Source: a virus. Taken from it: a DNA stretch of 54,256 nucleotides. The stretch covers positions 1 through 54,256 of the IMG/VR virus record IMGVR_UViG_3300033141_001736; one strand, written 5' to 3'. The position numbers and the translations under genes were made by a program. How positions within the stretch are numbered: the first letter of the stretch is position 1; each line of letters opens with the position of its first letter. Below, piece by piece: positions 1 to 54,256 of this stretch. Below the pieces are notes generated by a model. The model saw nothing but the letters and a program-made list of their open reading frames with translations. It had not been told where the DNA came from and searched no databases.

Positions 1-196
1 CTCTCACGGCGCTTTCTCTCAAATCCAATATCTCTAGGAACCTATGATGCTCAGGATAGGCCGCCCATAGTGCCAACTGAACCCAACACGCATTGGGCCA
101 TAGGCGGTCGGCCAGGCGCGCGATCCACCATCGAAGCCCATTGCGGGCCCATCTAGCGTCCATATTCTGCGTAATTTGGATGCCCTCACTATCCAT
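1..196 (-). CDS. hypothetical protein, 3' end cut by window edge
   Basis: Leftward reading frame starting at an ATG at 196 and running off the left edge (65 codons visible). The start overlaps the end of the next upstream gene by 8 nt, the usual arrangement in this arm. The visible part is rich in Trp, Arg and Leu and has no motif I recognise. Function unknown. Confidence 0.55.
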   Translation of the reverse strand, partial: MDSEGIQITQNMDARWARNGLRWWIARLADRLWPNACWVQLALWAAYPEHHRFLEILDLRESAVR

Positions 197-383
197 CTTT
201 GCGCTCCTCATACATCTCGCAGTCCTCAGCGAGATCGGACCAGCCGCCATCGAACCACACCACATTGCTTGGCGTCTCGTCGCCTTCGTACACCCATCTA
301 GGCGCGGGCGCCTCGCAAGAACCCCAATTCTTGTATCCCTGGCTTTGAGCATGTCGGCATTTGCCGCACGACTTCTTGCCCAT
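189..383 (-). CDS. small Cys-rich probable zinc-binding protein
   Basis: 64 residues from ATG at 383. The sequence shows a CGKC pair near the N-terminus, a third Cys at about 22 in a WGSCEAP context and a fourth in the C-terminal DCEMYE, a spacing that suggests one zinc site. The ATG lies 7 nt after a perfect GGAGG and overlaps the upstream stop as TGATG, so translation is probably coupled. Small phage proteins of this layout are common but have no assigned role. Confidence 0.7.
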   Translation of the reverse strand: MGKKSCGKCRHAQSQGYKNWGSCEAPAPRWVYEGDETPSNVVWFDGGWSDLAEDCEMYEERKDG

Positions 384-556
384 CACTCATCCTCCCCATG
401 TTCCACCGCGGCTATGGCCTCGCGTAGGTCATTCGCCACATCCTCTCTCGTGACCATAGTGCCATATCGTTGACCTCGCTCGTCCAACAATCGCTGGTAG
501 CAATCCAGCATTGCGGCTGCTAACTCGTCTCTAGCTGCCCCTTTCTCATCCATCAT
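383..556 (-). CDS. hypothetical 57-residue protein with helical C-terminus
   Basis: Starts at ATG 556, overlapping the upstream stop, and ends GEDE with the TGA at 385-383. The last codons also form the Shine-Dalgarno (SD) of the next gene. The C-terminal half (RYG..VT+DVANDLREAIAA) resembles the C-terminus of the gene at 4231-4539 (RYGAGATTRDVADKLREALAA), so the two probably share a short helical domain. No known function. Confidence 0.65.
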   Translation of the reverse strand: MMDEKGAARDELAAAMLDCYQRLLDERGQRYGTMVTREDVANDLREAIAAVEHGEDE

Positions 557-816
557 TTATCTTCCCCATACTGAGGCCATATTGTTCCTCTCGCCTCATG
601 CGCGCTCATTCCCCGTTCAAGCAAATCGGCATAGGCGCGAAGTTTTTCTGCCTCAGCCTTAAGTGTTGCAATGCGCTTCTGTGCCCATTGTCCGTATTCT
701 CGCTCGGAACATCGGTCGCAAGGCCATACCAAAATCAAATCTTCATTCTTGACTTCAGTGTCTAGTGCGTCGCGGCAGATTCCGCATTGCACAAACACAT
801 CATTGATGTCGATCAT
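553..816 (-). CDS. zinc-ribbon small protein with coiled-coil tail
   Basis: 87 residues. Two CxxC pairs (C11-C14 in CGIC and C33-C36 in CDRC) form a likely zinc ribbon, followed by a charged helix at about 45-75 that could be a coiled coil. ATG 816 is preceded by AAGGAG at good spacing. It ends EDK, a variant of the EDE terminus of neighbouring genes, and the stop overlaps the next start as ATGA. Role unknown. Confidence 0.7.
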   Translation of the reverse strand: MIDINDVFVQCGICRDALDTEVKNEDLILVWPCDRCSEREYGQWAQKRIATLKAEAEKLRAYADLLERGMSAHEARGTIWPQYGEDK

Positions 817-828
817 CGTGCGTTCTCC

Positions 829-1272
829 TTACTCTCCGCAATTGGGTAGCTCCTCGTATTTCTTTCCGTCGAGCATGTTTCCTCCCCAAGTCCCATCGAC
901 CCTGTTCGTGCCTCCCCACTGCTTGAACCAGAAGGGAACACCATACTTGACGCACTGGTCTCGGATGGCCCGAACCCACTCCGGTTTCATCGGCCTAGCG
1001 TTTGGACCGCTCTCGCCGCCAACAATCACCTCTATCGGCACGGTCTCCAAGAAGAAGTCAGACCATGAGCAGACGAAAATCCGCTTCGGCTCTTTCCACT
1101 TCAGCGGCTCCTCAAAGGTCGTTTTACTGCGGCGTAGCTTGGTCGGGTCGTGGCCGAAGCGGCTCTGCTCGCGGAACATATAGCAGTTTTTGCACCCTGC
1201 GCTGACCTTTGTGCATCCCATCCATGGGTTCCAAGTGGTATGCGCCCATTCTATGCCAGTCTGCCTGCCCAT
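829..1272 (-). CDS. DUF5131 (phage Gp37/Gp68) family protein, internally shortened
   Basis: 147 residues from ATG 1272. The N-terminal half has the family hallmarks TGIEWAHTTWNPWMGCTKVS and a Cys cluster C..CKNCY. The C-terminal half has VIVGGESGPNARPM, DQCVKYGVPFWFKQWGG. Members I know are roughly 230-270 residues. Here RIFVCSWSDFFLETVP joins IEVIVGGES directly, so about 100 central residues seem to be missing while the frame is kept. Biochemical function of the family is not established. Start is set by the GGAGGATGAGTGATG junction. Confidence 0.8.
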   Translation of the reverse strand: MGRQTGIEWAHTTWNPWMGCTKVSAGCKNCYMFREQSRFGHDPTKLRRSKTTFEEPLKWKEPKRIFVCSWSDFFLETVPIEVIVGGESGPNARPMKPEWVRAIRDQCVKYGVPFWFKQWGGTNRVDGTWGGNMLDGKKYEELPNCGE

Positions 1273-1946
1273 CACTCATCCTCCCTGGCCGGCGCAATCC
1301 CAAGCGTCGCCCGCGGGCGCTCGCTACCCTCTATGGTGTAACATGCGACATTCACCCCAGAGAGAGGCTGCTTTTCTCGCGCTATCCTTCGGATGACAGA
1401 AATCAACATTGCCATTTCATTTGCTTTCGCAGACTCGAAATAGGCGCTTTGCCGCTTTATCTCCACCCTGTTTTTGTATGCTACCAGCACGCCCCATTTC
1501 TCTGGTGCGTTTGCCAGAACATAGTCCACTAGGTCCGGAGGCACCAAGTAATAGCGTTCATTCCCTTTGCCCAGGGCCTCAATCGTTCTGCGCCCGACCT
1601 TCCATTTGTCGGCATCGAAATCCGAACACGTGGCCTTGCACTCAACAAGCGTTGAATATCCGCCGCGCCAGCCTATAGCGTCTGGTTCCTCTCCCCCAAC
1701 CGCCATCTCTGTAATCACGACCGAGCATCGCTTTGTGTTCGCAAGCCATCTGGCGGCACGCCTAACAAGATGCTCGTGGTCCATCCTTTCCTGCAAACGG
1801 GAAAACGAATAGGCATGGGTGCGGATAGTGTTATCACCATAACGAATTGTGCAATCCTCCCCCCTGTCTCGATGCATCGCCCGATGCCTTGCAATACCGA
1901 GAGGATGAAAATACTTCCTGCATCTGAAGCAGTAGCAATCTGCCAT
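1272..1946 (-). CDS. C2H2-like finger fused to PD-(D/E)XK nuclease-like domain
   Basis: 224 residues from ATG 1946. The N-terminus has a zinc-finger pattern (C-x2-C at about 6-9, then H-x3-H around 21-25). The middle has a PD-(D/E)XK signature: D89 in EEPDAIGW, then E102 and K104 in LVECK. The finger plus restriction-like fold suggests a phage DNA endonuclease or repair nuclease. The family is inferred from motif only. It ends REDE, whose codons double as the SD for the DUF5131 gene. Upstream coupling is by TGATG. Confidence 0.65.
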   Translation of the reverse strand: MADCYCFRCRKYFHPLGIARHRAMHRDRGEDCTIRYGDNTIRTHAYSFSRLQERMDHEHLVRRAARWLANTKRCSVVITEMAVGGEEPDAIGWRGGYSTLVECKATCSDFDADKWKVGRRTIEALGKGNERYYLVPPDLVDYVLANAPEKWGVLVAYKNRVEIKRQSAYFESAKANEMAMLISVIRRIAREKQPLSGVNVACYTIEGSERPRATLGIAPAREDE

Positions 1947-2242
1947 CACTCATCCTCCCATTCGACTTTGAAGCGAAACTCTCTGCGCAGATACCGCAGG
2001 CCCTCACGGCTCAGGGCGAAGTCCTGCACCACATCCCCGTTCTTGTCCAGCACGTCCAGCACGATATGCCCATCATCTTCCTTTAGCATGCCGAAGGCTG
2101 CGCATCGCCGCAGATACATCTCGCATCCTTGCCAAGGGTCCTCCGGAAAGGTCGTCGCCTCATAGTAGCGAAAGCCGTTTTTGAGTGCTCTAACCGGCCG
2201 CAGGCCGCAGGGCCACAGCCCGCTGGTCCAATTCGACCGCAT
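1946..2242 (-). CDS. hypothetical protein
   Basis: 98 residues from ATG 2242. The conserved GGAGGATGAGTGATG junction upstream places an ATG at 2249, but that ATG opens a different frame that closes after about 19 codons, so 2242 (14 nt after GGAGG) is the in-frame start. The C-terminal half looks like a small beta-rich region (GHIVLDVLDKNGDVVQDFALS). It ends WEDE. Function unknown. Confidence 0.6.
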   Translation of the reverse strand: MRSNWTSGLWPCGLRPVRALKNGFRYYEATTFPEDPWQGCEMYLRRCAAFGMLKEDDGHIVLDVLDKNGDVVQDFALSREGLRYLRREFRFKVEWEDE

Positions 2243-2248
2243 GGCCCA

Positions 2249-2818
2249 TCACTCATCCTCCTCGCTGTATTCGCCTTCGATGAAGTCTGTCTTCGGCGGC
2301 GCCAACTGCGGCGTCATGCCCGCCTCTAGCCACAATTCGTTCAATGTTTTCTTGCCTGATGCCAGCATCCACGGTATCAAGGGCACATATGTCGGGTTCA
2401 ACTGTTTCAGGACCCATTGACCCTCCAGAACGCGGGCCACGTTATAGAGGGCAACCCGCAACGATTGCTCATGCCGTCTACGCAGGACCTCCTGCCAATT
2501 GTGTCTTCGCGACGGCTCCTTCACGGGCAGGGCGGCTATGTCAATGCGCCCATACACCATCTGTCCCCCAGGGCCTTCAATGGAGTAATGGATGATGCAG
2601 CCCGCGCGCTCGACATCACCGATGCGGTATGTGCCGCGCTGGAAGCCGTGGACGATGCCACCAAGGCGAGCTATCGCGCTCACCACTTCGGATTTCAGCC
2701 GGTCGTAGGAAAGCGTTGTGCTGATGCCCTTCCAACCGTCCGCGGCCCGCGCCTCGTCTAGGTATGGCACATCGAGCGTATGGGCATCGTTTTCGTCTGG
2801 CTCAAACACCCAGTCCAT
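2249..2818 (-). CDS. hypothetical protein
   Basis: 189 residues from ATG 2818, preceded by AAAGGAGTGAGTA. Residues 40-100 alternate in a way that suggests a beta-rich domain (GIVHGFQRGTYRIGDVERAGCIIHYSIEG). The C-terminus is acidic, ending SEEDE. I do not recognise the family. It lies immediately after a 10-codon minigene. Confidence 0.6.
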   Translation of the reverse strand: MDWVFEPDENDAHTLDVPYLDEARAADGWKGISTTLSYDRLKSEVVSAIARLGGIVHGFQRGTYRIGDVERAGCIIHYSIEGPGGQMVYGRIDIAALPVKEPSRRHNWQEVLRRRHEQSLRVALYNVARVLEGQWVLKQLNPTYVPLIPWMLASGKKTLNELWLEAGMTPQLAPPKTDFIEGEYSEEDE

Positions 2819-2829
2819 TACTCACTCCT

Positions 2830-2862
2830 TTATTCGGGAAGCATCGCATAGCGAATTGGCAT
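2830..2862 (-). CDS. 10-codon minigene MPIRYAMLPE
   Basis: The ATG at 2862 sits in an intact GGAGGATGAGTGATG junction. Ten codons later a TAA merges with the SD of the next gene (AATAAAGGAGTGAGTAATG). It could be a leader peptide coupling ribosomes to the next gene, or the stub of a deleted gene. A second minigene with a similar start (MPI) is at 14658-14693. Confidence 0.35.
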   Translation of the reverse strand: MPIRYAMLPE

Positions 2863-2865
2863 CAC

Positions 2866-3084
2866 TCATCCTCCATGTCTCTTGCGCCATTTGCGCCAGC
2901 GGACTGCGTTCGCAAGCTCGCGTATAGCATCTGCTATCTCCCACAGGCTCAGGATTGCAACGACTGCCAATTCGGTTCGCTTCATCATTTCATGGCCGTC
3001 TCGCCTCCCGCTTATCAGTTTGGAGCCTTTCATATTGCCAAGCCATCGCTTGTAAATCTCGGCTCTTTTATCGCGCTCTTCCAT
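2866..3084 (-). CDS. small basic protein with hydrophobic helix
   Basis: 72 residues. ATG 3084 follows GGGAGGTGTGGG. A moderately hydrophobic helix at about 38-50 (ELAVVAILSLWEIADAI) is followed by a strongly basic tail (RWRKWRKRHGG). It could be membrane-associated or bind nucleic acid. The final GGA GGA TGA codons supply the SD for the following minigene. Confidence 0.55.
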   Translation of the reverse strand: MEERDKRAEIYKRWLGNMKGSKLISGRRDGHEMMKRTELAVVAILSLWEIADAIRELANAVRWRKWRKRHGG

Positions 3085-3376
3085 CCCACACCTCCCGCCA
3101 CTTGTCCGGCGTGATGCCTCTGACGCCTAGGTATGCATGCTCAAAACAGAAAGCGATGTCGGGGTTTTGGCTTATGCAATTCCAGCAGTTTTCATCCTCT
3201 GAGCATATCTGCCACTTGACCAGCGTCTCCAACATTAATTCCTGTTCTATCGACCGCTCCAAAGACTTATCGACGGCCGGGCCGGTGATTGAAAATGCCA
3301 ATATACCGAGCAGGCAGCCAAACAGGAGGCCTGGCAGGAGGCAAATCAGGATAACGCCTATCAGTTGCTTTCTCAT
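3068..3376 (-). CDS. membrane-anchored small protein
   Basis: 102 residues. ATG 3376 follows GGAGGAGAC. The N-terminal 30 residues form one clear transmembrane segment or uncleaved signal (LIGVILICLLPGLLFGCLLGILAF). The remainder is soluble and has four Cys (ICSEDENCWNC, FCF) that could form disulfides or a metal site outside the cytoplasm. No recognised family. Confidence 0.65.
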   Translation of the reverse strand: MRKQLIGVILICLLPGLLFGCLLGILAFSITGPAVDKSLERSIEQELMLETLVKWQICSEDENCWNCISQNPDIAFCFEHAYLGVRGITPDKWREVWDGRAR

Positions 3377-3882
3377 GTCTCCTCCCCATTCAAGCCACCC
3401 TGCTCAATCCATTCATCGACGGCTTTCTTGTTTCCCCAACACGCGATGGGTGCTTCGTTGTAGAGGAACTCAGCGAAGTCATGTAGCCGCCGCAGGTTCA
3501 CGTCGTCGGCTAACTTGGCTGCGCCTACAAGGTCATTGCGCAAAACAGCCAACAAAAAATCGCCGGGGCGGATGCCTTCCTCGATGTATCTCTGCATGCC
3601 GCCTCTCATATGGCTTGGCAGGATTGAGTAATTGATGCGCGCGCGAGGCTCGTCGTCGTGTTCTTGCTCGTGGGCATCCTTGACGGCTTCGAGCATTGCT
3701 TCCACAATATCCTTCATGTGCAGGATGTATCGCTCGCCCTTGTAATGAAGTATTGGCGAATGGGTAGGTATTGTTACAAAGCACTCAAACTCGACGCCGT
3801 GATATTCGCCTTTGCCAAACGTCTTGTGAAGGAACATATCATGGGGCTTCAACTTTTGAATTGGCAATCCTTTGGTCTCCAT
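3373..3882 (-). CDS. conserved phage protein of unknown function
   Basis: 169 residues from ATG 3882, chosen because AAAGGAGAGGAAAG lies directly upstream. A longer frame upstream would overlap the preceding gene. The C-terminal 70 residues carry a pattern I associate with small phage proteins: RYIEEGIRPGDFLLAVLRNDL, then LYNEAPIACWGNKKAVDEWIEQGG. The N-terminal part is unlike anything I know. Function unassigned. Confidence 0.7.
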   Translation of the reverse strand: METKGLPIQKLKPHDMFLHKTFGKGEYHGVEFECFVTIPTHSPILHYKGERYILHMKDIVEAMLEAVKDAHEQEHDDEPRARINYSILPSHMRGGMQRYIEEGIRPGDFLLAVLRNDLVGAAKLADDVNLRRLHDFAEFLYNEAPIACWGNKKAVDEWIEQGGLNGEET

Positions 3883-3916
3883 CTTTCCTCTCCTTTGTTG
3901 GGGTATTTCGTCTTCT

Positions 3917-4114
3917 TCACTCGTCCTCCGGGTGAGGGTCTCGGCTCTGGCACTTCCCCGCCGCCTCACTCACTACAAATTGCACTGGCCATCCCATCAT
4001 TGCTGCCAGTCGCAAAGGCGCCTCTTTGTGGTAGCGGCACATCGGTATAGGCTCTTGTCCAGGCCAAATCAGATAGCCAATGGCAGGTCGCCCACATTCA
4101 GTTTTCTCGTCCAT
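3917..4114 (-). CDS. small zinc-binding protein
   Basis: 65 residues from ATG 4114 (junction variant GGAGAATGAGTGATG). The pattern TECGRPAIGYL...PMCRYH suggests one zinc site. It resembles in layout the 11378-11584 product (NCQDPGC...LCEKH). It ends PEDE. It is the first gene after the hairpin at 4143-4220, so its expression may depend on readthrough. Confidence 0.65.
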   Translation of the reverse strand: MDEKTECGRPAIGYLIWPGQEPIPMCRYHKEAPLRLAAMMGWPVQFVVSEAAGKCQSRDPHPEDE

Positions 4115-4142
4115 CACTCATTCTCCTTTATCCTCCAATTTG

Positions 4143-4220
4143 AAAAAAGGCGGGGCACTGCCCATTCCACCCAACCTACTGTTTTCCTTTCTTTTGTTCT
4201 CACCCGCCAAGTGCCCCGCC
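4143..4220 (-). terminator. leftward terminator-like hairpin with long loop
   Basis: Perfect 10-bp arms GGCGGGGCAC (4149-4158 on +) and GTGCCCCGCC (4211-4220), loop of about 52 nt, followed on the leftward transcript by six T. It sits in the 116-nt gap between 4231-4539 and 3917-4114. It could be an intrinsic terminator or attenuator. The long loop is unusual. Confidence 0.5.
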
Positions 4221-4230
4221 CGCGGGTGGC

Positions 4231-4539
4231 TCAACCCTCCTCATATCTGGCCGCGGCCAGGGCCTCGCGCAGCTTGTCGGCCACATCTCGTGTTGTCGCT
4301 CCGGCTCCATATCGCCGCACGAATTCTGGCGTCGCCATGGCGTGAAAATCAAGGGCGAAGCGTGCTGCTTCCAAGACAGCATTCAGCACCTCAAGCAACT
4401 CAGCATTGAGAGCCTTGAGGGTGGCATACTTATTCAGAATACTTTCTGCCTCTTCGACCGATAACTCTTTGAGCGTGTGCCATTCTTGTATGAATATGTC
4501 TCGCCCGTCAATGTGCCAATCGGGTAGCTCCTCCTTCAT
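4231..4539 (-). CDS. hypothetical helical protein
   Basis: 102 residues from ATG 4539 in a perfect GGAGGATGAGTGATG junction. It is predicted mostly helical, with a leucine-rich stretch (NAELLEVLNAVLEAARFAL). Its C-terminus RRYGAGATTRDVADKLREALAA is paralogous to that of the gene at 383-556. Function unknown. Confidence 0.65.
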   Translation of the reverse strand: MKEELPDWHIDGRDIFIQEWHTLKELSVEEAESILNKYATLKALNAELLEVLNAVLEAARFALDFHAMATPEFVRRYGAGATTRDVADKLREALAAARYEEG

Positions 4540-4757
4540 CACTCATCCTCCTTCTTGCCCGGCGTCGATAGCCAATAGAAGAAGGCGAATACAGCCGTGA
4601 CGACCATGTATATTAGAGCGACGAAGGTCCACCTACCGATCTCCGCGAAGGTTTCTTGGTCGAATGTCGATCCCCACAAGGCGCTTCCAAAGAAAACGCC
4701 ACCAATCAGGATCGCGCCCGCGATGACTGCGAGCATTCTTAGAAAGCGATTCTTCAC
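4539..4757 (-). CDS. small two-span membrane protein
   Basis: 72 residues from GTG 4757, preceded by AAGGAGGACGATT. Two hydrophobic segments (about 7-29 and 43-63) predict a hairpin membrane protein with an acidic KKEDE tail. A holin or antiholin is possible by size and topology, but no lysis gene is seen nearby. The EDE codons form the SD of the next gene. Confidence 0.6.
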   Translation of the reverse strand: MKNRFLRMLAVIAGAILIGGVFFGSALWGSTFDQETFAEIGRWTFVALIYMVVTAVFAFFYWLSTPGKKEDE

Positions 4758-4784
4758 AATCGTCCTCCTTGTCGCTATTGCCCA

Positions 4785-5051
4785 TCACTCATCCTCTGCT
4801 GGCTCATGGGTCATCTCAATCGTGGTCGGCTTTTCGCCTAGCCAGTTGAACTCACCCACAATGCAATCTCGCAATTTCTCTTTAGGCATCTGCGAGTAAT
4901 AGCCGTCATCAATCAGCCCGTGGTAGGCGCAGAACATGCGGATGGCGGGTATCTGGTCCTCGGGGCAATCCTCGACGTGTCGGATGAGTTTCAACAGGTC
5001 ACCAAATATTCGCACTACCTCTTCGGGTGCCAAATCCTCAAGCTCCATCAT
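4785..5051 (-). CDS. hypothetical acidic protein
   Basis: 88 residues (ATG at 5051 or 5048, the latter overlapping the upstream TGA). Strongly acidic, with two central Cys and a His (MFCAYHGLIDDGYYSQ). It ends AEDE. The junction downstream places an ATG at 4785, but the next real gene uses GTG 4757. No family recognised. Confidence 0.6.
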   Translation of the reverse strand: MMELEDLAPEEVVRIFGDLLKLIRHVEDCPEDQIPAIRMFCAYHGLIDDGYYSQMPKEKLRDCIVGEFNWLGEKPTTIEMTHEPAEDE

Positions 5052-5128
5052 TCATCCTCCTCTTTGATAATCTTGTAGATGCGAGCGCCGGTTGCCTCAT
5101 CAATCTTCACCAATTCGGCCTCTGGCAT
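5048..5128 (-). CDS. possible 26-residue protein
   Basis: ATG 5128 opens 26 codons ending KIIKEEDE, with the stop overlapping the next start in a GGAGGATGAATGATG junction. The preserved EEDE terminus suggests it is, or was, translated. It overlaps the 3' end of the 5100-5375 gene by 29 nt and has no clear SD, so it may be the remnant of a larger gene. Confidence 0.35.
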   Translation of the reverse strand: MPEAELVKIDEATGARIYKIIKEEDE

Positions 5129-5375
5129 AGGACGGGGTTGAAGATTGTCCGGCCGTTGGTTGGCTGATGCACTCTTCGTAGCCCATCTCAATCGCCAGCG
5201 CCTTCCATTTGTCGGCTGCTATTTGTGCCTTGACCATTTCCCGCGCGACTTCGCGAAGCTGGCGCTCCGCTTCTACTCGGAATTCTTCGGTTCTCAGGAT
5301 GAGATTGACGCCCATCAGAACAGCAGCGGTTCCGACCGAGAAGCCCACAATCCCGACCCATAGCGAGATGTTCAT
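5100..5375 (-). CDS. membrane-anchored coiled-coil protein
   Basis: 91 residues from ATG 5375, which overlaps the upstream stop as TAATG and is preceded by AGGAAAGGAAAG. One N-terminal transmembrane helix (SLWVGIVGFSVGTAAVLMGVNLI) is followed by a charged helix (RTEEFRVEAERQLREVAREMVKAQ) likely to form a coiled coil. The layout resembles a spanin or Rz-type protein, but nothing else supports that. Function unknown. Confidence 0.6.
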   Translation of the reverse strand: MNISLWVGIVGFSVGTAAVLMGVNLILRTEEFRVEAERQLREVAREMVKAQIAADKWKALAIEMGYEECISQPTAGQSSTPSYARGRIGED

Positions 5376-6244
5376 TATTCTTTCCTTTCCTCCTGCCATT
5401 GTGGGCACCATTGGGCAACTGGGCAGTAGCCTTCGCATCGCGCATACTTCCTCGGTCTTTGTACGATGCTATGGCCCTTCTTCAATTCGCCGTTTTGCAC
5501 AAGGCCCTTTTCCTCGGCGTACTTGAAAATCTCCTTGTACGAAGGCATGAGGCGAATGGCACTCTTGCGGCCCTCCCGCATCAATGCCCATTGCTCGGGC
5601 GAAGCCCATCTTTCCTCGTCCGTACAGTAGCGCGGCTGCTCTGCGAAGTGGTCGCTCAGCAGTTTCTTGACAATCTCCTCGGTGACGGAACTGGGCCATG
5701 TTTCAACCGGGATAGCCATTGCGTTCCGGGGCGGATAATTCCCTCCGGCCTGCGCCCGGCTTTGGCTCCAGTCTCGGAAGATGGCGACGATTTCGAGCCT
5801 GTTGACCTCGATGCCGTTCTTATCCGCCAGCCATTTGTACATATTCAACTGCTTGGTCCAATCCTCGACGGCGTTATTGACGTAGCTCCACGCGGATGTG
5901 ACTTTGTAATCTTGTAGGGTCTTTTCCGTCAGGTGGAGCCGGTCCAGTTTTCCCGACACAACGTAGCCGTCCACAACTGCGAAAAGGCGCTTCTCCGTGA
6001 TGGCGGATGGTTCGGCGCTTTCGAGGATGTAGTGAATGGCGCTGCCGAGCAGCATCCAAATCCGCTCGCTCACATCTTCCTCTATCTCGTCGGCATGTTC
6101 CTTCCATAGCCGTCTTTGGAGGGGCGGAGACAAAAGCCCGGTGACGGTGATGTCGCTTTTCTGTGCCATATCGAAGTCGTAGTCATCGCGGGTGACGGCG
6201 GCGACCAATGCTTCCGGCAGGCCGTACTTATTTGTAATCTTCAT
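5375..6244 (-). CDS. RecB/Cas4-like PD-(D/E)XK exonuclease with Cys cluster
   Basis: 289 residues from ATG 6244, overlapping the upstream stop (ATGA) with AAGGAGAG ahead of it. Nuclease motifs are in order: GSAIHYILE (H71), SGKLDRL (D101), QDYK (D112, K114) and Q..MY (Q132, Y136). Four Cys fit an iron-sulfur site as in Cas4/AddB relatives: C207 in YCTDEERW and C270, C274, C280 in RCEGYCPVAQWC. It probably resects DNA ends for recombination with the ERF annealing protein at 13833-14648. The usual RecB-type helicase domain is absent. Confidence 0.8.
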   Translation of the reverse strand: MKITNKYGLPEALVAAVTRDDYDFDMAQKSDITVTGLLSPPLQRRLWKEHADEIEEDVSERIWMLLGSAIHYILESAEPSAITEKRLFAVVDGYVVSGKLDRLHLTEKTLQDYKVTSAWSYVNNAVEDWTKQLNMYKWLADKNGIEVNRLEIVAIFRDWSQSRAQAGGNYPPRNAMAIPVETWPSSVTEEIVKKLLSDHFAEQPRYCTDEERWASPEQWALMREGRKSAIRLMPSYKEIFKYAEEKGLVQNGELKKGHSIVQRPRKYARCEGYCPVAQWCPQWQEERKE

Positions 6245-6657
6245 CGTTCTCTCCTTGGTGGTGAACACGAGTAGCAGTATTTACGGCTTTTGCTCGTCCT
6301 GACGAACTCGATGGAGCATCCTGGCTTTTCGCACATGTGCCTTTCGCCGCTGATTATGCAGCCGTCAAGGTCATCGGTTGATAATAGTGTCACCTTTTTG
6401 GCCTGCGCCTGGAAAGGCGTTGTGCCGTCTTGCTCCAAAAGGGCGAGCGTGAGCGCATACAATAACCCTCCTCCTGCTTGATAATATCCGTGCAGAACGG
6501 AGTGCAGATATTTGTATGAGAAGGCGTCCCCTTCTCGTATCTTGCCCAACTTCTTGCCCAACCAGAGCAAATCTTGACGATGCTCAGAACGTCTATATTG
6601 CTCCAGCAAGAGCCTTATTGCTGCCGCCGCGTCATTAGCCTTGAGTGGCAGTCTCAT
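6241..6657 (-). CDS. hypothetical protein with C-terminal zinc finger
   Basis: 138 residues from ATG 6657, which overlaps the upstream TGA by ATGA. An earlier in-frame ATG at 6693 would overlap the previous gene more. The N-terminal 70 residues are helical (LLEQYRRSEHRQDLLWLGKKLGKI). The C-terminus has CEKPGCSIEF...RKYCYSC, a four-Cys finger. Possibly DNA-binding. It precedes the RecB-like nuclease and overlaps it by 4 nt. Confidence 0.65.
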   Translation of the reverse strand: MRLPLKANDAAAAIRLLLEQYRRSEHRQDLLWLGKKLGKIREGDAFSYKYLHSVLHGYYQAGGGLLYALTLALLEQDGTTPFQAQAKKVTLLSTDDLDGCIISGERHMCEKPGCSIEFVRTSKSRKYCYSCSPPRRER

Positions 6658-6926
6658 CTTTTCTGGACCCCGTTTGGACTTCTTGCGGAGCATCCTGGCA
6701 GGTGTTCTCGATAGACAAGAACGAATTCGCCTTTGCCATCGCGATTGACCATCACCATACGCTCGGGTTTGGGTTCAAGCATTACAGGGTAGCCGGTGAT
6801 GGCGGACGGTACGAAGAACACAAGCGCAAGACAGTCAGGGCAGTAGCTATAAGATTTGAATGTCGAACCCTTTGCGCGGGATGTCGGTCCAGATTTCTTT
6901 GGAGCAGTTTCTCGGAACAGAGGCAT
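6654..6926 (-). CDS. small CxxC protein
   Basis: 90 residues from ATG 6926 with GGAGG about 10 nt upstream. CPDC (29-32) and a later H..GC could bind zinc. The segment FFVPSAITGYPVMLEPKPERM is compact and beta-rich. Its first 27 codons overlap the Hjc-like gene in another frame; I found no closer in-frame start. Unknown function. Confidence 0.6.
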   Translation of the reverse strand: MPLFRETAPKKSGPTSRAKGSTFKSYSYCPDCLALVFFVPSAITGYPVMLEPKPERMVMVNRDGKGEFVLVYREHLPGCSARSPNGVQKR

Positions 6927-7134
6927 GTAAAAGAGCCCTCCTTTCGGCGGCGGATGGCTTCACACCTGCGGATTTCACTTGGATGAAGCGCACCTTCGTA
7001 TGGTTGTATGCCACGATGTCCCAAAGGCCATGAGAACCCGCCGAGCGCACGGTATAGTAACCTTCATTCCGCAAAAGGCGGATGGCCTTGTACTCTTTAG
7101 ATGTGCCCTTGGCTTTTGAGCGGCTACGTTTCAT
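6847..7134 (-). CDS. Hjc-like Holliday junction resolvase / PD-(D/E)XK protein
   Basis: 95 residues from ATG 7134 (AAAGGAG 11 nt upstream). The pattern E14...GYYTVRSAGSHGLWDIVAY (D39)...RFIQVK (Q52-V-K54) matches the small Hjc-type resolvase/nuclease layout, with Q replacing the usual E of the (D/E)XK motif. The Q variant does occur in this superfamily. Likely role is branch resolution or a structure-specific cut during recombination. Overlaps both neighbours. Confidence 0.65.
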   Translation of the reverse strand: MKRSRSKAKGTSKEYKAIRLLRNEGYYTVRSAGSHGLWDIVAYNHTKVRFIQVKSAGVKPSAAERRALLHASVPRNCSKEIWTDIPRKGFDIQIL

Positions 7135-7432
7135 CGAATGAAAATCTCCTTTGAAGGACGCCACCTTCTCCGATGGCGTAAAGCGGCTTGGCTTTTCTGC
7201 CTGTGTATCGGTCGGGCCTTGGCAGCCCTTCGGTCGCCAATCCCGACCTCAGCAAGACATCGACACCGCCGCAGACACTTGATAATCTCATGCCCAATTC
7301 GGTCGCGATTTCGTTGCGCGTTCGGTCGCCGCCGACGGACATGAGATGCGCCCAAATCTTGCGCTCTCGGTTCTGCTTGCGGCCCGATATGATTTCTTCT
7401 CGGTGAGCCTCGTGGGAAGTTTCGCTGACCAT
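7124..7432 (-). CDS. winged-helix/HTH DNA-binding protein
   Basis: 102 residues from ATG 7432. The segment IWAHLMSVGGDRTRNEIATELGMRLSSVCGGVDVLLRSGLA reads as helix-turn-helix plus recognition helix and wing, as in MarR/ArsR-like regulators. The start follows the upstream stop as TGAGATG. It might regulate leftward transcription; no target is evident. Confidence 0.6.
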   Translation of the reverse strand: MVSETSHEAHREEIISGRKQNRERKIWAHLMSVGGDRTRNEIATELGMRLSSVCGGVDVLLRSGLATEGLPRPDRYTGRKAKPLYAIGEGGVLQRRFSFDET

Positions 7433-7433
7433 C

Positions 7434-7913
7434 TCAATCCCACCCTACGGAGCAGCCGCAGTAGAAGATGTCGTATTCCTGCGGTCCTTGCGGCTCGAAG
7501 TTATCGCAGGCTTTGTAGAGCATCTTCTTCTCTTGGTTGTGGTAGTTGCGATGCAGGCCGCAGTTCTTGCAGAAGTTTTCTGCCGTGGGCGACCCTTCGC
7601 CGGTATAGACAAAGAACGGCAGGTCAAGCGATGATGGCCGTTCGCAGCGGCAGATGTGGTCCTCGTGTTTTTGGCATTCATCGAAGATGCAGTCTTTATA
7701 GTGCCGGTCGTGCCGCTTGCCGTAACCGGAGCATCTGGCCTTGCGGCCTTCGAGGTTGACCTCTTTCATCGGGATATAGGCATCGGGCGTCAGTCCTGCA
7801 TGGACTACACAAACCGGGTCGCCATCGCGGTTGACTGCCTGCGCCCTGCATCCGCATTTCATCAAAACGTTGGGGGCACCAGGGCCTTGCAGCATCAGGT
7901 CGGCTTCGTTCAT
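7434..7913 (-). CDS. Cys/His-rich multi-zinc protein
   Basis: 159 residues from ATG 7913 (GAGAGGACACA upstream). The N-terminal CGCRAQAV...PVCVVHAG pattern recurs in small phage proteins. Further clusters are CSGYGKRHDRHYKDC, CQKHEDHICRC, FCKNCGLH and YCGC, suggesting several zinc sites. Possibly a nucleic-acid-binding scaffold. Function unknown. Confidence 0.65.
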   Translation of the reverse strand: MNEADLMLQGPGAPNVLMKCGCRAQAVNRDGDPVCVVHAGLTPDAYIPMKEVNLEGRKARCSGYGKRHDRHYKDCIFDECQKHEDHICRCERPSSLDLPFFVYTGEGSPTAENFCKNCGLHRNYHNQEKKMLYKACDNFEPQGPQEYDIFYCGCSVGWD

Positions 7914-7927
7914 TGTGTCCTCTCATT

Positions 7928-8146
7928 TCAGGTCAATTCTACGCCGTAGCGAGTGATAATCAGTTTCCCGAAATGCACCTCCCCTGCGTATTCTCTGACC
8001 ATCGACGGCGGCGCTTCCTCTTTGATAATCTCCATCGCCTCTTCGAGGTCGCTTGGGGACCAGAGCATCTCCATCTCCTGCGCAGCCGCCTCAACGTCCC
8101 CTCGGCGGGCGGCCCATTGCAATGCATTCCGCGATATACTGTGCAT
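7928..8146 (-). CDS. hypothetical protein
   Basis: 72 residues from ATG 8146 with AAGGAGAAAAGCAG upstream. Helical N-terminus rich in Ala and Glu (NALQWAARRGDVEAAAQEMEML). No known family. A 121-nt gap separates it from the next gene on the right and holds a possible + strand micro-ORF. Confidence 0.6.
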   Translation of the reverse strand: MHSISRNALQWAARRGDVEAAAQEMEMLWSPSDLEEAMEIIKEEAPPSMVREYAGEVHFGKLIITRYGVELT

Positions 8147-8242
8147 CTGCTTTTCTCCTTCCTAAGAGACGAATGCGCCGACCTGCCGCCTAGCCGCGGG
8201 AAAGGAGCCGACGCTGCGCACAAGACGAAAGGAGGTGGCGGC

Positions 8243-8299
8243 ATGTCGCAAACAGGCCAGCGCATTCTTATCTCCGACTTCGAAGCCATTTCCTATTGA
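8243..8299 (+). CDS. possible 18-codon + strand ORF with perfect SD
   Basis: AAAGGAGG at 8228-8235, then ATG 8243 and 18 codons ending in TGA (MSQTGQRILISDFEAISY). It is the only well-initiated + strand frame I found in the leftward arm. It is antisense to the end of 8268-8498. No promoter seen. May be coincidence. Confidence 0.25.
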   Translation: MSQTGQRILISDFEAISY

Positions 8300-8498
8300 C
8301 CCATCCTTCCACTTCGCCATAGCGGATGGGCACAATGCGAAAGGGCCTCAATCCCTCGACCTTCACCCATTGGTAACTGCCGGTCACTTCGCAGATTTCG
8401 CCTGAGCGGGCGACGGCGATTACCTCTGCCGTGATAGGGTCGTCTGTATTGAAAATCTGGACCTCAGCGCCCAATGGGTGATAGAAGTACATCCTCAT
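8268..8498 (-). CDS. hypothetical SH3-like protein
   Basis: 76 residues from ATG 8498, overlapping the upstream stop as ATGA. Alternating beta pattern throughout (EVIAVARSGEICEVTGSYQWVKVEGL...EGWVNRKWL) resembles bacterial SH3-type folds, where GWVN..WL is a frequent ending. Role unknown. Confidence 0.6.
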   Translation of the reverse strand: MRMYFYHPLGAEVQIFNTDDPITAEVIAVARSGEICEVTGSYQWVKVEGLRPFRIVPIRYGEVEGWVNRKWLRSRR

Positions 8499-9268
8499 GG
8501 TTCCAGTAACCTCTCCAGTTCGAGTTCGACTGGCCTCACCTTATACGTCGAAAGGAACATCTCGAACCACTCTTTCATGTGCGACCAGCCGTATTGATAA
8601 ACCTTCTGGAGTAGTTGGATACGCATCGCTTCGCGCGAGTTCGCAATCCGGCCCACGTTATGCGCCATACATTGTGGAGCCATGATTTCATCTGGGCAAG
8701 CTGCGAGGATGGCGCGGGCTTCGGGATTGCCGCGCGCTTTGTCCTTGTGGATGATATGGCCGCCTTGGATGGGGCCATCGCATTTGACCTTGAAGCCTCG
8801 GAGTGCGCATCCGGGCGGGTTTAGCATGATGTATCCGGGCGTGTTCGGTGCAGTCACTTTCTCTCCAAGCAGATTTCTCGCATACGCTCGCAGCCCTCCG
8901 GCGGTGATTTCGTGCCCTTTGGCAAGCCTTTCATCGAGCCATGCGTAGAACTTGTCTTCGGGTATCTTCGCCATCAGTTGCCAGCGGCTTGAATCATTGT
9001 AGGAGATTTGAAGGTCATTAAGGGTCACTTTCCCATCCTGCGATGGTCTGCCGGGCTTGATGTTCTCTTGCAGCCATAGCCCTGCCTTCCTCTCCGCCTT
9101 CAATTGAAAAACCTTGGCCTTCTGGGCTAGTTCTCCCAACTGTTCAGCCGCTGCGATGACCTCAATGGCTTTTGCCTTGGAGCGCAGTTCGAGTATGTCG
9201 AGGATGTCGCTTGCTTCGGCCAAGGCTTGCTCGGCCTTTGATAATCTTACGATAGGGTCCTTGGTCAT
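8495..9268 (-). CDS. coiled N-terminus plus HNH-like domain protein
   Basis: 257 residues from ATG 9268. Residues 1-75 form a long Ala/Glu-rich helix (AEQALAEASDILDILELRSKAKAIEVIAAAEQL), as in phage proteins placed beside ParB genes. The C-terminal half has CALRGFKVKCDGPIQGGHI, then CPDEIMAPQCMAHN, a Cys/His arrangement that looks like an HNH-type zinc nuclease with a GH motif. Three genes downstream in the same run as the ParB-like gene. DNA-processing role inferred. Confidence 0.6.
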   Translation of the reverse strand: MTKDPIVRLSKAEQALAEASDILDILELRSKAKAIEVIAAAEQLGELAQKAKVFQLKAERKAGLWLQENIKPGRPSQDGKVTLNDLQISYNDSSRWQLMAKIPEDKFYAWLDERLAKGHEITAGGLRAYARNLLGEKVTAPNTPGYIMLNPPGCALRGFKVKCDGPIQGGHIIHKDKARGNPEARAILAACPDEIMAPQCMAHNVGRIANSREAMRIQLLQKVYQYGWSHMKEWFEMFLSTYKVRPVELELERLLEP

Positions 9269-9765
9269 CGTCTGTGCCTACTTGTGATGAGCCGTTGGGC
9301 GTCTTCGAGCGCCACACGGACTTCTTCATCGACTATCACGCCGAGGTCCTCCATGGCCCCTGTCAGTTGGCGGACATCGCGGATGCGAACCCTGCCTGCG
9401 AAGCCGTTGCTGATTTCGGGCCAGTTGCCCCCGGCTTCCATAGCCTTGACCAATTCGTGCACGCGGTCCATGAGCGAACTGGTCAGGTTGATGAGCCGAG
9501 TGACGTAGGTTGCGCTATCGGATGGCGAACACAGGAAGAAGCCTTTGCCTATCTCGAAGCCCACCGTATGGCCGATGCGGAACATATGCTGCACGCAAGT
9601 AATCCATGAGTTTTCGTCGATGTCGTACAGATGCCCGAAAGCCTCGACCCAATCGGCTCGCGTGCAATAGGCCCGCGTATGTGCATCGTAGTCGTGCTTG
9701 TAGCCTTCCTTATTCATCCATCGCGCGGTTTCCCGTGCAAGGTTGCTCCAATCCTCAGATTTCAT
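9265..9765 (-). CDS. hypothetical protein
   Basis: 166 residues from ATG 9765 (GGAGG six nt upstream, formed by the last codons of the ParB-like gene). Contains several His, Cys and Trp (AYCTRADWVEAFGHLYDIDENSWITCVQHMFRIGH) and a helical C-terminus. No recognised family. It overlaps the next gene by 4 nt. Confidence 0.65.
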   Translation of the reverse strand: MKSEDWSNLARETARWMNKEGYKHDYDAHTRAYCTRADWVEAFGHLYDIDENSWITCVQHMFRIGHTVGFEIGKGFFLCSPSDSATYVTRLINLTSSLMDRVHELVKAMEAGGNWPEISNGFAGRVRIRDVRQLTGAMEDLGVIVDEEVRVALEDAQRLITSRHRR

Positions 9766-9766
9766 G

Positions 9767-10702
9767 TCACTCCTCCAGCAGTTTGATAATCCGGTCAATC
9801 TTGTCGCGGACGGGCCGGAGCCTATCCGCCACGAACGGCTTGGCCTCCGGCGATAGGAGGTCTTCTTCTATGGCCTTTTGAAAATCATCAAGCCACCAAT
9901 TCATCTGTTTCAGATAGCGGAGGAAGTCCGCCACGGGCTTCTCCCAAATCTTCTGCTTGGGCTTGCGTTCCTCTAGCAAGGGGTCAATGCCGCCTCGCTT
10001 TTGGGCGACCTCTTCAATCCTCTCTGGGTCATGCACGAACTCGGAATACGGAGTTTCGATTAGCCTTTCTTTCAGTTTATCGGTGGGGGCTGCGGCGACG
10101 GCCTTGGCGACCTTCCTGGTCTGGGCGACGCTCAACCCTTCATCTACGGCTTTGCGGGCCACTTTAATATTAAAGTCGTCCCCTGCCGCTGCCGCTTCCT
10201 CGACATGATAGCGGCTGATTTCTCCGCTCTTGGAGGCACCCCGGCGGCCTGCGCCCATGTCCGTGACCTTTTCCACCAAGTCGTCGGGGAGGTCGAGCAG
10301 TTTCAGGGTCGCGTCGATGCGCCGGTCGCTCACGCCAAACCTTTTGGAAATCTTAGCCCATGACCAGCCGAACTCATCAATCAGCGATTTGTAGGCGCGG
10401 GCCTCATCAAGAGGCTCCAGGTCATTGCGAGTGACATTCTCTGCAAGGCCCTGCTCCATAACCTGCTCGTCGGTGAGGTCTTCGACGACGGCTTCGATGG
10501 TTATCCATTTCAATCTGCGGGCCGCTTCCACGCGACGATGACCGTAGACAAGCTCATAGCCTTCTTCTACGGGTCTTACTTTGACGGGCACGGCAAGCCC
10601 TATCCTTAGCATACTTGCCATCAGTTCTTGCAGCGGTTCGCCGTTCATCTCAGAGCGAACCTGAAAGGGACTGGGACGGATGTCCTTGACTTTGATGCGC
10701 AT
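9767..10702 (-). CDS. ParB-like DNA-binding protein
   Basis: 311 residues from ATG 10702 (AAGGAGATAGAT upstream). The N-terminal ParB/Spo0J domain is clear: VKDIRPSPFQVR, the GHRRVEAARRL box, then GLAENVTRNDLEPLDEARAY. A helix-turn-helix follows (WSWAKISKRFGVSDRRIDATLKLLDLP) and a long helical C-terminus. I see no CTPase-specific deviation. It could partition DNA, regulate transcription or organise recombination. A 16-bp palindrome lies inside the gene and again 6 kb away, a possible binding site. Confidence 0.85.
   Translation of the reverse strand: MRIKVKDIRPSPFQVRSEMNGEPLQELMASMLRIGLAVPVKVRPVEEGYELVYGHRRVEAARRLKWITIEAVVEDLTDEQVMEQGLAENVTRNDLEPLDEARAYKSLIDEFGWSWAKISKRFGVSDRRIDATLKLLDLPDDLVEKVTDMGAGRRGASKSGEISRYHVEEAAAAGDDFNIKVARKAVDEGLSVAQTRKVAKAVAAAPTDKLKERLIETPYSEFVHDPERIEEVAQKRGGIDPLLEERKPKQKIWEKPVADFLRYLKQMNWWLDDFQKAIEEDLLSPEAKPFVADRLRPVRDKIDRIIKLLEE
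10161..10176. promoter_or_regulatory. palindrome ACTTTAATATTAAAGT, copy 1 (inside ParB-like gene)
   Basis: Perfect 16-bp palindrome preceded by GCC on the + strand. It codes for Phe-Asn-Ile-Lys within the ParB-like protein. The same palindrome with the same GCC flank recurs at 16219-16234. Candidate protein-binding site, possibly a parS-like element. Confidence 0.45.
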
Positions 10703-10704
10703 AT

Positions 10705-11247
10705 CTATCTCCTTCCGTAACGGCTGCTACGTTTGCGCGCACCCCATTCGCAGCGGCATTCGCTGTAATGGAGGCCGCAGGTCGGACAGTAATCGGTGTG
10801 TTCCTTTCTCCATCTCGGGACCAGAAAAGCCAAAGAGCGCAGGTCCTTTACATACAGATGCGGGCTCTCGTGTTTGATAATCTCGTGCGCCCAACGAACG
10901 AATTTGTCGCCTTGGGCTTCTCCCACTTCGCGCAAGATGACACGAGCGGAAGCATACAGGCTTGATTTGCTTCCCCTGGGGATGCACTCGGGCCAGCATT
11001 CTGCGAATGCCGTAAGCAAAGGTTTCAAAGGCTCCTCGCATCTCCACTGTTTTGATGTCTCGGGTTTGAGTGAAGCGAGCAGCACTTCTTCCTTACTCAA
11101 CGGCTTCCTTTTTGAAAATGTCTCTCTTACTTTGCGTTTCCTAATGGCGGCTTCGGGGAATGCTGCGTCGATGTCCTTGACCTCGCCGCTGCCCAGGCAC
11201 AATTCGCAATCAGGGTCGCCGTCGCACCATGGACAAGGAACTAGCAT
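10705..11247 (-). CDS. zinc-finger protein, possible replication accessory factor
   Basis: 180 residues from ATG 11247. The N-terminus has CPWCDGDPDCELCLGSGEV, a DnaJ-type CxxCxGxG finger. The C-terminus has CPTCGLHYSECRC. The middle (about 75-150) is helical and Trp-rich (FVRWAHEIIKHESPHLYVKDLRSLAFLVPRW), faintly reminiscent of phage DnaT/DnaD-like proteins. It lies just upstream of the ParB-like gene in the same transcript. Confidence 0.55.
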   Translation of the reverse strand: MLVPCPWCDGDPDCELCLGSGEVKDIDAAFPEAAIRKRKVRETFSKRKPLSKEEVLLASLKPETSKQWRCEEPLKPLLTAFAECWPECIPRGSKSSLYASARVILREVGEAQGDKFVRWAHEIIKHESPHLYVKDLRSLAFLVPRWRKEHTDYCPTCGLHYSECRCEWGARKRSSRYGRR

Positions 11248-11250
11248 GGC

Positions 11251-11445
11251 CTAGCTCCAAAACTCGGTATTGATGCGTATGTCGGGCCACCTCTGGTGGA
11301 GTCTTCGCAAGCGTTCCTCATTCTCCAAAAGCCATAAGGTGTACTGGAGGTTTTGATGGCCTGCTCCCCCTCTGAACCTAGCTACTGTCTTCGGCCTTTT
11401 CCCCGGCCTCTCCAGCGTGACGATAAGGGTCGATGACGTGCCCAT
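11251..11445 (-). CDS. hypothetical small basic protein
   Basis: 64 residues from ATG 11445 with AAGGAGAGTTCA upstream. Basic, with a Trp/Leu-rich helix (LQYTLWLLENEERLRRLHQRW). Overlaps the preceding zinc-protein gene by 68 nt in another frame. Function unknown. Confidence 0.5.
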   Translation of the reverse strand: MGTSSTLIVTLERPGKRPKTVARFRGGAGHQNLQYTLWLLENEERLRRLHQRWPDIRINTEFWS

Positions 11446-11584
11446 TGAACTCTCCTTGTGCTATCAGGAGCGTATGTTTTTCGCAGAGCCATTTGCGCCA
11501 ACCGCTTTCTAGAATGACCTCGAACTGTGCCATCCTTGGGCAGCCGGGGTCCTGGCAGTTCAGCACCAGCCTTTTGATAATCAC
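11378..11584 (-). CDS. small zinc-binding protein
   Basis: 68 residues from GTG 11584, overlapping the upstream stop as GTGA. The pattern NCQDPGCPRMAQFEV...WLCEKH suggests a single zinc site, a layout shared with the 3917-4114 product. Unknown function. Confidence 0.6.
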   Translation of the reverse strand: MIIKRLVLNCQDPGCPRMAQFEVILESGWRKWLCEKHTLLIAQGEFNGHVIDPYRHAGEAGEKAEDSS

Positions 11585-11829
11585 CTATCTCTCAGCCTTT
11601 CTTCCCAGTAATCCTGCGATAGCCTTCCGCGTGGAGGCCCGCCGATTGCCAGAGGATGCTTTCGTGGCCGGTAGCACGCATGATGGATATATCGGGTTCC
11701 CCAACGCGTATGGATAGGAACTATGCGGTCGCTTATTTGATAATCTCCACCGCATACACAGCACTTGCCCTCGTACTTTGAGCGAAAACCCCTGGCTCTT
11801 ATCGTCATCCTTCTCTCTGTTTCTCCCAT
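11581..11829 (-). CDS. zinc-ribbon protein, first gene of second leftward transcript
   Basis: 82 residues from ATG 11829, preceded by AAGGAGGAGGACAAAC. CCVCGGDYQISDRIVPI...IHHACY is a classic small zinc-ribbon layout for phage nucleic-acid-binding proteins. It lies about 490 nt downstream of the leftward promoter at 12316-12344. Confidence 0.65.
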   Translation of the reverse strand: MGETERRMTIRARGFRSKYEGKCCVCGGDYQISDRIVPIHTRWGTRYIHHACYRPRKHPLAIGGPPRGRLSQDYWEERLRDR

Positions 11830-11936
11830 GTTTGTCCTCCTCCTTCGCTCTTGGCTTTCCTTGCTCTTTTTTGGTCCTATCCTTTTTGCCCCATCCTTTT
11901 TTTGAGGTTTCCTTCTGGTTCTTGTGGTGTCACAGT

Positions 11937-11955
11937 ACGCCCATCAACTGGGCGT
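11937..11955. promoter_or_regulatory. short inverted repeat, possible operator or leader hairpin
   Basis: ACGCCCA, loop TCAAC, TGGGCGT: perfect 7-bp arms. It lies in the leader about 110 nt before the 11829 start. Not followed by a T run, so not a typical terminator. Confidence 0.35.
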
Positions 11956-12206
11956 GAAAGTGAAGAGAGAGGCTGTCACTTTGTACCTATCGGGGGGGAG
12001 AATTACACACCCGCCTCCCCAGGCCCGTTATCCCGATAGCTTTACGGGCGCGCGATGTAGTCGGTGATGGAAGTTGCGGGTTTCGGCGCTCATCCCTATT
12101 GCCACAAGAGCCTACGTGGGCCAAGCGGAGTTTCGAGCCCTGGGTTTATTGCGTGGCTATGCTGCTCGCCCCTATCCCTGCTGTTATACCCGACCCAAAA
12201 GCACAA

Positions 12207-12230
12207 GACCCGTGGCATGTGCCGCGGGTC
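12207..12230 (-). terminator. GC-rich hairpin, weak leftward terminator
   Basis: Arms GACCCGTGGCA (12207-12217) and TGCCGCGGGTC (12220-12230) pair over 11 positions with one G-T. On the leftward strand it is followed by TTGTGCTTTT. It lies downstream of the leftward promoter, so it could attenuate. Confidence 0.35.
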
Positions 12231-12315
12231 GGCTTCATAACGCTGCTATTGCACTCGGGGTCTCCGGGGGTCGCCATTGTTTCATCTTGACAATAACTGT
12301 CCTATTTATGGCTCA

Positions 12316-12344
12316 ATTATAATATGAGTTACTCCTTTTCACAA
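12316..12344 (-). promoter_or_regulatory. leftward sigma-70-like promoter
   Basis: On the - strand TTGTGA (12344-12339), a 17-nt spacer, then TATAAT (12321-12316). A perfect -10, near-consensus -35 and ideal spacing. It would drive 11829 and all genes to the left edge. Confidence 0.6.
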
Positions 12345-12417
12345 GCGAAACGATATGCTATAATTCAGATGTCCTCTCCTTTCTCTTTGGTGGCTGACCG
12401 GAGCGAAAGGAAGAAGA

Positions 12418-12468
12418 GAGCCTCCCTTGCTGTCCGATAACTCGGGGTTCGCGGGGTTCGGGAGGCTC
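12418..12468. terminator. inverted repeat after the DUF932-like gene
   Basis: GAGCCTCCC (12418-12426) and GGGAGGCTC (12460-12468), perfect 9-bp arms with a 33-nt loop. It starts 11 nt past the stop of the leftward gene at 12479 and could end that transcript. It could also end a short + strand RNA. Confidence 0.45.
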
Positions 12469-12478
12469 CCTTCATTTC

Positions 12479-13549
12479 TCAGTCCGCTATGTAGATGTCT
12501 CCAACTCCTTGCTCAACCAGCCGACCGGCCAGGATTTCAAGGGTTGCCGTCTGGTCGGGCCTATCGAGGTTTCTCGCAGCAAAAGAAGCGTCGTTCACAA
12601 AATCGTACAGGGTGTACTTTTCTCGCTCTGCCGCATGAACATTCACCATCTGCTGCCATGCCTCTTTCGATGAGACGAGCAGCCCATACTTGGAGGCCCA
12701 TGTCTCAACTAGGTCGCCCAGACGCTGCTTCTTCAAGCTGACCGTTTGGGTCTCGATGAACTTCTGCGCCGCCTCTTCGGACAAGCGGAAGGCATTGACA
12801 ATCGCCTCAGAAACCTTCAGGGCCATCTCCGCCTCCGAGTACCACCTGTGGATGACGCGGAAGTGTTCTGAGTTTTTCCATCCGAAGATTACGCCATTGT
12901 CGCAATAGGACCGATAGGTACCGGGGCCGATGCTTACACCCATAGTGCCTATCTCGCTGTTTCCGATATACACCGCGGGGTGCAGCCCCCCGTTTCCTCC
13001 GCCATCGGCAGAGCCGGGGTCGGGCCGATGCCTACCGAAGTCAATCTCATCTATCACGAGGTAGGCGCGCATCTCATCCCCCCATTGGCGGACGAGGACA
13101 TTGGGCTTGATGCCGCTTGTCTCTACTGCGTCGCGGAGAGCGCGAGCGAACTGGTCGTGGTTGTATGGCCGATACTCCGATGACAGGACGGCGCGGGTTG
13201 CCAGGGTATCCCCTTTATCGCGCATCCTAATCATCCATTCGGCATGGGTGTTCCGCAGCTTCCAATCCGCCACCATCTGCCGCAGAGGGTTGGGGCATCT
13301 CTCGTCGTCAAAGAGCCAGTCTCCAGGAACCGCGAGGCGGCCAGCGAATTGCAACTGTGCGTGCCGCGTCATGAGCGTTTCCGTTTTGGGCCCTGCGGCA
13401 TTGAAGAGGGCCTCGGCGTTGCCCTTGATGGGCACATGCAGGGCTGCGGGGGATTGAAAATCTACTTCCTCCAGGCTCGCAACTGCGTCGAAGTTATCCT
13501 TCGCCCACTCTGCTGCCTGCTCTACGAACTGGTCCATTGTGAGTTTCAT
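12479..13549 (-). CDS. DUF932-like phage protein
   Basis: 356 residues from ATG 13549 (AAAGGAGAGGACCA upstream; longer frames overlap the upstream gene). The core matches the DUF932 type: RAVLSSEYRPYNHDQFARAL, GIKPNVLVRQWGDEMRAYLVID, then GGGNGGLHPAVYIGNSEIGTMGVSI and CDNGVIFG. These proteins are widespread in phages and plasmids. Their function is not settled; a role in recombination or anti-defence is often guessed from neighbourhood. Here it lies beside the ERF gene. Confidence 0.75.
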   Translation of the reverse strand: MKLTMDQFVEQAAEWAKDNFDAVASLEEVDFQSPAALHVPIKGNAEALFNAAGPKTETLMTRHAQLQFAGRLAVPGDWLFDDERCPNPLRQMVADWKLRNTHAEWMIRMRDKGDTLATRAVLSSEYRPYNHDQFARALRDAVETSGIKPNVLVRQWGDEMRAYLVIDEIDFGRHRPDPGSADGGGNGGLHPAVYIGNSEIGTMGVSIGPGTYRSYCDNGVIFGWKNSEHFRVIHRWYSEAEMALKVSEAIVNAFRLSEEAAQKFIETQTVSLKKQRLGDLVETWASKYGLLVSSKEAWQQMVNVHAAEREKYTLYDFVNDASFAARNLDRPDQTATLEILAGRLVEQGVGDIYIAD

Positions 13550-13574
13550 TGGTCCTCTCCTTTCTCTGCGCGAG

Positions 13575-13829
13575 TTATGAATTGACAATCTCCTCAAGGG
13601 CCCGGAAAACTGCCCGAGGAATCTTGTACTTTGGCAGGTTGATTTTCAGGCAGCCTTGTCGAACGTAGTAAGCTGCCATAGGCTCAGAGATGCCCATGAC
13701 ACGGGCTATCTCCCAGGCGGGGTAACCTCGGGAGGCCCATTTCAGGGCCTCCTTCTCTTCAGCCTTCAACCTGCTGTAATCGCGAAACGGGTCCTGGAGC
13801 AATTCTTTTATCCTTTGGACTTTGCCCAT
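13575..13829 (-). CDS. helix-turn-helix regulator
   Basis: 84 residues from ATG 13829 (AGGAGG, 7-nt spacer). A single HTH fills the protein: LKAEEKEALKWASRGYPAWEIARVMGISEPMAAYYVRQGCLK, like LuxR C-terminal or sigma region 4 domains. Candidate transcription regulator of the leftward operon. The upstream gene's last codons (GGA GGC) form its SD. Confidence 0.7.
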   Translation of the reverse strand: MGKVQRIKELLQDPFRDYSRLKAEEKEALKWASRGYPAWEIARVMGISEPMAAYYVRQGCLKINLPKYKIPRAVFRALEEIVNS

Positions 13830-13832
13830 ACA

Positions 13833-14648
13833 CTAGCCTCCTAACGCTTCTGCGGCCTTATCGAGAAACTTTCCATACGCCTCGTTCACGCGCTTGGCGT
13901 ACTCCTCGGGCTTTTCGTCCTTGTACTTTTCTCGGCCGGACACCCATGCCATGACATAGGCAACGCCATCGATGGTATCAAGTTCCCCGAATGGCACGGT
14001 CTCAAAGAAAGCCGAGTGATTGAGAATGTTCACGGCGTGGGGCCTCGATTGGACCAGTTGCAGGTCCAGGATAGCATCAAGGACCTCCGGCTCCCATTGA
14101 TTGACCACTCTCTGAGCGGCCTTTCCCGTTTTCTTCTTCGGCTTCTTCTTGGGCGGAGGCTCCATGCCTCGCTCCTCTGCGACCCTGGTCACTACGGCCT
14201 CGAAGTCTTCCGATGATTGATAATCCGGGTCGTCGCCGGTTTCAATCATCAAGGTCTGCCGCCAATTGTACTTGGCCGCGATGGTCATGGCCTTGTTTGC
14301 GGCTTTGTCGCCGTAGTCCGTTCCTTCGCCCAAGGTCTGCGTTTGCAACTTCGTTTGGGAAGGCGTATGCATCCACTCCCAGGTGAAGCGGCAAAGCACC
14401 CTCTGCGCAACCGAACCGCGTTTCGTCTCGTACCTGCTGACCTCAATCTCTTCGATTGCGACGGGATAGCAGATAATCCCGAGGTCAATCATGTGAGGCC
14501 GAACGGCACGGATGAAGGCCGGTTCGCTGGCAAAGGTGTAGGGCAAGTCTCCGCTCTCTTCTTTCTGAACGTAGCCGACCCTTGCCCAAAGGAAGTTCAA
14601 GGCTTCATAGATGTTCTGCGGTTCGGGGACTTCTTTTGTTTCTGGCAT
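13833..14648 (-). CDS. ERF-family single-strand annealing recombinase
   Basis: 271 residues from ATG 14648 (TAGGAGGAAGGA upstream). ERF hallmarks: IYEALNFLWARVGYVQKE near the N-terminus, then LGEGTDYGDKAANKAMTIAAKYNWRQTLMIETGDDPD at about 105-145. A Lys-rich linker (PPPKKKPKKKTGK) leads to a C-terminal helical domain. It anneals complementary single strands and likely partners the RecB/Cas4-like nuclease at 5375-6244 and the Hjc-like protein at 6847-7134. Confidence 0.85.
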   Translation of the reverse strand: MPETKEVPEPQNIYEALNFLWARVGYVQKEESGDLPYTFASEPAFIRAVRPHMIDLGIICYPVAIEEIEVSRYETKRGSVAQRVLCRFTWEWMHTPSQTKLQTQTLGEGTDYGDKAANKAMTIAAKYNWRQTLMIETGDDPDYQSSEDFEAVVTRVAEERGMEPPPKKKPKKKTGKAAQRVVNQWEPEVLDAILDLQLVQSRPHAVNILNHSAFFETVPFGELDTIDGVAYVMAWVSGREKYKDEKPEEYAKRVNEAYGKFLDKAAEALGG

Positions 14649-14657
14649 TCCTTCCTC

Positions 14658-14693
14658 CTATTGATAATGTCTTCGGTTTGCAGGTATTGGCAT
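14658..14693 (-). CDS. 11-codon minigene MPIPANRRHYQ
   Basis: ATG 14693 follows AAAGGAGGGCA. Eleven codons end in TAG, which is part of the SD of the ERF gene (TAGGAGGAAGGAATG). Same architecture as the minigene at 2830-2862, including the MPI start. It could be a translational coupler or leader peptide for the ERF gene. Confidence 0.4.
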   Translation of the reverse strand: MPIPANRRHYQ

Positions 14694-14707
14694 TGCCCTC
14701 CTTTCAT

Positions 14708-14932
14708 CTAATAGACAGTGAAGTACTTCATCACGGTTTGCAACAGATGGTCGTAATCGCCCTCCGTCGCCTCTTTGGTAAACTCCTCGGAAATGGTAGC
14801 GGCCATACTCTTTGGAAGAACGCCCTTGCGAGCGGCGTTTCTTATCGCGCGTCGGCATCTGCCGATGATGCCAAAGGCATTGCCATCCTCTCCTAAGAGC
14901 TTTACTTCGACATCCGGATACAGCGGTTCCAT
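14708..14932 (-). CDS. conserved small phage protein
   Basis: 74 residues from ATG 14932 (AAAGGAGAGGACACA). The pattern VKLLGEDGNAFGIIGRCRRAIRNA...EATEGDYDHLLQTVMKYF is a small family I associate with phage early regions, with no known role. Confidence 0.7.
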   Translation of the reverse strand: MEPLYPDVEVKLLGEDGNAFGIIGRCRRAIRNAARKGVLPKSMAATISEEFTKEATEGDYDHLLQTVMKYFTVY

Positions 14933-14946
14933 TGTGTCCTCTCCTT

Positions 14947-15255
14947 TCAGTCAATGAACGTTCCGCAGGATTGACAATAGGCTTCGATGCCCGTGGCGGT
15001 GACGCGCACTTCTATGGGTTCCAGGTCGTCACACATGGGGCAGAAGTCCATCGCGTATGTTGGGTTCTGCTCGGCCGCCGTTTGGAGCAAGCGCAGGAAC
15101 TCATGCCTTATATCAGAGGCATGAATGGGATGCTCTTGGTATGCCAGCCTCCAAAGAAGCTTCAAAGCAGCCTGAGTACTCTCGGCTTCTTGATAATTGT
15201 CTTTCGGTTTGCGCTTGGCAAGCATATTTAGGTGTGCGTTGGTTTCTCGTATCAT
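14947..15255 (-). CDS. hypothetical zinc-ribbon protein
   Basis: 102 residues from ATG 15255 (GGAGAGGGTGA). N-terminal helical region, then CPMC (72-75) and CQSC (93-96) in a compact ribbon. Unknown function, probable nucleic-acid binding. Confidence 0.65.
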   Translation of the reverse strand: MIRETNAHLNMLAKRKPKDNYQEAESTQAALKLLWRLAYQEHPIHASDIRHEFLRLLQTAAEQNPTYAMDFCPMCDDLEPIEVRVTATGIEAYCQSCGTFID

Positions 15256-15267
15256 TCACCCTCTCCT

Positions 15268-15486
15268 TCATTGCTGCTGGCTGAAACGGATGACGAATTC
15301 AGCAACGGGTGGCGCGTCCCAATCGCCGATGCTGACAACCTTGCCGCAAACACCACAATGGCGGTGCCGTTCTTGGATGCCGCAGGGACAGTCCGGCTCA
15401 GCTTTTATCCACGGCTTTTCTGTATGCGTTAGGTCTGGCATGTGGTCTGCCCATTCGGGTGATAGCGGCGGCAAATCGTCATTCAT
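15268..15486 (-). CDS. small zinc-binding protein
   Basis: 72 residues from ATG 15486, which overlaps the upstream stop. Cys/His cluster CPCGIQERHRHCGVCGKV in the middle. Acidic N-terminus. Unknown function. Confidence 0.6.
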   Translation of the reverse strand: MNDDLPPLSPEWADHMPDLTHTEKPWIKAEPDCPCGIQERHRHCGVCGKVVSIGDWDAPPVAEFVIRFSQQQ

Positions 15487-15658
15487 CCGTCTCCTCCTTC
15501 TGGTAGCAAACCTCTGTGGCCTCTTTGATATACATGCGCACGCCCTTGAACTCCATGTATTTGCCGGGCTTCTCGGCGTGGATGTAGATATAGATGCGCG
15601 GCTTCTCGCTGAACAGCATTCGGCGAAGATAGGGTTTGGAGCAGACAGGGCATGTCAT
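15479..15658 (-). CDS. 59-residue CxxC protein
   Basis: ATG 15658 follows AAGGAGAGGCGCA. The product begins MTCPVCSKPY and ends EETDE. Tyr/Ile-rich middle (RIYIYIHAEKPGKYMEFKGVRMYI) is likely beta. A third Cys near the end may complete a zinc site. Its last codons (GGAGGAGACGGATGAATGA) contain the SD, stop and start of the next gene, which it overlaps by 8 nt. Confidence 0.6.
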   Translation of the reverse strand: MTCPVCSKPYLRRMLFSEKPRIYIYIHAEKPGKYMEFKGVRMYIKEATEVCYQKEETDE

Positions 15659-15671
15659 TGCGCCTCTCCTT

Positions 15672-16190
15672 TTATGGCTTCGCGCAGGTCACTTGATATG
15701 TTTCTTTTGTGACCTTTTTGATTTCGCAGCCAGGCGCAGGCCATGAGGAGCGGAATTTGACGACGACTTTCATGCCATCCCATTCACCGAGGCCCTCGTA
15801 CACGGCCCTGGGCGGCCGAGCGGTCTCCCAATCGCGCTCTGTCCACTCGGGCCTGGGATGTTTGAAAATCATCTTGAAGAAGCGCATCAAACCCGCCAGT
15901 ATTTCTTTGTCTTCTTCCTCTTTCCAGAGGTAGAAAGGCTCCGAGACAAGCTCGATTTGGATGTAGCGCGGATGGTCAGGCGGACTGATGCCATCATCTT
16001 CGCTCCAGCGGACGGAGCAACCAATAACGCGGTCAAAGCTAATCGGTAATTCTTCCGGCAAGGGCTCATGTTCCAGAGCCAATGCCACTCGATGTTTGAT
16101 GGCCCTGATCTGTTTCGCGTAGTTGATCGACGAACGGTACTGCTTTTCAGCATCATCGTATAGTTCTTGTGCATCTTCATTCCAGAACAT
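15672..16190 (-). CDS. hypothetical protein
   Basis: 172 residues from ATG 16190 (AAAGGAGAGGCAAAG). Helical N-terminus (AQELYDDAEKQYRSSINYAKQIRAIKHRVALAL), then an acidic, Trp-rich region. No family recognised. The palindrome at 16218-16235 lies 28 nt upstream of the start. Confidence 0.65.
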   Translation of the reverse strand: MFWNEDAQELYDDAEKQYRSSINYAKQIRAIKHRVALALEHEPLPEELPISFDRVIGCSVRWSEDDGISPPDHPRYIQIELVSEPFYLWKEEEDKEILAGLMRFFKMIFKHPRPEWTERDWETARPPRAVYEGLGEWDGMKVVVKFRSSWPAPGCEIKKVTKETYQVTCAKP

Positions 16191-16217
16191 CTTTGCCTCT
16201 CCTTTCTTCTGCGGCGC

Positions 16218-16235
16218 CACTTTAATATTAAAGTG
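16218..16235. promoter_or_regulatory. palindrome CACTTTAATATTAAAGTG, copy 2
   Basis: Perfect 18-bp palindrome in the gap between two leftward genes. The inner 16 bp equal copy 1 at 10161-10176. AT-rich in a GC-rich context. Candidate operator or ParB site. Confidence 0.45.
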
Positions 16236-16254
16236 CGCAATCTATCCCTCAGTC

Positions 16255-16497
16255 TCAATGAGGTTTTGTTCTCCCAGGTTGGGTGTCGAAGAAGGCGGCG
16301 ACATCTTGGAGCATTCGCTTCTCGTTCGCTTTCGAGTAATGGGCCACGCCAATCTTAGAAGATAAGTTGTCTGCCCCGTAGTAGCGGACGAAGAAGTAAG
16401 ACGCGCTCGCCAAGATGCGAACCTTGCCAACCTTGCTCTTGTGGTCTATGGTCAGGATGCCGTTTTTGTCGTAGCGGCGGATGAGGGCGTCGTTCAT
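16255..16497 (-). CDS. hypothetical protein
   Basis: 80 residues from ATG 16497, overlapping the upstream stop as ATGA. Pattern IRRYDKNGILTIDHKSKVGKVRILASASYFFVRYYGAD is beta-rich. Unknown function. Confidence 0.55.
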   Translation of the reverse strand: MNDALIRRYDKNGILTIDHKSKVGKVRILASASYFFVRYYGADNLSSKIGVAHYSKANEKRMLQDVAAFFDTQPGRTKPH

Positions 16498-16676
16498 AGT
16501 TCCGCCTCGTCCAGCACTTTGACTTCAACGCAATCTTGACAATAGGGATGGCTGCCGTTGTCCTCCGGCAGCCAAATCGTGCGGTCATCTGCGGGGTCCA
16601 TGAGCCAACCGCATTTGGTGCAAGCAACGGGTTCAAAGACCCGCAGCCCCTCTCGGATTGCTTCTTGCTTCGTCAT
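16494..16676 (-). CDS. zinc-ribbon small protein
   Basis: 60 residues from ATG 16676 (AAAGGAGAGGACG). CTKC and CQDC pairs separated by about 25 residues form a ribbon. Unknown function. Confidence 0.6.
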   Translation of the reverse strand: MTKQEAIREGLRVFEPVACTKCGWLMDPADDRTIWLPEDNGSHPYCQDCVEVKVLDEAEL

Positions 16677-16697
16677 CGTCCTCTCCTTTCTTGATAA

Positions 16698-16937
16698 TCA
16701 GCTTACATCTTCCCAGTCGCCCTTTTCGATGAGGGCGCCGTCATCAGTCCTTCCCAGGAACTTGCGGCGTAGCCGGAAGTCCTCGGGACTGATATGCCAT
16801 TGGGGTTTGGCGGCGATGTATTCTTTCAACATCTGGTCCGCCACCTGCCGGACCCAAGCATCCTCATCGCTTGGGCCGACGGCGTATGCCCTTGGCGCGT
16901 CCTCTTCGAAGTAGGCATACAACACTTGCGTCTCCAT
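16698..16937 (-). CDS. hypothetical acidic protein
   Basis: 79 residues from ATG 16937, chosen for AAAGGAGAGGAAC directly upstream. An in-frame TTG at 16976 would add 13 residues but lacks an SD. Acidic, Trp-containing; no motif recognised. Confidence 0.55.
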   Translation of the reverse strand: METQVLYAYFEEDAPRAYAVGPSDEDAWVRQVADQMLKEYIAAKPQWHISPEDFRLRRKFLGRTDDGALIEKGDWEDVS

Positions 16938-16983
16938 GTTCCTCTCCTTTCTACGCAGCGGATTGATAATCGGCAAGCCTACA

Positions 16984-17020
16984 TTCCAGGGCCCTCGGGC
17001 GCGACCCGAAAACCCTGGAA
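16984..17020. other. nested intercistronic hairpin
   Basis: Arms TTCCAGGG (16984-16991) and CCCTGGAA (17013-17020) enclose a second stem TCGGG/CCCGA. No T run follows on either strand. One of three nested hairpins between genes in this part of the arm. Confidence 0.5.
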
Positions 17021-17042
17021 CGGGGGCTTGCGCCCCTCGCTC

Positions 17043-17222
17043 TTATATGCTGCCCAACACTAGGAAGGGCGATTTGTGGCCGTGGGGACAGGTGCCATCC
17101 AACTCGACCATGCAACCGTCGGCCACTTCGATGACCCCATCCTCCACAGCATCTTCGAAGTCCGCGAATGAAAATGTCAATGCCCATTCGAGGTCTTCAT
17201 CCTGGGTGATTTCATCGAGCAT
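17043..17222 (-). CDS. conserved small phage protein, CPHGH type
   Basis: 59 residues from ATG 17222 (AAAGGAGAGCAAAG). Ends with ADGCMVELDGTCPHGHKSPF and VLGSI, a signature of small phage proteins. Two Cys and two His suggest zinc binding. No known function. Confidence 0.7.
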   Translation of the reverse strand: MLDEITQDEDLEWALTFSFADFEDAVEDGVIEVADGCMVELDGTCPHGHKSPFLVLGSI

Positions 17223-17238
17223 CTTTGCTCTCCTTTCC

Positions 17239-17601
17239 TTATGCGGGGCCGCCGTGCTTTTCTATCAGGCGGTTCATCTTTTCGGTCGGTACGTATGCGC
17301 AGATGTAAGGGACATTCCGCTCCTTTTCTTTTCCGAAAACAGCCTTTAGGTAATCGAGCAGGCGAGGCGGCCCTTCGGAGTTGACAACATACTTACGAAG
17401 GGCGAACGGTGGCAACCTATAGAAGCCGACCTCGACGCCTCCGTAAGGTCCAAAGTTGCGTCTCGGGGAGCAGTAGTGCATCTCGGATGCCTGTATCGAA
17501 AAGATAGTCCCATCTTTGCAGCGGAAGGGCTTGCAAAGCCGCCCGCATCGCTTGCGCATAGTCCGGGGGTTCACCAGATGTTCGTTCACGTAGTCCTTCA
17601 T
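17239..17601 (-). CDS. hypothetical protein
   Basis: 120 residues from ATG 17601 (AAAGGAGATGGCA), overlapping the upstream stop as ATGA. Contains RCGRLCKPFRC and SEMHYCSPRRNFGPYGGVEVGFYRL. Mixed beta content. Unknown. Confidence 0.6.
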   Translation of the reverse strand: MKDYVNEHLVNPRTMRKRCGRLCKPFRCKDGTIFSIQASEMHYCSPRRNFGPYGGVEVGFYRLPPFALRKYVVNSEGPPRLLDYLKAVFGKEKERNVPYICAYVPTEKMNRLIEKHGGPA

Positions 17602-17819
17602 TGCCATCTCCTTTCTACTGGGTAAATCTCGACCTCGGCCCTGCCATGGTCCTGAAGACGCCATTCGCTGACCCATCGCTCGTTCAGCCGTTCCAGGCGG
17701 CGCATGCTCGCATCGGTGATGCCTGCGTATGTCCTGGGTGGCTTCCACTCTCGATGGACCTCGGCGTTCCAGCCATAGAGGACGTAAAGCCTTATCTTAC
17801 GAACGGGTGAGGTCTTCAT
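17598..17819 (-). CDS. hypothetical basic protein
   Basis: 73 residues from ATG 17819 (or the tandem ATG 17822); AAAGGAG is 7 nt from the former. Pattern IRLYVLYGWNAEVHREWKPPRTYAGITDASMRRLERLNERW. No family recognised. Confidence 0.55.
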   Translation of the reverse strand: MKTSPVRKIRLYVLYGWNAEVHREWKPPRTYAGITDASMRRLERLNERWVSEWRLQDHGRAEVEIYPVERRWQ

Positions 17820-17836
17820 CATGCGGCTCCTTTCGC

Positions 17837-17893
17837 ATTGAATGGCCACTCCCGACCCCAAGCCATCACTTGGGGGCGGGGTCGCTATTCAAT
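17837..17893. repeat. intercistronic hairpin element, copy 1
   Basis: Outer arms ATTGAAT (17837-17843) and ATTCAAT (17887-17893), inner GACCCCAAG/CTTGGGG..GGGGTC. It starts at the stop codon of the leftward gene 17889-18065 and ends just before CGAAAGGAG of the next gene. Same plan and partly the same sequence as 19224-19278. Confidence 0.55.
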
Positions 17894-18065
17894 TGATTTT
17901 GGTGATGGTCAGCGGGATGTAGTGCGGGCGGCCTTCATCCTTGGCAGCATCCTTCTTGAGGATGATGGCGCACTTTTCACACACCCTCAGGTGCTGGCCG
18001 TCCGTGTGGACGATGAACTTTGCCGCAGGCACCTTGCCGCGACCGAAGTGAACTTGGCACTTCAT
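17889..18065 (-). CDS. 58-residue zinc-binding protein
   Basis: ATG 18065 follows GGAAGGAGCCAAGA and overlaps the upstream stop. MKCQVHFGRGKVPAAKF...RVCEKCAIILKKDA has three Cys and a His fit for one zinc. Basic. Unknown role. Its TGA lies inside the hairpin element 17837-17893. Confidence 0.6.
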   Translation of the reverse strand: MKCQVHFGRGKVPAAKFIVHTDGQHLRVCEKCAIILKKDAAKDEGRPHYIPLTITKIN

Positions 18066-18319
18066 TCTTGGCTCCTTCCGATGTTTGCCATCCGGGCGAG
18101 GGCAATCAAGTTGGCCAGATTGAATGTCTCGCTTCGGCCCGTGTTCTCGTTCACCAGGACCATAAACGCCTCATGCCCGAGGCCAGCGTTATCGAGTTTC
18201 TCGCCCCAAACGCCGACCAGAATTACCGGCGGCTCGTGCATGTTATCGGCGCAGCCTTGGGTGACTTCGAGCAATCGCTTTTGACAATCTTGGAGCAATT
18301 CCTTTTCGTAGTCCCTCAT
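18062..18319 (-). CDS. hypothetical protein
   Basis: 85 residues from ATG 18319 (GGAG ATATAACA). Central beta segment EPPVILVGVWGEKLDN...AFMVLVNENTGRSETF. No family recognised. The SD is encoded by the LEI terminus of the upstream gene. Confidence 0.6.
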   Translation of the reverse strand: MRDYEKELLQDCQKRLLEVTQGCADNMHEPPVILVGVWGEKLDNAGLGHEAFMVLVNENTGRSETFNLANLIALARMANIGRSQE

Positions 18320-18321
18320 TG

Positions 18322-18636
18322 TTATATCTCCAGTCGTTTGCTTGCGGTCAAGGCGGCAATGTCGTTCGGGTTCAGGATGTCAATGGTCGTAGGTGTGACC
18401 AAGAGCCAATGCGGCCATTGCCGGACCAGCTTGAACTTGTCGTCCAAGACTAGAGCGGGCCGCTCAGCAACGTAAGGCCCACTACTGGGTGTTCCTTCGC
18501 ACCCGTAGTACTGGGTCTTCGGCTCGCCTTCGCGTGCCACCTTTCGGGCGAGCATCTCCACCCGAACCTCGCGGGGGACCTTTCGGGGCCTAAGGGCCTC
18601 GGCCAGCATGTTGGCGTCATTGAGTGGATTGCGCAT
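18322..18636 (-). CDS. hypothetical protein
   Basis: 104 residues from ATG 18636, which lies inside the 3' end of the upstream gene after GGAGAAGACG. Basic N-terminal helix, then a beta-rich C-terminus (HWLLVTPTTIDILNPNDIAAL). Unknown. Confidence 0.55.
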   Translation of the reverse strand: MRNPLNDANMLAEALRPRKVPREVRVEMLARKVAREGEPKTQYYGCEGTPSSGPYVAERPALVLDDKFKLVRQWPHWLLVTPTTIDILNPNDIAALTASKRLEI

Positions 18637-18829
18637 CGTCTTCTCCTATCTCCAGGGCTTCTACTTTGCTCAGAGCCTTCCGGACTACTTCGCGCTTGGT
18701 GGGCAGAACGCCTTGCTCAGGGATGATGCAAACGTCTTTGCCCTCCTCGTCGAACACTTCTGCGTACCAACCGCAGTCATCCTCCGAATAAACTGCTGTG
18801 AAGTAAAGGTGGCGTTTCCTCTTAGGCAT
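18617..18829 (-). CDS. HicB-like small protein
   Basis: 70 residues from ATG 18829 (AAGGAGAGGACG). KRHLYFTAVYSEDDCGWYAEVFDEEGKDV resembles the beta sheet of HicB/antitoxin-like folds. There is no HicA partner beside it. It contains the SD and start of the next gene in codons for GEDDA. Confidence 0.45.
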   Translation of the reverse strand: MPKRKRHLYFTAVYSEDDCGWYAEVFDEEGKDVCIIPEQGVLPTKREVVRKALSKVEALEIGEDDAQSTQ

Positions 18830-19205
18830 CGTCCTCTCCTTGCTGTTCCGGCTTGAAGTTGATTGTGTGCCATGCAATACTGTGCATCTCATCAACGGTC
18901 CGTCGAAGGTCTCGGAACGAGAACGGAGCGTTGACTCGCTTCCGAATGTCTATCAGGGAATTGACAATCTCCCTGACAACTATGCTATCCCGCCTAGTAG
19001 TTAGCATGTCGCTGATGGTCTCCAGGTCGCGGATGGCATTGGCGCATATGGAGCGAACCAACTTGCGGGTATCTTCGAAGAAATAGCCAATCTCGTTGTC
19101 CTTGACCTCCTCGATTTCGAACATACGCTTCTGGACCTTTGTTATCTCCTCGCTGAACCTCTTGCCGACTGCATTGATTTCGGGGCCTACGTTCTTGCTT
19201 TCCAT
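18822..19205 (-). CDS. hypothetical helical protein
   Basis: 127 residues from ATG 19205 (AAAGGAGAGGACG). Mostly helical with heptad-like spacing (RFSEEITKVQKRMFEIEEVKDNEIGYFFEDTRKLVRSI). Its end, GEDDA, encodes the SD and overlaps the next start. Function unknown. Confidence 0.6.
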   Translation of the reverse strand: MESKNVGPEINAVGKRFSEEITKVQKRMFEIEEVKDNEIGYFFEDTRKLVRSICANAIRDLETISDMLTTRRDSIVVREIVNSLIDIRKRVNAPFSFRDLRRTVDEMHSIAWHTINFKPEQQGEDDA

Positions 19206-19223
19206 CGTCCTCTCCTTTCGTCT

Positions 19224-19278
19224 ATTGAATAGCCGCTCCCGGCCCCGACTGATGTCGGGAACGGGGTCAGTATTCAAT
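19224..19278. repeat. intercistronic hairpin element, copy 2
   Basis: Outer arms ATTGAATA (19224-19231) and TATTCAAT (19271-19278), inner CCGAC/GTCGG and CCCC/GGGG. It lies between the stop of 19278-19529 and the SD of 18822-19205. Same plan as 17837-17893. Confidence 0.55.
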
Positions 19279-19529
19279 TAGAGGTTCCAGCCGCCTCGGT
19301 CAAACGCAAGGCAAAATGTCTTGCCCGATTGGGTGCAACGGAAGGTAACTTCGCCTTCTGGCGGCGACGGGTCGCTCATTGGCTCCTTGCCATCATTCAA
19401 CTCGAAGGGGAAGAACGCGTCGTAGAATGCGTCATTTCCACTCAGGCACATAATGTTTGCGGGAGCCCCGCACTTGGGGCATGAGTGGTCCTCGAGCAGT
19501 CTGGCGATGACTTCTTCTACGGCCAACAT
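19278..19529 (-). CDS. zinc-binding protein, first gene of the leftward operon
   Basis: 83 residues from ATG 19529 (GGAAGGAGATTAGAAA). CPKCGAPANIMC near the N-terminus and CTQSGKTFC near the end give four Cys. First coding gene after the 550-nt leader that starts at the 20094-20122 promoter. Confidence 0.65.
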   Translation of the reverse strand: MLAVEEVIARLLEDHSCPKCGAPANIMCLSGNDAFYDAFFPFELNDGKEPMSDPSPPEGEVTFRCTQSGKTFCLAFDRGGWNL

Positions 19530-19567
19530 TTTCTAATCTCCTTCCTGTGCGCATTGGACGGACATTT

Positions 19568-19597
19568 GGCTAGCGGAACTATGCCGCTCCGCTAGCC
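19568..19597. promoter_or_regulatory. perfect 10-bp hairpin in leftward leader
   Basis: GGCTAGCGGA (19568-19577), 10-nt loop, TCCGCTAGCC (19588-19597). It lies about 40 nt before the 19529 start. Without a T run it is more likely an RNA stabiliser or part of the leader fold than a terminator. Confidence 0.5.
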
Positions 19598-19657
19598 CAT
19601 ATCTCAGTCCAATTCCAGCATGGGGTCTATGGGTGCCTCCCAAAAGCACCAGCAGGT

Positions 19658-19731
19658 CCGGTCCCAACGGCTGACGACCTACTCCCTTGCTCTTCAAATG
19701 GCAAGCCCGGTCCCAACGGCTGACGACCTAC
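19658..19731. repeat. 25-bp direct repeat, two copies 49 bp apart
   Basis: Identical 25-mers beginning CCGGTCCCAACGGCTGACG at 19658-19682 and 19707-19731. AAATGG and CCATTT flank the second copy. Period 49 is not a multiple of three, so it is not a protein repeat. Could be an operator pair, an RNA duplication or a replication iteron. Confidence 0.6.
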
Positions 19732-20093
19732 CATTTAAAAGAACAACTCCTTTACGGAGCCATGTGGTTTTGCCTCCACGCTTCGCATGAACGCTTCCGA
19801 TGTGCCTAGGGGCCTATCCGCTGGCTGCCCGCCTGTTAGGCACACCGCCGTAGAGGATGCGGTTGTTCGGTCCCTCTACGCTTCTCCTTCTAACCCTCGG
19901 ATTTACGGAGCCGACCTCCGGGCTTTCCGACTGCTTGCAATCCTCCCCACTCCAACCCCTCACCGGATACCCCGTACTAGCGGCCCCGGGCTTGGCGTTG
20001 GCAGTTCGGACACTCGGGCAATCGTTCCACCCTTCAGTTCTGCCACTCCTACCTCGGTTGTAAAGGTGCCTCTTTCCTTGTTCCTTTATAAAG

Positions 20094-20122
20094 ATTATAA
20101 TGGAAAGTTATAAAAAGTTCAA
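20094..20122 (-). promoter_or_regulatory. main leftward promoter
   Basis: On the - strand TTGAAC (20122-20117), 17-nt spacer, TATAAT (20099-20094). A strong sigma-70-type match in an AT-rich patch. It would transcribe the leader and the left arm. Confidence 0.7.
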
Positions 20123-20166
20123 GTGATTGCCGGGCCGCCGATTGGGCAATTGGGTCTCTATTAGTG

Positions 20167-20195
20167 TTGCATCCACGTCGTATTCGGTGTATATT
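20167..20195 (+). promoter_or_regulatory. main rightward promoter
   Basis: TTGCAT (20167-20172), 17-nt spacer, TATATT (20190-20195), about 40 nt before the first rightward gene. Divergent from the leftward promoter, with -35 boxes 45 nt apart. Confidence 0.6.
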
Positions 20196-20237
20196 GCCCC
20201 TGTATCCACCATGTAATTTCAAGGAGTTGGTATCCCG

Positions 20238-20834
20238 GTGAATGAGATTTGGAAGAATCGCATTGTTGGCCAGGGCGAGATTGACCCTGAGCAATTGTTA
20301 GCGAACCCGAGGAACTGGCGAATCCATCCGGAGGCGCAGCAAGAGGCGCTCCAAGGTTCTTTAGAGGAGGTTGGGTGGGTGGACGAAGTTACCGTCAACA
20401 AACGAACGGGCTTCGTCATTGATGGTCACTTGCGTGTCGCTTTGGCGCTCCGGCATAACCAAAAGAAGGTGCCCGTCAAGTATGTGGACCTGAGCGAAGA
20501 AGAAGAAATGCTTATACTGATGACGCTCGACCCTATTACGGGCATGGCGGTCATGGACGCCGAGAAGATGCAAGTATTGATAAACGAGGTTGCAATCGAG
20601 GATGAAAGGCTTGGCGAAATACTAACCGAATTAAAGGACGAGATGGAGGCGAGGCTTTTTCAAACACCCACCCTCGATGAGCTTGAAGCGGAATATGGCG
20701 AACTCGAGGACGAAGAATTGTGGCCAATTCTGCGCTTCAAAGTAAGCCCCGAAGTTTATGCTATGTTCATGGACCGCTATGATAAAGCCCCCGGCGATTC
20801 GCCTTCCGAGAAAATCGCTGCCATGCTGAAATGA
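20238..20834 (+). CDS. ParB/sulfiredoxin-fold protein, probable DpdB-like partner
   Basis: 198 residues from GTG 20238 (AAGGAG 11 nt upstream). ParB-type N-terminal domain: QLLANPRNWRIHPEAQQEALQGSLEEVGWVDEVTVNKRTGFVIDGHLRVALAL, where the usual GHRR box is GHLR. The C-terminal half is helical. It overlaps the TGT-like gene as ATGA. ParB-like proteins (DpdB) act together with DpdA in inserting preQ0 into DNA, so this pairing suggests the same job. Generic ParB-like nucleases of phages are the alternative. Confidence 0.7.
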   Translation: MNEIWKNRIVGQGEIDPEQLLANPRNWRIHPEAQQEALQGSLEEVGWVDEVTVNKRTGFVIDGHLRVALALRHNQKKVPVKYVDLSEEEEMLILMTLDPITGMAVMDAEKMQVLINEVAIEDERLGEILTELKDEMEARLFQTPTLDELEAEYGELEDEELWPILRFKVSPEVYAMFMDRYDKAPGDSPSEKIAAMLK

Positions 20835-21700
20835 AGCTATATCTCGCTTCTATTCCATACACAGCAAAAGTGTTGCTCGCCAATACTGGGCGGCCCTATA
20901 ATTTTCTGTTCTCGTTCTATCATTTCATAAACGAAGATATTGCCGAGTTGCAGCAAACATACTTTCCAGAAGGTTTTCGCCTTTTCGCTGATAGCGGGGC
21001 GTTCTCCGCCTGGACACTGGGCCTAGAGATTGACATTGATGCCTACATTGCGTGGCTACATAAATGGAACCGCTTCTTTGATTGCTATGCCAATCTCGAT
21101 GTGCGGGGCGACCTGAAGGGAACAAAAGAAAATCAGCGCATTCTCGAAGAGGCGGGCCTGGAGCCATTGCCTGTATATCATGCAGGCGAGCCTTTTGCCT
21201 ACTTTGAGGAGTTGATTGAAAAGTACGACTACATTGCACTTGGCGGCGTTGCTGGAAAGCATCTGCGCGGGACATCATTGATGCGTTGGTTGATAAGATG
21301 CTTTCGGGCGGTTGAAGGAAAACCCGTCGCGCTGCATGGTTTTGGTATGACAGCTTGGACTTTGCTGAAGTCTTTTCCCTGGTACTCGGTGGATAGCACG
21401 TCGTGGGCAACGGGTAATCGCTACGGAACTGTGCAAATCTTCGATGATGAGCTTGGTTGTTGGTACAGTTTCCATTGTTCCAACAAAAGAAAAATCTACA
21501 CCTATGGGAGGTATTTGCGAAAACTCGGCATAGACCCAAAAGTGTTCGTAGAAGCAAACGACCAGGCGATAAAGAATCGTTTCTTGGCGATAATCGGCGC
21601 AAGGTCCTATCAAGTGGCCGCCCGGTGGCTTACGGAGAAATGGGCACATGCTCAAATTCATCAACCAACTTACGGAATTGGCCGAAAGGCTTGTGATTGA
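20831..21700 (+). CDS. TGT-fold DNA base-exchange enzyme, DpdA-like
   Basis: 289 residues. Resembles tRNA-guanine transglycosylases: FADSGAFSAW (D54, equivalent to the DSGG[FY]Q motif), NLDV, YDYIALGGVAG, and WYSVDSTSW with D188 at the place of the nucleophile. The C-terminal CxCxxC zinc site of tRNA TGTs is absent, as expected for the divergent DNA-acting DpdA group. It would replace guanine in DNA by a 7-deazaguanine base. Between the ParB-like gene (4-nt overlap) and queC (53-nt overlap). Confidence 0.75.
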   Translation: MKLYLASIPYTAKVLLANTGRPYNFLFSFYHFINEDIAELQQTYFPEGFRLFADSGAFSAWTLGLEIDIDAYIAWLHKWNRFFDCYANLDVRGDLKGTKENQRILEEAGLEPLPVYHAGEPFAYFEELIEKYDYIALGGVAGKHLRGTSLMRWLIRCFRAVEGKPVALHGFGMTAWTLLKSFPWYSVDSTSWATGNRYGTVQIFDDELGCWYSFHCSNKRKIYTYGRYLRKLGIDPKVFVEANDQAIKNRFLAIIGARSYQVAARWLTEKWAHAQIHQPTYGIGRKACD

Positions 21701-22514
21701 AAATCTTGACCCGCCACCTCTCTTGTTCTGGGAAGCCTTTTTGGAGGCGCTTGGCGAGCCGGAGTATCCGAAGATTGGTGTAACTCAGATACCTTGCGAG
21801 CCGAGAAACGTCGTGCTTGTTTCGGGTGGGCTTGATAGCACAATTGGATATTTCATGTGGCTTGCTCAGGGCAGGGAGCCTACTGGCCTGTATATCGATT
21901 TTGGGCAGAAATACAAAGAAGCAGAGCTCTATGCGATGCGCCAACTTGGCATCCACTTCGAGGAAGAAACCATTGCCCTTTCGGTTGAAAATCGCGTCGG
22001 GGAATGGGCGCACATCATTCCCGCGAGGAACATGATTGCCCTACTTCATGCCGCGCAAAAAGGAAGCAACGCAATCTTATTCTCTGTCGTAAATGGCGAA
22101 AGCCCACCGCGGGGAGGAGACAAAAGCGACCGTTTCATTACGCTCATGGACGATATGCTTCCTCAGCGCATCTACACGATGCGAGAACGAACGAAAGCTC
22201 AATGGGTGCGCTTCGCCATAGACCAGAAGATAATGACAATCGAGCAGCTGCTGAAGACATACTCGTGTTTTGAGGGAACTGTTGGTGTGCAATGCGGGCG
22301 TTGCCAATCTTGCTTGCGCAGGTACATAGCATTCGCCTACAACGATATTCCGGACGATGAAATTCTTTGGAACTACGAAGTTCATCCACTCGAAGGTTGT
22401 AAGGAGGCCATTGAGAAATACAGGAAGAAGATGAGAGTGGGAAATTGTCGTTACACAGCACAGCGAATAAAAGAAACGTTGGCCGTCATCGGAAAGGAAG
22501 ATGTCCATGCCTGA
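21648..22514 (+). CDS. queC: 7-cyano-7-deazaguanine synthase (QueC)
   Basis: 288 residues. PP-loop ATPase motif VVLVSGGLDSTIGYF (56-69) and zinc site C207-x8-C216-x2-C219-x2-C222 (CGRCQSC), both diagnostic. It converts 7-carboxy-7-deazaguanine to preQ0 with ATP and ammonia. About 50 residues longer at the N-terminus than bacterial QueC. It overlaps the TGT-like gene by 53 nt. FolE, QueD and QueE are not in the window, so the precursor must come from the host or elsewhere in the genome. Confidence 0.85.
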   Translation: MLKFINQLTELAERLVIENLDPPPLLFWEAFLEALGEPEYPKIGVTQIPCEPRNVVLVSGGLDSTIGYFMWLAQGREPTGLYIDFGQKYKEAELYAMRQLGIHFEEETIALSVENRVGEWAHIIPARNMIALLHAAQKGSNAILFSVVNGESPPRGGDKSDRFITLMDDMLPQRIYTMRERTKAQWVRFAIDQKIMTIEQLLKTYSCFEGTVGVQCGRCQSCLRRYIAFAYNDIPDDEILWNYEVHPLEGCKEAIEKYRKKMRVGNCRYTAQRIKETLAVIGKEDVHA

Positions 22515-23583
22515 GAAAGAAATTCGTGTCGCGGTTGTTGGTGTCGGTAACTGTGCAAGTGCGCTCATTCAGGGGCTGGAGTTCTACAAGGCCGTTGAGG
22601 CAGATGGCGAGATACCCGGCGTGATGCACCCAAATCTCGCCGGTTACTTCATCCGCCACATAAAAGTCGTGGCGGCATTCGATGTGGCCGCAACGAAGGT
22701 CGGGTATCCCTTGGCCGTAGCTATACATGCGCCACCAAACAATGCCATGCAATTTACCGATGTCCAAAGCGATGTGATTGTCCAGCGAGGGCCCTTGCTC
22801 GATGGCTTCGGCAAGTATCTGAAGGAGCGAGTACCGGTTTCATCGTTGGCCTCCGTCAATGTGACCGACGCCTTGAAAAAGGCGAGGGCGGAAATTGTGG
22901 TCAATTTCTGTCCTGTCGGCTCAGCGCAAGCCACCCGGTATTATGCCCAAGCGGCCCTTGATGCAGGCTGCGCGTTTATCAATTGCATACCCGAATTCAT
23001 CGCCAGCGACGAGGTTTGGGCGGCAAAATTCGAAGAGCGAGGCCTGCCCGTCATTGGGGATGATGTGAAGTCGCAACTTGGTGCCACCATCATTCATCGG
23101 GTCTTGTCGCGATTGTTTGTAAATCGAGGTGTCTGGCTGGACAGAACTTATCAATTGAATTTCGGTGGAAATGGCGATTTCCTCAACATGCTGGAGCGTA
23201 GCCGTTTGACCAGCAAGAAGATTAGCAAAACCCAGTCGGTCAACAGCATGTTGCCAGAGCATCTCGGGGAAGGGGAGATACACATCGGGCCATCTGATTA
23301 CGTGCCATTTCTGAAGGACCAGAAGAATTGCTACATCAGAATGGAGGGGCGTAACTTTGGGCATCAGCCGGTGACAATCGAACTGAAACTGGAGGTGCAG
23401 GATTCTCCCAATAGCGCCGGTGTTGTGATTGATGCAATTCGTTGTGCTAAACTGGCTTTAGACCGCGGCCTTGCCGGTGTTCTGATTGGCCCAAGTGCTT
23501 ATTTCATGAAGTCGCCACCAGAGCAGATGCCGGATTGGAAGGCATTTCGTAAGGTCGAGGAATTCATAAACGAAAGGAGGTGA
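22507..23583 (+). CDS. myo-inositol-1-phosphate synthase
   Basis: 358 residues from ATG 22507 (AAGGA 8 nt upstream; ATG 22501 is too close to the SD). Rossmann start VGVGNCASALIQGLEFY, then GYFIRHIKVVAAFDV, GDDVKSQLGATIIHRVLSRL, the family signature YQLNFGGNGDFLNMLERSRL and SKKISKTQ. This is the short actinobacterial/archaeal type that makes inositol-1-phosphate from glucose-6-phosphate with NAD. It overlaps queC by 8 nt, and its last codons AGG AGG form the SD for the next gene, so it is tied into the deazaguanine operon. Confidence 0.85.
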   Translation: MPEKEIRVAVVGVGNCASALIQGLEFYKAVEADGEIPGVMHPNLAGYFIRHIKVVAAFDVAATKVGYPLAVAIHAPPNNAMQFTDVQSDVIVQRGPLLDGFGKYLKERVPVSSLASVNVTDALKKARAEIVVNFCPVGSAQATRYYAQAALDAGCAFINCIPEFIASDEVWAAKFEERGLPVIGDDVKSQLGATIIHRVLSRLFVNRGVWLDRTYQLNFGGNGDFLNMLERSRLTSKKISKTQSVNSMLPEHLGEGEIHIGPSDYVPFLKDQKNCYIRMEGRNFGHQPVTIELKLEVQDSPNSAGVVIDAIRCAKLALDRGLAGVLIGPSAYFMKSPPEQMPDWKAFRKVEEFINERR

Positions 23584-23587
23584 TGAC

Positions 23588-23920
23588 TTGATAGAGACAA
23601 TTAAGAACGACGCGGGGCCAATCGCAATCCGCTACACGCCGGAATTTACTGCGATTTGCTCGGTCGGCAAGGCTCCCTTCTCTGGTGTTATGGAGATTGA
23701 GTACTTGGCCGACGACCTGCTCTTGGAGTTCCAGTCCTTTGAGATTTGGCTTCGGGAGCACGCCAACGCCGAGACAACTATCGAGGGCTTCTGCAAGATG
23801 GCTTTCGATGCGTTGACCGAGGCGCTTGGTGACATTCCTCTGGCCGTCACGGTGACGGCTACGACAACCGTACATGCGCCAGTTGAAGCGCGCATCGAAA
23901 GGAACTTTGAAAATGTCTAG
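23588..23920 (+). CDS. QueF-like tunnelling-fold enzyme, possibly amidinotransferase type
   Basis: 110 residues from TTG 23588 (AAAGGAGG, 7-nt spacer). TPEFTAICSVGKAPFSG places C24 as the QueF nucleophile, and TTIEGF gives E66 for base binding. The NADPH motif of true QueF, E(S/L)KShK, reads EFQSFEIW here (E47, both Lys lost). That fits the QueF-L branch, which turns preQ0 into archaeosine rather than reducing the nitrile. It is also shorter than single-domain QueF. Confidence 0.65.
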   Translation: MIETIKNDAGPIAIRYTPEFTAICSVGKAPFSGVMEIEYLADDLLLEFQSFEIWLREHANAETTIEGFCKMAFDALTEALGDIPLAVTVTATTTVHAPVEARIERNFENV

Positions 23921-24605
23921 GAAAAGCAGGAAGAACCGATTGCCCATTGCTTGGGCCGTAGTGGCATTGGTAGGAGGTTATATCTTCTGCCAGGCTCTTG
24001 CCGATGTTGCGGCTACCAAGATTGTGCAGATTGGCAATGTCACGATGCCTGCGGGCACGTTCGTCTTCGCCATCACATTCACGCTGCGAGACATGCTTCA
24101 CAAGCGTTTAGGGCGTGAATGGGCGCGCGCTGCCATCGTCATGGCGGGCGTTTTGAACCTCATCATGGCGGGTTATCTGTACTGGATGTCTCGCCTGCCC
24201 GCTCCCCCGTTCTATGGCTTGGCCGAAGCCTGGTCTAGCATCTTCGCCTTCGTGCCTGCCATCGTCCTGGGCTCTATCATCGCGGAGGTGGTCAGCGAGT
24301 GGGTTGATACGGACGTCTATCATGCCGTGGCCCGATACTTCAAAGGCCCGTGGCAGTTCATGAGGGTCATCATCTCCAACCTCGTCTCTTTGCCGCTGGA
24401 TAGCCTTATCTTCGGTGCTTTGGCATTCGTGTATCTGCCCGTAATCTTTGGCGCTGAACCTATGCCATTCGCCGCCGCCATGCACATCGTTGGGGGCCAA
24501 ATCATCTTCAAGGCCATTGTGACAGCGGTTTCTCTTCCGGGCATTTACTTGGTCAAAGAAGAACATCTTCTGACGACCGCATCTTTGCAGGAGGCCGGTA
24601 ACTGA
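23913..24605 (+). CDS. YhhQ/VUT family queuosine-precursor transporter
   Basis: 230 residues from ATG 23913 (AAGGAACTTTGAAA), 8-nt overlap with the QueF-like gene. About six membrane helices. The family core is NVTMPAGTFVFAITFTLRDMLHKRLGREWAR, plus a second half with EVVSEWVDTDVYH and FMRVIISNLVSLPLDSLIFGALAF. COG1738 members import preQ0 or preQ1. It would supply the base to the DpdA-like enzyme and supports a 7-deazaguanine function for the operon. Confidence 0.8.
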   Translation: MSRKSRKNRLPIAWAVVALVGGYIFCQALADVAATKIVQIGNVTMPAGTFVFAITFTLRDMLHKRLGREWARAAIVMAGVLNLIMAGYLYWMSRLPAPPFYGLAEAWSSIFAFVPAIVLGSIIAEVVSEWVDTDVYHAVARYFKGPWQFMRVIISNLVSLPLDSLIFGALAFVYLPVIFGAEPMPFAAAMHIVGGQIIFKAIVTAVSLPGIYLVKEEHLLTTASLQEAGN

Positions 24606-24621
24606 AAGACAGGTAATAAAC

Positions 24622-25107
24622 ATGCCCAATAAGACTTGGCCGCAATACATTGAGACGGCCGAGCGCCGAGCGTTCGTACTGAACCTCAGAAAACGAGGCG
24701 TCAACTATCGTCAGATAGCGCAACTCGCCATTCAGCAATTCGGCGCAGAACGATTACCTGCTGGATGGGATGAGCGATATGCCTACAAAGACGTCAAACG
24801 CGAGCTGGCCCGCCTTCGCAAAGAGATAGCCGAGGATGCCGAGGCAGTTCGCACTCTGGAGTTGGAGCGATTAGATGCCCTGTATGTCGAGATGCACCGT
24901 CAGGCATTACAGGGCATCGTCGGCGCTGTCGATAGGTGTTTGAGAATCATGGAGAGGCGAGACAAACTGCTTGGCCTTTCCATGCCCGAAAAGCTAGAGG
25001 TGACTGGCGAGGGCGGCGCCCCATTGTTGAAAGAGGTCGTCATCATTCATAGCAGCGAGGAGCCGGACGGTGATGGAGCCGACGGTCGAGGCGACGGCAA
25101 GAGTTAA
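24622..25107 (+). CDS. terminase small subunit
   Basis: 161 residues from ATG 24622. N-terminal HTH-like region (AFVLNLRKRGVNYRQIAQLAIQQFG), then a long helix (ELARLRKEIAEDAEAVRTLELERLDALYVEMH). The Gly/Asp-rich C-terminus overlaps the large subunit by 38 nt. Position and architecture fit the DNA-recognition subunit of the packaging motor. Confidence 0.75.
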   Translation: MPNKTWPQYIETAERRAFVLNLRKRGVNYRQIAQLAIQQFGAERLPAGWDERYAYKDVKRELARLRKEIAEDAEAVRTLELERLDALYVEMHRQALQGIVGAVDRCLRIMERRDKLLGLSMPEKLEVTGEGGAPLLKEVVIIHSSEEPDGDGADGRGDGKS

Positions 25108-26395
25108 GCCGCCGCCTTTTCTCCGGTTTGAGGCTGGCCGCGTATTCGTTTCGTACCATGCTGGTCAGGATGTCGCATGGTATAGCAAGCGGCGCTTCGT
25201 CTTTGTGTTCGCAGGAACGCAGGGAGGCAAAACCGTCTTTGGCCCCTGGTGGCTGCACCGCGAGATACTGCGCACTTCTGAGCCCAAGGGTGAGAACGAC
25301 TATCTCGCTGTCACATCCTCTTACGACCTGTTCAAACTGAAGATGCTGCCTGAGATGAGGCGGGTGTTTGAAAATATCCTGGGCATAGGCCGCTGGTGGG
25401 CGGGCCAGCGTGTGATTGAGTTGCGCGACCCTGACACCGGCAAGTTCTGGGCCAAGAAGGGCGACGATTTGATGTGGGGGCGCATCATTCTGCGCTCAAC
25501 GCAATCCGATGGCGGTCTGGAAGCCGCAACTGCAAAAGCCGCGTGGCTAGACGAGTGCGGCATGGATGAGTTCAAAGTGGACCATTGGGAGGCCGTCCGC
25601 CGCCGTCTCAGTCTCGCACGGGGCCGTGTATTGGGCACGACAACACTCTACAATCGCGGCTGGCTCAAAGCCCAAATCTACGACCCATGGACACAAGGCG
25701 ATGATGAGATTGATGTTGTCCAGTTCCCATCCTATCTGAACCCGGCATTCCCCAAGGAAGAGTACGATCGCATTGTCGCCCGGCTGCCTGCGTGGAAAGT
25801 CAACATGTTTTACCGGGGCGAGTTTGATGTGCCCGCGGGCCTCATCTACGACAACTGGGATGATGATAAACAAGTGATTGAGCCCTTCGCCATTCCGGAA
25901 GATTGGCCGGTGTATGGCTTCATCGACTTCGGTGGCGTGAACACGGCTGCTCTCCGCTGCGCTATGAACCCCGAGAACAAGACCTACTATCTCACGGATG
26001 AGTATTGGGAGGGCGGCAGGACTGCGGCCCAACATGCTGCCTACTTACGCAAATGGAACGCAAAGGTTTGGTACGGGGGCGCTCCGTCCGAGGAGCAATG
26101 GCGGGCTGAGTTTCGGGCGGCGGGCATTCCGGTCCAGAAGCCTGCGGTGTCTGATGTCGAAGTCGGCATAGACAGGGTGTATGGCGCTCATAGCGAAGGT
26201 AGGATATTCTGTTTCAAGCACTTGGTCCATTACCGCGACCAGAAGGGTATGTACAGGCGAGAACTCGACCGCAATGGTGAGCCGACGGAGAAGATACACA
26301 ACAAGAACGAGTTTCACTTCATGGATGCGGAACGGTACGGCATAGCGACATTGGAGCGAAGGCCGAAGAAGGCGAAGGTGGTGCGACTTGGCTAA
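25070..26395 (+). CDS. terminase large subunit
   Basis: 441 residues from GTG 25070 (or ATG 25073). Walker A GTQGGKT (49-55), Walker B AAWLDE (158-162), coupling segment LGTTTLYNRGWL, and nuclease start YGFIDFGG (D286). ATP-driven DNA translocation plus headful or site-specific cutting. Overlaps the small subunit and the portal gene. Confidence 0.9.
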   Translation: MMEPTVEATARVKPPPFLRFEAGRVFVSYHAGQDVAWYSKRRFVFVFAGTQGGKTVFGPWWLHREILRTSEPKGENDYLAVTSSYDLFKLKMLPEMRRVFENILGIGRWWAGQRVIELRDPDTGKFWAKKGDDLMWGRIILRSTQSDGGLEAATAKAAWLDECGMDEFKVDHWEAVRRRLSLARGRVLGTTTLYNRGWLKAQIYDPWTQGDDEIDVVQFPSYLNPAFPKEEYDRIVARLPAWKVNMFYRGEFDVPAGLIYDNWDDDKQVIEPFAIPEDWPVYGFIDFGGVNTAALRCAMNPENKTYYLTDEYWEGGRTAAQHAAYLRKWNAKVWYGGAPSEEQWRAEFRAAGIPVQKPAVSDVEVGIDRVYGAHSEGRIFCFKHLVHYRDQKGMYRRELDRNGEPTEKIHNKNEFHFMDAERYGIATLERRPKKAKVVRLG

Positions 26396-28127
26396 GAAGG
26401 ACGAACTCACAACAGTTGCAGAACAAAGCGTCCAGGAGCGCGGCAAGCGCAAGGATGTAATGGCAGCGCACTCGCTGCTGCTCATGCTCGCGCGGGCGGG
26501 CACACTTGTTGCTCCGTGGTGGTCGCGGCGGCGTGACAGCGACCTGAGAAAGTTTTGGAAAGAGAACGACTATCTTTCCGGTGCGGTGTATACATTCACC
26601 AGCCGCATCAAAACTGTCCCATGGCGCATTGTCCCCAAAGACATGACCGTAAAGGCTCATGTCAGACATGCCGACGAATTTGAGGCGCGGCTGAATGAGT
26701 TGAGCGATTTTGGCAAGGGCTGGATGACACTCATTTCAAAGTTTGTCGAAGACTTGCTCACTCAGGACAACGGAGCCTTTCTCGAAGTCATCGGCAAAGG
26801 CAAGCCTGACGGGCCTATCGTGGGGCCTGCAATGGGCCTTGCCCATCTCGATTCGTGGCGATGCCAACGGACGAGCAATCATGAATTCCCCGTTGTCTTC
26901 ACCGACACCGACGGCAAGCGGTACAAGCTACATTACACCCGCGTCATCATGGAGAGCCAGATGCCCTCGCCGCTGGCTCAAATGCATGATGTTGGCTTTT
27001 GCGCATTGAGCCGCTGCATCAACAATGCTCAATCGCTTCTCGACATACTCATCCACAAGCAAGAGAAGTTGGGTTCTCGGCCTCAGCGCGGCCTACTATT
27101 GACCGGCGGCGGGCTGGACCCCGATGACGTGCGCGAAGCGTTCCGCGTGAGCAATCAGGTCATGGATGACCAGTTACTCCAGCGGTACTCCAAGACGGTT
27201 GTCGTGGGCCATCAAGAATTGCCCGATGCGACCCTGCAACTCATTGAACTCTCTGGGCTGCCCGATGGCTTCAATGAGGAGCAAAGCACAACCTTGGGAA
27301 TGGCCGCAATCGCGCTGGCGTTTGGCATGGACCCGCGGGAGTTGTGGCCCGCAATCACGGGAGGCGTCACAAGGGCAGAGGCGCTCATCGCTCATATCAA
27401 GCAGCGGGGCAAGGGCTTGGGCGAGACATTGCTTGCAATCGAGCGCCATCTGGGTTCGAAGTTCCTCCCGCCGTACCTGACCTTCAGCTTCGACTTCCAA
27501 GATGATGAGCAGGATAGGCAAAAGGCAGAGATAAAGAACATCCGCGCCCGCAGGCAAGTGATGATGCTTGAAGTGGGAGCGATGGATAGCCGCACCTTGC
27601 GAGAGGAACAACTGGCCGACGGCGACCTGACAGAAGCCCAGTTTGAAAGGATGGAGTTGCGTGATGGCCGCCTGAAGGATGGCACTCCGGTACTGACACT
27701 TTTCTTCAACCCTGACTACTCAGACCTGCTAGACTTGGGGATTGATAATCCCTTGGACAAGCAATCGAATGATGCCACCGAAGTGAAGTGGGCAATCAAT
27801 GCTGCGAAGGCCACAATCCTCGAAAAGATGGCCGGAGCGAACCCTGGCGAGAAGAAGCGGCTGAACGAGGCGATGGCGGCTCTTGATAAACTGCTCGAAA
27901 TGTACGGCGCGGAGAAAGAGACAAGGGCTGAGACAGAGCGGCCCACGCCCGCCACGCCCGAAGAAGGCGAAGAAACAGAACCGGAAGAACTTGAAGAGGG
28001 CATCAAGCAGCCTCCAGGCGAATTCACGGAAGAGGACCTGGAAGTGAAGGCAAATAGCATCTATGCAAAGACAATGAAAGCGATAAGCGATGCCGCCAGG
28101 AGAATCAGAATTACACGCTCTTCGTAA
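26388..28127 (+). CDS. portal protein
   Basis: 579 residues from TTG 26388 (AAGGTGG, 6-nt spacer). KFWKENDYLSGAVYTFTSRIKTVPWRI, EDLLTQDNGAFLEVI, SLLDILIHKQEKLGS and the long C-terminal helix fit HK97/SPP1-type portals. The C-terminal 60 residues are acidic and Pro/Glu-rich. Forms the DNA gate at one head vertex. Confidence 0.85.
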   Translation: MAKKDELTTVAEQSVQERGKRKDVMAAHSLLLMLARAGTLVAPWWSRRRDSDLRKFWKENDYLSGAVYTFTSRIKTVPWRIVPKDMTVKAHVRHADEFEARLNELSDFGKGWMTLISKFVEDLLTQDNGAFLEVIGKGKPDGPIVGPAMGLAHLDSWRCQRTSNHEFPVVFTDTDGKRYKLHYTRVIMESQMPSPLAQMHDVGFCALSRCINNAQSLLDILIHKQEKLGSRPQRGLLLTGGGLDPDDVREAFRVSNQVMDDQLLQRYSKTVVVGHQELPDATLQLIELSGLPDGFNEEQSTTLGMAAIALAFGMDPRELWPAITGGVTRAEALIAHIKQRGKGLGETLLAIERHLGSKFLPPYLTFSFDFQDDEQDRQKAEIKNIRARRQVMMLEVGAMDSRTLREEQLADGDLTEAQFERMELRDGRLKDGTPVLTLFFNPDYSDLLDLGIDNPLDKQSNDATEVKWAINAAKATILEKMAGANPGEKKRLNEAMAALDKLLEMYGAEKETRAETERPTPATPEEGEETEPEELEEGIKQPPGEFTEEDLEVKANSIYAKTMKAISDAARRIRITRSS

Positions 28128-28734
28128 ATTGGCGCTTATGGCCCTGCGGACCAAAAGCATCGCGGACTTTGGTCGCCGGGTGCGCGGGCTTACGCGCGGC
28201 TACTGGGCGGGCGAGATAGACCAGTTTACTTTCGTCGATAGTATGATAGAGGCCGTTCGCCGTGGCATTACGCAGGCATGGTACCAGGGCTTTCGGGAAT
28301 GTGGCTTCTCGGTCGAGGAGATGACCCACGACGAACGCTCGCAACTCGACCAGCACATCCTCGACAGCCATTCGACCATTCTCTCGTTCGCCCGCTTCAT
28401 TGCAGAAAACAGCAAGGCCAGCGGCGGCAAACTGCGAACCTGCCTGGCAAGAGCGGAGTTATGGACCAACCGCTACAACGCCGTTTACAATGAGGCCAAG
28501 GCAATCGCGTGCGCGGACCAGAAGCTGATGTGGCTCTACAATCCTGAGAAAGAGCATTGTGTTGACTGCCTGCGCTATCACGGGCGCGTGTATCGAGCCT
28601 CGGTTTGGAAAAAGTATGGAGCACTTCCACAATCCAGGAACCTTGCCTGCGGAGGTTGGCGATGCGGCTGCCGTCTCGTCCCAACCGACCAGCCCTGCAC
28701 GCCGGGAAGACCGCCCTCACCGATGTTTGCTTGA
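28090..28734 (+). CDS. head morphogenesis protein, Mu gpF-like
   Basis: 214 residues, overlapping the portal end. A helical body is followed by NRYNAVYNEAKAIACADQKLMWLYNPEKEHCVDC and a Cys/His C-terminus (LACGGWRCGCRLVP), the usual end of SPP1 gp7/Mu gpF-like minor head proteins. Found inside the head and involved in assembly or DNA release. Confidence 0.75.
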   Translation: MPPGESELHALRKLALMALRTKSIADFGRRVRGLTRGYWAGEIDQFTFVDSMIEAVRRGITQAWYQGFRECGFSVEEMTHDERSQLDQHILDSHSTILSFARFIAENSKASGGKLRTCLARAELWTNRYNAVYNEAKAIACADQKLMWLYNPEKEHCVDCLRYHGRVYRASVWKKYGALPQSRNLACGGWRCGCRLVPTDQPCTPGRPPSPMFA

Positions 28735-28891
28735 AGGCCACAAATGGCAGCATGGGCCTTGCCGCAAACTTGTCTTTGAAGAGGTCATTTGGTATCAACA
28801 GTTCCGGATATGCACTCGGTGCTGGGCGCGGGCATGGAAGGTGATTGGCAGGGAGAAAAGAGATGACGACCTACAACCTGCTGATGGATGA
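28727..28891 (+). CDS. small zinc-finger protein
   Basis: 54 residues from a probable TTG 28727 overlapping the previous stop. GHKWQHGPCRKLVFEEVIWYQQFRICTRCWARAWKVIG has the GHxW and CxRC pattern of small phage zinc proteins. The start is uncertain because no clear SD is present. Confidence 0.45.
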   Translation: MLEGHKWQHGPCRKLVFEEVIWYQQFRICTRCWARAWKVIGREKRDDDLQPADG

Positions 28892-29024
28892 TGGCGATGC
28901 CATACCCGACGCGAGCGAAGACCTGAATGATAATGTCTATGACGTTCTAAGGGATGACGGCGGCGCTATCCCGGACAACTCGGAGACGGTTGAGCAGTAC
29001 CAGTACGACCTGCTGAGAGAATGA
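28863..29024 (+). CDS. 53-residue acidic repeat protein
   Basis: ATG 28863 after GGGAGAAAAGAG. The product is two similar units plus a third start: YNLLMDDGDAIPDASE, YDVLRDDGGAIPDNSE, YDLLRE. Very acidic. A repeat this short could be a head-decoration or DNA-mimic-like peptide. No homolog known to me. Confidence 0.55.
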   Translation: MTTYNLLMDDGDAIPDASEDLNDNVYDVLRDDGGAIPDNSETVEQYQYDLLRE

Positions 29025-29025
29025 G

Positions 29026-29562
29026 ATGCCGCGCGTCTTTCTGGTCAAAGCTATCACGCCCCGGAAAAGGATGGACCAGCAGGGTTTCATCGTGTCTATC
29101 ATGGCGGCGCTTGAAAAAGAAGGCCGCGTCGTCAAACGCATGTACGAGAAAACCACAAGGACATGGAGCAGGCCGAGGCCGGTGTTCAAGATTGAGGTCA
29201 AGTATGGCAAACCGCCGGGGCCGCAAGGCGGGCGCGAAAGCAGGCCAGCGTCCGTTGACGTATTCACAGAGAGCGATAAGTACCGGTGGGTAGATGAGGG
29301 GACCAAGAGGCATTGGATTGCGCCTAAGCGCGCAAAGATGCTAAGATGGAGGACGGGCGGCAAACCCAAAACAAAGCCCCGTGTCATAGGCTCGACCAAA
29401 GGCGCACGCGGCTCTGGTCCGTGGGCATCGTCAAAGGGCCATTGGCATCCGGGCACCAAGCCGCGGGAGTTCAGCAAAGAGATAATGAAGCGCCGTAAAT
29501 CAGCCTTCCACAAGAACATGGCTAAGGCTATCAGGGAGGCGACGAAAAGACATGCCTGGTAG
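29026..29562 (+). CDS. head-tail joining / tail-completion protein, HK97 gp10-like
   Basis: 178 residues. Basic, with KYRWVDEGTKRHWIAPKRAKMLRW and GHWHPGTKPREFSKEI, the WxxxGTxxHxIxPKxAKxL and HPGT signatures of gp10-like neck proteins. Its place before the protease is earlier than usual. Confidence 0.6.
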   Translation: MPRVFLVKAITPRKRMDQQGFIVSIMAALEKEGRVVKRMYEKTTRTWSRPRPVFKIEVKYGKPPGPQGGRESRPASVDVFTESDKYRWVDEGTKRHWIAPKRAKMLRWRTGGKPKTKPRVIGSTKGARGSGPWASSKGHWHPGTKPREFSKEIMKRRKSAFHKNMAKAIREATKRHAW

Positions 29563-29782
29563 AGCGTGGCCCGAAGACATCAAACCTCAATGGTTCAACG
29601 TTATCCGTAGGCTGCAAAGCATCGCCAGGAATGATAATGAAGGCCTTGCTGTGCTGCGTATCGAGGTGCTGGTAGACAAGGAAGGCGTGCCGGTTATCTG
29701 GACCTCACCCAAGAAGACACTACTCGAACCCAAACGACTAGGGGAACACCTCCTCGAAATCCTAACCGCTGCGGAGGGATAG
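29552..29782 (+). CDS. hypothetical protein
   Basis: 76 residues overlapping the previous gene by 11 nt. Pattern GLAVLRIEVLVDKEGVPVIWTSPKKTLLEPK is a small beta sheet with a terminal helix. The final codons GAG GGA TAG supply the SD of the polyprotein gene. Confidence 0.55.
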   Translation: MPGRAWPEDIKPQWFNVIRRLQSIARNDNEGLAVLRIEVLVDKEGVPVIWTSPKKTLLEPKRLGEHLLEILTAAEG

Positions 29783-32700
29783 ATGCCTTGGAAGAAGGTG
29801 CGCAATCATCCGCGCTGTAAGCCGGGGCAGATTGCTGTCGTCCAAGTCCATGATGGCCGTCTTATGGGCTGCCACGATGATGAGGAAGCGGCGAATGCGC
29901 AGCTTGCCTATCTCAACATTCATGTCAAGGGCGGACCGGGTTCAGGGAATTGGGGCCACGCCGGGAGACCTGGACAGAGAGGAGGTAGTGCGCCGCGAAG
30001 TAGCGGTGCGGCGATGCCAATAAGTCATTCAGAGTACAAGCTGTCTGAGATGACGAAAGAGCAGAGAGAAAGACTCGGGAAGAAGTTGTATGCTGTCAGG
30101 GATGAATGGCGAGATAGCATCCAGCACATCGGCGATCTTGAAGAATACGAGAAAAGGCAGAAGGCTTGCGATTTACTTGGAAGTATTGCGCAAGACATCG
30201 ATGAGAGTTTCTTTGATAAAGGCAGCATAGTCCTTCGAAGGGATAAAGGGCGTGTAGTCGGCTTCATATATTGGGATGAATATGATATAGGCGGAAAGGG
30301 TGCTTACTGGCATCTTAGCGCCTTGGCTACTATTGAAAAAGGGCATGGCACGGCGCTATGCCTAGATTTTCTCCTAAAGGCTTCCCGTGAAGGCAAGGCT
30401 ATCGGAGGCACTTCCTTGTCCACCGCCTGGACGTTCTATCAAGGTTTGATGAAATCGGTTGGCCGTGAAGATTTGATAAAACAGGTGGCGCAAAGGAGCA
30501 AAACTGGAGTTAGGATTTCGATAAGTGCTGAGACATTGCGCGAGATAATGGAACCGTTCCAGGGTTTGGAAATCAAAGGTTTGAAAGAGGATGCCGAGAA
30601 ATTCCTGCGCGAATTCCGCAAGAAGCACGACGATGCGGGTGTTTGGTTCATACCTGACAAGGAAGAAAAAGGAGGCCCCGGAAGCGGTAACTGGGGACAC
30701 GCAGGCAGACCCGGACAACGAGGTGGAAGCGCGCCGCGAAGTAGCGGTGCGGCCATGCCCATCACTCATCAGGAATACGAACTGCGCAAGATGACAGAGG
30801 AGCAAAGAAAGAAATTTGGCGAGGAGTTAACGGACCTGACATACGAGTGGGAAGAAAAGAAAAACCAGATTCAAGACCCGAACGAAAAGACGAAGCGCGG
30901 CCAGGCCCTCGACCTATTGAATGTCGTTGCATTTGGCATCAAGCACGGTTATCGAGAGTCGGGCAACATCATCCTGCGTCGCGATAAAGGCAGCGTTGTT
31001 GGCTTCTTGATGTATGAGGAAAAGGGTCCTAACACTTGGCATCTTGCCGACTTAGCTACAATCGAGAAGGGCAATGGCACGCCGTTGATAATGGACTTTC
31101 TCCTGAAGGCAGGGAGGGAGCGCAAGACTGTTTCAGGCAACGCTTTAGGCAGCGCCTGGACGTTCTACGAGGGCCTGTTCAAAGCAACTGGCCGAGCGGA
31201 CTTGGCGAAGGAGGTCGCAAAGCACGAACCGTATGGCGTCCGACTTCGCATTCCCGGTGACGTGATGGCGGAGATAATGGAGCCGTTCCAGGGCTTGGAG
31301 GTCAAGGAACGCAAGAAGGAGGCGGAGAAGTTCTTGCGCGAGTTCCGCAATAAGCACGATGACATCGGCGTTTGGTTTCATCACGACCCAGACCAGATGG
31401 AAGTGCCTACAACGAAAGGAGGCCCAGGTTCAGGAAACTGGGGCCACGCGGGACGTCCGGGCCAACGTGGAGGCAGCGCGCCCAAGAGCGTCGTCATTGG
31501 CGAGCCGCAGAAGCTCACGAAGACGGCAATCTCGAAATACATCCAATGGTCCACTAGCCGCTACAATGAGTACCCGAAGAAATACGTCGTTGACACAGCA
31601 TACAGAATGCTCACGACCGGCAAAGACGAATATGGTGAGAGCAGGGCCGTGTTCTCTTCTGGAGGTTATACACCGTCCTCAGCCATGACCGGCAATGATT
31701 ACCTCGTTGATGGAGAGGAGAAATACATCGCTCGCGGAGTTGGGTGGGAGATTGATGATTTCGTTGAGCATGAGCGTGTGTATTTCACCGAGAAGGAAAT
31801 GGCAGACAAAGGCGGCCCTGGCTCTGGAAACTGGGGGCACGCGGGACGTCCAGGGCAGAGGGGAGGCAGTAGTCCCGGCGGAGGTTTGGGCGCAGTACCA
31901 TTCCAGCGTGTGACATACGAAGTTGAGGGCCTCGGTGAAGTGGTCAAACTGCCAAAGGAGTATTCATCGGATGCCCCCGCCGGTGTGGACGTGGTGAAGT
32001 TCTTCAAAAAGAACCCTGACGGAGCGGTCGTCTGGCAGGAGGACCAGGATTTCTTTGGCGAGAGCCGTCAAGCCTACTACATTGCTCATCGCAACGTCCG
32101 GCCGGGAGAGAAACCGTGGCGCATTACTGAGTTGGAGCGCACAGAGGGACCGGGCGGCAGCGTGCTCATGCCAAGAACGCATACGCAACATGGCAGTCCT
32201 AGAGAATTACTCCAAGCGATGAACAAGTTGGCCTCACGGGCGCAGGATAGCCAGATAATCACGGGCTTCAAGCCCATCGGTTTGACGAGCCCAGTTGAAT
32301 TGAAGGCGGTGATTGCACTCAGCGACAGTCTTGTGCTAGGATACGATGAGGAGAATGAGATGGAAGAAAAAGGCGGTCCAGGTTCTGGCAACTGGGGACA
32401 CGGAGGCCGTCCCGGAATGAGAGGCGGGAGCGCGCCAAAAGGTGGCGGCTTTGGAGGTGGCTATGGGAATCTGGGCTTGGCTCCGAGCGCGCCATCCGTC
32501 GTCGGTGTCAAGGCTCCTAAAACAGGGCGCAAAGTCTACGACTATTCAACCAACAAGCTCTGGCAACATGCCGGCGGCACAGACGGTTTGAAAAAGAAGT
32601 TCCCGCCGTCAAAGACGGATGCCGACAAGGTTTTCGACCACCTAACCGAGGTGTATGACCATGAAGCCGATTACTTGGTCGGCGCAGGTTTCGAGGAGGT

Positions 32701-34519
32701 TATCGAACCTGACTGGACGCGGGTCAGCGACCGTGTCTACAATACATGGGAGGCGAAGTCTCTCAAAGGGGACGATGGCTCCGATCTCAAGGAAGAACTT
32801 GGTGAGCGCGGGATGATGCTGCCAGCAGAAAAGGATGGGATTGTGGAGAAGTTTGGAGAAGCAGTGCAACCTGTTGAAATCACCCAATCGTTGGGCGGCG
32901 CTCAATCGTGGGATGAGTACGATGAGTATATGAAGCTAAGCGAACTGCAAGCAGCCAACGAAGCGGCCATTCGGGACTTCCGCTACATGGTTCAGAATAT
33001 CCTCGATGACGAGGAGTTAGACATGGCCGAGAAAAGCAAGCGCGTTGCGGCTCTGGCAGATGGGTTGCCGGACCGCGTTGAGAAGATTGTGACACAGAGT
33101 AAGGAGGCAGACTTATCGGAGGAAAGCATCATCGCAAAACTGGTCGGAATGGTCACACGTAAAGCAAAGCCTACTCGGATGGTGGATGGCAAGCCGCACA
33201 CCGCGGATGATTTCGCCTATGTGCCCGACCCCGAAACGCCATCCACATGGAAGCTCCCCATCTTCGATGAAGACCACATCTCTATGGCTATCACGGCGCT
33301 GCAACCCAGCGGCTTCCGAGGCCAAAAGGTTGACATACCAGCCGATGATAAGTCCAAAGTCTTGAGCCGCATATCAGCCGCAATCAATAAGATTGCCGAC
33401 GACGATACAAAGAACAGGCTGAAGCGGCGGCTCGAGGCGATTAGGAAAGAAAAGTCCTTCTACGTCTTCAAGGACAACAGCGGCTCATGGCGCTGGTTCG
33501 GATGGGTGAGCAACAAGTTCCGAGACCGAGACTATGGCAGGCATCCAGAAGGCGAGGTGCTAGCCGAAGCTGCCCATAAGGAATACATCGCCTGGGTAGA
33601 TGCAAATCCCCAGGAACGGATGCCGAGGTTACTTGCTTGGCACATTCCTCAGACGGCGACGGCCCACAAGGCCGATTGGGTGGAATACTCGGACGGCTTC
33701 TTGATGGCGAGCGGACCGCTCACGCCCGAAGAAGCCGAACGCATCAAAGCCGTCGAAGAGGAATATCGCCTGGGCATGAGCCACGGCTTCATTGCCTTGG
33801 ACAAAGACGAGAAAGAGGGTATCATCGAGAAGTACCGGACCTTCGAGATGACGTATCTTCCAATCGACGCGGCAGCGAACCCTTGGACGGACTTCCTGAC
33901 CGTCAGTAAGGAGGTAGAGCAGATGGGATTGTCCGAAAAGAAGCGAGAGTTCCTCAGCAAACTCATGGGCGATGAGTTCGTAGAGGAAATCGAGCAGGAA
34001 ACGGAAGCCAAAACAGCGGCCTTGGTAGCCGCAGGGGTGGACTACAAAGAGGGCGAGGAACCCGAGCCCGAGGCAGCCACCGATGAGGAAACGACCACGG
34101 AAGAGGAGGCCGAAGAGCCCGCAGCCGAGCAAGAGAAGGCGGACGAGGAGGAGCCGGAAGCTCCAGACCCGGTTGCCGAATTGCGCTCAGAGCTTGGAGA
34201 GGCTATGAAGGCCATTGGCGAGCAGTTGCACGCGCTCAACGAACGCATTGACAATCTCCAAGTCGAGAACAAACAGGTCCAAGAAGCCATCGAAGAGGTG
34301 GTTGGGCAAACGCCGAAGGTGAGCCTGAAGGACCTGTTCATGGGGTCGGTTATCGGCAAGGAGGAGGCCAAGGTTGACGGGCGCGTGTCTCTAGCGAAGG
34401 ATGGGCCAGAGGAAACTAAGCCGGAAGAGGGCATCGGCGCTTTCCCGGTTCCCATCCTGGGCCAAATCAAACAGCGCAACATGGAGTTCCAAATGGGTGT
34501 AAAGCCGGAGGTTGAATAG
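29783..34519 (+). CDS. 1578-residue head polyprotein: five linker modules, two GNAT-like domains, protease/scaffold C-terminus
   Basis: Residues 1-49 have the small CKPGQIAVVQVHDGRLMGCHDDEEAANAQL domain known ahead of phage head proteases. Five linkers GGPGSGNWGHAGRPGQRGGS (or near) start at 50, 297, 546, 677 and 864. Modules 1 and 2 (about 247 and 249 residues) are duplicates with GNAT-like features (VVGF, WHLSALATIEKGHGTAL, FLLKASREGKAI, AWTFYQGL). Modules 3 and 4 are unrecognised. Module 5 has HTADDFAYVPDPETPSTWKLPI, a protease-like stretch (about 1230-1380; MSHGFIALDK...FEMTYLPIDAAANPWTDF) and an acidic coiled-coil scaffold-like end. Just before the capsid gene, overlapping it by 1 nt. 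Confidence 0.75.
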   Translation: MPWKKVRNHPRCKPGQIAVVQVHDGRLMGCHDDEEAANAQLAYLNIHVKGGPGSGNWGHAGRPGQRGGSAPRSSGAAMPISHSEYKLSEMTKEQRERLGKKLYAVRDEWRDSIQHIGDLEEYEKRQKACDLLGSIAQDIDESFFDKGSIVLRRDKGRVVGFIYWDEYDIGGKGAYWHLSALATIEKGHGTALCLDFLLKASREGKAIGGTSLSTAWTFYQGLMKSVGREDLIKQVAQRSKTGVRISISAETLREIMEPFQGLEIKGLKEDAEKFLREFRKKHDDAGVWFIPDKEEKGGPGSGNWGHAGRPGQRGGSAPRSSGAAMPITHQEYELRKMTEEQRKKFGEELTDLTYEWEEKKNQIQDPNEKTKRGQALDLLNVVAFGIKHGYRESGNIILRRDKGSVVGFLMYEEKGPNTWHLADLATIEKGNGTPLIMDFLLKAGRERKTVSGNALGSAWTFYEGLFKATGRADLAKEVAKHEPYGVRLRIPGDVMAEIMEPFQGLEVKERKKEAEKFLREFRNKHDDIGVWFHHDPDQMEVPTTKGGPGSGNWGHAGRPGQRGGSAPKSVVIGEPQKLTKTAISKYIQWSTSRYNEYPKKYVVDTAYRMLTTGKDEYGESRAVFSSGGYTPSSAMTGNDYLVDGEEKYIARGVGWEIDDFVEHERVYFTEKEMADKGGPGSGNWGHAGRPGQRGGSSPGGGLGAVPFQRVTYEVEGLGEVVKLPKEYSSDAPAGVDVVKFFKKNPDGAVVWQEDQDFFGESRQAYYIAHRNVRPGEKPWRITELERTEGPGGSVLMPRTHTQHGSPRELLQAMNKLASRAQDSQIITGFKPIGLTSPVELKAVIALSDSLVLGYDEENEMEEKGGPGSGNWGHGGRPGMRGGSAPKGGGFGGGYGNLGLAPSAPSVVGVKAPKTGRKVYDYSTNKLWQHAGGTDGLKKKFPPSKTDADKVFDHLTEVYDHEADYLVGAGFEEVIEPDWTRVSDRVYNTWEAKSLKGDDGSDLKEELGERGMMLPAEKDGIVEKFGEAVQPVEITQSLGGAQSWDEYDEYMKLSELQAANEAAIRDFRYMVQNILDDEELDMAEKSKRVAALADGLPDRVEKIVTQSKEADLSEESIIAKLVGMVTRKAKPTRMVDGKPHTADDFAYVPDPETPSTWKLPIFDEDHISMAITALQPSGFRGQKVDIPADDKSKVLSRISAAINKIADDDTKNRLKRRLEAIRKEKSFYVFKDNSGSWRWFGWVSNKFRDRDYGRHPEGEVLAEAAHKEYIAWVDANPQERMPRLLAWHIPQTATAHKADWVEYSDGFLMASGPLTPEEAERIKAVEEEYRLGMSHGFIALDKDEKEGIIEKYRTFEMTYLPIDAAANPWTDFLTVSKEVEQMGLSEKKREFLSKLMGDEFVEEIEQETEAKTAALVAAGVDYKEGEEPEPEAATDEETTTEEEAEEPAAEQEKADEEEPEAPDPVAELRSELGEAMKAIGEQLHALNERIDNLQVENKQVQEAIEEVVGQTPKVSLKDLFMGSVIGKEEAKVDGRVSLAKDGPEETKPEEGIGAFPVPILGQIKQRNMEFQMGVKPEVE
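29930..32431 (+). repeat. five in-frame 60-bp linker repeats
   Basis: Copies at 29930-29989, 30671-30730, 31418-31477, 31811-31870 and 32372-32431. Four copies have identical protein sequence; the fifth has GHGGRPGMRGGS. Codon use differs between copies, so protein sequence rather than DNA is conserved. Confidence 0.85.
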
Positions 34520-35931
34520 TGGAAACTCAAATCTCGCCTGAAATCATCAAACAACTAGCCGCTGCGTTCCAGGCTCTGGCCGAACAAAAGTCAGCGGACG
34601 CAGGACCGACCGGCCCTGCATCTCTGTTCGGTAGCGGCGGCATCTTCTCCACACCCGGAGTAGAGCCTGACGTAATCACGGCCTATGTCCGTCCGCATGG
34701 GCTTATCACCGAACTGCCGCGAATGCCGTCCACCTATGAAAATCCTCGCTTCGCTACCATCACCGGCTTCACGGACACAGTTGGCTCGGAGCCTGCTCAG
34801 CCGTGCGATGACGCCCCGATGGGCTACATGAAGGGCTGCAATCTCACCGCTGCGTTCGGACGCCTCTCTCGGTCAACGCCGACGATTGAGTTCGACAAGG
34901 TGATGCTGCGATTGCACCGAGGTATCAGTACGGACCTTGCCCTGCGCGGGCGGGTGCTTGGCCTCGGTGACATGGCCCCCGCGGGGCTCAGCGAAGCAGA
35001 CATCCTCAATATCTACACAATGGCCGAGATGGTAACGGTCGGCGTGAATATTGAGCGCGAGTTGTCCAGGATGATTTGGCAGGGCACGCCTGCCAATAAC
35101 AACGTCGGCGGCGGCTACAAGGAATGCCCCGGCCTCGACAATCAAATCGCGACGGGCCAAGTGGATGCCGATACTGAGACTGCTTGCGAGGCGCTTGACA
35201 GCGATGTCAAGAACTTCAACAACAACCCTGTGACCGGTTCCTCACCGAGCATCGTCGAATACATGAGCATGATGGAGTTCTACCTGCGCTACAACGCGGA
35301 GCGCATGGGCCTCATGCCAGTCGAGTGGGTCATCGCAATGACCGAGGGCCTGTGGTTCGAGTTGACCGAAATCTGGCCCTGCCAGTACAACACGAACCGC
35401 TGCGCGTCAGCGGTCGTGGGCGACCAGTCCCGCACCGTCCTCGATGGTGGCGAGATGCGGTCCCAGATTGATGCGATGCGGACGGGCAAGTACATCGACA
35501 TCAACGGGCATCGTTATCGTGTCATCACCGATAGCGGCATCCTGGAAGAGAGCATCGGCTACGGCACGTTCCGCTCATCCATCTACTTCATCCCGCTCAC
35601 CATCACGGGTGGGTTCCAGGTCACCTACCTGGAGTACGTGGACTATCGGGCCGGCGCACGCGATACCGCTCTCTTGCGCGGCAATGAAACCTTCTGGACC
35701 GACCGCGGCATGTACTCTTGGGCCGCCGAATTCCAGAAGTGGTGCTACAAGTTGTCCTGCAAGATTGAGCCTCGCATTGTGCTGCGAACACCGCAGCTTG
35801 CCGGGCGCATCGACGATGTGCTCTACGAGCCGCTCCAGCACGTGCGCGAGCCGTATCCTGACAGCCCGTACTTCAAGGATGGCGGCGTGAGCCTCCGAGG
35901 CGGTGAAAGCCTGCACGCGGTCTGGCTCTAA
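34519..35931 (+). CDS. major capsid protein
   Basis: 470 residues from GTG 34519 (GGAGGTTGAATA upstream). Follows the protease/scaffold gene and precedes a strong hairpin, the usual capsid place. Features such as TPGVEPDVITAYVRPHGLITELPRMPS, an E-loop-like acidic region, and the spine-like AEMVTVGVNIERELSRMIWQG fit HK97-fold capsids of metagenomic phages. No N-terminal scaffold domain, as that is carried by the polyprotein. Confidence 0.7.
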   Translation: METQISPEIIKQLAAAFQALAEQKSADAGPTGPASLFGSGGIFSTPGVEPDVITAYVRPHGLITELPRMPSTYENPRFATITGFTDTVGSEPAQPCDDAPMGYMKGCNLTAAFGRLSRSTPTIEFDKVMLRLHRGISTDLALRGRVLGLGDMAPAGLSEADILNIYTMAEMVTVGVNIERELSRMIWQGTPANNNVGGGYKECPGLDNQIATGQVDADTETACEALDSDVKNFNNNPVTGSSPSIVEYMSMMEFYLRYNAERMGLMPVEWVIAMTEGLWFELTEIWPCQYNTNRCASAVVGDQSRTVLDGGEMRSQIDAMRTGKYIDINGHRYRVITDSGILEESIGYGTFRSSIYFIPLTITGGFQVTYLEYVDYRAGARDTALLRGNETFWTDRGMYSWAAEFQKWCYKLSCKIEPRIVLRTPQLAGRIDDVLYEPLQHVREPYPDSPYFKDGGVSLRGGESLHAVWL

Positions 35932-35944
35932 CCTAGCGGATGAT

Positions 35945-35973
35945 GAGGGGGGAGGCTAACGGCCTCCCTCCTC
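35945..35973 (+). terminator. strong hairpin after the major capsid gene
   Basis: Arms 35945-35956 and 35962-35973 pair over 12 bp with one G-T and a 5-nt loop. No T run, so possibly an RNA-stability element that boosts capsid mRNA rather than a full stop. It begins 13 nt after the stop. Confidence 0.5.
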
Positions 35974-36014
35974 TGAGCCCAATCTGCACTAGAGAACCTG
36001 AGTAGCAGGGACCC

Positions 36015-36728
36015 ATGGGTTATCGCGTATTCGTCACAACCTCAGACAAGTATCTGCTTGCTCTGAGGCCTTTTGCTTGGCTTTTCAACAAGTACTGGTC
36101 CCCCGAAGTCGAGGTCATTGTGGGCGGCTTCACGCCGCCTTCATTTTCGCTGCCGTCGAACTTTCATTTCATGGTCCTGGGCGAGCAAGAGAAGTATCCG
36201 GTGGATAGGTGGTCGGATGCTTTTATCCGCATGGTGGAGTACCTGGGCGATGAAATATTCGCCTTCATGCTGGAGGACTACTGGATAACAGAGCCTGTGG
36301 ACCTGCGCGCGGTTCAGATGCTATACGATTACATGCGCCAGTTTCGCTATGTCATCCGCATGGACCTGACAACGGACCGTATGTTCGCGGGCGGGGCGCA
36401 GCCTTACGGCAAGGTCGAGGACATTGAATTGGTGAAGTCGTCGCCGGGTTCGCCGTATCATATGAGCCTGATGACTGCGTTTTGGCGCACAGAGCATCTA
36501 ATGAAAATCTTGGTCCCGCATGAGAGCCCTTGGGACATAGAAATCAAAGGGACAACAAGGCTCTCTGCTTTTGGCGATACGATGCTGGTACTCGGCACAA
36601 AAGTTGCGCCCGTGAAGCATTGCCTCGCCTTCCGCGCAGACCAGCCCGGCAAGCTGCTTCTCGATGGCTTGAAGGCAGAGGATATTGATGAGATGAGAAA
36701 CCTCGGCCTACTGGAGGGATTAGAATGA
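36015..36728 (+). CDS. glycosyltransferase-like protein
   Basis: 237 residues. VFVTTSDKYLLALRPFAWLFNKYW, FAFMLEDYWITEPVD and MSLMTAFWRTEHLMKIL are typical of a virus- and phage-encoded GT-A type family, with ED as the probable metal-binding motif. First gene of the sugar island; overlaps the next by 4 nt. Confidence 0.55.
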   Translation: MGYRVFVTTSDKYLLALRPFAWLFNKYWSPEVEVIVGGFTPPSFSLPSNFHFMVLGEQEKYPVDRWSDAFIRMVEYLGDEIFAFMLEDYWITEPVDLRAVQMLYDYMRQFRYVIRMDLTTDRMFAGGAQPYGKVEDIELVKSSPGSPYHMSLMTAFWRTEHLMKILVPHESPWDIEIKGTTRLSAFGDTMLVLGTKVAPVKHCLAFRADQPGKLLLDGLKAEDIDEMRNLGLLEGLE

Positions 36729-37948
36729 TAAAACAGAAAGGCAAGGCGGGGCGAAGGGCCATTCGGCGTGTCGGCACCGGCGACTTCAATGCTTCCCTGC
36801 GCATGGTCACTCTTGTGAATAAGGTGCTAGCATCGGGCCGCCTTTCCTATGGGCCGATGTCTAAGAGGTTCGAAAGAGAGTTCGCACGGCTCCACGGCTG
36901 CCGTTATGGCATTCTCTCAAACAGCGGCACTTCCAGTCTCCATGTTGCTCTCCAGGCCATGAAAGAGATACACGGCTGGCGGGATGGAGATGAAGTTATT
37001 GTGCCTGCTTCGACGTTCGTGGCAACCGTCAATGTCGTCCTGCACAATCGCCTGAAGCCTGTTCTCGCGGACATCACGGTTCACGACTACGGCCTGAACC
37101 CGCGGGAGGTCGTCAAGAAACTCACGAACCGAACACGGGCCATCATCCCCGTTCATTTGTATGGGCAGCCTTGCAACATGCGCGCATTGATGGCGATTGC
37201 CGACAGGTACAGTTTGAAAATCATCGAGGATAGTTGCGAGTGCATGTTCGCAGCCCATCACGGAATGCCCGTTGGCTCCATGGGCGACATCGGATGCTTC
37301 AGCCTATACAATGCCCATATCATCACCGCGGGCGTCGGCGGCATTGCAACGACCAGCAATCCGGATTACGCCAAGGTGATGAGGTCGCTGGTCAATCACG
37401 GCCTTGATATTCAGGAGTTGAACACAGATGAAAATTTCTCGCCCCGGCCCGTTACTGGCCGCTCTTTTCGTTTCAGCCTTTGTGGTCACAGTTATCGCAT
37501 CACGGAATTGGAAGCTGCGCTGGCGTTGGCGCAGTTAGAGGATTGGCAGCAAATCATCAAGACACGCCGCAGGAATGCGCGACACCTACGCACTGGCTTG
37601 CGCAACATCGAACGCGAGATAGGTGTGAGCCTGTGGTATCTACCAAGCGCGCGCCAGGGCAACACGCATTCGTGGATGATGTTCCCCATTCTGCTCCGAC
37701 GGGATGTGCTCGCCAAAGAGAAATTCATTCGATGCCTCAATGCTCTGGGTATCGAGACACGAGACATGATGCCCATCGTTTCGCAGCCCATTTACAAGGA
37801 TTGGATTAGGCCGGAAGATTATCCCGTTTCGAAGTATGTAGACGAGAATGGCTTCTATATCGGCTGCCATCCCGGACTGACGCCGGACGACATCGAGTAC
37901 GTTTTGCAGGTCTTCCGCGATTACATTTACGAGACGTGCCGTGTTTGA
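36725..37948 (+). CDS. DegT/DnrJ/EryC1-family PLP enzyme with His in place of Lys
   Basis: 407 residues. The fold signatures are clear: GCRYGILSNSGTSSLHVAL, EVIVPASTFVATVNVVL, IIPVHLYGQPCNM and KIIEDSCECMFA. At the catalytic lysine position (FSxxxxKxxTxGEGG) it reads CFSLYNAHIITAGVGG with H198. ColD and RfbH/DdhC dehydratases show the same K-to-H change and make 3-deoxysugars. So a nucleotide-sugar dehydratase is more likely than an aminotransferase. Confidence 0.75.
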   Translation: MIKQKGKAGRRAIRRVGTGDFNASLRMVTLVNKVLASGRLSYGPMSKRFEREFARLHGCRYGILSNSGTSSLHVALQAMKEIHGWRDGDEVIVPASTFVATVNVVLHNRLKPVLADITVHDYGLNPREVVKKLTNRTRAIIPVHLYGQPCNMRALMAIADRYSLKIIEDSCECMFAAHHGMPVGSMGDIGCFSLYNAHIITAGVGGIATTSNPDYAKVMRSLVNHGLDIQELNTDENFSPRPVTGRSFRFSLCGHSYRITELEAALALAQLEDWQQIIKTRRRNARHLRTGLRNIEREIGVSLWYLPSARQGNTHSWMMFPILLRRDVLAKEKFIRCLNALGIETRDMMPIVSQPIYKDWIRPEDYPVSKYVDENGFYIGCHPGLTPDDIEYVLQVFRDYIYETCRV

Positions 37949-38672
37949 GAACGAATACTGGACGCGCTTTGAAAATCTCCCTCCCATTGAGGGTTCCGGC
38001 TATTGGGCCAACCGCCGCAAAAACATGCGGGCGCATATGGTCAAAGAGCCGCCAGATAAGCCGTGGACATGGAGTACCGTCATAGCAACAATGTATGTCG
38101 GCCACGGCAACAAAAAGGTCATCAAAGCCGCCAAAGAAATCCCTCCCGAATGGCTCGGCAGGCTCGAAGGCGAAGAGGATGCTCCCAACCTCGTTTGCCA
38201 AGCATATCACCTGTGGCGCTGGCTACGTCGTCAATCGTCCCTGCGCTTGGAGGACCTGAGTACCATTGTGGAGTTCGGTGGCGGCTATGGGGCGATGGTT
38301 GTCGTTTGCTCTGCTCTTGGCTTCCGCGGCGATTACTACATCTACGACTATCCCGAAATGGCATTGATGCAGGAGTATCACCTGGGCACCCGCGAGATTG
38401 AATGTAGTGTCCATTGGGAGCCGCATCCCAGAAAGCCCGACCTGTTCATCTCGTGCAATGGCATCGACGAGGCGCCGCTTGATGAGCGAGAAGCATTCTT
38501 GGGGACAATCAGGCCATCGCAGTTCTTGATTGTCGCTCAACACATGTGGCTGGACATCAATAACTACAATTACTTCCACGACTGGGCGCAAAGACAATTC
38601 AGCAAGTGGCGTGTCCTATGGGCCATTGAGAAAGACGGCAACGCAATCTATATCATGTCGATAGGGCGATAG
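37941..38672 (+). CDS. SAM-dependent methyltransferase, sugar O-methyltransferase type
   Basis: 243 residues from GTG 37941, 8-nt overlap with the previous gene. TIVEFGGGYGAMVVVCSALGF is motif I, YYIYDYPEMALMQEYHLG the acidic loop, and PDLFISCNGIDEAPL motif IV-like. Similar proteins sit in glycan gene clusters. Substrate unknown. Confidence 0.65.
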   Translation: MFENEYWTRFENLPPIEGSGYWANRRKNMRAHMVKEPPDKPWTWSTVIATMYVGHGNKKVIKAAKEIPPEWLGRLEGEEDAPNLVCQAYHLWRWLRRQSSLRLEDLSTIVEFGGGYGAMVVVCSALGFRGDYYIYDYPEMALMQEYHLGTREIECSVHWEPHPRKPDLFISCNGIDEAPLDEREAFLGTIRPSQFLIVAQHMWLDINNYNYFHDWAQRQFSKWRVLWAIEKDGNAIYIMSIGR

Positions 38673-38673
38673 T

Positions 38674-39444
38674 ATGCAGGAACGACAGAATGTAGTTGTC
38701 GTTGGATACCCGAGAAGCGGAAACACATGGCTTGCCCGATTGCTCGGCAACGCTCTCAATTCCCCCGTGACCGGCTTGAAAAAAGCAATGCCTCTTGCTA
38801 ATGAGGGCAAAGACCGTCCCGGTCCTTACTGGGTGAGACAGTTACATCTTCATCCTCATGCAGGCCCCTGCGAGCACAAGGTTGCGCTTGTCAACGCGGG
38901 AACGTTTTGTCTTGATAATTGGCGCGATGAGCGGATAGCTTTCATCGTCCGCGACCCTCGCGATGTCGCCGTGAGCGCCGCGAGTTACTGGCACATGCCG
39001 CTTGCCAAGACCGTTCGGCGCATGAAGGATGCGAAGTTTCCGATGGGCTTTGGGCCATGGTCGAAGTTCGTCCGCGACTGGCTCCACGTCTACAAAAACA
39101 ATGTGGACCACCGCATGATAGTTGTGAAGTATGAGGCCCTGAACGAGGATACAGTTGCCATCCTGGGAGCGGCCCTTGCGATGCTCGACCTTGAACCCGT
39201 AAAGCCTTTGGAACAGGTTGCGGCGGAAGAAAGCATCGAGGCCAAACGCAAGCAGGTTATGAAAGATGGCGACCAGCGGCCTTACGGCAAGGACATACAG
39301 TTGCACCATCTCCGGAAAGGCATCGTGGGCGACTGGAAGAACTGGGACTGGTCCAGCATCGGCCCGTTTGCGGACGAGACGTTTGGCCCCACGATGGACC
39401 TGCTCGGCTACGAAAGAGAGGAGAACTGGTGGTCATCCCGATAG
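38674..39444 (+). CDS. PAPS-dependent sulfotransferase
   Basis: 256 residues. GYPRSGNTW (11-19) is the 5'-phosphosulfate loop and RDPRDVAVSA (93-102) the 3'-phosphate site, the two diagnostic motifs. It would move sulfate from PAPS to a hydroxyl, probably of the glycan made by the neighbours. Overlaps the next gene by 16 nt. Rare in phages. Confidence 0.8.
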   Translation: MQERQNVVVVGYPRSGNTWLARLLGNALNSPVTGLKKAMPLANEGKDRPGPYWVRQLHLHPHAGPCEHKVALVNAGTFCLDNWRDERIAFIVRDPRDVAVSAASYWHMPLAKTVRRMKDAKFPMGFGPWSKFVRDWLHVYKNNVDHRMIVVKYEALNEDTVAILGAALAMLDLEPVKPLEQVAAEESIEAKRKQVMKDGDQRPYGKDIQLHHLRKGIVGDWKNWDWSSIGPFADETFGPTMDLLGYEREENWWSSR

Positions 39445-40268
39445 ATGATGCCTTATTCGGACATGCAAAAGCCATCGGTTTCTCGGGTGAGAATGCGGGC
39501 CGCAGCCCAACCTACTTCGAGTGGCTGCGGGAAGACCGTGAGCATCAAGACATGAAGGTCTTTACAGACGCTTCGCTGAAGCGTGCGGCAGAAGACCCAA
39601 CGCCGCGCAAGGTTGCTTTGATACTAGAGCCTTACTGCCTGCATCCTGAGCCCTATGAAACGGCAGCGGCCATGATTGAACACTTTGACGCTATCTTCAC
39701 GCACCACACGGCTTGGGCGAACAGAGGCAAGCCGTGGCGCTGGTATCCCTTTGGCGGCTCATGGATAAAGGATTGGCCCCAGAGCGTCCCCAAGACGCGT
39801 AAGGTGAGCATACTTGTTTCGAAGAAGCGGGCCACAGACGGCCACCGGCTCCGCCACAAAGTAGCAACGACCTTCAATCATATCTTGGATGTCTACGGCG
39901 AGCCTTATACGCAATGGCTAAGTAACAAGCGGCAGGCGCTGGAGCCTTATGCGTTCTCGGTTGTGATAGAGAATTGTGCCGCTGAAGGTTTCTTTACTGA
40001 GAAGTTACTTGACTGTTTCGCTCTGAGGACGGTTCCTATCTACTGGGGCGCGCCGGACATTCACCGCTACTTCGACCCTGATGGCATCATCACTTTCCAT
40101 TCGATCTATGATTTGGCGAGTATCCTTTCGCGTCTAACGCCTGACGAGTATACAAAAAGGCTCTCTGCAATCGAAAGCAATGCGCATCGGGCTATTATCT
40201 ATCGGACGCCGGAAGACTGGCTATATGAGCGTTATCCCGAATTCTTCGCCACCGGAGGGCTTAGATGA
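39429..40268 (+). CDS. GT10 (fucosyltransferase)-like glycosyltransferase
   Basis: 279 residues from GTG 39429 (AGAGGAG upstream). C-terminal signature YAFSVVIENCAAEGFFTEKLLDCFALRTVPIYWGAPDI, with the FTEKL and PIYWGAP elements of alpha-1,3-fucosyltransferases. Substrate likely GDP-fucose or a related deoxyhexose. Overlaps the next gene by 4 nt. Confidence 0.75.
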   Translation: MVIPIDDALFGHAKAIGFSGENAGRSPTYFEWLREDREHQDMKVFTDASLKRAAEDPTPRKVALILEPYCLHPEPYETAAAMIEHFDAIFTHHTAWANRGKPWRWYPFGGSWIKDWPQSVPKTRKVSILVSKKRATDGHRLRHKVATTFNHILDVYGEPYTQWLSNKRQALEPYAFSVVIENCAAEGFFTEKLLDCFALRTVPIYWGAPDIHRYFDPDGIITFHSIYDLASILSRLTPDEYTKRLSAIESNAHRAIIYRTPEDWLYERYPEFFATGGLR

Positions 40269-43222
40269 AGGTCTACATGCTGCCTCGGTTGGCTGACATG
40301 GGCCGCGAGGAGAGCGGCATCAAGCGAGTTATCGAAGCGTACCTTCAGTATCTTCCGGCTCACGGCTTTGAGTTCGTAGATAGGCCAGAAGATGCGGAGT
40401 TGCGGGTTTCTCATGCGGGAGCGGGCATCGGGGTTGAAGTAGTTCATTGCCACGGCCTTTATTGGACCGCTGACTATCCGGCGTCAAACTGGGAATGGGC
40501 GGTGAACAGAGATGTGATTGAGGCCTGCCGCCGCGCCAAAGCCATCACCGTCCCTAGCGATTGGGTCGCTGAAACTTTCCGGCGGGATATGCGGCTTGCT
40601 CCGTACATAGTGCCGCACGGTATCGAATGGCGAAAGTATGAGCCTCGAAAGGAGCGGGCGGGCCACGTTCTCTGGAACAAGAACCGCATCGGCGATGTAT
40701 GCGACCCTGCGCCTCTCATCTATCTTGCGGCTCAGTTTGAAAATGTCGACTTCATCACTACATTTGCGAAAGGGCCTGTAACGCCCAATGTCCGAGTGAC
40801 GGGCCTTCAGCCTCATGGCTTGATGATGGAGACGCTTGCGAATGCGGGCGTGTATCTCGCGACCACCAAGGAGACGTTCGGCATTGGCATCCTCGAGGCA
40901 ATGGCTCTCGGTGTACCCGTCTTGGGTTTCAATCACGGCGGCGTGGTCGAGATGGTTGAGCATCTCGAAACCGGCTACCTCGCCCAACCCGGAGACTATC
41001 AGGACTTGGCGGAGGGACTGAGGTACTGTCTCGAAGAAGGCCCGCGGCTAGGCGCAAATGGGCGCGAAGCAGTAAAGCAATTCACCTGGGAGAAGGTTGC
41101 AAAGAAGGTCGCGGCCATCTACCGCCTCGCTGCTAAAGAAGAAGAGCCGACGGCGGCCATCATCATCCCCTGCTACAACTACGAGAAAATCGTGGGCCGG
41201 GCAATCGAGAGCGCCCGCGCTCAAACCTATCCTCTGCTCACAAAGATAATCGTCATTGACGACGGCTCGGATAATCCGGAAGCCGTGAAACGGGCAGTCA
41301 AAGAGGCCGCACAAGGCGACGCGCGCGTGATGCTTGTCCGCCAAGAAAACAGCGGCGTAGCCATTGCGCGTAACACAGGCATCGCAGCCGCGGGCACAAA
41401 GTACGTTGCGTGTTTGGACGCTGACGATGCCATCGGGCCGCGTTTCATGGAGGTTTGCATTGAGGCTCTTGAAGCAGACCGCTCTCTCGGCATCGCCTAC
41501 ACGGGCCTGCGCTGGATAAAGCCAGACGGCACGACGGGCATCTCCCGCTGGCCCGCTGACTGGGACTACGACCAGCAACTTCGGCGGCGCAATCAGGTGC
41601 CTACCTGCTGCGTGTTTCGAAGAGAGATGTGGGAGCGACTAGGCGGATACAAAGCCCGATATGCTCCGAAAGGTGCTGGTTCAGAGGACGCCGAGTTTTG
41701 GACACGCGCTGGAGCGTATGGGTGGGCAGCGAAAAAGGTTACTGCGGAGCCGCTGTTTGTCTATTCATGGCTCAGCGGCAGGGTGTCGGGCAATGAGGAG
41801 TACCGTGAGGTTGACTGGCTGGCATGGCATCCGTGGGTCAAGGACCAGCAGCATCCTTTCGCAAGTTACGCAACGCCACGCCAGCAGAGCCATCCAGTTC
41901 GCGAATATGATGAGCCGCTTATCTCTGTCATCATCCCTGTTTCCGCGGCCCATGTCAAAACGCTGGCAGATAGCCTTGATAGCCTGGAAGCGCAGACATT
42001 CAGGCGGTGGGAAGCGGTCGTAGTCGATGATAGCGGCGAAAACATAGTCGATAGGTATAAAGTATCCTATCCCTACGTAAGATGGGTTAGAACCGAGGAA
42101 AAGGCGGGTGCAGGGAAGGCTAGGAACCTGGGGGTTGATAATGCCCGTGCCAATCTAATCGTGTTCCTCGATGCAGACGACTGGCTCTATCCCGAGGCGC
42201 TCGAAGTCATGCTGGAAGCCTTCAATGATGAGCCTGCCATCATATACACAGACTACGTTGGCAAGGCGAAGATTGATAATCCCGACGATTTGGCCGATGA
42301 CCTCAAAGAGCGCATCTACTACCATGATGAAAGGACGGGCGATGCCGTTATCGGGTTCCGCTCAGCCGATTATGACCCGCGCGTGTGCCAGCACCAGCCG
42401 CCCGAACACGGCCAGCCTTTGATTTGGGCGCTGGTAACTTGTCTCTATCCGAAGGCATGGCACTATGAAATCGGCGGCTTCGATGAGAGCATGGATTCTT
42501 GGGAGGACGTTGACTACCATTGGCGGCTTGCTAAGGCGGGCAAGTGTTATGTGCGCGTTCCCCAAGAGCTCGCGGTTGTCCGCTTCTACACAGGCACCCG
42601 GCGAGACCTGGGTGTACAAAAGCATCGGAGGCTTATATCATACCTGCGAAAGAAATACGAGGAGATTGAAGTTATGGGATGCGGGTGCGGTGCGCGCAAA
42701 ACATACAACCCGCGCAGGCCAGCGTTGCCGCGCGCGGTGCCGACGAATACTACTAAGGAGGCTTCAATGCAAGACGGCGAGTTCGTCCTGGCAAAGTACT
42801 TACATCCGAACCGAGGCAAGCATCGAGTTATTGGCGGCAATACGAAGATAGACTACGGCCGGAGGGCTGGCGGCGAGACGTTTTTGGTGCATGTAAACGA
42901 TGTCCAAGGCCAGCCGCACTTGTTCCAGAGGATTGAGCAGCCCCAACCCGCGCCCAAACCTATCACTCCGGCTGCCCCGCCAAAGGTGGAGGCGGAAGTC
43001 TATGAGCCAGAGCCGATTGAAATCTCAACCGAATTGGAGATTGAACTGCTCCCCGGCGTGACACCCAAGATTGCGGAAGCACTCCGCGAGGCGGGCTTTG
43101 ATAATGCCGAGGCGATAATCAGCGCCGGTGAGGGAGGGCTGCAAGAGGTCAAGGGCATTGGCCCGACAAAGGCCAAGCAAATCTACGAGGCCGTGTCATT
43201 GCTTGCGAGGTCGGTTTCGTGA
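40265..43222 (+). CDS. three-module glycosyltransferase fused to a small phage protein with HhH motif
   Basis: 985 residues. About 1-290 is GT4-like (TKETFGIGILEAMALGVPVLGF). About 294-530 is GT2 (AAIIIPCYNYEKIVGRAI, IDDGSD, DADDA). About 551-800 is a second GT2 (ISVIIPVS, VVDDSG, DADDW, EDVDYHWR). From M804 (MGCGCGARK) the sequence changes to a small phage protein, MQDGEFVLAKYLHPNRGKHRVIGG at 835, ending in a helix-hairpin-helix (LPGVTPKIAEALREAGF...EVKGIGPTKAKQI). In-frame ATGs at 42674 and 42767 carry good SDs (AAGGAGG for the latter), so the tail may also be made separately. Confidence 0.75.
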   Translation: MKVYMLPRLADMGREESGIKRVIEAYLQYLPAHGFEFVDRPEDAELRVSHAGAGIGVEVVHCHGLYWTADYPASNWEWAVNRDVIEACRRAKAITVPSDWVAETFRRDMRLAPYIVPHGIEWRKYEPRKERAGHVLWNKNRIGDVCDPAPLIYLAAQFENVDFITTFAKGPVTPNVRVTGLQPHGLMMETLANAGVYLATTKETFGIGILEAMALGVPVLGFNHGGVVEMVEHLETGYLAQPGDYQDLAEGLRYCLEEGPRLGANGREAVKQFTWEKVAKKVAAIYRLAAKEEEPTAAIIIPCYNYEKIVGRAIESARAQTYPLLTKIIVIDDGSDNPEAVKRAVKEAAQGDARVMLVRQENSGVAIARNTGIAAAGTKYVACLDADDAIGPRFMEVCIEALEADRSLGIAYTGLRWIKPDGTTGISRWPADWDYDQQLRRRNQVPTCCVFRREMWERLGGYKARYAPKGAGSEDAEFWTRAGAYGWAAKKVTAEPLFVYSWLSGRVSGNEEYREVDWLAWHPWVKDQQHPFASYATPRQQSHPVREYDEPLISVIIPVSAAHVKTLADSLDSLEAQTFRRWEAVVVDDSGENIVDRYKVSYPYVRWVRTEEKAGAGKARNLGVDNARANLIVFLDADDWLYPEALEVMLEAFNDEPAIIYTDYVGKAKIDNPDDLADDLKERIYYHDERTGDAVIGFRSADYDPRVCQHQPPEHGQPLIWALVTCLYPKAWHYEIGGFDESMDSWEDVDYHWRLAKAGKCYVRVPQELAVVRFYTGTRRDLGVQKHRRLISYLRKKYEEIEVMGCGCGARKTYNPRRPALPRAVPTNTTKEASMQDGEFVLAKYLHPNRGKHRVIGGNTKIDYGRRAGGETFLVHVNDVQGQPHLFQRIEQPQPAPKPITPAAPPKVEAEVYEPEPIEISTELEIELLPGVTPKIAEALREAGFDNAEAIISAGEGGLQEVKGIGPTKAKQIYEAVSLLARSVS

Positions 43223-43223
43223 T

Positions 43224-43538
43224 ATGGTAGGGGCGACTGATTTCCTGATACTGGGGCTAGCAGTTTGGCGGCTCTCATCGCTGCTGGTCGTAGAGGAGGG
43301 GCCGTGGCGAATTCTGCAAAGGTTCAGGTCTTGGTTCCGCCGCATGTCGCCAGAACCCTTAGACAAATCAAGCGAGACAGAGCTTGGAAAGCTGTTCTCT
43401 TGCGTTTGGTGCATGTCGATATGGGTGGGTTCATTTACTGCCCTTGGCTACTATTTCTTCCCGTGCCTTATCCGCTGGATTGCGTTGCCTTTTTCGCTGA
43501 GCGCGATGGCGGCCATCGTGGACCGAATTCTGGAGTAG
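43224..43538 (+). CDS. DUF1360-like membrane protein
   Basis: 104 residues from ATG 43224, just after the previous stop. FLILGLAVWRLSSLLVVEEGPW, then CVWCMSIWVGSF and a hydrophobic C-terminus (two or three membrane helices) match DUF1360. Common in tailed phages near connector genes; function unknown. Confidence 0.7.
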   Translation: MVGATDFLILGLAVWRLSSLLVVEEGPWRILQRFRSWFRRMSPEPLDKSSETELGKLFSCVWCMSIWVGSFTALGYYFFPCLIRWIALPFSLSAMAAIVDRILE

Positions 43539-43541
43539 GAG

Positions 43542-44786
43542 ATGTCGATAGCGAAAACTCCGACACTATTAGCCTTGGATAGATGGGCTGAAATCCTCGG
43601 CATCAATCCCGCTCACTTCAACGAGGGCGTTGGCACAAACATCATGCCTCAACTGGGCGGCGGCTGCCAGGACATCTACTGGCAGTACCCTTGGCAGGCC
43701 GGAGGGAGAGTTTCGCGCGAAGAAATTGCCCAGGCGATTGCCCGCGCGGAGGAGGACATAGCACTCTACCTCGGCTACTGGCCCGCGCCCAAATGGACCA
43801 AGAATGAACTTGTCCATATGGAGCATCCTTACCGCCGTGAATACTTCGGCACGGGCCTGAACATCAAAGGGCAACACAAAGCCGTCCGCACGAAATGGGG
43901 CCGCTTTATCGCGGGCGGGGAGCGAGGCGTCTCAGCGGTCGACACGGGTGTGGCGGTTGTGTATAGCGACGATGATGGCGACGGCTACGATGAAACCGCA
44001 ACCGTCTCTTGCGCCACAACCCTCACGGACGCATGTGAAATCAAGGTGTATTTCAAAGGGCACTCAGAGCAGGAATGGGAGATAAGGCCCGCGCGGACAA
44101 AGCAAATCTCAGGTGGCACATTCACGGCAACTTTCTGGTCGTGGCAACTGATTGACCCTAAACGCTGGTTCGAACTGCCGACCAGCAGGCAAGCAGGCGC
44201 AGAGGATTTGGAAGCCGCCATCTATGTTTCCGAGGTGGATGTCTATCGAGAGTACAATGACTACTCCAAGCCGGGCGTTGTGTTCTACTGGGAAGACAGG
44301 CCAGGAGGCTGCGGCTCTTGCCCGGCCTGTGAACATGAAGCACAAGAAGGATGCCTGCATGTGCGCGACCGCGACCAGGGTATCGCGGTGCCTATGGCCG
44401 CTTCCTTTGACGGCACGGACTGGGTGGAACAGACGCTCCAGGTTTGCCGAGACCCTGACATCCTGCGGGTTTCTTACTATCACGGAGAGGTGAGCGACCG
44501 CTACTTGCAAGGCTTGGATTGCGACCCATTGAGTGACTGGTGGGCCGAAACTATCGCGTGGTTGGCGACCGCTCGCTTGCCACGGCCTCTGTGTTCGTGC
44601 AACAATGTGACGTTGCTTGCACGGAACCTAATGCAAGATTTGGCCCAGACAGAACCCGACGGGCCTAGCTACACTCTTTCGGAGGATGTGCTTGAAAATC
44701 CGTTCGGCTCACGTCGTGGCGAGGTCATTGCATGGCGGCGGGTTTCTAAACTCAGGGGCAAACGGGTAAGGACGGCGGTAATTTGA
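43542..44786 (+). CDS. head-tail connector / adaptor-like protein
   Basis: 414 residues from ATG 43542. Large for a connector. It includes a calcium-loop-like DDDGDGYDET, a Cys-rich insert GCGSCPACEHEAQEGC and a late CSCNN cluster. Its position between the capsid/sugar island and the tail tube fits a neck protein. No firm family assignment. Confidence 0.5.
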   Translation: MSIAKTPTLLALDRWAEILGINPAHFNEGVGTNIMPQLGGGCQDIYWQYPWQAGGRVSREEIAQAIARAEEDIALYLGYWPAPKWTKNELVHMEHPYRREYFGTGLNIKGQHKAVRTKWGRFIAGGERGVSAVDTGVAVVYSDDDGDGYDETATVSCATTLTDACEIKVYFKGHSEQEWEIRPARTKQISGGTFTATFWSWQLIDPKRWFELPTSRQAGAEDLEAAIYVSEVDVYREYNDYSKPGVVFYWEDRPGGCGSCPACEHEAQEGCLHVRDRDQGIAVPMAASFDGTDWVEQTLQVCRDPDILRVSYYHGEVSDRYLQGLDCDPLSDWWAETIAWLATARLPRPLCSCNNVTLLARNLMQDLAQTEPDGPSYTLSEDVLENPFGSRRGEVIAWRRVSKLRGKRVRTAVI

Positions 44787-45082
44787 AAAAGGTTGTAATC
44801 GAGGATGCGCACGGATATAAGCATGCCTTTCTCCTTCGAGACACCGACCCCGTTTCGATGGCCGAACAAGGCATTCCGCTTGAACCGCCGGATGTCAATC
44901 TCATCCCTTGGGAGGAGGTGAAGCGAGACTTACACAACGCTTTGGTAGAGTACGGATTGTTCACTTGGCAGGACGTTCAGCGCGGCCAAAACCGCATCAC
45001 AACTATCACTCGCTCGCTTATCAAGCGGCATTTGGTCCTGCTATACAGGCTAGACGAACAGGAGGTAAAGCAGAATGGGTGA
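44783..45082 (+). CDS. hypothetical neck protein
   Basis: 99 residues from TTG 44783, overlapping the previous stop as TTGA. EVKRDLHNALVEYGLFTWQDVQRGQNRITTITRSLIKRHLVLLYRL is helical and resembles small head-tail or tail-terminator proteins by position. Assignment tentative. Confidence 0.5.
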   Translation: MKKVVIEDAHGYKHAFLLRDTDPVSMAEQGIPLEPPDVNLIPWEEVKRDLHNALVEYGLFTWQDVQRGQNRITTITRSLIKRHLVLLYRLDEQEVKQNG

Positions 45083-46568
45083 CCCACTTGCTACTGGGTA
45101 TACGCGCGTCTTTCTGATTGAAGGCCGCGCGCGGGCTGACCGTGAACCCAGTTACGAGTCCTCGCTGAAGATGGCGGGTATTGACTACTCGCGCGGAGAC
45201 ATCGAGGACATCAAAGTACCAGACCCGCAGACATACGACCGCTTCAAGACCGTCGGCAAACTGCGCGGCGAAGAGGAGCGGCCATCAACAAGCCTAAGCG
45301 GGCGGTACTGTGTGGACGTAAGAAGCGAACTGCTTCGCCTAGCCAGAATTGGCTGCGCCGTGGATGTGCAGTTGCACATGGGCACTTGCAGCATCCCGAG
45401 TATCTTCAATGAGTTCCAGAAGGCGGTCGTGCTGGAGGATGTGTACCTTGCCAGCTACTCCACCGATGAACTGGGCGCTTTGGGGCCTGATGAGAGGGCC
45501 GTGGTCAATGAAACCGTGGAAATCTCGGCGGCGAAAATCTACGAAGTCCTGCCCGTAGTAGTCTCCGAGGTCGGCGCGGATGTAGTGACCAATGAAGTCC
45601 TCGACATCATCATCGCGGACCAAGTGAGTTGTGGCGAGTGCGAGAGTTACTCGGATGGCTGCCAGAAAATCTTTGCCATCACGAAAGCCGCGGGCGGCTC
45701 GCCTTCAACGCCTGCCGATGTGGTGTTCTCGCTTGATGGAGGGGCGACGTGGCACGCTCATGACATCGATAGCATGAATGCCACAGATGACCCTTCGGCA
45801 ATTGCCAAGGTCCAGAGTTACATCGTCGTTGTCTCGCAAGATAGCGGCTCGCTGCACTATGCCCTGTTCTCAGAGTTCGACGGCGCGACTGACCCCGACT
45901 TCACCGAAGTCAGCACGGGCTTCAATGCTTCTGGCGCTCCGAATGATATTTGGAGCATCGGCAATATGGCATTCATCGTTGGCGAGGGTGGCTACATCTA
46001 CAAGGTCACGGACCCGTCCGCGGGTGTGACCGAGTTGGATAGTTCCGCTGCCGGAGGCGATGGGCTGAACGCGGTCCATGCGCTCGATGACGAGAAAGCA
46101 GTTGCGGTCGGAGATAACGGTGCGGTTGTCTACACCCGCAACGGCACGCTTTGGACTGCCGCTTCCCGCCCCGTGGGTTATGGCGTAAACCTGACCTGCG
46201 TTTGGATGCGGGGCGAGGATGAGTGGTGGGTCGGGACGGATGACGGCCGGGTGTTCTACACGCTTGATGCTGGAACCTCTTGGACCGAAAAGTCCCTGCC
46301 GGGCAATCTGGCTGCTATCTATGACATCTGCTTCCCGTTTGAGAGTGTTGGCTGGATTGCTGGCGCTACTTCGGCACCTGCGGGCCGCATCTTGCGGTCT
46401 TACGATGGCGGTTACTCCTGGCTGGTCATCCCAGAGGGCACAAGCGTTATCCCCGCCAATGATGCCGTCAACGCAATCGCAGGCTGTACCGAAGACGCTA
46501 ACATCCTGGCCGCTGGCGGGCTTGCCGACGATGGCTCCGATGGCATCCTGCTGATTGCCCAACCTTAG
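45075..46568 (+). CDS. major tail (tube) protein with C-terminal beta-propeller
   Basis: 497 residues. The first 200 residues (GYTRVFLIEGRARADREPSYESSLKMAGIDYSRGD) fit a tail-tube subunit. Residues about 210-497 carry propeller repeats (VFSLDGGATWHAHD, IWSIGNMAFIVGEGGYIYKV, AVAVGDNGAVVYTRNG, WWVGTDDGRVFYTLDAGTSWTEKS, WIAGATSAPAGRILRSYDGGYSW) of the Ycf48/sialidase kind. The propeller would decorate the tail shaft and could bind glycans. Confidence 0.65.
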   Translation: MGDPLATGYTRVFLIEGRARADREPSYESSLKMAGIDYSRGDIEDIKVPDPQTYDRFKTVGKLRGEEERPSTSLSGRYCVDVRSELLRLARIGCAVDVQLHMGTCSIPSIFNEFQKAVVLEDVYLASYSTDELGALGPDERAVVNETVEISAAKIYEVLPVVVSEVGADVVTNEVLDIIIADQVSCGECESYSDGCQKIFAITKAAGGSPSTPADVVFSLDGGATWHAHDIDSMNATDDPSAIAKVQSYIVVVSQDSGSLHYALFSEFDGATDPDFTEVSTGFNASGAPNDIWSIGNMAFIVGEGGYIYKVTDPSAGVTELDSSAAGGDGLNAVHALDDEKAVAVGDNGAVVYTRNGTLWTAASRPVGYGVNLTCVWMRGEDEWWVGTDDGRVFYTLDAGTSWTEKSLPGNLAAIYDICFPFESVGWIAGATSAPAGRILRSYDGGYSWLVIPEGTSVIPANDAVNAIAGCTEDANILAAGGLADDGSDGILLIAQP

Positions 46569-46599
46569 CAGAAGATGAGCCTTCGGACTGGAGGAAAGA

Positions 46600-47136
46600 A
46601 TGGCTAACGAGGAGATAAAAGCTGCTGTCAAAGTAGCGGAAAGCAGGCAACGTGCGGGCGATGATGTTGTGACCTTGAGTACGGGCTATCGCGCGCGCAT
46701 CCGCCCAGTATCGGTTTCGTTGATTGATGAGGTGCAGGCTTCCTTCAAGGAACCCGAAGTGCCCATCTGGCACAATCCCGACAAGGACCGGGATGAACCT
46801 AATCCCAACGACCCCGAATACGTCAAGGCGCTGGCCGAGGTGGAGCGCAAGCGAGGGCGGGCAGTCATTGATACCTTGTTGCTCATGGGTATCCAATTGA
46901 TTGACGGCTTGCCCGAGGATGATGGCTGGCTCGAAGAATTGCGTATGCTTGAAAAGCAGGGCTATCTCGACCTGAGCGGTATTGACTTTGATAATCCCCG
47001 AGAGAAGGAACTGCTATTCAAGAGGTACGTTGCCTGCTCCGCCGAAGACATCGCGCTCGTCGTGGATGTGAGCGGCGTCTCAGAGGAGGACATCGGCCGT
47101 TCGATGCGCTCCTTTCGAGGTGAAGAGACAGGGTGA
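46600..47136 (+). CDS. tail assembly chaperone-like protein
   Basis: 178 residues from ATG 46600 (GGAGGAAAGA). Starts with beta strands (VVTLSTGYRARIRPVSVSLIDEVQ), then an acidic helical region. Directly before the tape measure with an overlapping partner frame, the classical place of the tail-assembly chaperone. Confidence 0.6.
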   Translation: MANEEIKAAVKVAESRQRAGDDVVTLSTGYRARIRPVSVSLIDEVQASFKEPEVPIWHNPDKDRDEPNPNDPEYVKALAEVERKRGRAVIDTLLLMGIQLIDGLPEDDGWLEELRMLEKQGYLDLSGIDFDNPREKELLFKRYVACSAEDIALVVDVSGVSEEDIGRSMRSFRGEETG

Positions 47137-47389
47137 ATGGATATGGGAGGTTCCACTCCCAGATGCCATTGACCCAAAGATAACCTACTCTCAAACCTTC
47201 GAGTTTTGGGCCGCGGCCACGAATGCTAATCTCGACCTGTGGCGGTGGGAGCAGGGTCTATATCCCCGTTGGTTCATGGCTAAGGTTGTCGCGTTTTACC
47301 GCCTCAGCAATCTAGTCGAGGCGCATAAATCGCAGGCTGTTGTCGCGAAGCAGAAGCGCGAAGCGAAGAAGCGCGGGAGGCGAAGGTAG
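47120..47389 (+). CDS. second tail assembly chaperone frame
   Basis: 89 residues from GTG 47120, 17-nt overlap with the previous gene in the +1 frame. Trp-rich (EFWAAATNANLDLWRWEQGLYPRWFMAKVVAFYRL) with a basic tail. Matches the T extension of G/GT pairs. I see no convincing slippery site, so it may start on its own GTG. Confidence 0.55.
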   Translation: MKRQGEWIWEVPLPDAIDPKITYSQTFEFWAAATNANLDLWRWEQGLYPRWFMAKVVAFYRLSNLVEAHKSQAVVAKQKREAKKRGRRR

Positions 47390-49663
47390 ATGGGTTTCGA
47401 GAAACTGGGTATCCAAGCCGTCGCCGCAGGCGTTCCAGGTTTTGTGAGCGACCTCGGTCGTATGCAGGGTGCCATCAGCAAGACCTCCGGCGCAGCCCAA
47501 AGAATGGCATCCGATTTCGTCGGCGTCGGAGATACTGTCCTAAAAGCCGCCGCGGGCTTGGGCACGGCCATAGTAGGGGCCGCTGGCGCTGCTGGAGGCG
47601 CGCTGTTCAAACTCGCCGCGGATGCGGCCCCTCTCGCCGGTGTGCGAACCGCATTCGAAGCTACATCAGAGCGGATAGGGAAGTCCGGCGACGAAATGCT
47701 CGCCGCGCTCCAGAAGGCATCGGGCGGCATGATTGATAATCGCCGCTTGATGCTGGAGTTCAACAAGTCCGCTGCGCTCATCTCGGATGACTTCGCTGCC
47801 CGGCTGCCTGATGCTTTCGGCTTGCTCGCAAAGGCTTCGCTCGCAACCGGCCAGTCGCTTGATTGGATGCTCCAGTCCTACACATTGGGCGTCGGCCGTC
47901 TGAGCCCAATGATTATCGACAACCTCGCCATTCAAGTCAAAGCAACAGAAGCGTATGAGGAGTTCGCAGAGGCGAATGGCTTGGTTGCGAGTGAGTTGAC
48001 CAAGACGCAGCAGCAGATGGCCTTGAATGAGGCCGTCATCGCCAAACTCGAAGAGAAATACGGGGCCTTGGGGGATGTCGGAGACACAACGGTAGGCAAG
48101 CTCGGCAGCCTCGGCACGATGTTCTCGAACCTGAAAGATGAACTCGGCCTCGCTCTCTTGCCTGCGTTTGGCACATTGATTGACACCCTTACAGGAATGC
48201 TCAATGATGTGCTGCCCCGGTTCCTGGAGTACTTCCGGGACAAGATTGTGCCAGTTATCGAGGTGGTGACTTTCCAGTTCGCCAACTGGGTGAAGCATGT
48301 GCGCGATGGCACTAATCCGATAATGGCTTTCGCCCTTCTGATTGATAATATGTACGGCACGCACCTGCGCGAGACGGTGGGCAAGACTATAAGCAAACTC
48401 AGTGAACTTATCGAGAAGTTCAAGGAGTTTTACACGGAACACAAGGACGAAATCATCGCTGCGGCAAAGGCTATCGCCGGGGCGCTCGGCGGGGCCGCTA
48501 TGGTTGCTGCAATCATGCGGCTCACAACGTTGCTCGCTCGTCTTACGTCGCCAATAGGACTTTTGATTACATTCATCGGCTTGTTGGCAGCGGCATGGGA
48601 AGGCGACTGGCTCGGCATCCGCACAACCCTCACAGACTTCTGGGAGAATGTAGGCCAGCCCATCTTCGAAGAAATCTCAACGTGGCTTGAGGAAAAGATA
48701 CCCCAGGCGGTGCAAATAGCGAAGAGCTTTTGGGAGCAGAGATTGCAGCCGATATTTGATAAGGCCCAGACATGGCTCAAGAGATTGTCGGGCGGGATGG
48801 ATGAGTTTGGCATTGCATTCCTGCCGGCGCTATTGAGGATCCGAGAATTTGTCCAGCCGATTATCGAAACCTTCCGCTCCTGGTTCGCGACAGTTTCCGA
48901 AGAAGGACCTTCCGCATTGGCCGAGCTTATTGCATTCTTCCAGCCAATCATCGAAGGTGTGCAAGCCATCATTGACGCCGTGAGGGAAAACTGGCCTGCC
49001 GTCCAAGAGGCTTTCGCGCGGGTGAGCAACTTCATCAAGGAGACTGTCGGGCCTACGTTTTCGACGGTGGTTGAAAATATCCGCGACGCTCTTGAGGCGG
49101 CGGTGAAGATTGTGGGCAAGTTGCTGAAGAAGATTGCTGCCTTCTGGTCGAAGCACGGCGACAAGATTATGGAGACAGTTAGCAATGCCTTCAACTTCAT
49201 CTTGGGCATCATCGAGATTGTGCTGACCACGGGTTCTGGCTTGGTAGCGGCTATCCTGCAACTCATCGCAGGCGACTTCGAAGGCTTTCTGGATACGCTC
49301 ACGCGAACAGGCGAAAACTTGAAGAACCTGTGGTGGCGCGTGTGGGATTCTTTGAGGCAGACCGTGGTCAACATTTGGGATGGGATTGTTGGCTTCGTGC
49401 GAAACGGTCTTGCGAGACTGGTTGAAATGTTAGAGCCTGCGCTTGACTTCGCGGAATGGCTAGGTATGCCTGTGGGGGGCATTCGCAGCTTGGGTGAGGC
49501 CTTGACTTCCGGACCGGGCACCTTTGCGAGCATCCCTATCATGCCTGAGGCGACAAGTCCCGAGGTCACAAACTACAACCTGACGGTGAACACAAGCACG
49601 CCTGTTGAGCCTGTCATATCGGACTTCAATATGATGAGAGCGTTGGGAGGGCTGATACCGTGA
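47390..49663 (+). CDS. tape measure protein
   Basis: 757 residues. Gly/Ala-rich N-terminal helix, long helical body, two hydrophobic stretches (about 360-415; AAAKAIAGALGGAAMVAAIM and IGLLITFIGLLAAAW) and Trp-rich heptads. It begins at the next base after the previous stop. Sets tail length and enters the host envelope during ejection. Confidence 0.85.
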   Translation: MGFEKLGIQAVAAGVPGFVSDLGRMQGAISKTSGAAQRMASDFVGVGDTVLKAAAGLGTAIVGAAGAAGGALFKLAADAAPLAGVRTAFEATSERIGKSGDEMLAALQKASGGMIDNRRLMLEFNKSAALISDDFAARLPDAFGLLAKASLATGQSLDWMLQSYTLGVGRLSPMIIDNLAIQVKATEAYEEFAEANGLVASELTKTQQQMALNEAVIAKLEEKYGALGDVGDTTVGKLGSLGTMFSNLKDELGLALLPAFGTLIDTLTGMLNDVLPRFLEYFRDKIVPVIEVVTFQFANWVKHVRDGTNPIMAFALLIDNMYGTHLRETVGKTISKLSELIEKFKEFYTEHKDEIIAAAKAIAGALGGAAMVAAIMRLTTLLARLTSPIGLLITFIGLLAAAWEGDWLGIRTTLTDFWENVGQPIFEEISTWLEEKIPQAVQIAKSFWEQRLQPIFDKAQTWLKRLSGGMDEFGIAFLPALLRIREFVQPIIETFRSWFATVSEEGPSALAELIAFFQPIIEGVQAIIDAVRENWPAVQEAFARVSNFIKETVGPTFSTVVENIRDALEAAVKIVGKLLKKIAAFWSKHGDKIMETVSNAFNFILGIIEIVLTTGSGLVAAILQLIAGDFEGFLDTLTRTGENLKNLWWRVWDSLRQTVVNIWDGIVGFVRNGLARLVEMLEPALDFAEWLGMPVGGIRSLGEALTSGPGTFASIPIMPEATSPEVTNYNLTVNTSTPVEPVISDFNMMRALGGLIP

Positions 49664-52134
49664 TAGGTATTCTTCGGCCAGTAGCTACGACGAACCTCAT
49701 TGAAAATCCCTCATTGGGCCTGGACACAACAGGCTACATAGCATCCGGCTCATCAATTGCGCGTTCGCTTGACAGGGCGCGGTTCGGCAGGGCCTCATTG
49801 AAAATAACGCCTGACGGCCTTGCTCTCAACGAGGGCGCATACTATTCTATCGACCCCAACGACAGTAAGGCGCAGTACACCGGCAGCGTTTACGTACGCG
49901 GAGCGGGCACCGTCCGCATTCGCCTCAGAGACCAGACGAACGGTTTGGAATGGGTAGGGAAACCTGTCACTATCGACGATGATTACTGGCGCAGGCTATC
50001 AGTAACCGGCGTGCTTGGGGCTAACACCTGCTCCGACCTTCGCTTGTACGTCGAGACGGCGGGCCGAATTCAGAGCGGCGTTTTCTACGCAGACGGCTTT
50101 CAGACTGAGCAGGGGTCTCTGACTTCCTACACCGACGGCGACCTTGAACTTGAAGTCGCCTTGCACGATGGCGCGCCTTTCTTTTGGTGGGAGGGTGGAC
50201 GTTATTCGTCTATATCACACCGCTCCAGGCGGTACCGCCCTGCCGGAGAACTCGTAGACCTTTCCCAAGGGCTTGACGTGAACCTCTGGCCCACGGCCAT
50301 CTCCGGCTTGGGCATGCCGCCCATCCGTTTGCGTACACAAACCTATCCCAACAATGACCGCGCAGAAGTGCAATCAGTCATGCCGCAGCCGCGCGCCGTG
50401 ATGATGACTTTTACTGCGGTCGGGTCGAACAGAGAGTTGAAGCCCGTTTCGCTCAGGGCGCTGAACAGGGCTAGGCGCGCCCTCGAAGATGTGGTGAAAG
50501 CGGACATGACGCAGATGCCGCAGCCTTTTATCCTCAGATACGCTGAGGATTATCTGGCGATGGACCTTGAGGCGTTCTACGAAGCGGGCTTGGAGTTTCA
50601 AGGGGACATCCGCTATCCGATTGAAAATCGGTTCGGCGCTCGGTTCTTTTGCCCTAATCCCTTCTGGCAGGCCGATAGCCAGGACGTTCACGAACTGACG
50701 GCTTCACAATCAATTGTGACATCTAACTACGGCTTGCTCGCGCGCGTCAATGGGGAGTGGCAAGAGATTGTAGATGTGAACGGAGCCATCAATGTCGTGG
50801 CGGTTCATCCGAACGGCGACATCTACATCGGGGGCGCGTTCACTTCCGTGGGCGGTGTAGCCAATACCGCCCGCGTCGCCCGCTACGACGGTGAGAACTG
50901 GCACGCTCTAGCCAACGGCATTGACGACGGAGAAGTGAATGCCATAGCATTCGCTGCGGATGGCACGGTTTACATTGGTGGCTCTTTCACGGCTATCTCA
51001 GCGACGACCTACAACCGCATCGCTTCTTATGACCCTTCAACTGACGCTTTCTCGCAGATGGGGACCGAGGCCACCAAAGGGCTTGATAATGTGGTGCGCG
51101 GGCTGGCGGTTGCCGACGACCTGACCCTCTATATCGCAGGGGACTTCACCGCCACCGCTGGCGGCGGGACCACCTTGAACTATGTCGCATCTTACACGCC
51201 CGGCACGAATGCCTTTGGCGCTCTGAGCAACGGATTGAACGCGGCGGCCTACTGCGTGATTGTGGACATGGACGGCTCGACGGTTTATTTCGGGGGCAAC
51301 TTCACGGACGAGAGCGGCGGTCCCGGCACCTACAACCTCGAACGCATTGCCAAGTGGACCGGAAGCGCCTGGGCCGAGATGTCCGAAGAAGGCATGGATG
51401 CCACTGTTCGCTGCTTCGCCCGCGGCGCAGACGGGCGCATCTACGCAGGCGGCGCATTCACGCAGGCTGGCTTTTGGGATGCCGACGGCGTGGCGGTTTG
51501 GAGCCGCAGGGAGTGGTATCCGTTAGGCAAAGACGGGGACGGAGTAGCAGGCGGCGGAGCAACAGTTTACGGTTTGGTCGAAGACGATAAGGGGCTCCTG
51601 TGGATTGCCGGTGACTTCACGTCTGTTACAAACGCCTCGCTTGCCGATTACTTGGCGACCTGGGATAAGACGAGGTTGCGCCACACGGATGCTCAATTCC
51701 CTGCGGCCCTTCATTCCATCGCTGCGAAAGGCGAAGACATCTACGTTGCCCTGAGCGGCTCCGGCACGACAACGGCTGCTTATGTCGAAGATGTCGAGAG
51801 CAACGGGCGGGCGGCTTCTGGACCCTTGCTGGATATACTGGGGCCTGCGCATTTGGTTTGGCTTGAAAATCAAGAAACGGACGCAGCCCTAATCCTCGAC
51901 CTCGAAGTGCAGGATGGCGAGAGAGTGCTGATTGACATGCGCCCAGGCATGATGAAAGCCATATCCGACGCCCGCGGCAATGTGATGAACGGCATTTCTC
52001 CAGGCTCTAACTTTGGAGACTTACGGCTTCTGCCAGGAGATAACCGCATCGCCTTTTTGGCGACCGGCACGACTGGAGATAGCGAATTGTGCATCCGCTG
52101 GCGGCCCGCTCATTGGAGCTTTGACGACCTATGA
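49660..52134 (+). CDS. distal tail protein with carbohydrate-binding and beta-propeller insertions
   Basis: 824 residues from GTG 49660. N-terminal CBM-like jelly roll (NLIENPSLGLDTTGYIASGSS...YADGFQTEQGSLTSYTDGD). A distal-tail-like part spans about 180-345. Six or more blades follow (IYIGGAFTSVGGVANTARVARYDGENW and variants) at about 365-690, then a C-terminal Dit-like strand set. It probably caps the tail and binds cell-surface sugars. Confidence 0.7.
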   Translation: MIGILRPVATTNLIENPSLGLDTTGYIASGSSIARSLDRARFGRASLKITPDGLALNEGAYYSIDPNDSKAQYTGSVYVRGAGTVRIRLRDQTNGLEWVGKPVTIDDDYWRRLSVTGVLGANTCSDLRLYVETAGRIQSGVFYADGFQTEQGSLTSYTDGDLELEVALHDGAPFFWWEGGRYSSISHRSRRYRPAGELVDLSQGLDVNLWPTAISGLGMPPIRLRTQTYPNNDRAEVQSVMPQPRAVMMTFTAVGSNRELKPVSLRALNRARRALEDVVKADMTQMPQPFILRYAEDYLAMDLEAFYEAGLEFQGDIRYPIENRFGARFFCPNPFWQADSQDVHELTASQSIVTSNYGLLARVNGEWQEIVDVNGAINVVAVHPNGDIYIGGAFTSVGGVANTARVARYDGENWHALANGIDDGEVNAIAFAADGTVYIGGSFTAISATTYNRIASYDPSTDAFSQMGTEATKGLDNVVRGLAVADDLTLYIAGDFTATAGGGTTLNYVASYTPGTNAFGALSNGLNAAAYCVIVDMDGSTVYFGGNFTDESGGPGTYNLERIAKWTGSAWAEMSEEGMDATVRCFARGADGRIYAGGAFTQAGFWDADGVAVWSRREWYPLGKDGDGVAGGGATVYGLVEDDKGLLWIAGDFTSVTNASLADYLATWDKTRLRHTDAQFPAALHSIAAKGEDIYVALSGSGTTTAAYVEDVESNGRAASGPLLDILGPAHLVWLENQETDAALILDLEVQDGERVLIDMRPGMMKAISDARGNVMNGISPGSNFGDLRLLPGDNRIAFLATGTTGDSELCIRWRPAHWSFDDL

Positions 52135-53279
52135 ATGCTCGGAATTGGCTAATCATCCGAACGCATGATGGGCAGATGTTGACAGTCGTCAACGATGTCA
52201 TCATGGCGGAGTTGGTCAGAACGCAAAACGAAGAGGGTTGGTTCCAGGTCACAGTCTCTCCGGATTTCGACCCGCGCTACTTCCACGCCGACAACATCGT
52301 GGAGTTCTGGCGGCAGCCCGTCGGCGGCGAAGAAGTGTGTCTCGGCACCGGCCTAATGAGAATATGGGGCTGGAAGGAAACCGGCTCAGGCGAAGAGGTA
52401 GCCTATTTCTCGGGGCCGGACCAAATCGAACTGCTGAAACGGCGGATTGTGAACTATCGCTCTCAAACATCAGAGGCCGAAAAGGCCATGGAAGCGGATG
52501 ACCTAATCAAGGAAGTAGTGAATGAAAATATGGGGCCGGGCGCGGGCAATGACTACTATGGCCGCCCGCGCTACTATCCCGCGGCGCACTTCTCCATCGC
52601 GCCGGACGAGACCGCGGCTCCGTCGGTTGATATGGCGTTTGCGTGGCGCAATGTTTTGGAGGTCATCAAGTCTGTGGCCGAGGCATCGGCCAATCAAGGC
52701 ACAAACCTTTTCTTTGACCTGGAGTACCTCGGCGAAGCCGTGTACCTGTTCAAGACCTGGGTGAATATCAGAGGCGTGGACCGAACCCTGAAAGGCTCAG
52801 TCGCGCCTATCGTGTTCTCGAAAGAAACTGGGAACCTCGCCAAGCCCGATTTGAAATGGGACTACTCGGAAGAAATCAATTACGTCACCGGCGGTGGTCC
52901 GGGCGAGGGCGCAGGCCGCATTATAGACCCTGAGAACGACCAAGTGCGAGAACAATTGACAATCTGGAACAAGAGGGAAGCCTTCCAAGACGCTCGTGAG
53001 TGCCCCTCGACCGGAGGCTCTTTGTGTGTCGCCAACAAAGCATTCGACCGGATGCAGGCGGGGCGACCAAAGGTCTATTTCACAGGCAAGCTACTCGACA
53101 CGCCATCCGGCAGGTTTGCAAAGGACTGGTTCTTTGGGGACAAGGTGACAATCCGCTATCACGGCTTTGAATTTGATGGTCATGTTGCACAATTTCATTT
53201 GCGCTGGACCGCGCGCGGCGATGATACGCTTGAAGCGGCGGTAAAGGTTACGGAGACGCTGGAAGGTCATCCGACATAA
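52131..53279 (+). CDS. Gp37-like tail protein (baseplate hub)
   Basis: 382 residues, 4-nt overlap with the distal tail gene. WLIIRTHDGQMLTVVNDVIMAELVRTQNEEGWFQVTV, the FSGPDQIELLKRRIV segment and the middle VDMAFAWRNVLEVIKSVAEAS match siphovirus Gp37-like/tail-hub proteins. Attaches fibres and closes the tube. Confidence 0.7.
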   Translation: MNARNWLIIRTHDGQMLTVVNDVIMAELVRTQNEEGWFQVTVSPDFDPRYFHADNIVEFWRQPVGGEEVCLGTGLMRIWGWKETGSGEEVAYFSGPDQIELLKRRIVNYRSQTSEAEKAMEADDLIKEVVNENMGPGAGNDYYGRPRYYPAAHFSIAPDETAAPSVDMAFAWRNVLEVIKSVAEASANQGTNLFFDLEYLGEAVYLFKTWVNIRGVDRTLKGSVAPIVFSKETGNLAKPDLKWDYSEEINYVTGGGPGEGAGRIIDPENDQVREQLTIWNKREAFQDARECPSTGGSLCVANKAFDRMQAGRPKVYFTGKLLDTPSGRFAKDWFFGDKVTIRYHGFEFDGHVAQFHLRWTARGDDTLEAAVKVTETLEGHPT

Positions 53280-53293
53280 CGGGAGGTGAGGGC

Positions 53294-53869
53294 ATGGCTA
53301 GGAAACTTGAAGGCGGGACCGCGAAGCCAGTCGTCTTGTACGATTTGATTGATGACGTATTGGCTAGCGTCGATAGAATTTCAAAAGGTTTGGCAGTCAT
53401 CCAGGTTTCTCACCGTGAGATACACGACGGCACGGCTTACTCGCTCACCTACATCGACGAAAATCTTGGCGACGATGCGACCATCATTTTCGGCCTACCT
53501 GCCTATCCCACCCTGGGCAAGATGATTCACCTTGTGTTCTCAGGCGGCTGCGGCGGAGACGCCATCATCGAACTGCTGGAGAACCCGACCATCACCGGCG
53601 GGAGCAATATGCAGGCCAAGAACATGAACCGGAATTACGCCGACGGCCTGACCTGGAAACTGAACCCGACACTCGGCGGCACCCCGACAACGCTGGCGGA
53701 GGTCTATCTGTTCGGCGGGTCCGCTCCGAAGCCCGTCGGCATCGCTGGTGGCATGCGAGCGGATTGGGAGTGGCTTTTGTACCCGACGCGCACCTATGCG
53801 CTCAGGCTCACGAACAAGGCCGGAAGCGCCCAAGCAGCACAATTGATGTGCGATTACTACGTGGAGTGA
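53294..53869 (+). CDS. minor tail / fibre-associated protein
   Basis: 191 residues from ATG 53294 (GGGAGGTGAGGGC). A short N-terminal helix is followed by a jelly-roll-like beta domain (TIIFGLPAYPTLGKMIHLVFSGGCGGDAIIELLENPTIT). Position suggests a baseplate or head-fibre component. Family not recognised. Confidence 0.5.
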   Translation: MARKLEGGTAKPVVLYDLIDDVLASVDRISKGLAVIQVSHREIHDGTAYSLTYIDENLGDDATIIFGLPAYPTLGKMIHLVFSGGCGGDAIIELLENPTITGGSNMQAKNMNRNYADGLTWKLNPTLGGTPTTLAEVYLFGGSAPKPVGIAGGMRADWEWLLYPTRTYALRLTNKAGSAQAAQLMCDYYVE

Positions 53870-53875
53870 TGGTGA

Positions 53876-54256
53876 ATGATTGAGCGCCAATTGGCGGCCC
53901 GCCTTGACCGGGCGAAGAAACTCATCGAACGCCTCGAGACACTCGAATTCACCTCGGCGGGCATGTCGAATGAAATCATCCTGCTCAATGCCAACGCCGA
54001 GGCGATAGGGCGGTACGGTTTCTCTGAAGAAGGGTTTGACGCCGCCATCGCGGACGCCGGGGACGGCGACACAATCCTGCTGCCGGTCGGGACATTGACA
54101 ATCACCGGGAATAAGACTATCCCCTCAGGCTGCTCGCTGATTGGGCGCGGCAAGGACAACTCCATCATCTCGGCCTCGGGCAATTACTCGTCCCCGCTCA
54201 TCCGCATCGACTATGCCATCGCAAAGGGCTTCCGCCTCAACTGGACGCGCTCGACC
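53876..54256 (+). CDS. tail fibre/tailspike, 5' part, right edge of window
   Basis: 127 codons visible from ATG 53876. An N-terminal coiled coil (RQLAARLDRAKKLIERLETLEF) is followed by FDAAIADAGDGDTILLPVGTLTITGNKTIPSGCSLIGRGKDNSII, the typical opening of a pectate-lyase-like beta helix. Likely a receptor-binding or glycan-degrading spike. Confidence 0.65.
   Translation, partial: MIERQLAARLDRAKKLIERLETLEFTSAGMSNEIILLNANAEAIGRYGFSEEGFDAAIADAGDGDTILLPVGTLTITGNKTIPSGCSLIGRGKDNSIISASGNYSSPLIRIDYAIAKGFRLNWTRST

Follow-up and report, generated by a model that had tools for sequence, protein, structure and literature searches.

A stretch of some 560 nt at the head of a leftward phage operon, behind a promoter and rich in predicted hairpins, raises the question of whether it is a free-standing large RNA or the start of the operon's messenger. 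It lies in the virus record IMGVR_UViG_3300033141_001736, of which positions 1 to 54,256 were analyzed (the window; 54,256 nt). A sequence-only reading had proposed a large structured RNA here, matching ROOL and GOLLD in placement and size. The evidence supports one part of that proposal, an untranslated leftward leader, about 560 nt long and rich in hairpins, that follows a good promoter; the resemblance to ROOL and GOLLD is not supported. The account that we favor, with about even confidence, is an untranslated cis-acting 5′ leader of the ERF/exonuclease/ParB operon, in which gene-start hairpins and the body of the leader would both act in cis.

The strong leftward promoter that had been described is present as a good TTGAAC-17-TATAAT on the minus strand. 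It is one of three sites with 10/12 consensus bases within positions 400-20300, where sites with at least 9/12 are about as frequent as in shuffled sequence (16 observed versus 11.0 ± 3.6 expected). From the promoter position, transcription would be expected to start near 20087. The operon is probably early, judging by its products, which include an ERF annealing protein, an exonuclease, a helix-turn-helix (HTH) ParB and many small proteins. The candidate terminator at 19763-19743 has 8 pairs, 3 of them G-C, which is within chance, and no terminator beyond chance was found between the leader and the first gene (19529-19278). Since the promoter points into the leader and no convincing terminator precedes the first gene, the body should belong to the operon messenger; for the same lack of a terminator, one long cis-acting messenger leader is the simplest reading.

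The claim of about 560 nt lacking coding signal also holds. On a codon scale learned from this phage's confident genes, open reading frames in the leader scored −0.22 to +0.03 bits per codon, below the 0.21-0.42 of those genes, and no Pfam family exceeded the cut-off for leader open reading frames in any frame. A simple gene caller left only two gaps longer than 500 nt in the 54 kb, the leader and 11585-12478. In the second of these, 11830-12478 is a long stretch with no confidently called gene and carries back-to-back promoter-like sites (minus 12344-12316, plus 12336-12364); folding revealed no unusual structure in this promoter-headed gap over 11830-12330.

Features of the leader and its surroundings (positions in the window; stems, pairings and probabilities are from predicted folds)
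Feature	Position	Strand	Remarks
Predicted sigma-70-type promoter, TTGAAC-17-TATAAT	20094..20122	minus	10/12 consensus bases
ParB-like gene, divergent from the leader	20238..20834	plus	conserved neighbor used for finding relatives
Noncoding 5′ leader of the leftward operon, ~557 nt	19530..20087	minus	without coding signal; fold z −5.4
5′ domain, long irregular helix	19920..20032	minus	pair probability about 1; helices 20032-20029/19923-19920, 20024-20018/19934-19928, 20001-19997/19956-19952
GGCTCCGTAAA copy 2	19902..19912	minus	not in the hairpin context of copy 1
Hairpin, 9 bp, CGTAGAGGG/TCCTCTACG	19849..19880	minus	19880-19872/19857-19849; probability 0.97
Hairpin, 11 bp, CGGTGTGCCTA/TAGGCACATCG	19798..19847	minus	19847-19837/19808-19798; probability 0.95
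Hairpin, 7 bp	19775..19791	minus	probability 0.99
GGCTCCGTAAA copy 1 (19761-19751)	19747..19761	minus	within hairpin CTCC-GTAAA-GGAG (19759-19747)
Hairpin A of twin repeat, 8 + 13 bp	19687..19746	minus	13 bp = 19737-19725/19707-19695
Hairpin B of twin repeat, 8 bp	19651..19683	minus	19683-19676/19658-19651; loop identical to A
Gene-start hairpin E1, outer ATTGGAC/GTCCAAT, inner GGCTAGCGGA/TCCGCTAGCC	19553..19613	minus	z −7.0; stem 19597-19586/19579-19568, 12 bp, 10 perfect, probability at least 0.95
Shine-Dalgarno AAGGAG of first leftward gene	19538..19543	minus	sequence
First leftward-operon gene, 83 aa, CxxC motif	19278..19529	minus	no family above cut-off
Gene-start hairpin E2	19206..19277	minus	gap before gene 19205-18822; z −4.2
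Gene-start hairpin E3, outer part in common with E2, inner stem different	17823..17888	minus	before gene 17598-17822; z −4.9
Gene-start hairpin E4	16938..17042	minus	before gene 16698-16937; z −4.9

Folding stability of the leader is raised, with z scores of −5.4 (100 shuffles) and −3.7 in a control run (20 shuffles). The control comprised 39 windows of the same length from both strands of the same phage, with a mean of −0.66, a standard deviation of 1.5 and lowest values of −5.2 and −4.6. Among windows of its size, the leader thus ranks in roughly the top 5% and is not unique in this genome, since control windows reach −5.2 and several other windows of the phage fold as well. The signal is unevenly distributed: the last hairpin (E1, 61 nt) is the most stable part, the middle (19640-19884) is moderate at −3.4, and the 5′ part (19885-20087) is weak and not significant at −1.7. 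Part of the folding signal therefore comes from a gene-start hairpin, a type of element that this leader shares with other gene starts. For the body without that hairpin, the minus strand gave −3.0 to −3.1 and the plus strand 0.0 to +0.1, and stability confined to the minus strand speaks for RNA rather than for DNA symmetry. Because no homolog of the body was found, its structure rests on energy folding.

Within the body, the elements first noted from the sequence are real. Several stems of 8-13 bp, most of them perfect, are predicted with pair probabilities of at least 0.95, and GGCTCCGTAAA occurs twice, where simple arithmetic gives about 0.04 chance repeats of an 11-mer in 560 nt. The reported 25-bp direct repeat is present as 25 identical nucleotides in a row within a 31-nt repeat of 94% identity, the starts of the copies lying 49 nt apart. 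The two hairpins of this twin repeat, A and B, have an invariant 17-nt loop region, and their stems differ at three pairs (one changed on both sides, two on one side), with pairing kept in all three. This preserved pairing around an unchanged loop is suggestive only: the same pattern was matched by 253 of 500 shuffles and, with two copies, is statistically neutral. A covariance model of the twin hairpin, tried as a finder of relatives, recovered its own two copies and a next best hit at E 0.4.

The 3′ end of the leader is better understood as one member of a set, in that gene-start hairpins also precede at least three further leftward genes. The hairpins of the E1-E4 type are similar in layout, and a Shine-Dalgarno sequence follows each. 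E2 (TTGAATACTGACCCCG...CGGGAGCGGCTATTCAA) and E3 (TTGAATAGCGACCCCG...CGGGAGTGGCCATTCAA) share their outer parts, while their inner stems differ yet pair. E1 is unlike E2 and E3 in sequence and carries ATTGGAC/GTCCAAT at the place of ATTGAATA/TATTCAAT in E2. A clear gene-start hairpin was seen at only about four leftward genes of this phage. The closest described parallel is the ESAS of Cluster K mycobacteriophages (PMC3203893). The likeness is one of layout only, since in both cases an inverted repeat immediately precedes the translation start of some, but not all, genes; the ESAS share a 17-bp consensus, whereas the E1-E4 stems vary from gene to gene. A search of gene starts for the 13-bp SAS GGGATAGGAGCCC returned 2 matches with 2 mismatches, versus 1.4 expected by chance.

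Gene-start hairpins are far more regular in three relatives, the loci designated L005, L064 and L066, than in this phage: short same-strand gaps with z below −2.5 number 7 of 9, 7 of 8 and 8 of 8, respectively. An alignment of ten L005 leaders shows changes on both sides, with pairing kept, at 15 of 17 consensus pairs. Nothing else in the analysis speaks as strongly for selected RNA structure as these compensatory changes, but they concern the L005 gene-start element, not the body of the leader studied here. A model of that element found no match in the window, so the likeness between L005 and this phage is one of layout and not of sequence. The L005 genes concerned are ten consecutive leftward genes (704-4426, minus), each with a variable long stem upstream, and a small hairpin, GCTC-AACCG-GAGC, stands directly before the Shine-Dalgarno sequence in the gaps. 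In L064 (111-6219, minus) and L066 (821-5445, minus), a strong hairpin of differing sequence occupies nearly every leftward gap, often followed by a AACCAACCAA-like spacer and a Shine-Dalgarno sequence. Both loci also contain many GCCAGC repeats (L064 7240-7600, L066 6400-6960), which span the 3′ portion of a gene and continue into the noncoding sequence beside it.

The nearest terminase relatives (terminase relatives exist at 57-64% identity) also have the divergent ParB-like gene and lack the leader. At the corresponding place, L002 has only about 95 nt and L005 has 606 nt of noncoding, unrelated sequence; near the head of the leftward operon, L064 and L066 have 665 and 529 nt with no called genes, again unrelated in sequence and each behind one further leftward gene. 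The large leader of L064 also ends in a copy of an element from a later gap (71.6% over 81 nt). An argument had been made that so long a leader is costly in a compact phage. It is weak, because L005, L064 and L066 carry roughly 500-660 nt without called genes there, of unrelated sequence, and L002 only its short gap. In a further locus, L027, the divergent region at 2581-3000 contains several long near-perfect hairpins and has a fold z of about −11. The very stable noncoding regions of L027 and L064 have long palindromes within them and show no relationship to the leader.

Searches for the body itself identify it as an orphan among the phage, plasmid, IMG/VR and Chloroflexota sequences searched. 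The best blastn match to phages and plasmids was a 32-nt chance match; in about 140 loci from terminase and ParB relatives, nhmmer and blastn found no relative of the leader; the records of 19 relatives matched it over at most 28 nt; and the protein of the second leftward gene led to no relatives. Exact patterns (the duplicated loop, and CCGTAAAGGA plus the loop) had 0, 3, 5 and 7 matches in IMG/VR, all protein-coding. Among 400 genomes from the Chloroflexota, the phylum to which an Anaerolinea metagenome-assembled genome (MAG) belongs, none matched the leader, a search that shows little since it had no positive control. Rfam covariance models gave no match in the window at the gathering score and none in the leader region even at E ≤ 10, ROOL and GOLLD included; on ten other loci, the same models found only one tRNA, at an unrelated locus.

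The comparison with ROOL and GOLLD thus comes down to size and phage position. These RNAs have been resolved by cryo-EM, with one ROOL example of 659 nt (PMC12286853), and the leader is similarly a long, hairpin-rich, noncoding phage stretch of similar size. It differs in having neither a covariance match nor homologs and in a body that is probably part of a messenger. While ROOL and GOLLD are often, though not absolutely, near tRNA islands, the 54-kb window has no tRNA genes. Moreover, ROOL and GOLLD are marked by elaborate, covariation-supported structure and RNA-only cages, whereas the leader is known from its sequence and predicted folding. More generally, the case shows that an RNA cannot be assigned to ROOL or GOLLD just because its folding energy is low and its size suggestive. 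A different precedent is phage ICP1, which expresses an abundant noncoding RNA of about 800 nt with no assigned family and no tRNA genes nearby (PMC7567579). Both phages lack tRNA genes and have a large orf-less region beside the start of a gene cluster. The ICP1 RNA was seen by RNA-seq, whereas transcription of the leader is only predicted, and searching the phage collection gave no sequence match to the leader.

A large noncoding RNA in its own right, freed by processing at the gene-start hairpin or ahead of it and acting in trans or as a ROOL/GOLLD-like particle, would be consistent with the size, the phage context, the row of hairpins, the strand-specific stability and the ICP1 precedent. 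We consider it unlikely, given the empty Rfam search, the lack of a terminator beyond chance, the lack of homologs and a 5′ half without significant stability. RNA-based control of elongation is slightly less likely again. By this account, the leader would be an antiterminator or attenuator acting on RNA polymerase just past the promoter of an operon of about 20 kb, by analogy with the put RNAs of phage HK022, antiterminators that promote terminator readthrough in cis. Like them, the leader would form a structured RNA immediately behind the phage promoter of a long operon, and the weak terminator-like hairpin at 19763-19743 adjoins hairpin A, whose 5′ arm holds its U-rich tail. However, that hairpin is within chance, and the leader is much longer than such control needs; the put RNAs are far shorter.

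The remaining accounts treat the RNA fold as incidental, or assign a role to one short segment. The position between divergent gene blocks and the direct repeats 49 nt apart would suit a replication origin, a regulator-binding region or a similar DNA element, but strand-specific stability is unexpected for DNA palindromes, and the repeat has just two copies, both inside hairpin loops; we regard such an element as quite improbable. Marginally more improbable is decayed coding sequence or neutral filler between the two gene blocks. Relatives do hold anything from about 95 to about 660 nt of unrelated sequence there, and the stability is within the upper range of this genome; on the other side, no remnant of a protein family was found, the promoter stands directly at the start, and the twin hairpin has preserved both its loop and its pairing. 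The core of the twin hairpin could also pair as an antisense regulator with the translation starts at 28863 (plus), 52131 (plus) and 9268 (minus). A complement of 10-11 nt occurs at these 3 of 80 translation starts, and the same was seen in 0.6% of random segments, but the observation is post hoc and the duplex energy is not significant (P 0.08), making this very improbable.

Under the favored cis-acting leader, we infer transcription, processing, a binding partner and function as follows. The operon would be transcribed from promoter 20122-20094 through the leader. The gene-start hairpins would act in cis, protecting RNA ends and, from upstream, the ribosome-binding site, or might alternatively be processing sites; each gene would thereby have a stable, separately translatable leader. 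The body, about 445 nt in the same transcript, would be a promoter-proximal structure recognized either by RNA polymerase or by a protein that binds the duplicated loop; it could determine how stable the long operon's transcript is, or how it is processed or elongated. A bolder proposal, as doubtful in our view as the put-like one, is that the body is a discrete folded RNA of an undescribed large phage class, with a duplicated binding loop and cut at the gene-start hairpin, in a phage group with private hairpin leaders at many gene starts. Should the cis-acting leader indeed control the operon, it would show, beyond the model phages that are well studied, how a phage's recombination genes can be headed by a long and structured messenger leader. 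Private hairpins for individual genes, together with the strong compensatory change in a relative, offer a concrete and testable system for how phages set stability and translation gene by gene.

The terminase family occurs in 8 of the 400 genomes of the phylum mentioned above, and one terminase relative lies in the Anaerolinea MAG itself; this distribution is at most a hint about hosts. On the plus strand, genes resembling a phage tRNA-guanine transglycosylase, QueC and a Vut_1/YhhQ-type transporter are clustered at 20831-24605. This group is a probable 7-deazaguanine DNA modification cluster, and a myo-inositol-1-phosphate synthase gene lies among its genes.

What the first reader, a model, noticed from the sequence alone, without database searches (positions are those of the whole stretch)
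29783..34519. Head polyprotein with five identical linkers and duplicated GNAT-like domains fused to the protease/scaffold
Linkers GGPGSGNWGHAGRPGQRGGS divide the protein into modules of about 247, 249, 131, 187 and 715 residues. Modules 1 and 2 are diverged duplicates with acetyltransferase-like features. The last module looks like maturation protease plus scaffold. Such linkers occur singly in phage head proteins, but five in one chain suggest a cargo polyprotein. The protease could cut at the linkers and leave enzyme modules inside the capsid for injection.
Basis: partly seen in the sequence, partly recalled or inferred. Interest (0 to 1): 0.82.

Follow-up and report, generated by a model that had tools for sequence, protein, structure and literature searches.

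The report
Protease-released tagged phage head cargo polyprotein
A phage gene strings several enzyme-like modules onto its head-building protease, each module headed by the same 20-residue tag that many unrelated phages put on head-region proteins, and the residue before the tag fits each phage's own head protease, so the modules are probably cut free inside the capsid for delivery into bacteria.

Summary
In detail: one 1578-aa ORF directly upstream of the presumed capsid gene carries five GGPGSGNWGHxGRPGxRGGS peptides. Four are identical and the fifth differs at two residues. All five follow Lys.

The peptide is not peculiar to this protein. It is a widespread, apparently undescribed viral tag (at least 118 IMG/VR stretches; 27 stretches in 257 Gb of prokaryotic genomes). 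It precedes many unrelated modules: ADP-ribosyltransferases, GNATs, toxin-like domains and head proteins.

The residue just before the tag is genome-specific. In 48 of 48 dereplicated multi-tag genomes it is all Asp, all Lys, all Glu or all Leu/Ala-type (shuffles: mean 9.7, maximum 21). It tracks the head-protease family in 38 of 39 protease clusters and matches known specificities (HK97 K|S; T4 L/I-x-E). A T4-type protease predicted from the tag was found in the three genomes first tested and in none of 50 others, but in only one of 13 later Glu-class genomes.

Best reading: the head protease cuts Lys|Gly-Gly, releasing four cargo modules (two GNAT-like), each beginning with the tag. One phage starts translation at the tag, so the tag probably acts as the mature N-terminus. 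Cleavage, packaging and injection have not been shown experimentally.

The parts
29783..34519 (+). whole polyprotein ORF, 1578 aa
29783..29929 (+). N-terminal leader (49 aa) ending in Lys; small domain resembling by eye the leader mini-domains of other head-protease ORFs (L195, L160, L187)
   Evidence: no database match of its own
29930..29989 (+). tag 1, preceded by Lys (probable cut K49|G50)
29990..30670 (+). cargo module 1, GNAT-like
   Evidence: model and fold matches; no Pfam hit
30671..30730 (+). tag 2 (probable cut K296|G297)
30731..31417 (+). cargo module 2, diverged duplicate of module 1 (54% identity)
31418..31477 (+). tag 3 (probable cut K545|G546)
31478..31810 (+). cargo module 3, function unknown
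   Evidence: no match
31811..31870 (+). tag 4 (probable cut K676|G677)
31871..32371 (+). cargo module 4, function unknown
   Evidence: no significant match
32372..32431 (+). tag 5, variant with two substitutions (probable cut K863|G864)
33134..33436 (+). STWKL...FRG domain shared with the 9NA gp38-like gene upstream of the major head gene
33437..33955 (+). probable serine head-maturation protease (DRD, AWH, MSHGF), related to proteins in three other Lys-class tag phages
   Evidence: no Pfam/PHROG family; structure model failed
33956..34516 (+). acidic C-terminal region, presumed scaffold
   Evidence: composition and position
34519..35931 (+). presumed major capsid protein (by position only)
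   Evidence: no family match
25070..26395 (+). terminase large subunit
   Evidence: phrog_2, E=8e-20
26388..28127 (+). probable portal protein
   Evidence: phrog_2662, E=0.0099, weak
28090..28734 (+). MuF-like head protein
   Evidence: PF04233 E=0.077, phrog_24776 1.6e-7

Best explanation
The ORF is a phage head-assembly polyprotein. Its C-terminal module (head-maturation protease plus scaffold) carries the chain into the procapsid. The protease then cuts on the N-terminal side of each tag, between Lys and Gly-Gly (after K49, K296, K545, K676, K863), discarding the 49-aa leader and freeing modules of 247, 249, 131 and 187 residues plus the 715-residue protease/scaffold. Each freed module begins with GGPGSGNWGH... 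The first two modules are GNAT-like enzymes; all four are virion cargo, most probably injected with the DNA. The protease reads the residues before the tag. The tag, which is the same in phages with unrelated proteases, does something else as a mature N-terminus, most simply holding the cargo in the head or guiding it out through portal and tail. Shown by sequence: architecture, tag conservation, genome-specific residue before the tag and its match to protease family. Inferred: cleavage, encapsidation, injection, the tag's role.
For: Lys before all five tags. The residue before the tag is uniform by class within genomes: 70/70, and 48/48 after dereplication, while positions -5 to -7 are not concordant. 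The class tracks head-protease family: strong DUF2213 with Asp, distant DUF2213 with Leu/Ala type, S78/S78_2 with Lys, S77 with Glu; 38/39 clusters. Agreement with published specificities: T4 gp21 L/I-x-E (PMC9026906), HK97 K103/S104 (PMC10275583). S77 was predicted from the L/I-x-E sites and then found in 3/3 first E contigs and none of 25 other contigs or the window. Window-type protease relatives lie in Lys-class contigs. 79/79 tags checked are on the protease's strand, median 7 kb away. Modules behind tags include enzyme and toxin-like domains. A reduced relative has the order leader, tag, GNAT-like module, same protease type (L195). In L060 three ORFs start at the tag.
Against: No proteomics or experiment. 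The window protease has no family match and its model failed. Protease families are clade-like, so the 39 clusters are not 39 independent events; some positions inside the tag are also genome-biased. Only 1 of 13 contigs of the second E harvest has S77. L198 breaks the residue rule. Start sites in L060 are inferred. GNAT assignment rests on a modest model.
Confidence: 0.64

Rival explanations
1. The polyprotein is packaged and injected uncut; the tags are conserved flexible spacers between the domains of one multidomain (polyvalent) effector.
For: The tags are Gly-rich and lie between modules; some polyvalent proteins are transferred full length (PMC5512222).
Against: Many tagged proteins have only a short leader before the tag; three L060 ORFs start at the tag, where nothing needs spacing; the residue before the tag matches the phage's protease family; Asn, His, Arg and aromatic positions are near-invariant.
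Confidence: 0.12
2. The cut occurs, but the modules act in head assembly (scaffold or core pieces that are degraded or expelled) rather than being injected into the host.
For: Modules 3 and 4 have no recognisable function; T4 core proteins are cut and mostly removed from the head (PMC9026906).
Against: The same tag precedes ADP-ribosyltransferases, zeta toxin-like and other effector-like domains elsewhere, and modules 1-2 look like enzymes.
Confidence: 0.14
3. The tags spread inside each genome by copying, and the shared preceding residue is only inherited with the copies; there is no cleavage.
For: Some contigs have recently copied tags (L010, L018, L057), and within-genome codon identity is slightly raised (0.41 vs 0.35); some tag-internal positions are genome-biased.
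Against: Window copies are saturated at synonymous sites; the modules compared are unrelated; the class matches protease family and published protease specificities.
Confidence: 0.07

Closest known systems
T4 internal proteins (IPI-III, Alt) with capsid-targeting sequences cut by gp21 (PMC9026906)
   Same: Short leader, cut by the head protease, cargo kept in the head and injected; three Glu-class tag phages have both a gp21-type protease and L/I-x-E sites.
   Different: T4 proteins are separate genes and no shared mature N-terminal tag is described; here one 20-residue tag is shared by unrelated cargo and phages, and cargo is fused in cis to the protease.
Polyvalent proteins of phages and conjugative elements (PMC5512222)
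   Same: Several disparate enzymatic domains in one phage chain, GNATs and ADP-ribosyltransferases among them, predicted to be packaged and injected.
   Different: Processing there is attributed to zincin-like metallopeptidases; the words linker and glycine do not occur in that paper's text. Here a tag, a probable head serine protease and scaffold are in the chain.
MuF polymorphic toxins of temperate phages (PMC5576092)
   Same: Head-associated phage proteins carrying toxin-like domains.
   Different: There the carrier is the MuF domain; here tag plus head protease/scaffold.
HK97-type head-maturation protease (S78)
   Same: Ser/His pattern in the same order, gene next to the presumed capsid gene, Lys before the cut.
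   Different: No family match for the window protein; its substrate would be a cargo polyprotein in cis with five Lys|Gly-Gly sites.

Membership tests
T4-type processed internal head proteins | gp21-type (S77) protease in the phage | tested here: not met
   No S77 match in the window; it works like this system but is not a member.
T4-type processed internal head proteins | leader removed by the head protease and cargo present in virions | not testable with these tools
   Needs proteomics.
Polyvalent proteins | two or more domains of disparate biochemical activity in one chain | tested here: inconclusive
   GNAT-like modules plus probable protease; modules 3-4 unknown.
Polyvalent proteins | packaged with and transferred along with the DNA | not testable with these tools
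   Position in the head gene cluster only.
HK97-like (S78) head protease | PF04586 or PF14550 profile match | tested here: not met
   No match in the window; called S78-like, not S78.
HK97-like (S78) head protease | conserved catalytic His and Ser in the usual order | tested here: met
   Invariant His and Ser in four relatives and collinear, though weak, profile match.
GNAT acetyltransferases (modules 1, 2) | GNAT fold | tested here: met
   Top Foldseek and VIA-align matches are acetyltransferases (best Foldseek E 3e-3, Z about 8); model of modest confidence.
GNAT acetyltransferases (modules 1, 2) | Pfam GNAT profile match | tested here: not met
   None at E up to 10.
MuF polymorphic toxins | MuF domain in the same chain as the cargo | tested here: not met
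   No Mu_F match in the ORF; a weak MuF-like gene is separate at 28090-28734.

The most novel reading that the evidence does not exclude
GGxGSGN[FWH]GHxGRPGxxGGS is a general, protease-independent N-terminal signal for phage virion cargo: head proteases of several families expose it, and one phage makes it directly at the start codon. It would be a retention or ejection signal shared by very different tailed phages, and a marker for injected phage effectors.
Probability: 0.4. Interest if true: 0.9.

Novelty: new variant of a known kind. Interest (0 to 1): 0.74.

Why it matters
How phages choose which proteins travel in the head, and how these leave it, is known for few model phages. A short peptide that marks such proteins across many uncultivated phages would turn 'which phage proteins are injected?' into a motif search and would uncover many unannotated host-takeover enzymes. 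The rule that the residue before the tag matches the phage's head protease also predicts cleavage specificities (DUF2213: Asp; its distant branch: Leu/Ala, often with Arg at -3) that can be tested directly.

Tried and rejected
Recent tandem copying of the linker: rejected by saturated synonymous sites. Close relatives of the whole ORF or of modules 1/2 in IMG/VR: none found. BLAST of the 22-aa tag against phage and plasmid records gave nothing informative, probably because of the low-complexity filter, so absence of the tag from sequenced isolates was not established. The 49-aa leader against phages: only hits at E about 0.5. AlphaFold of the protease from one sequence failed (pLDDT 37.6) and was not used. 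S49 and ClpP as proteases of unassigned contigs: no S49 hit; one ClpP hit, in the contig of L005, whose tags run toward a contig end. No PDB chain matches the tag. No held paper contains the peptide in several spellings. L195's GNAT-like module has no Pfam hit and only a weak collinear match to modules 1/2. Apparent two-residue leader 'MD' in L029: rejected, a GTG-started 24-aa leader like its neighbours' is open upstream.

Full report
1. Observation. The ORF at 29783-34519 (+) encodes 1578 aa. GGPGSGNWGHAGRPGQRGGS occurs at aa 50, 297, 546 and 677, and a two-substitution variant at 864, giving the stated module sizes. Each copy follows Lys. The first four copies have no amino-acid change, yet copies differ at 11-20 of 60 nt; codon identity is 54/182 against 62.8 expected from the window's codon usage. 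This is old, protein-level conservation.

2. Neighbourhood. Upstream lie a terminase large subunit (phrog_2, 8e-20), a probable portal (weak) and a MuF-like protein (weak); downstream, overlapping the stop codon, lies the presumed capsid protein, named by position only. Module 5 shares its STWKL...FRG domain with a 9NA-like protein encoded just upstream of the major head gene and ends in an acidic stretch. Between them is a probable serine protease (DRD, AWH, MSHGF). It has no Pfam or PHROG family, but relatives with the same invariant residues occur in three other tag phages (E=5.6e-17, 6.8e-9, 6.5e-6), and it aligns collinearly though weakly with S78 proteases.

3. Modules. Modules 1 and 2 are 54% identical. 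The module 1 model has the GNAT order of strands and helices, and its best PDB matches are acetyltransferases; there is no Pfam GNAT hit. Modules 3 and 4 match nothing.

4. The tag elsewhere. The two patterns differ, so the counts are not a strict comparison. In 118 loci, 243 tags precede modules falling into 96 clusters. Positions not fixed by the first pattern, such as Ser5 and the closing GGS, are also nearly invariant. Pfam hits among 99 representatives: ADP-ribosyltransferases, GNATs, zeta toxin, Ntox50, CdiA_C, ATLF, PI3/4-kinase, MuF, DUF2213. Tags per ORF: 180 with one, 31 with two, 5 with three, 3 with four, and one (the window) with five.

5. The residue before the tag. Within a genome it is constant by class: D, K, E, or L/A/M/V (the last often with Arg or Lys at -3). 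Of 70 genomes with two or more unrelated tagged modules all are pure (shuffles: mean 16, max 29); after removing genomes that share any module at 60% identity, 48 of 48 are pure (mean 9.7, max 21). The classes were drawn up after seeing the data; single-letter concordance, which needs no classes, is 0.79 against 0.27 (0 of 2000 shuffles). Positions -5 to -7 show no concordance. Some variable positions inside the tag are also genome-biased, so descent contributes; but within-genome codon identity is only slightly above expectation (0.41 vs 0.35).

6. Protease match. Strong DUF2213 was found only in D genomes, distant DUF2213 in L/A-type genomes, S78/S78_2 in K genomes. The E class carries L/I at -3, the T4 gp21 rule (PMC9026906), so S77 was searched next: found in the three E contigs and in none of 25 other contigs or the window. 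A second E-class harvest was again mostly L/I-x-E, but only one of 13 contigs had S77, and that one has K at -3; other proteases must serve the rest, some of which are fragments. Over both searches S77 is in 4 of 16 E contigs and 0 of 50 others. Further contigs agreed for DUF2213 and S78. With proteases clustered at 70% identity, 38 of 39 agree with the class (majority-rule shuffles: mean 17, max 25). The exception, L198, has Q/Y/M but a shared VHxHxI upstream of its tags. Lys with S78 agrees with HK97's K103/S104 cut (PMC10275583). Protease families are clade-like, so independent events are fewer than 39.

7. The tag as N-terminus. In L060 three unrelated ORFs begin at or one codon before the tag behind Shine-Dalgarno-like sequences, two with in-frame stops a few codons upstream; none of the six protease families was found in that contig. 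Leaders elsewhere are short and amphipathic beyond shuffles (51 leaders, combined z 5.5), as expected of targeting propeptides. Because the tag is constant while proteases differ, recognition by the protease probably lies before it and the tag has its own job after cleavage.

8. Reduced relative. L195 (contig of L052, K class): leader mini-domain, STK|GGEGSGHWGHTGRPGEIGGS, one GNAT-like module (by eye and weak profile match), window-type protease, C-terminal part. Other protease ORFs also carry tags (9 of 44) or cargo (UDG plus XkdF-type protease in L160).

9. Verdict. Best reading: a head-protease-processed, tagged cargo polyprotein. Closest known kinds: T4 internal proteins with targeting sequences, and polyvalent proteins. 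The tag and the link between the residue before it and the protease were not found described in the library searched; literature outside it was not searched. No step has been shown experimentally.

Noticed in passing
L161:1-3288 (also L162; other hits in L005, L007, L016, L048, L075, L109, L110, L139): A second recurrent leader-like peptide, W-D-E-x-x-HPR...GG, precedes modules of phage head proteins; in L161 it heads an ORF with an HD-like module (by eye) and an XkdF-type protease. It may be an alternative tag.
   Followed up: partly
L198 positions 510, 1035, 1815: Three tags preceded by Q, Y and M instead of one residue, but all with V-H-x-H-x-I upstream: possibly a protease that reads a different stretch.
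   Followed up: partly
window 29990-30012 and 30731-30753: 23 nt directly after tags 1 and 2 (start of APRSSGAAMP) are identical although the tags before them and the modules after them have diverged.
   Followed up: no
L154:2802-5915 (Eggerthella phage LE2-3, annotated 'tRNA synthetase'): The protein looks by eye like a head protease interrupted by an intein-like segment near its serine, followed by the STWKL/FRG-type domain; the annotation is probably wrong.
   Followed up: no
window 36725-39444: An aminotransferase of the DegT/DnrJ/EryC1 family (E 9e-90), a weak methyltransferase match and a sulfotransferase (E 2e-14) follow the presumed capsid gene, an unusual set of sugar- or surface-modification-type enzymes.
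   Followed up: no
L160:1492-2964: A uracil-DNA-glycosylase domain (5e-11) lies upstream of an XkdF-type head protease (7.5e-29) in one ORF: another cargo-protease fusion.
   Followed up: partly
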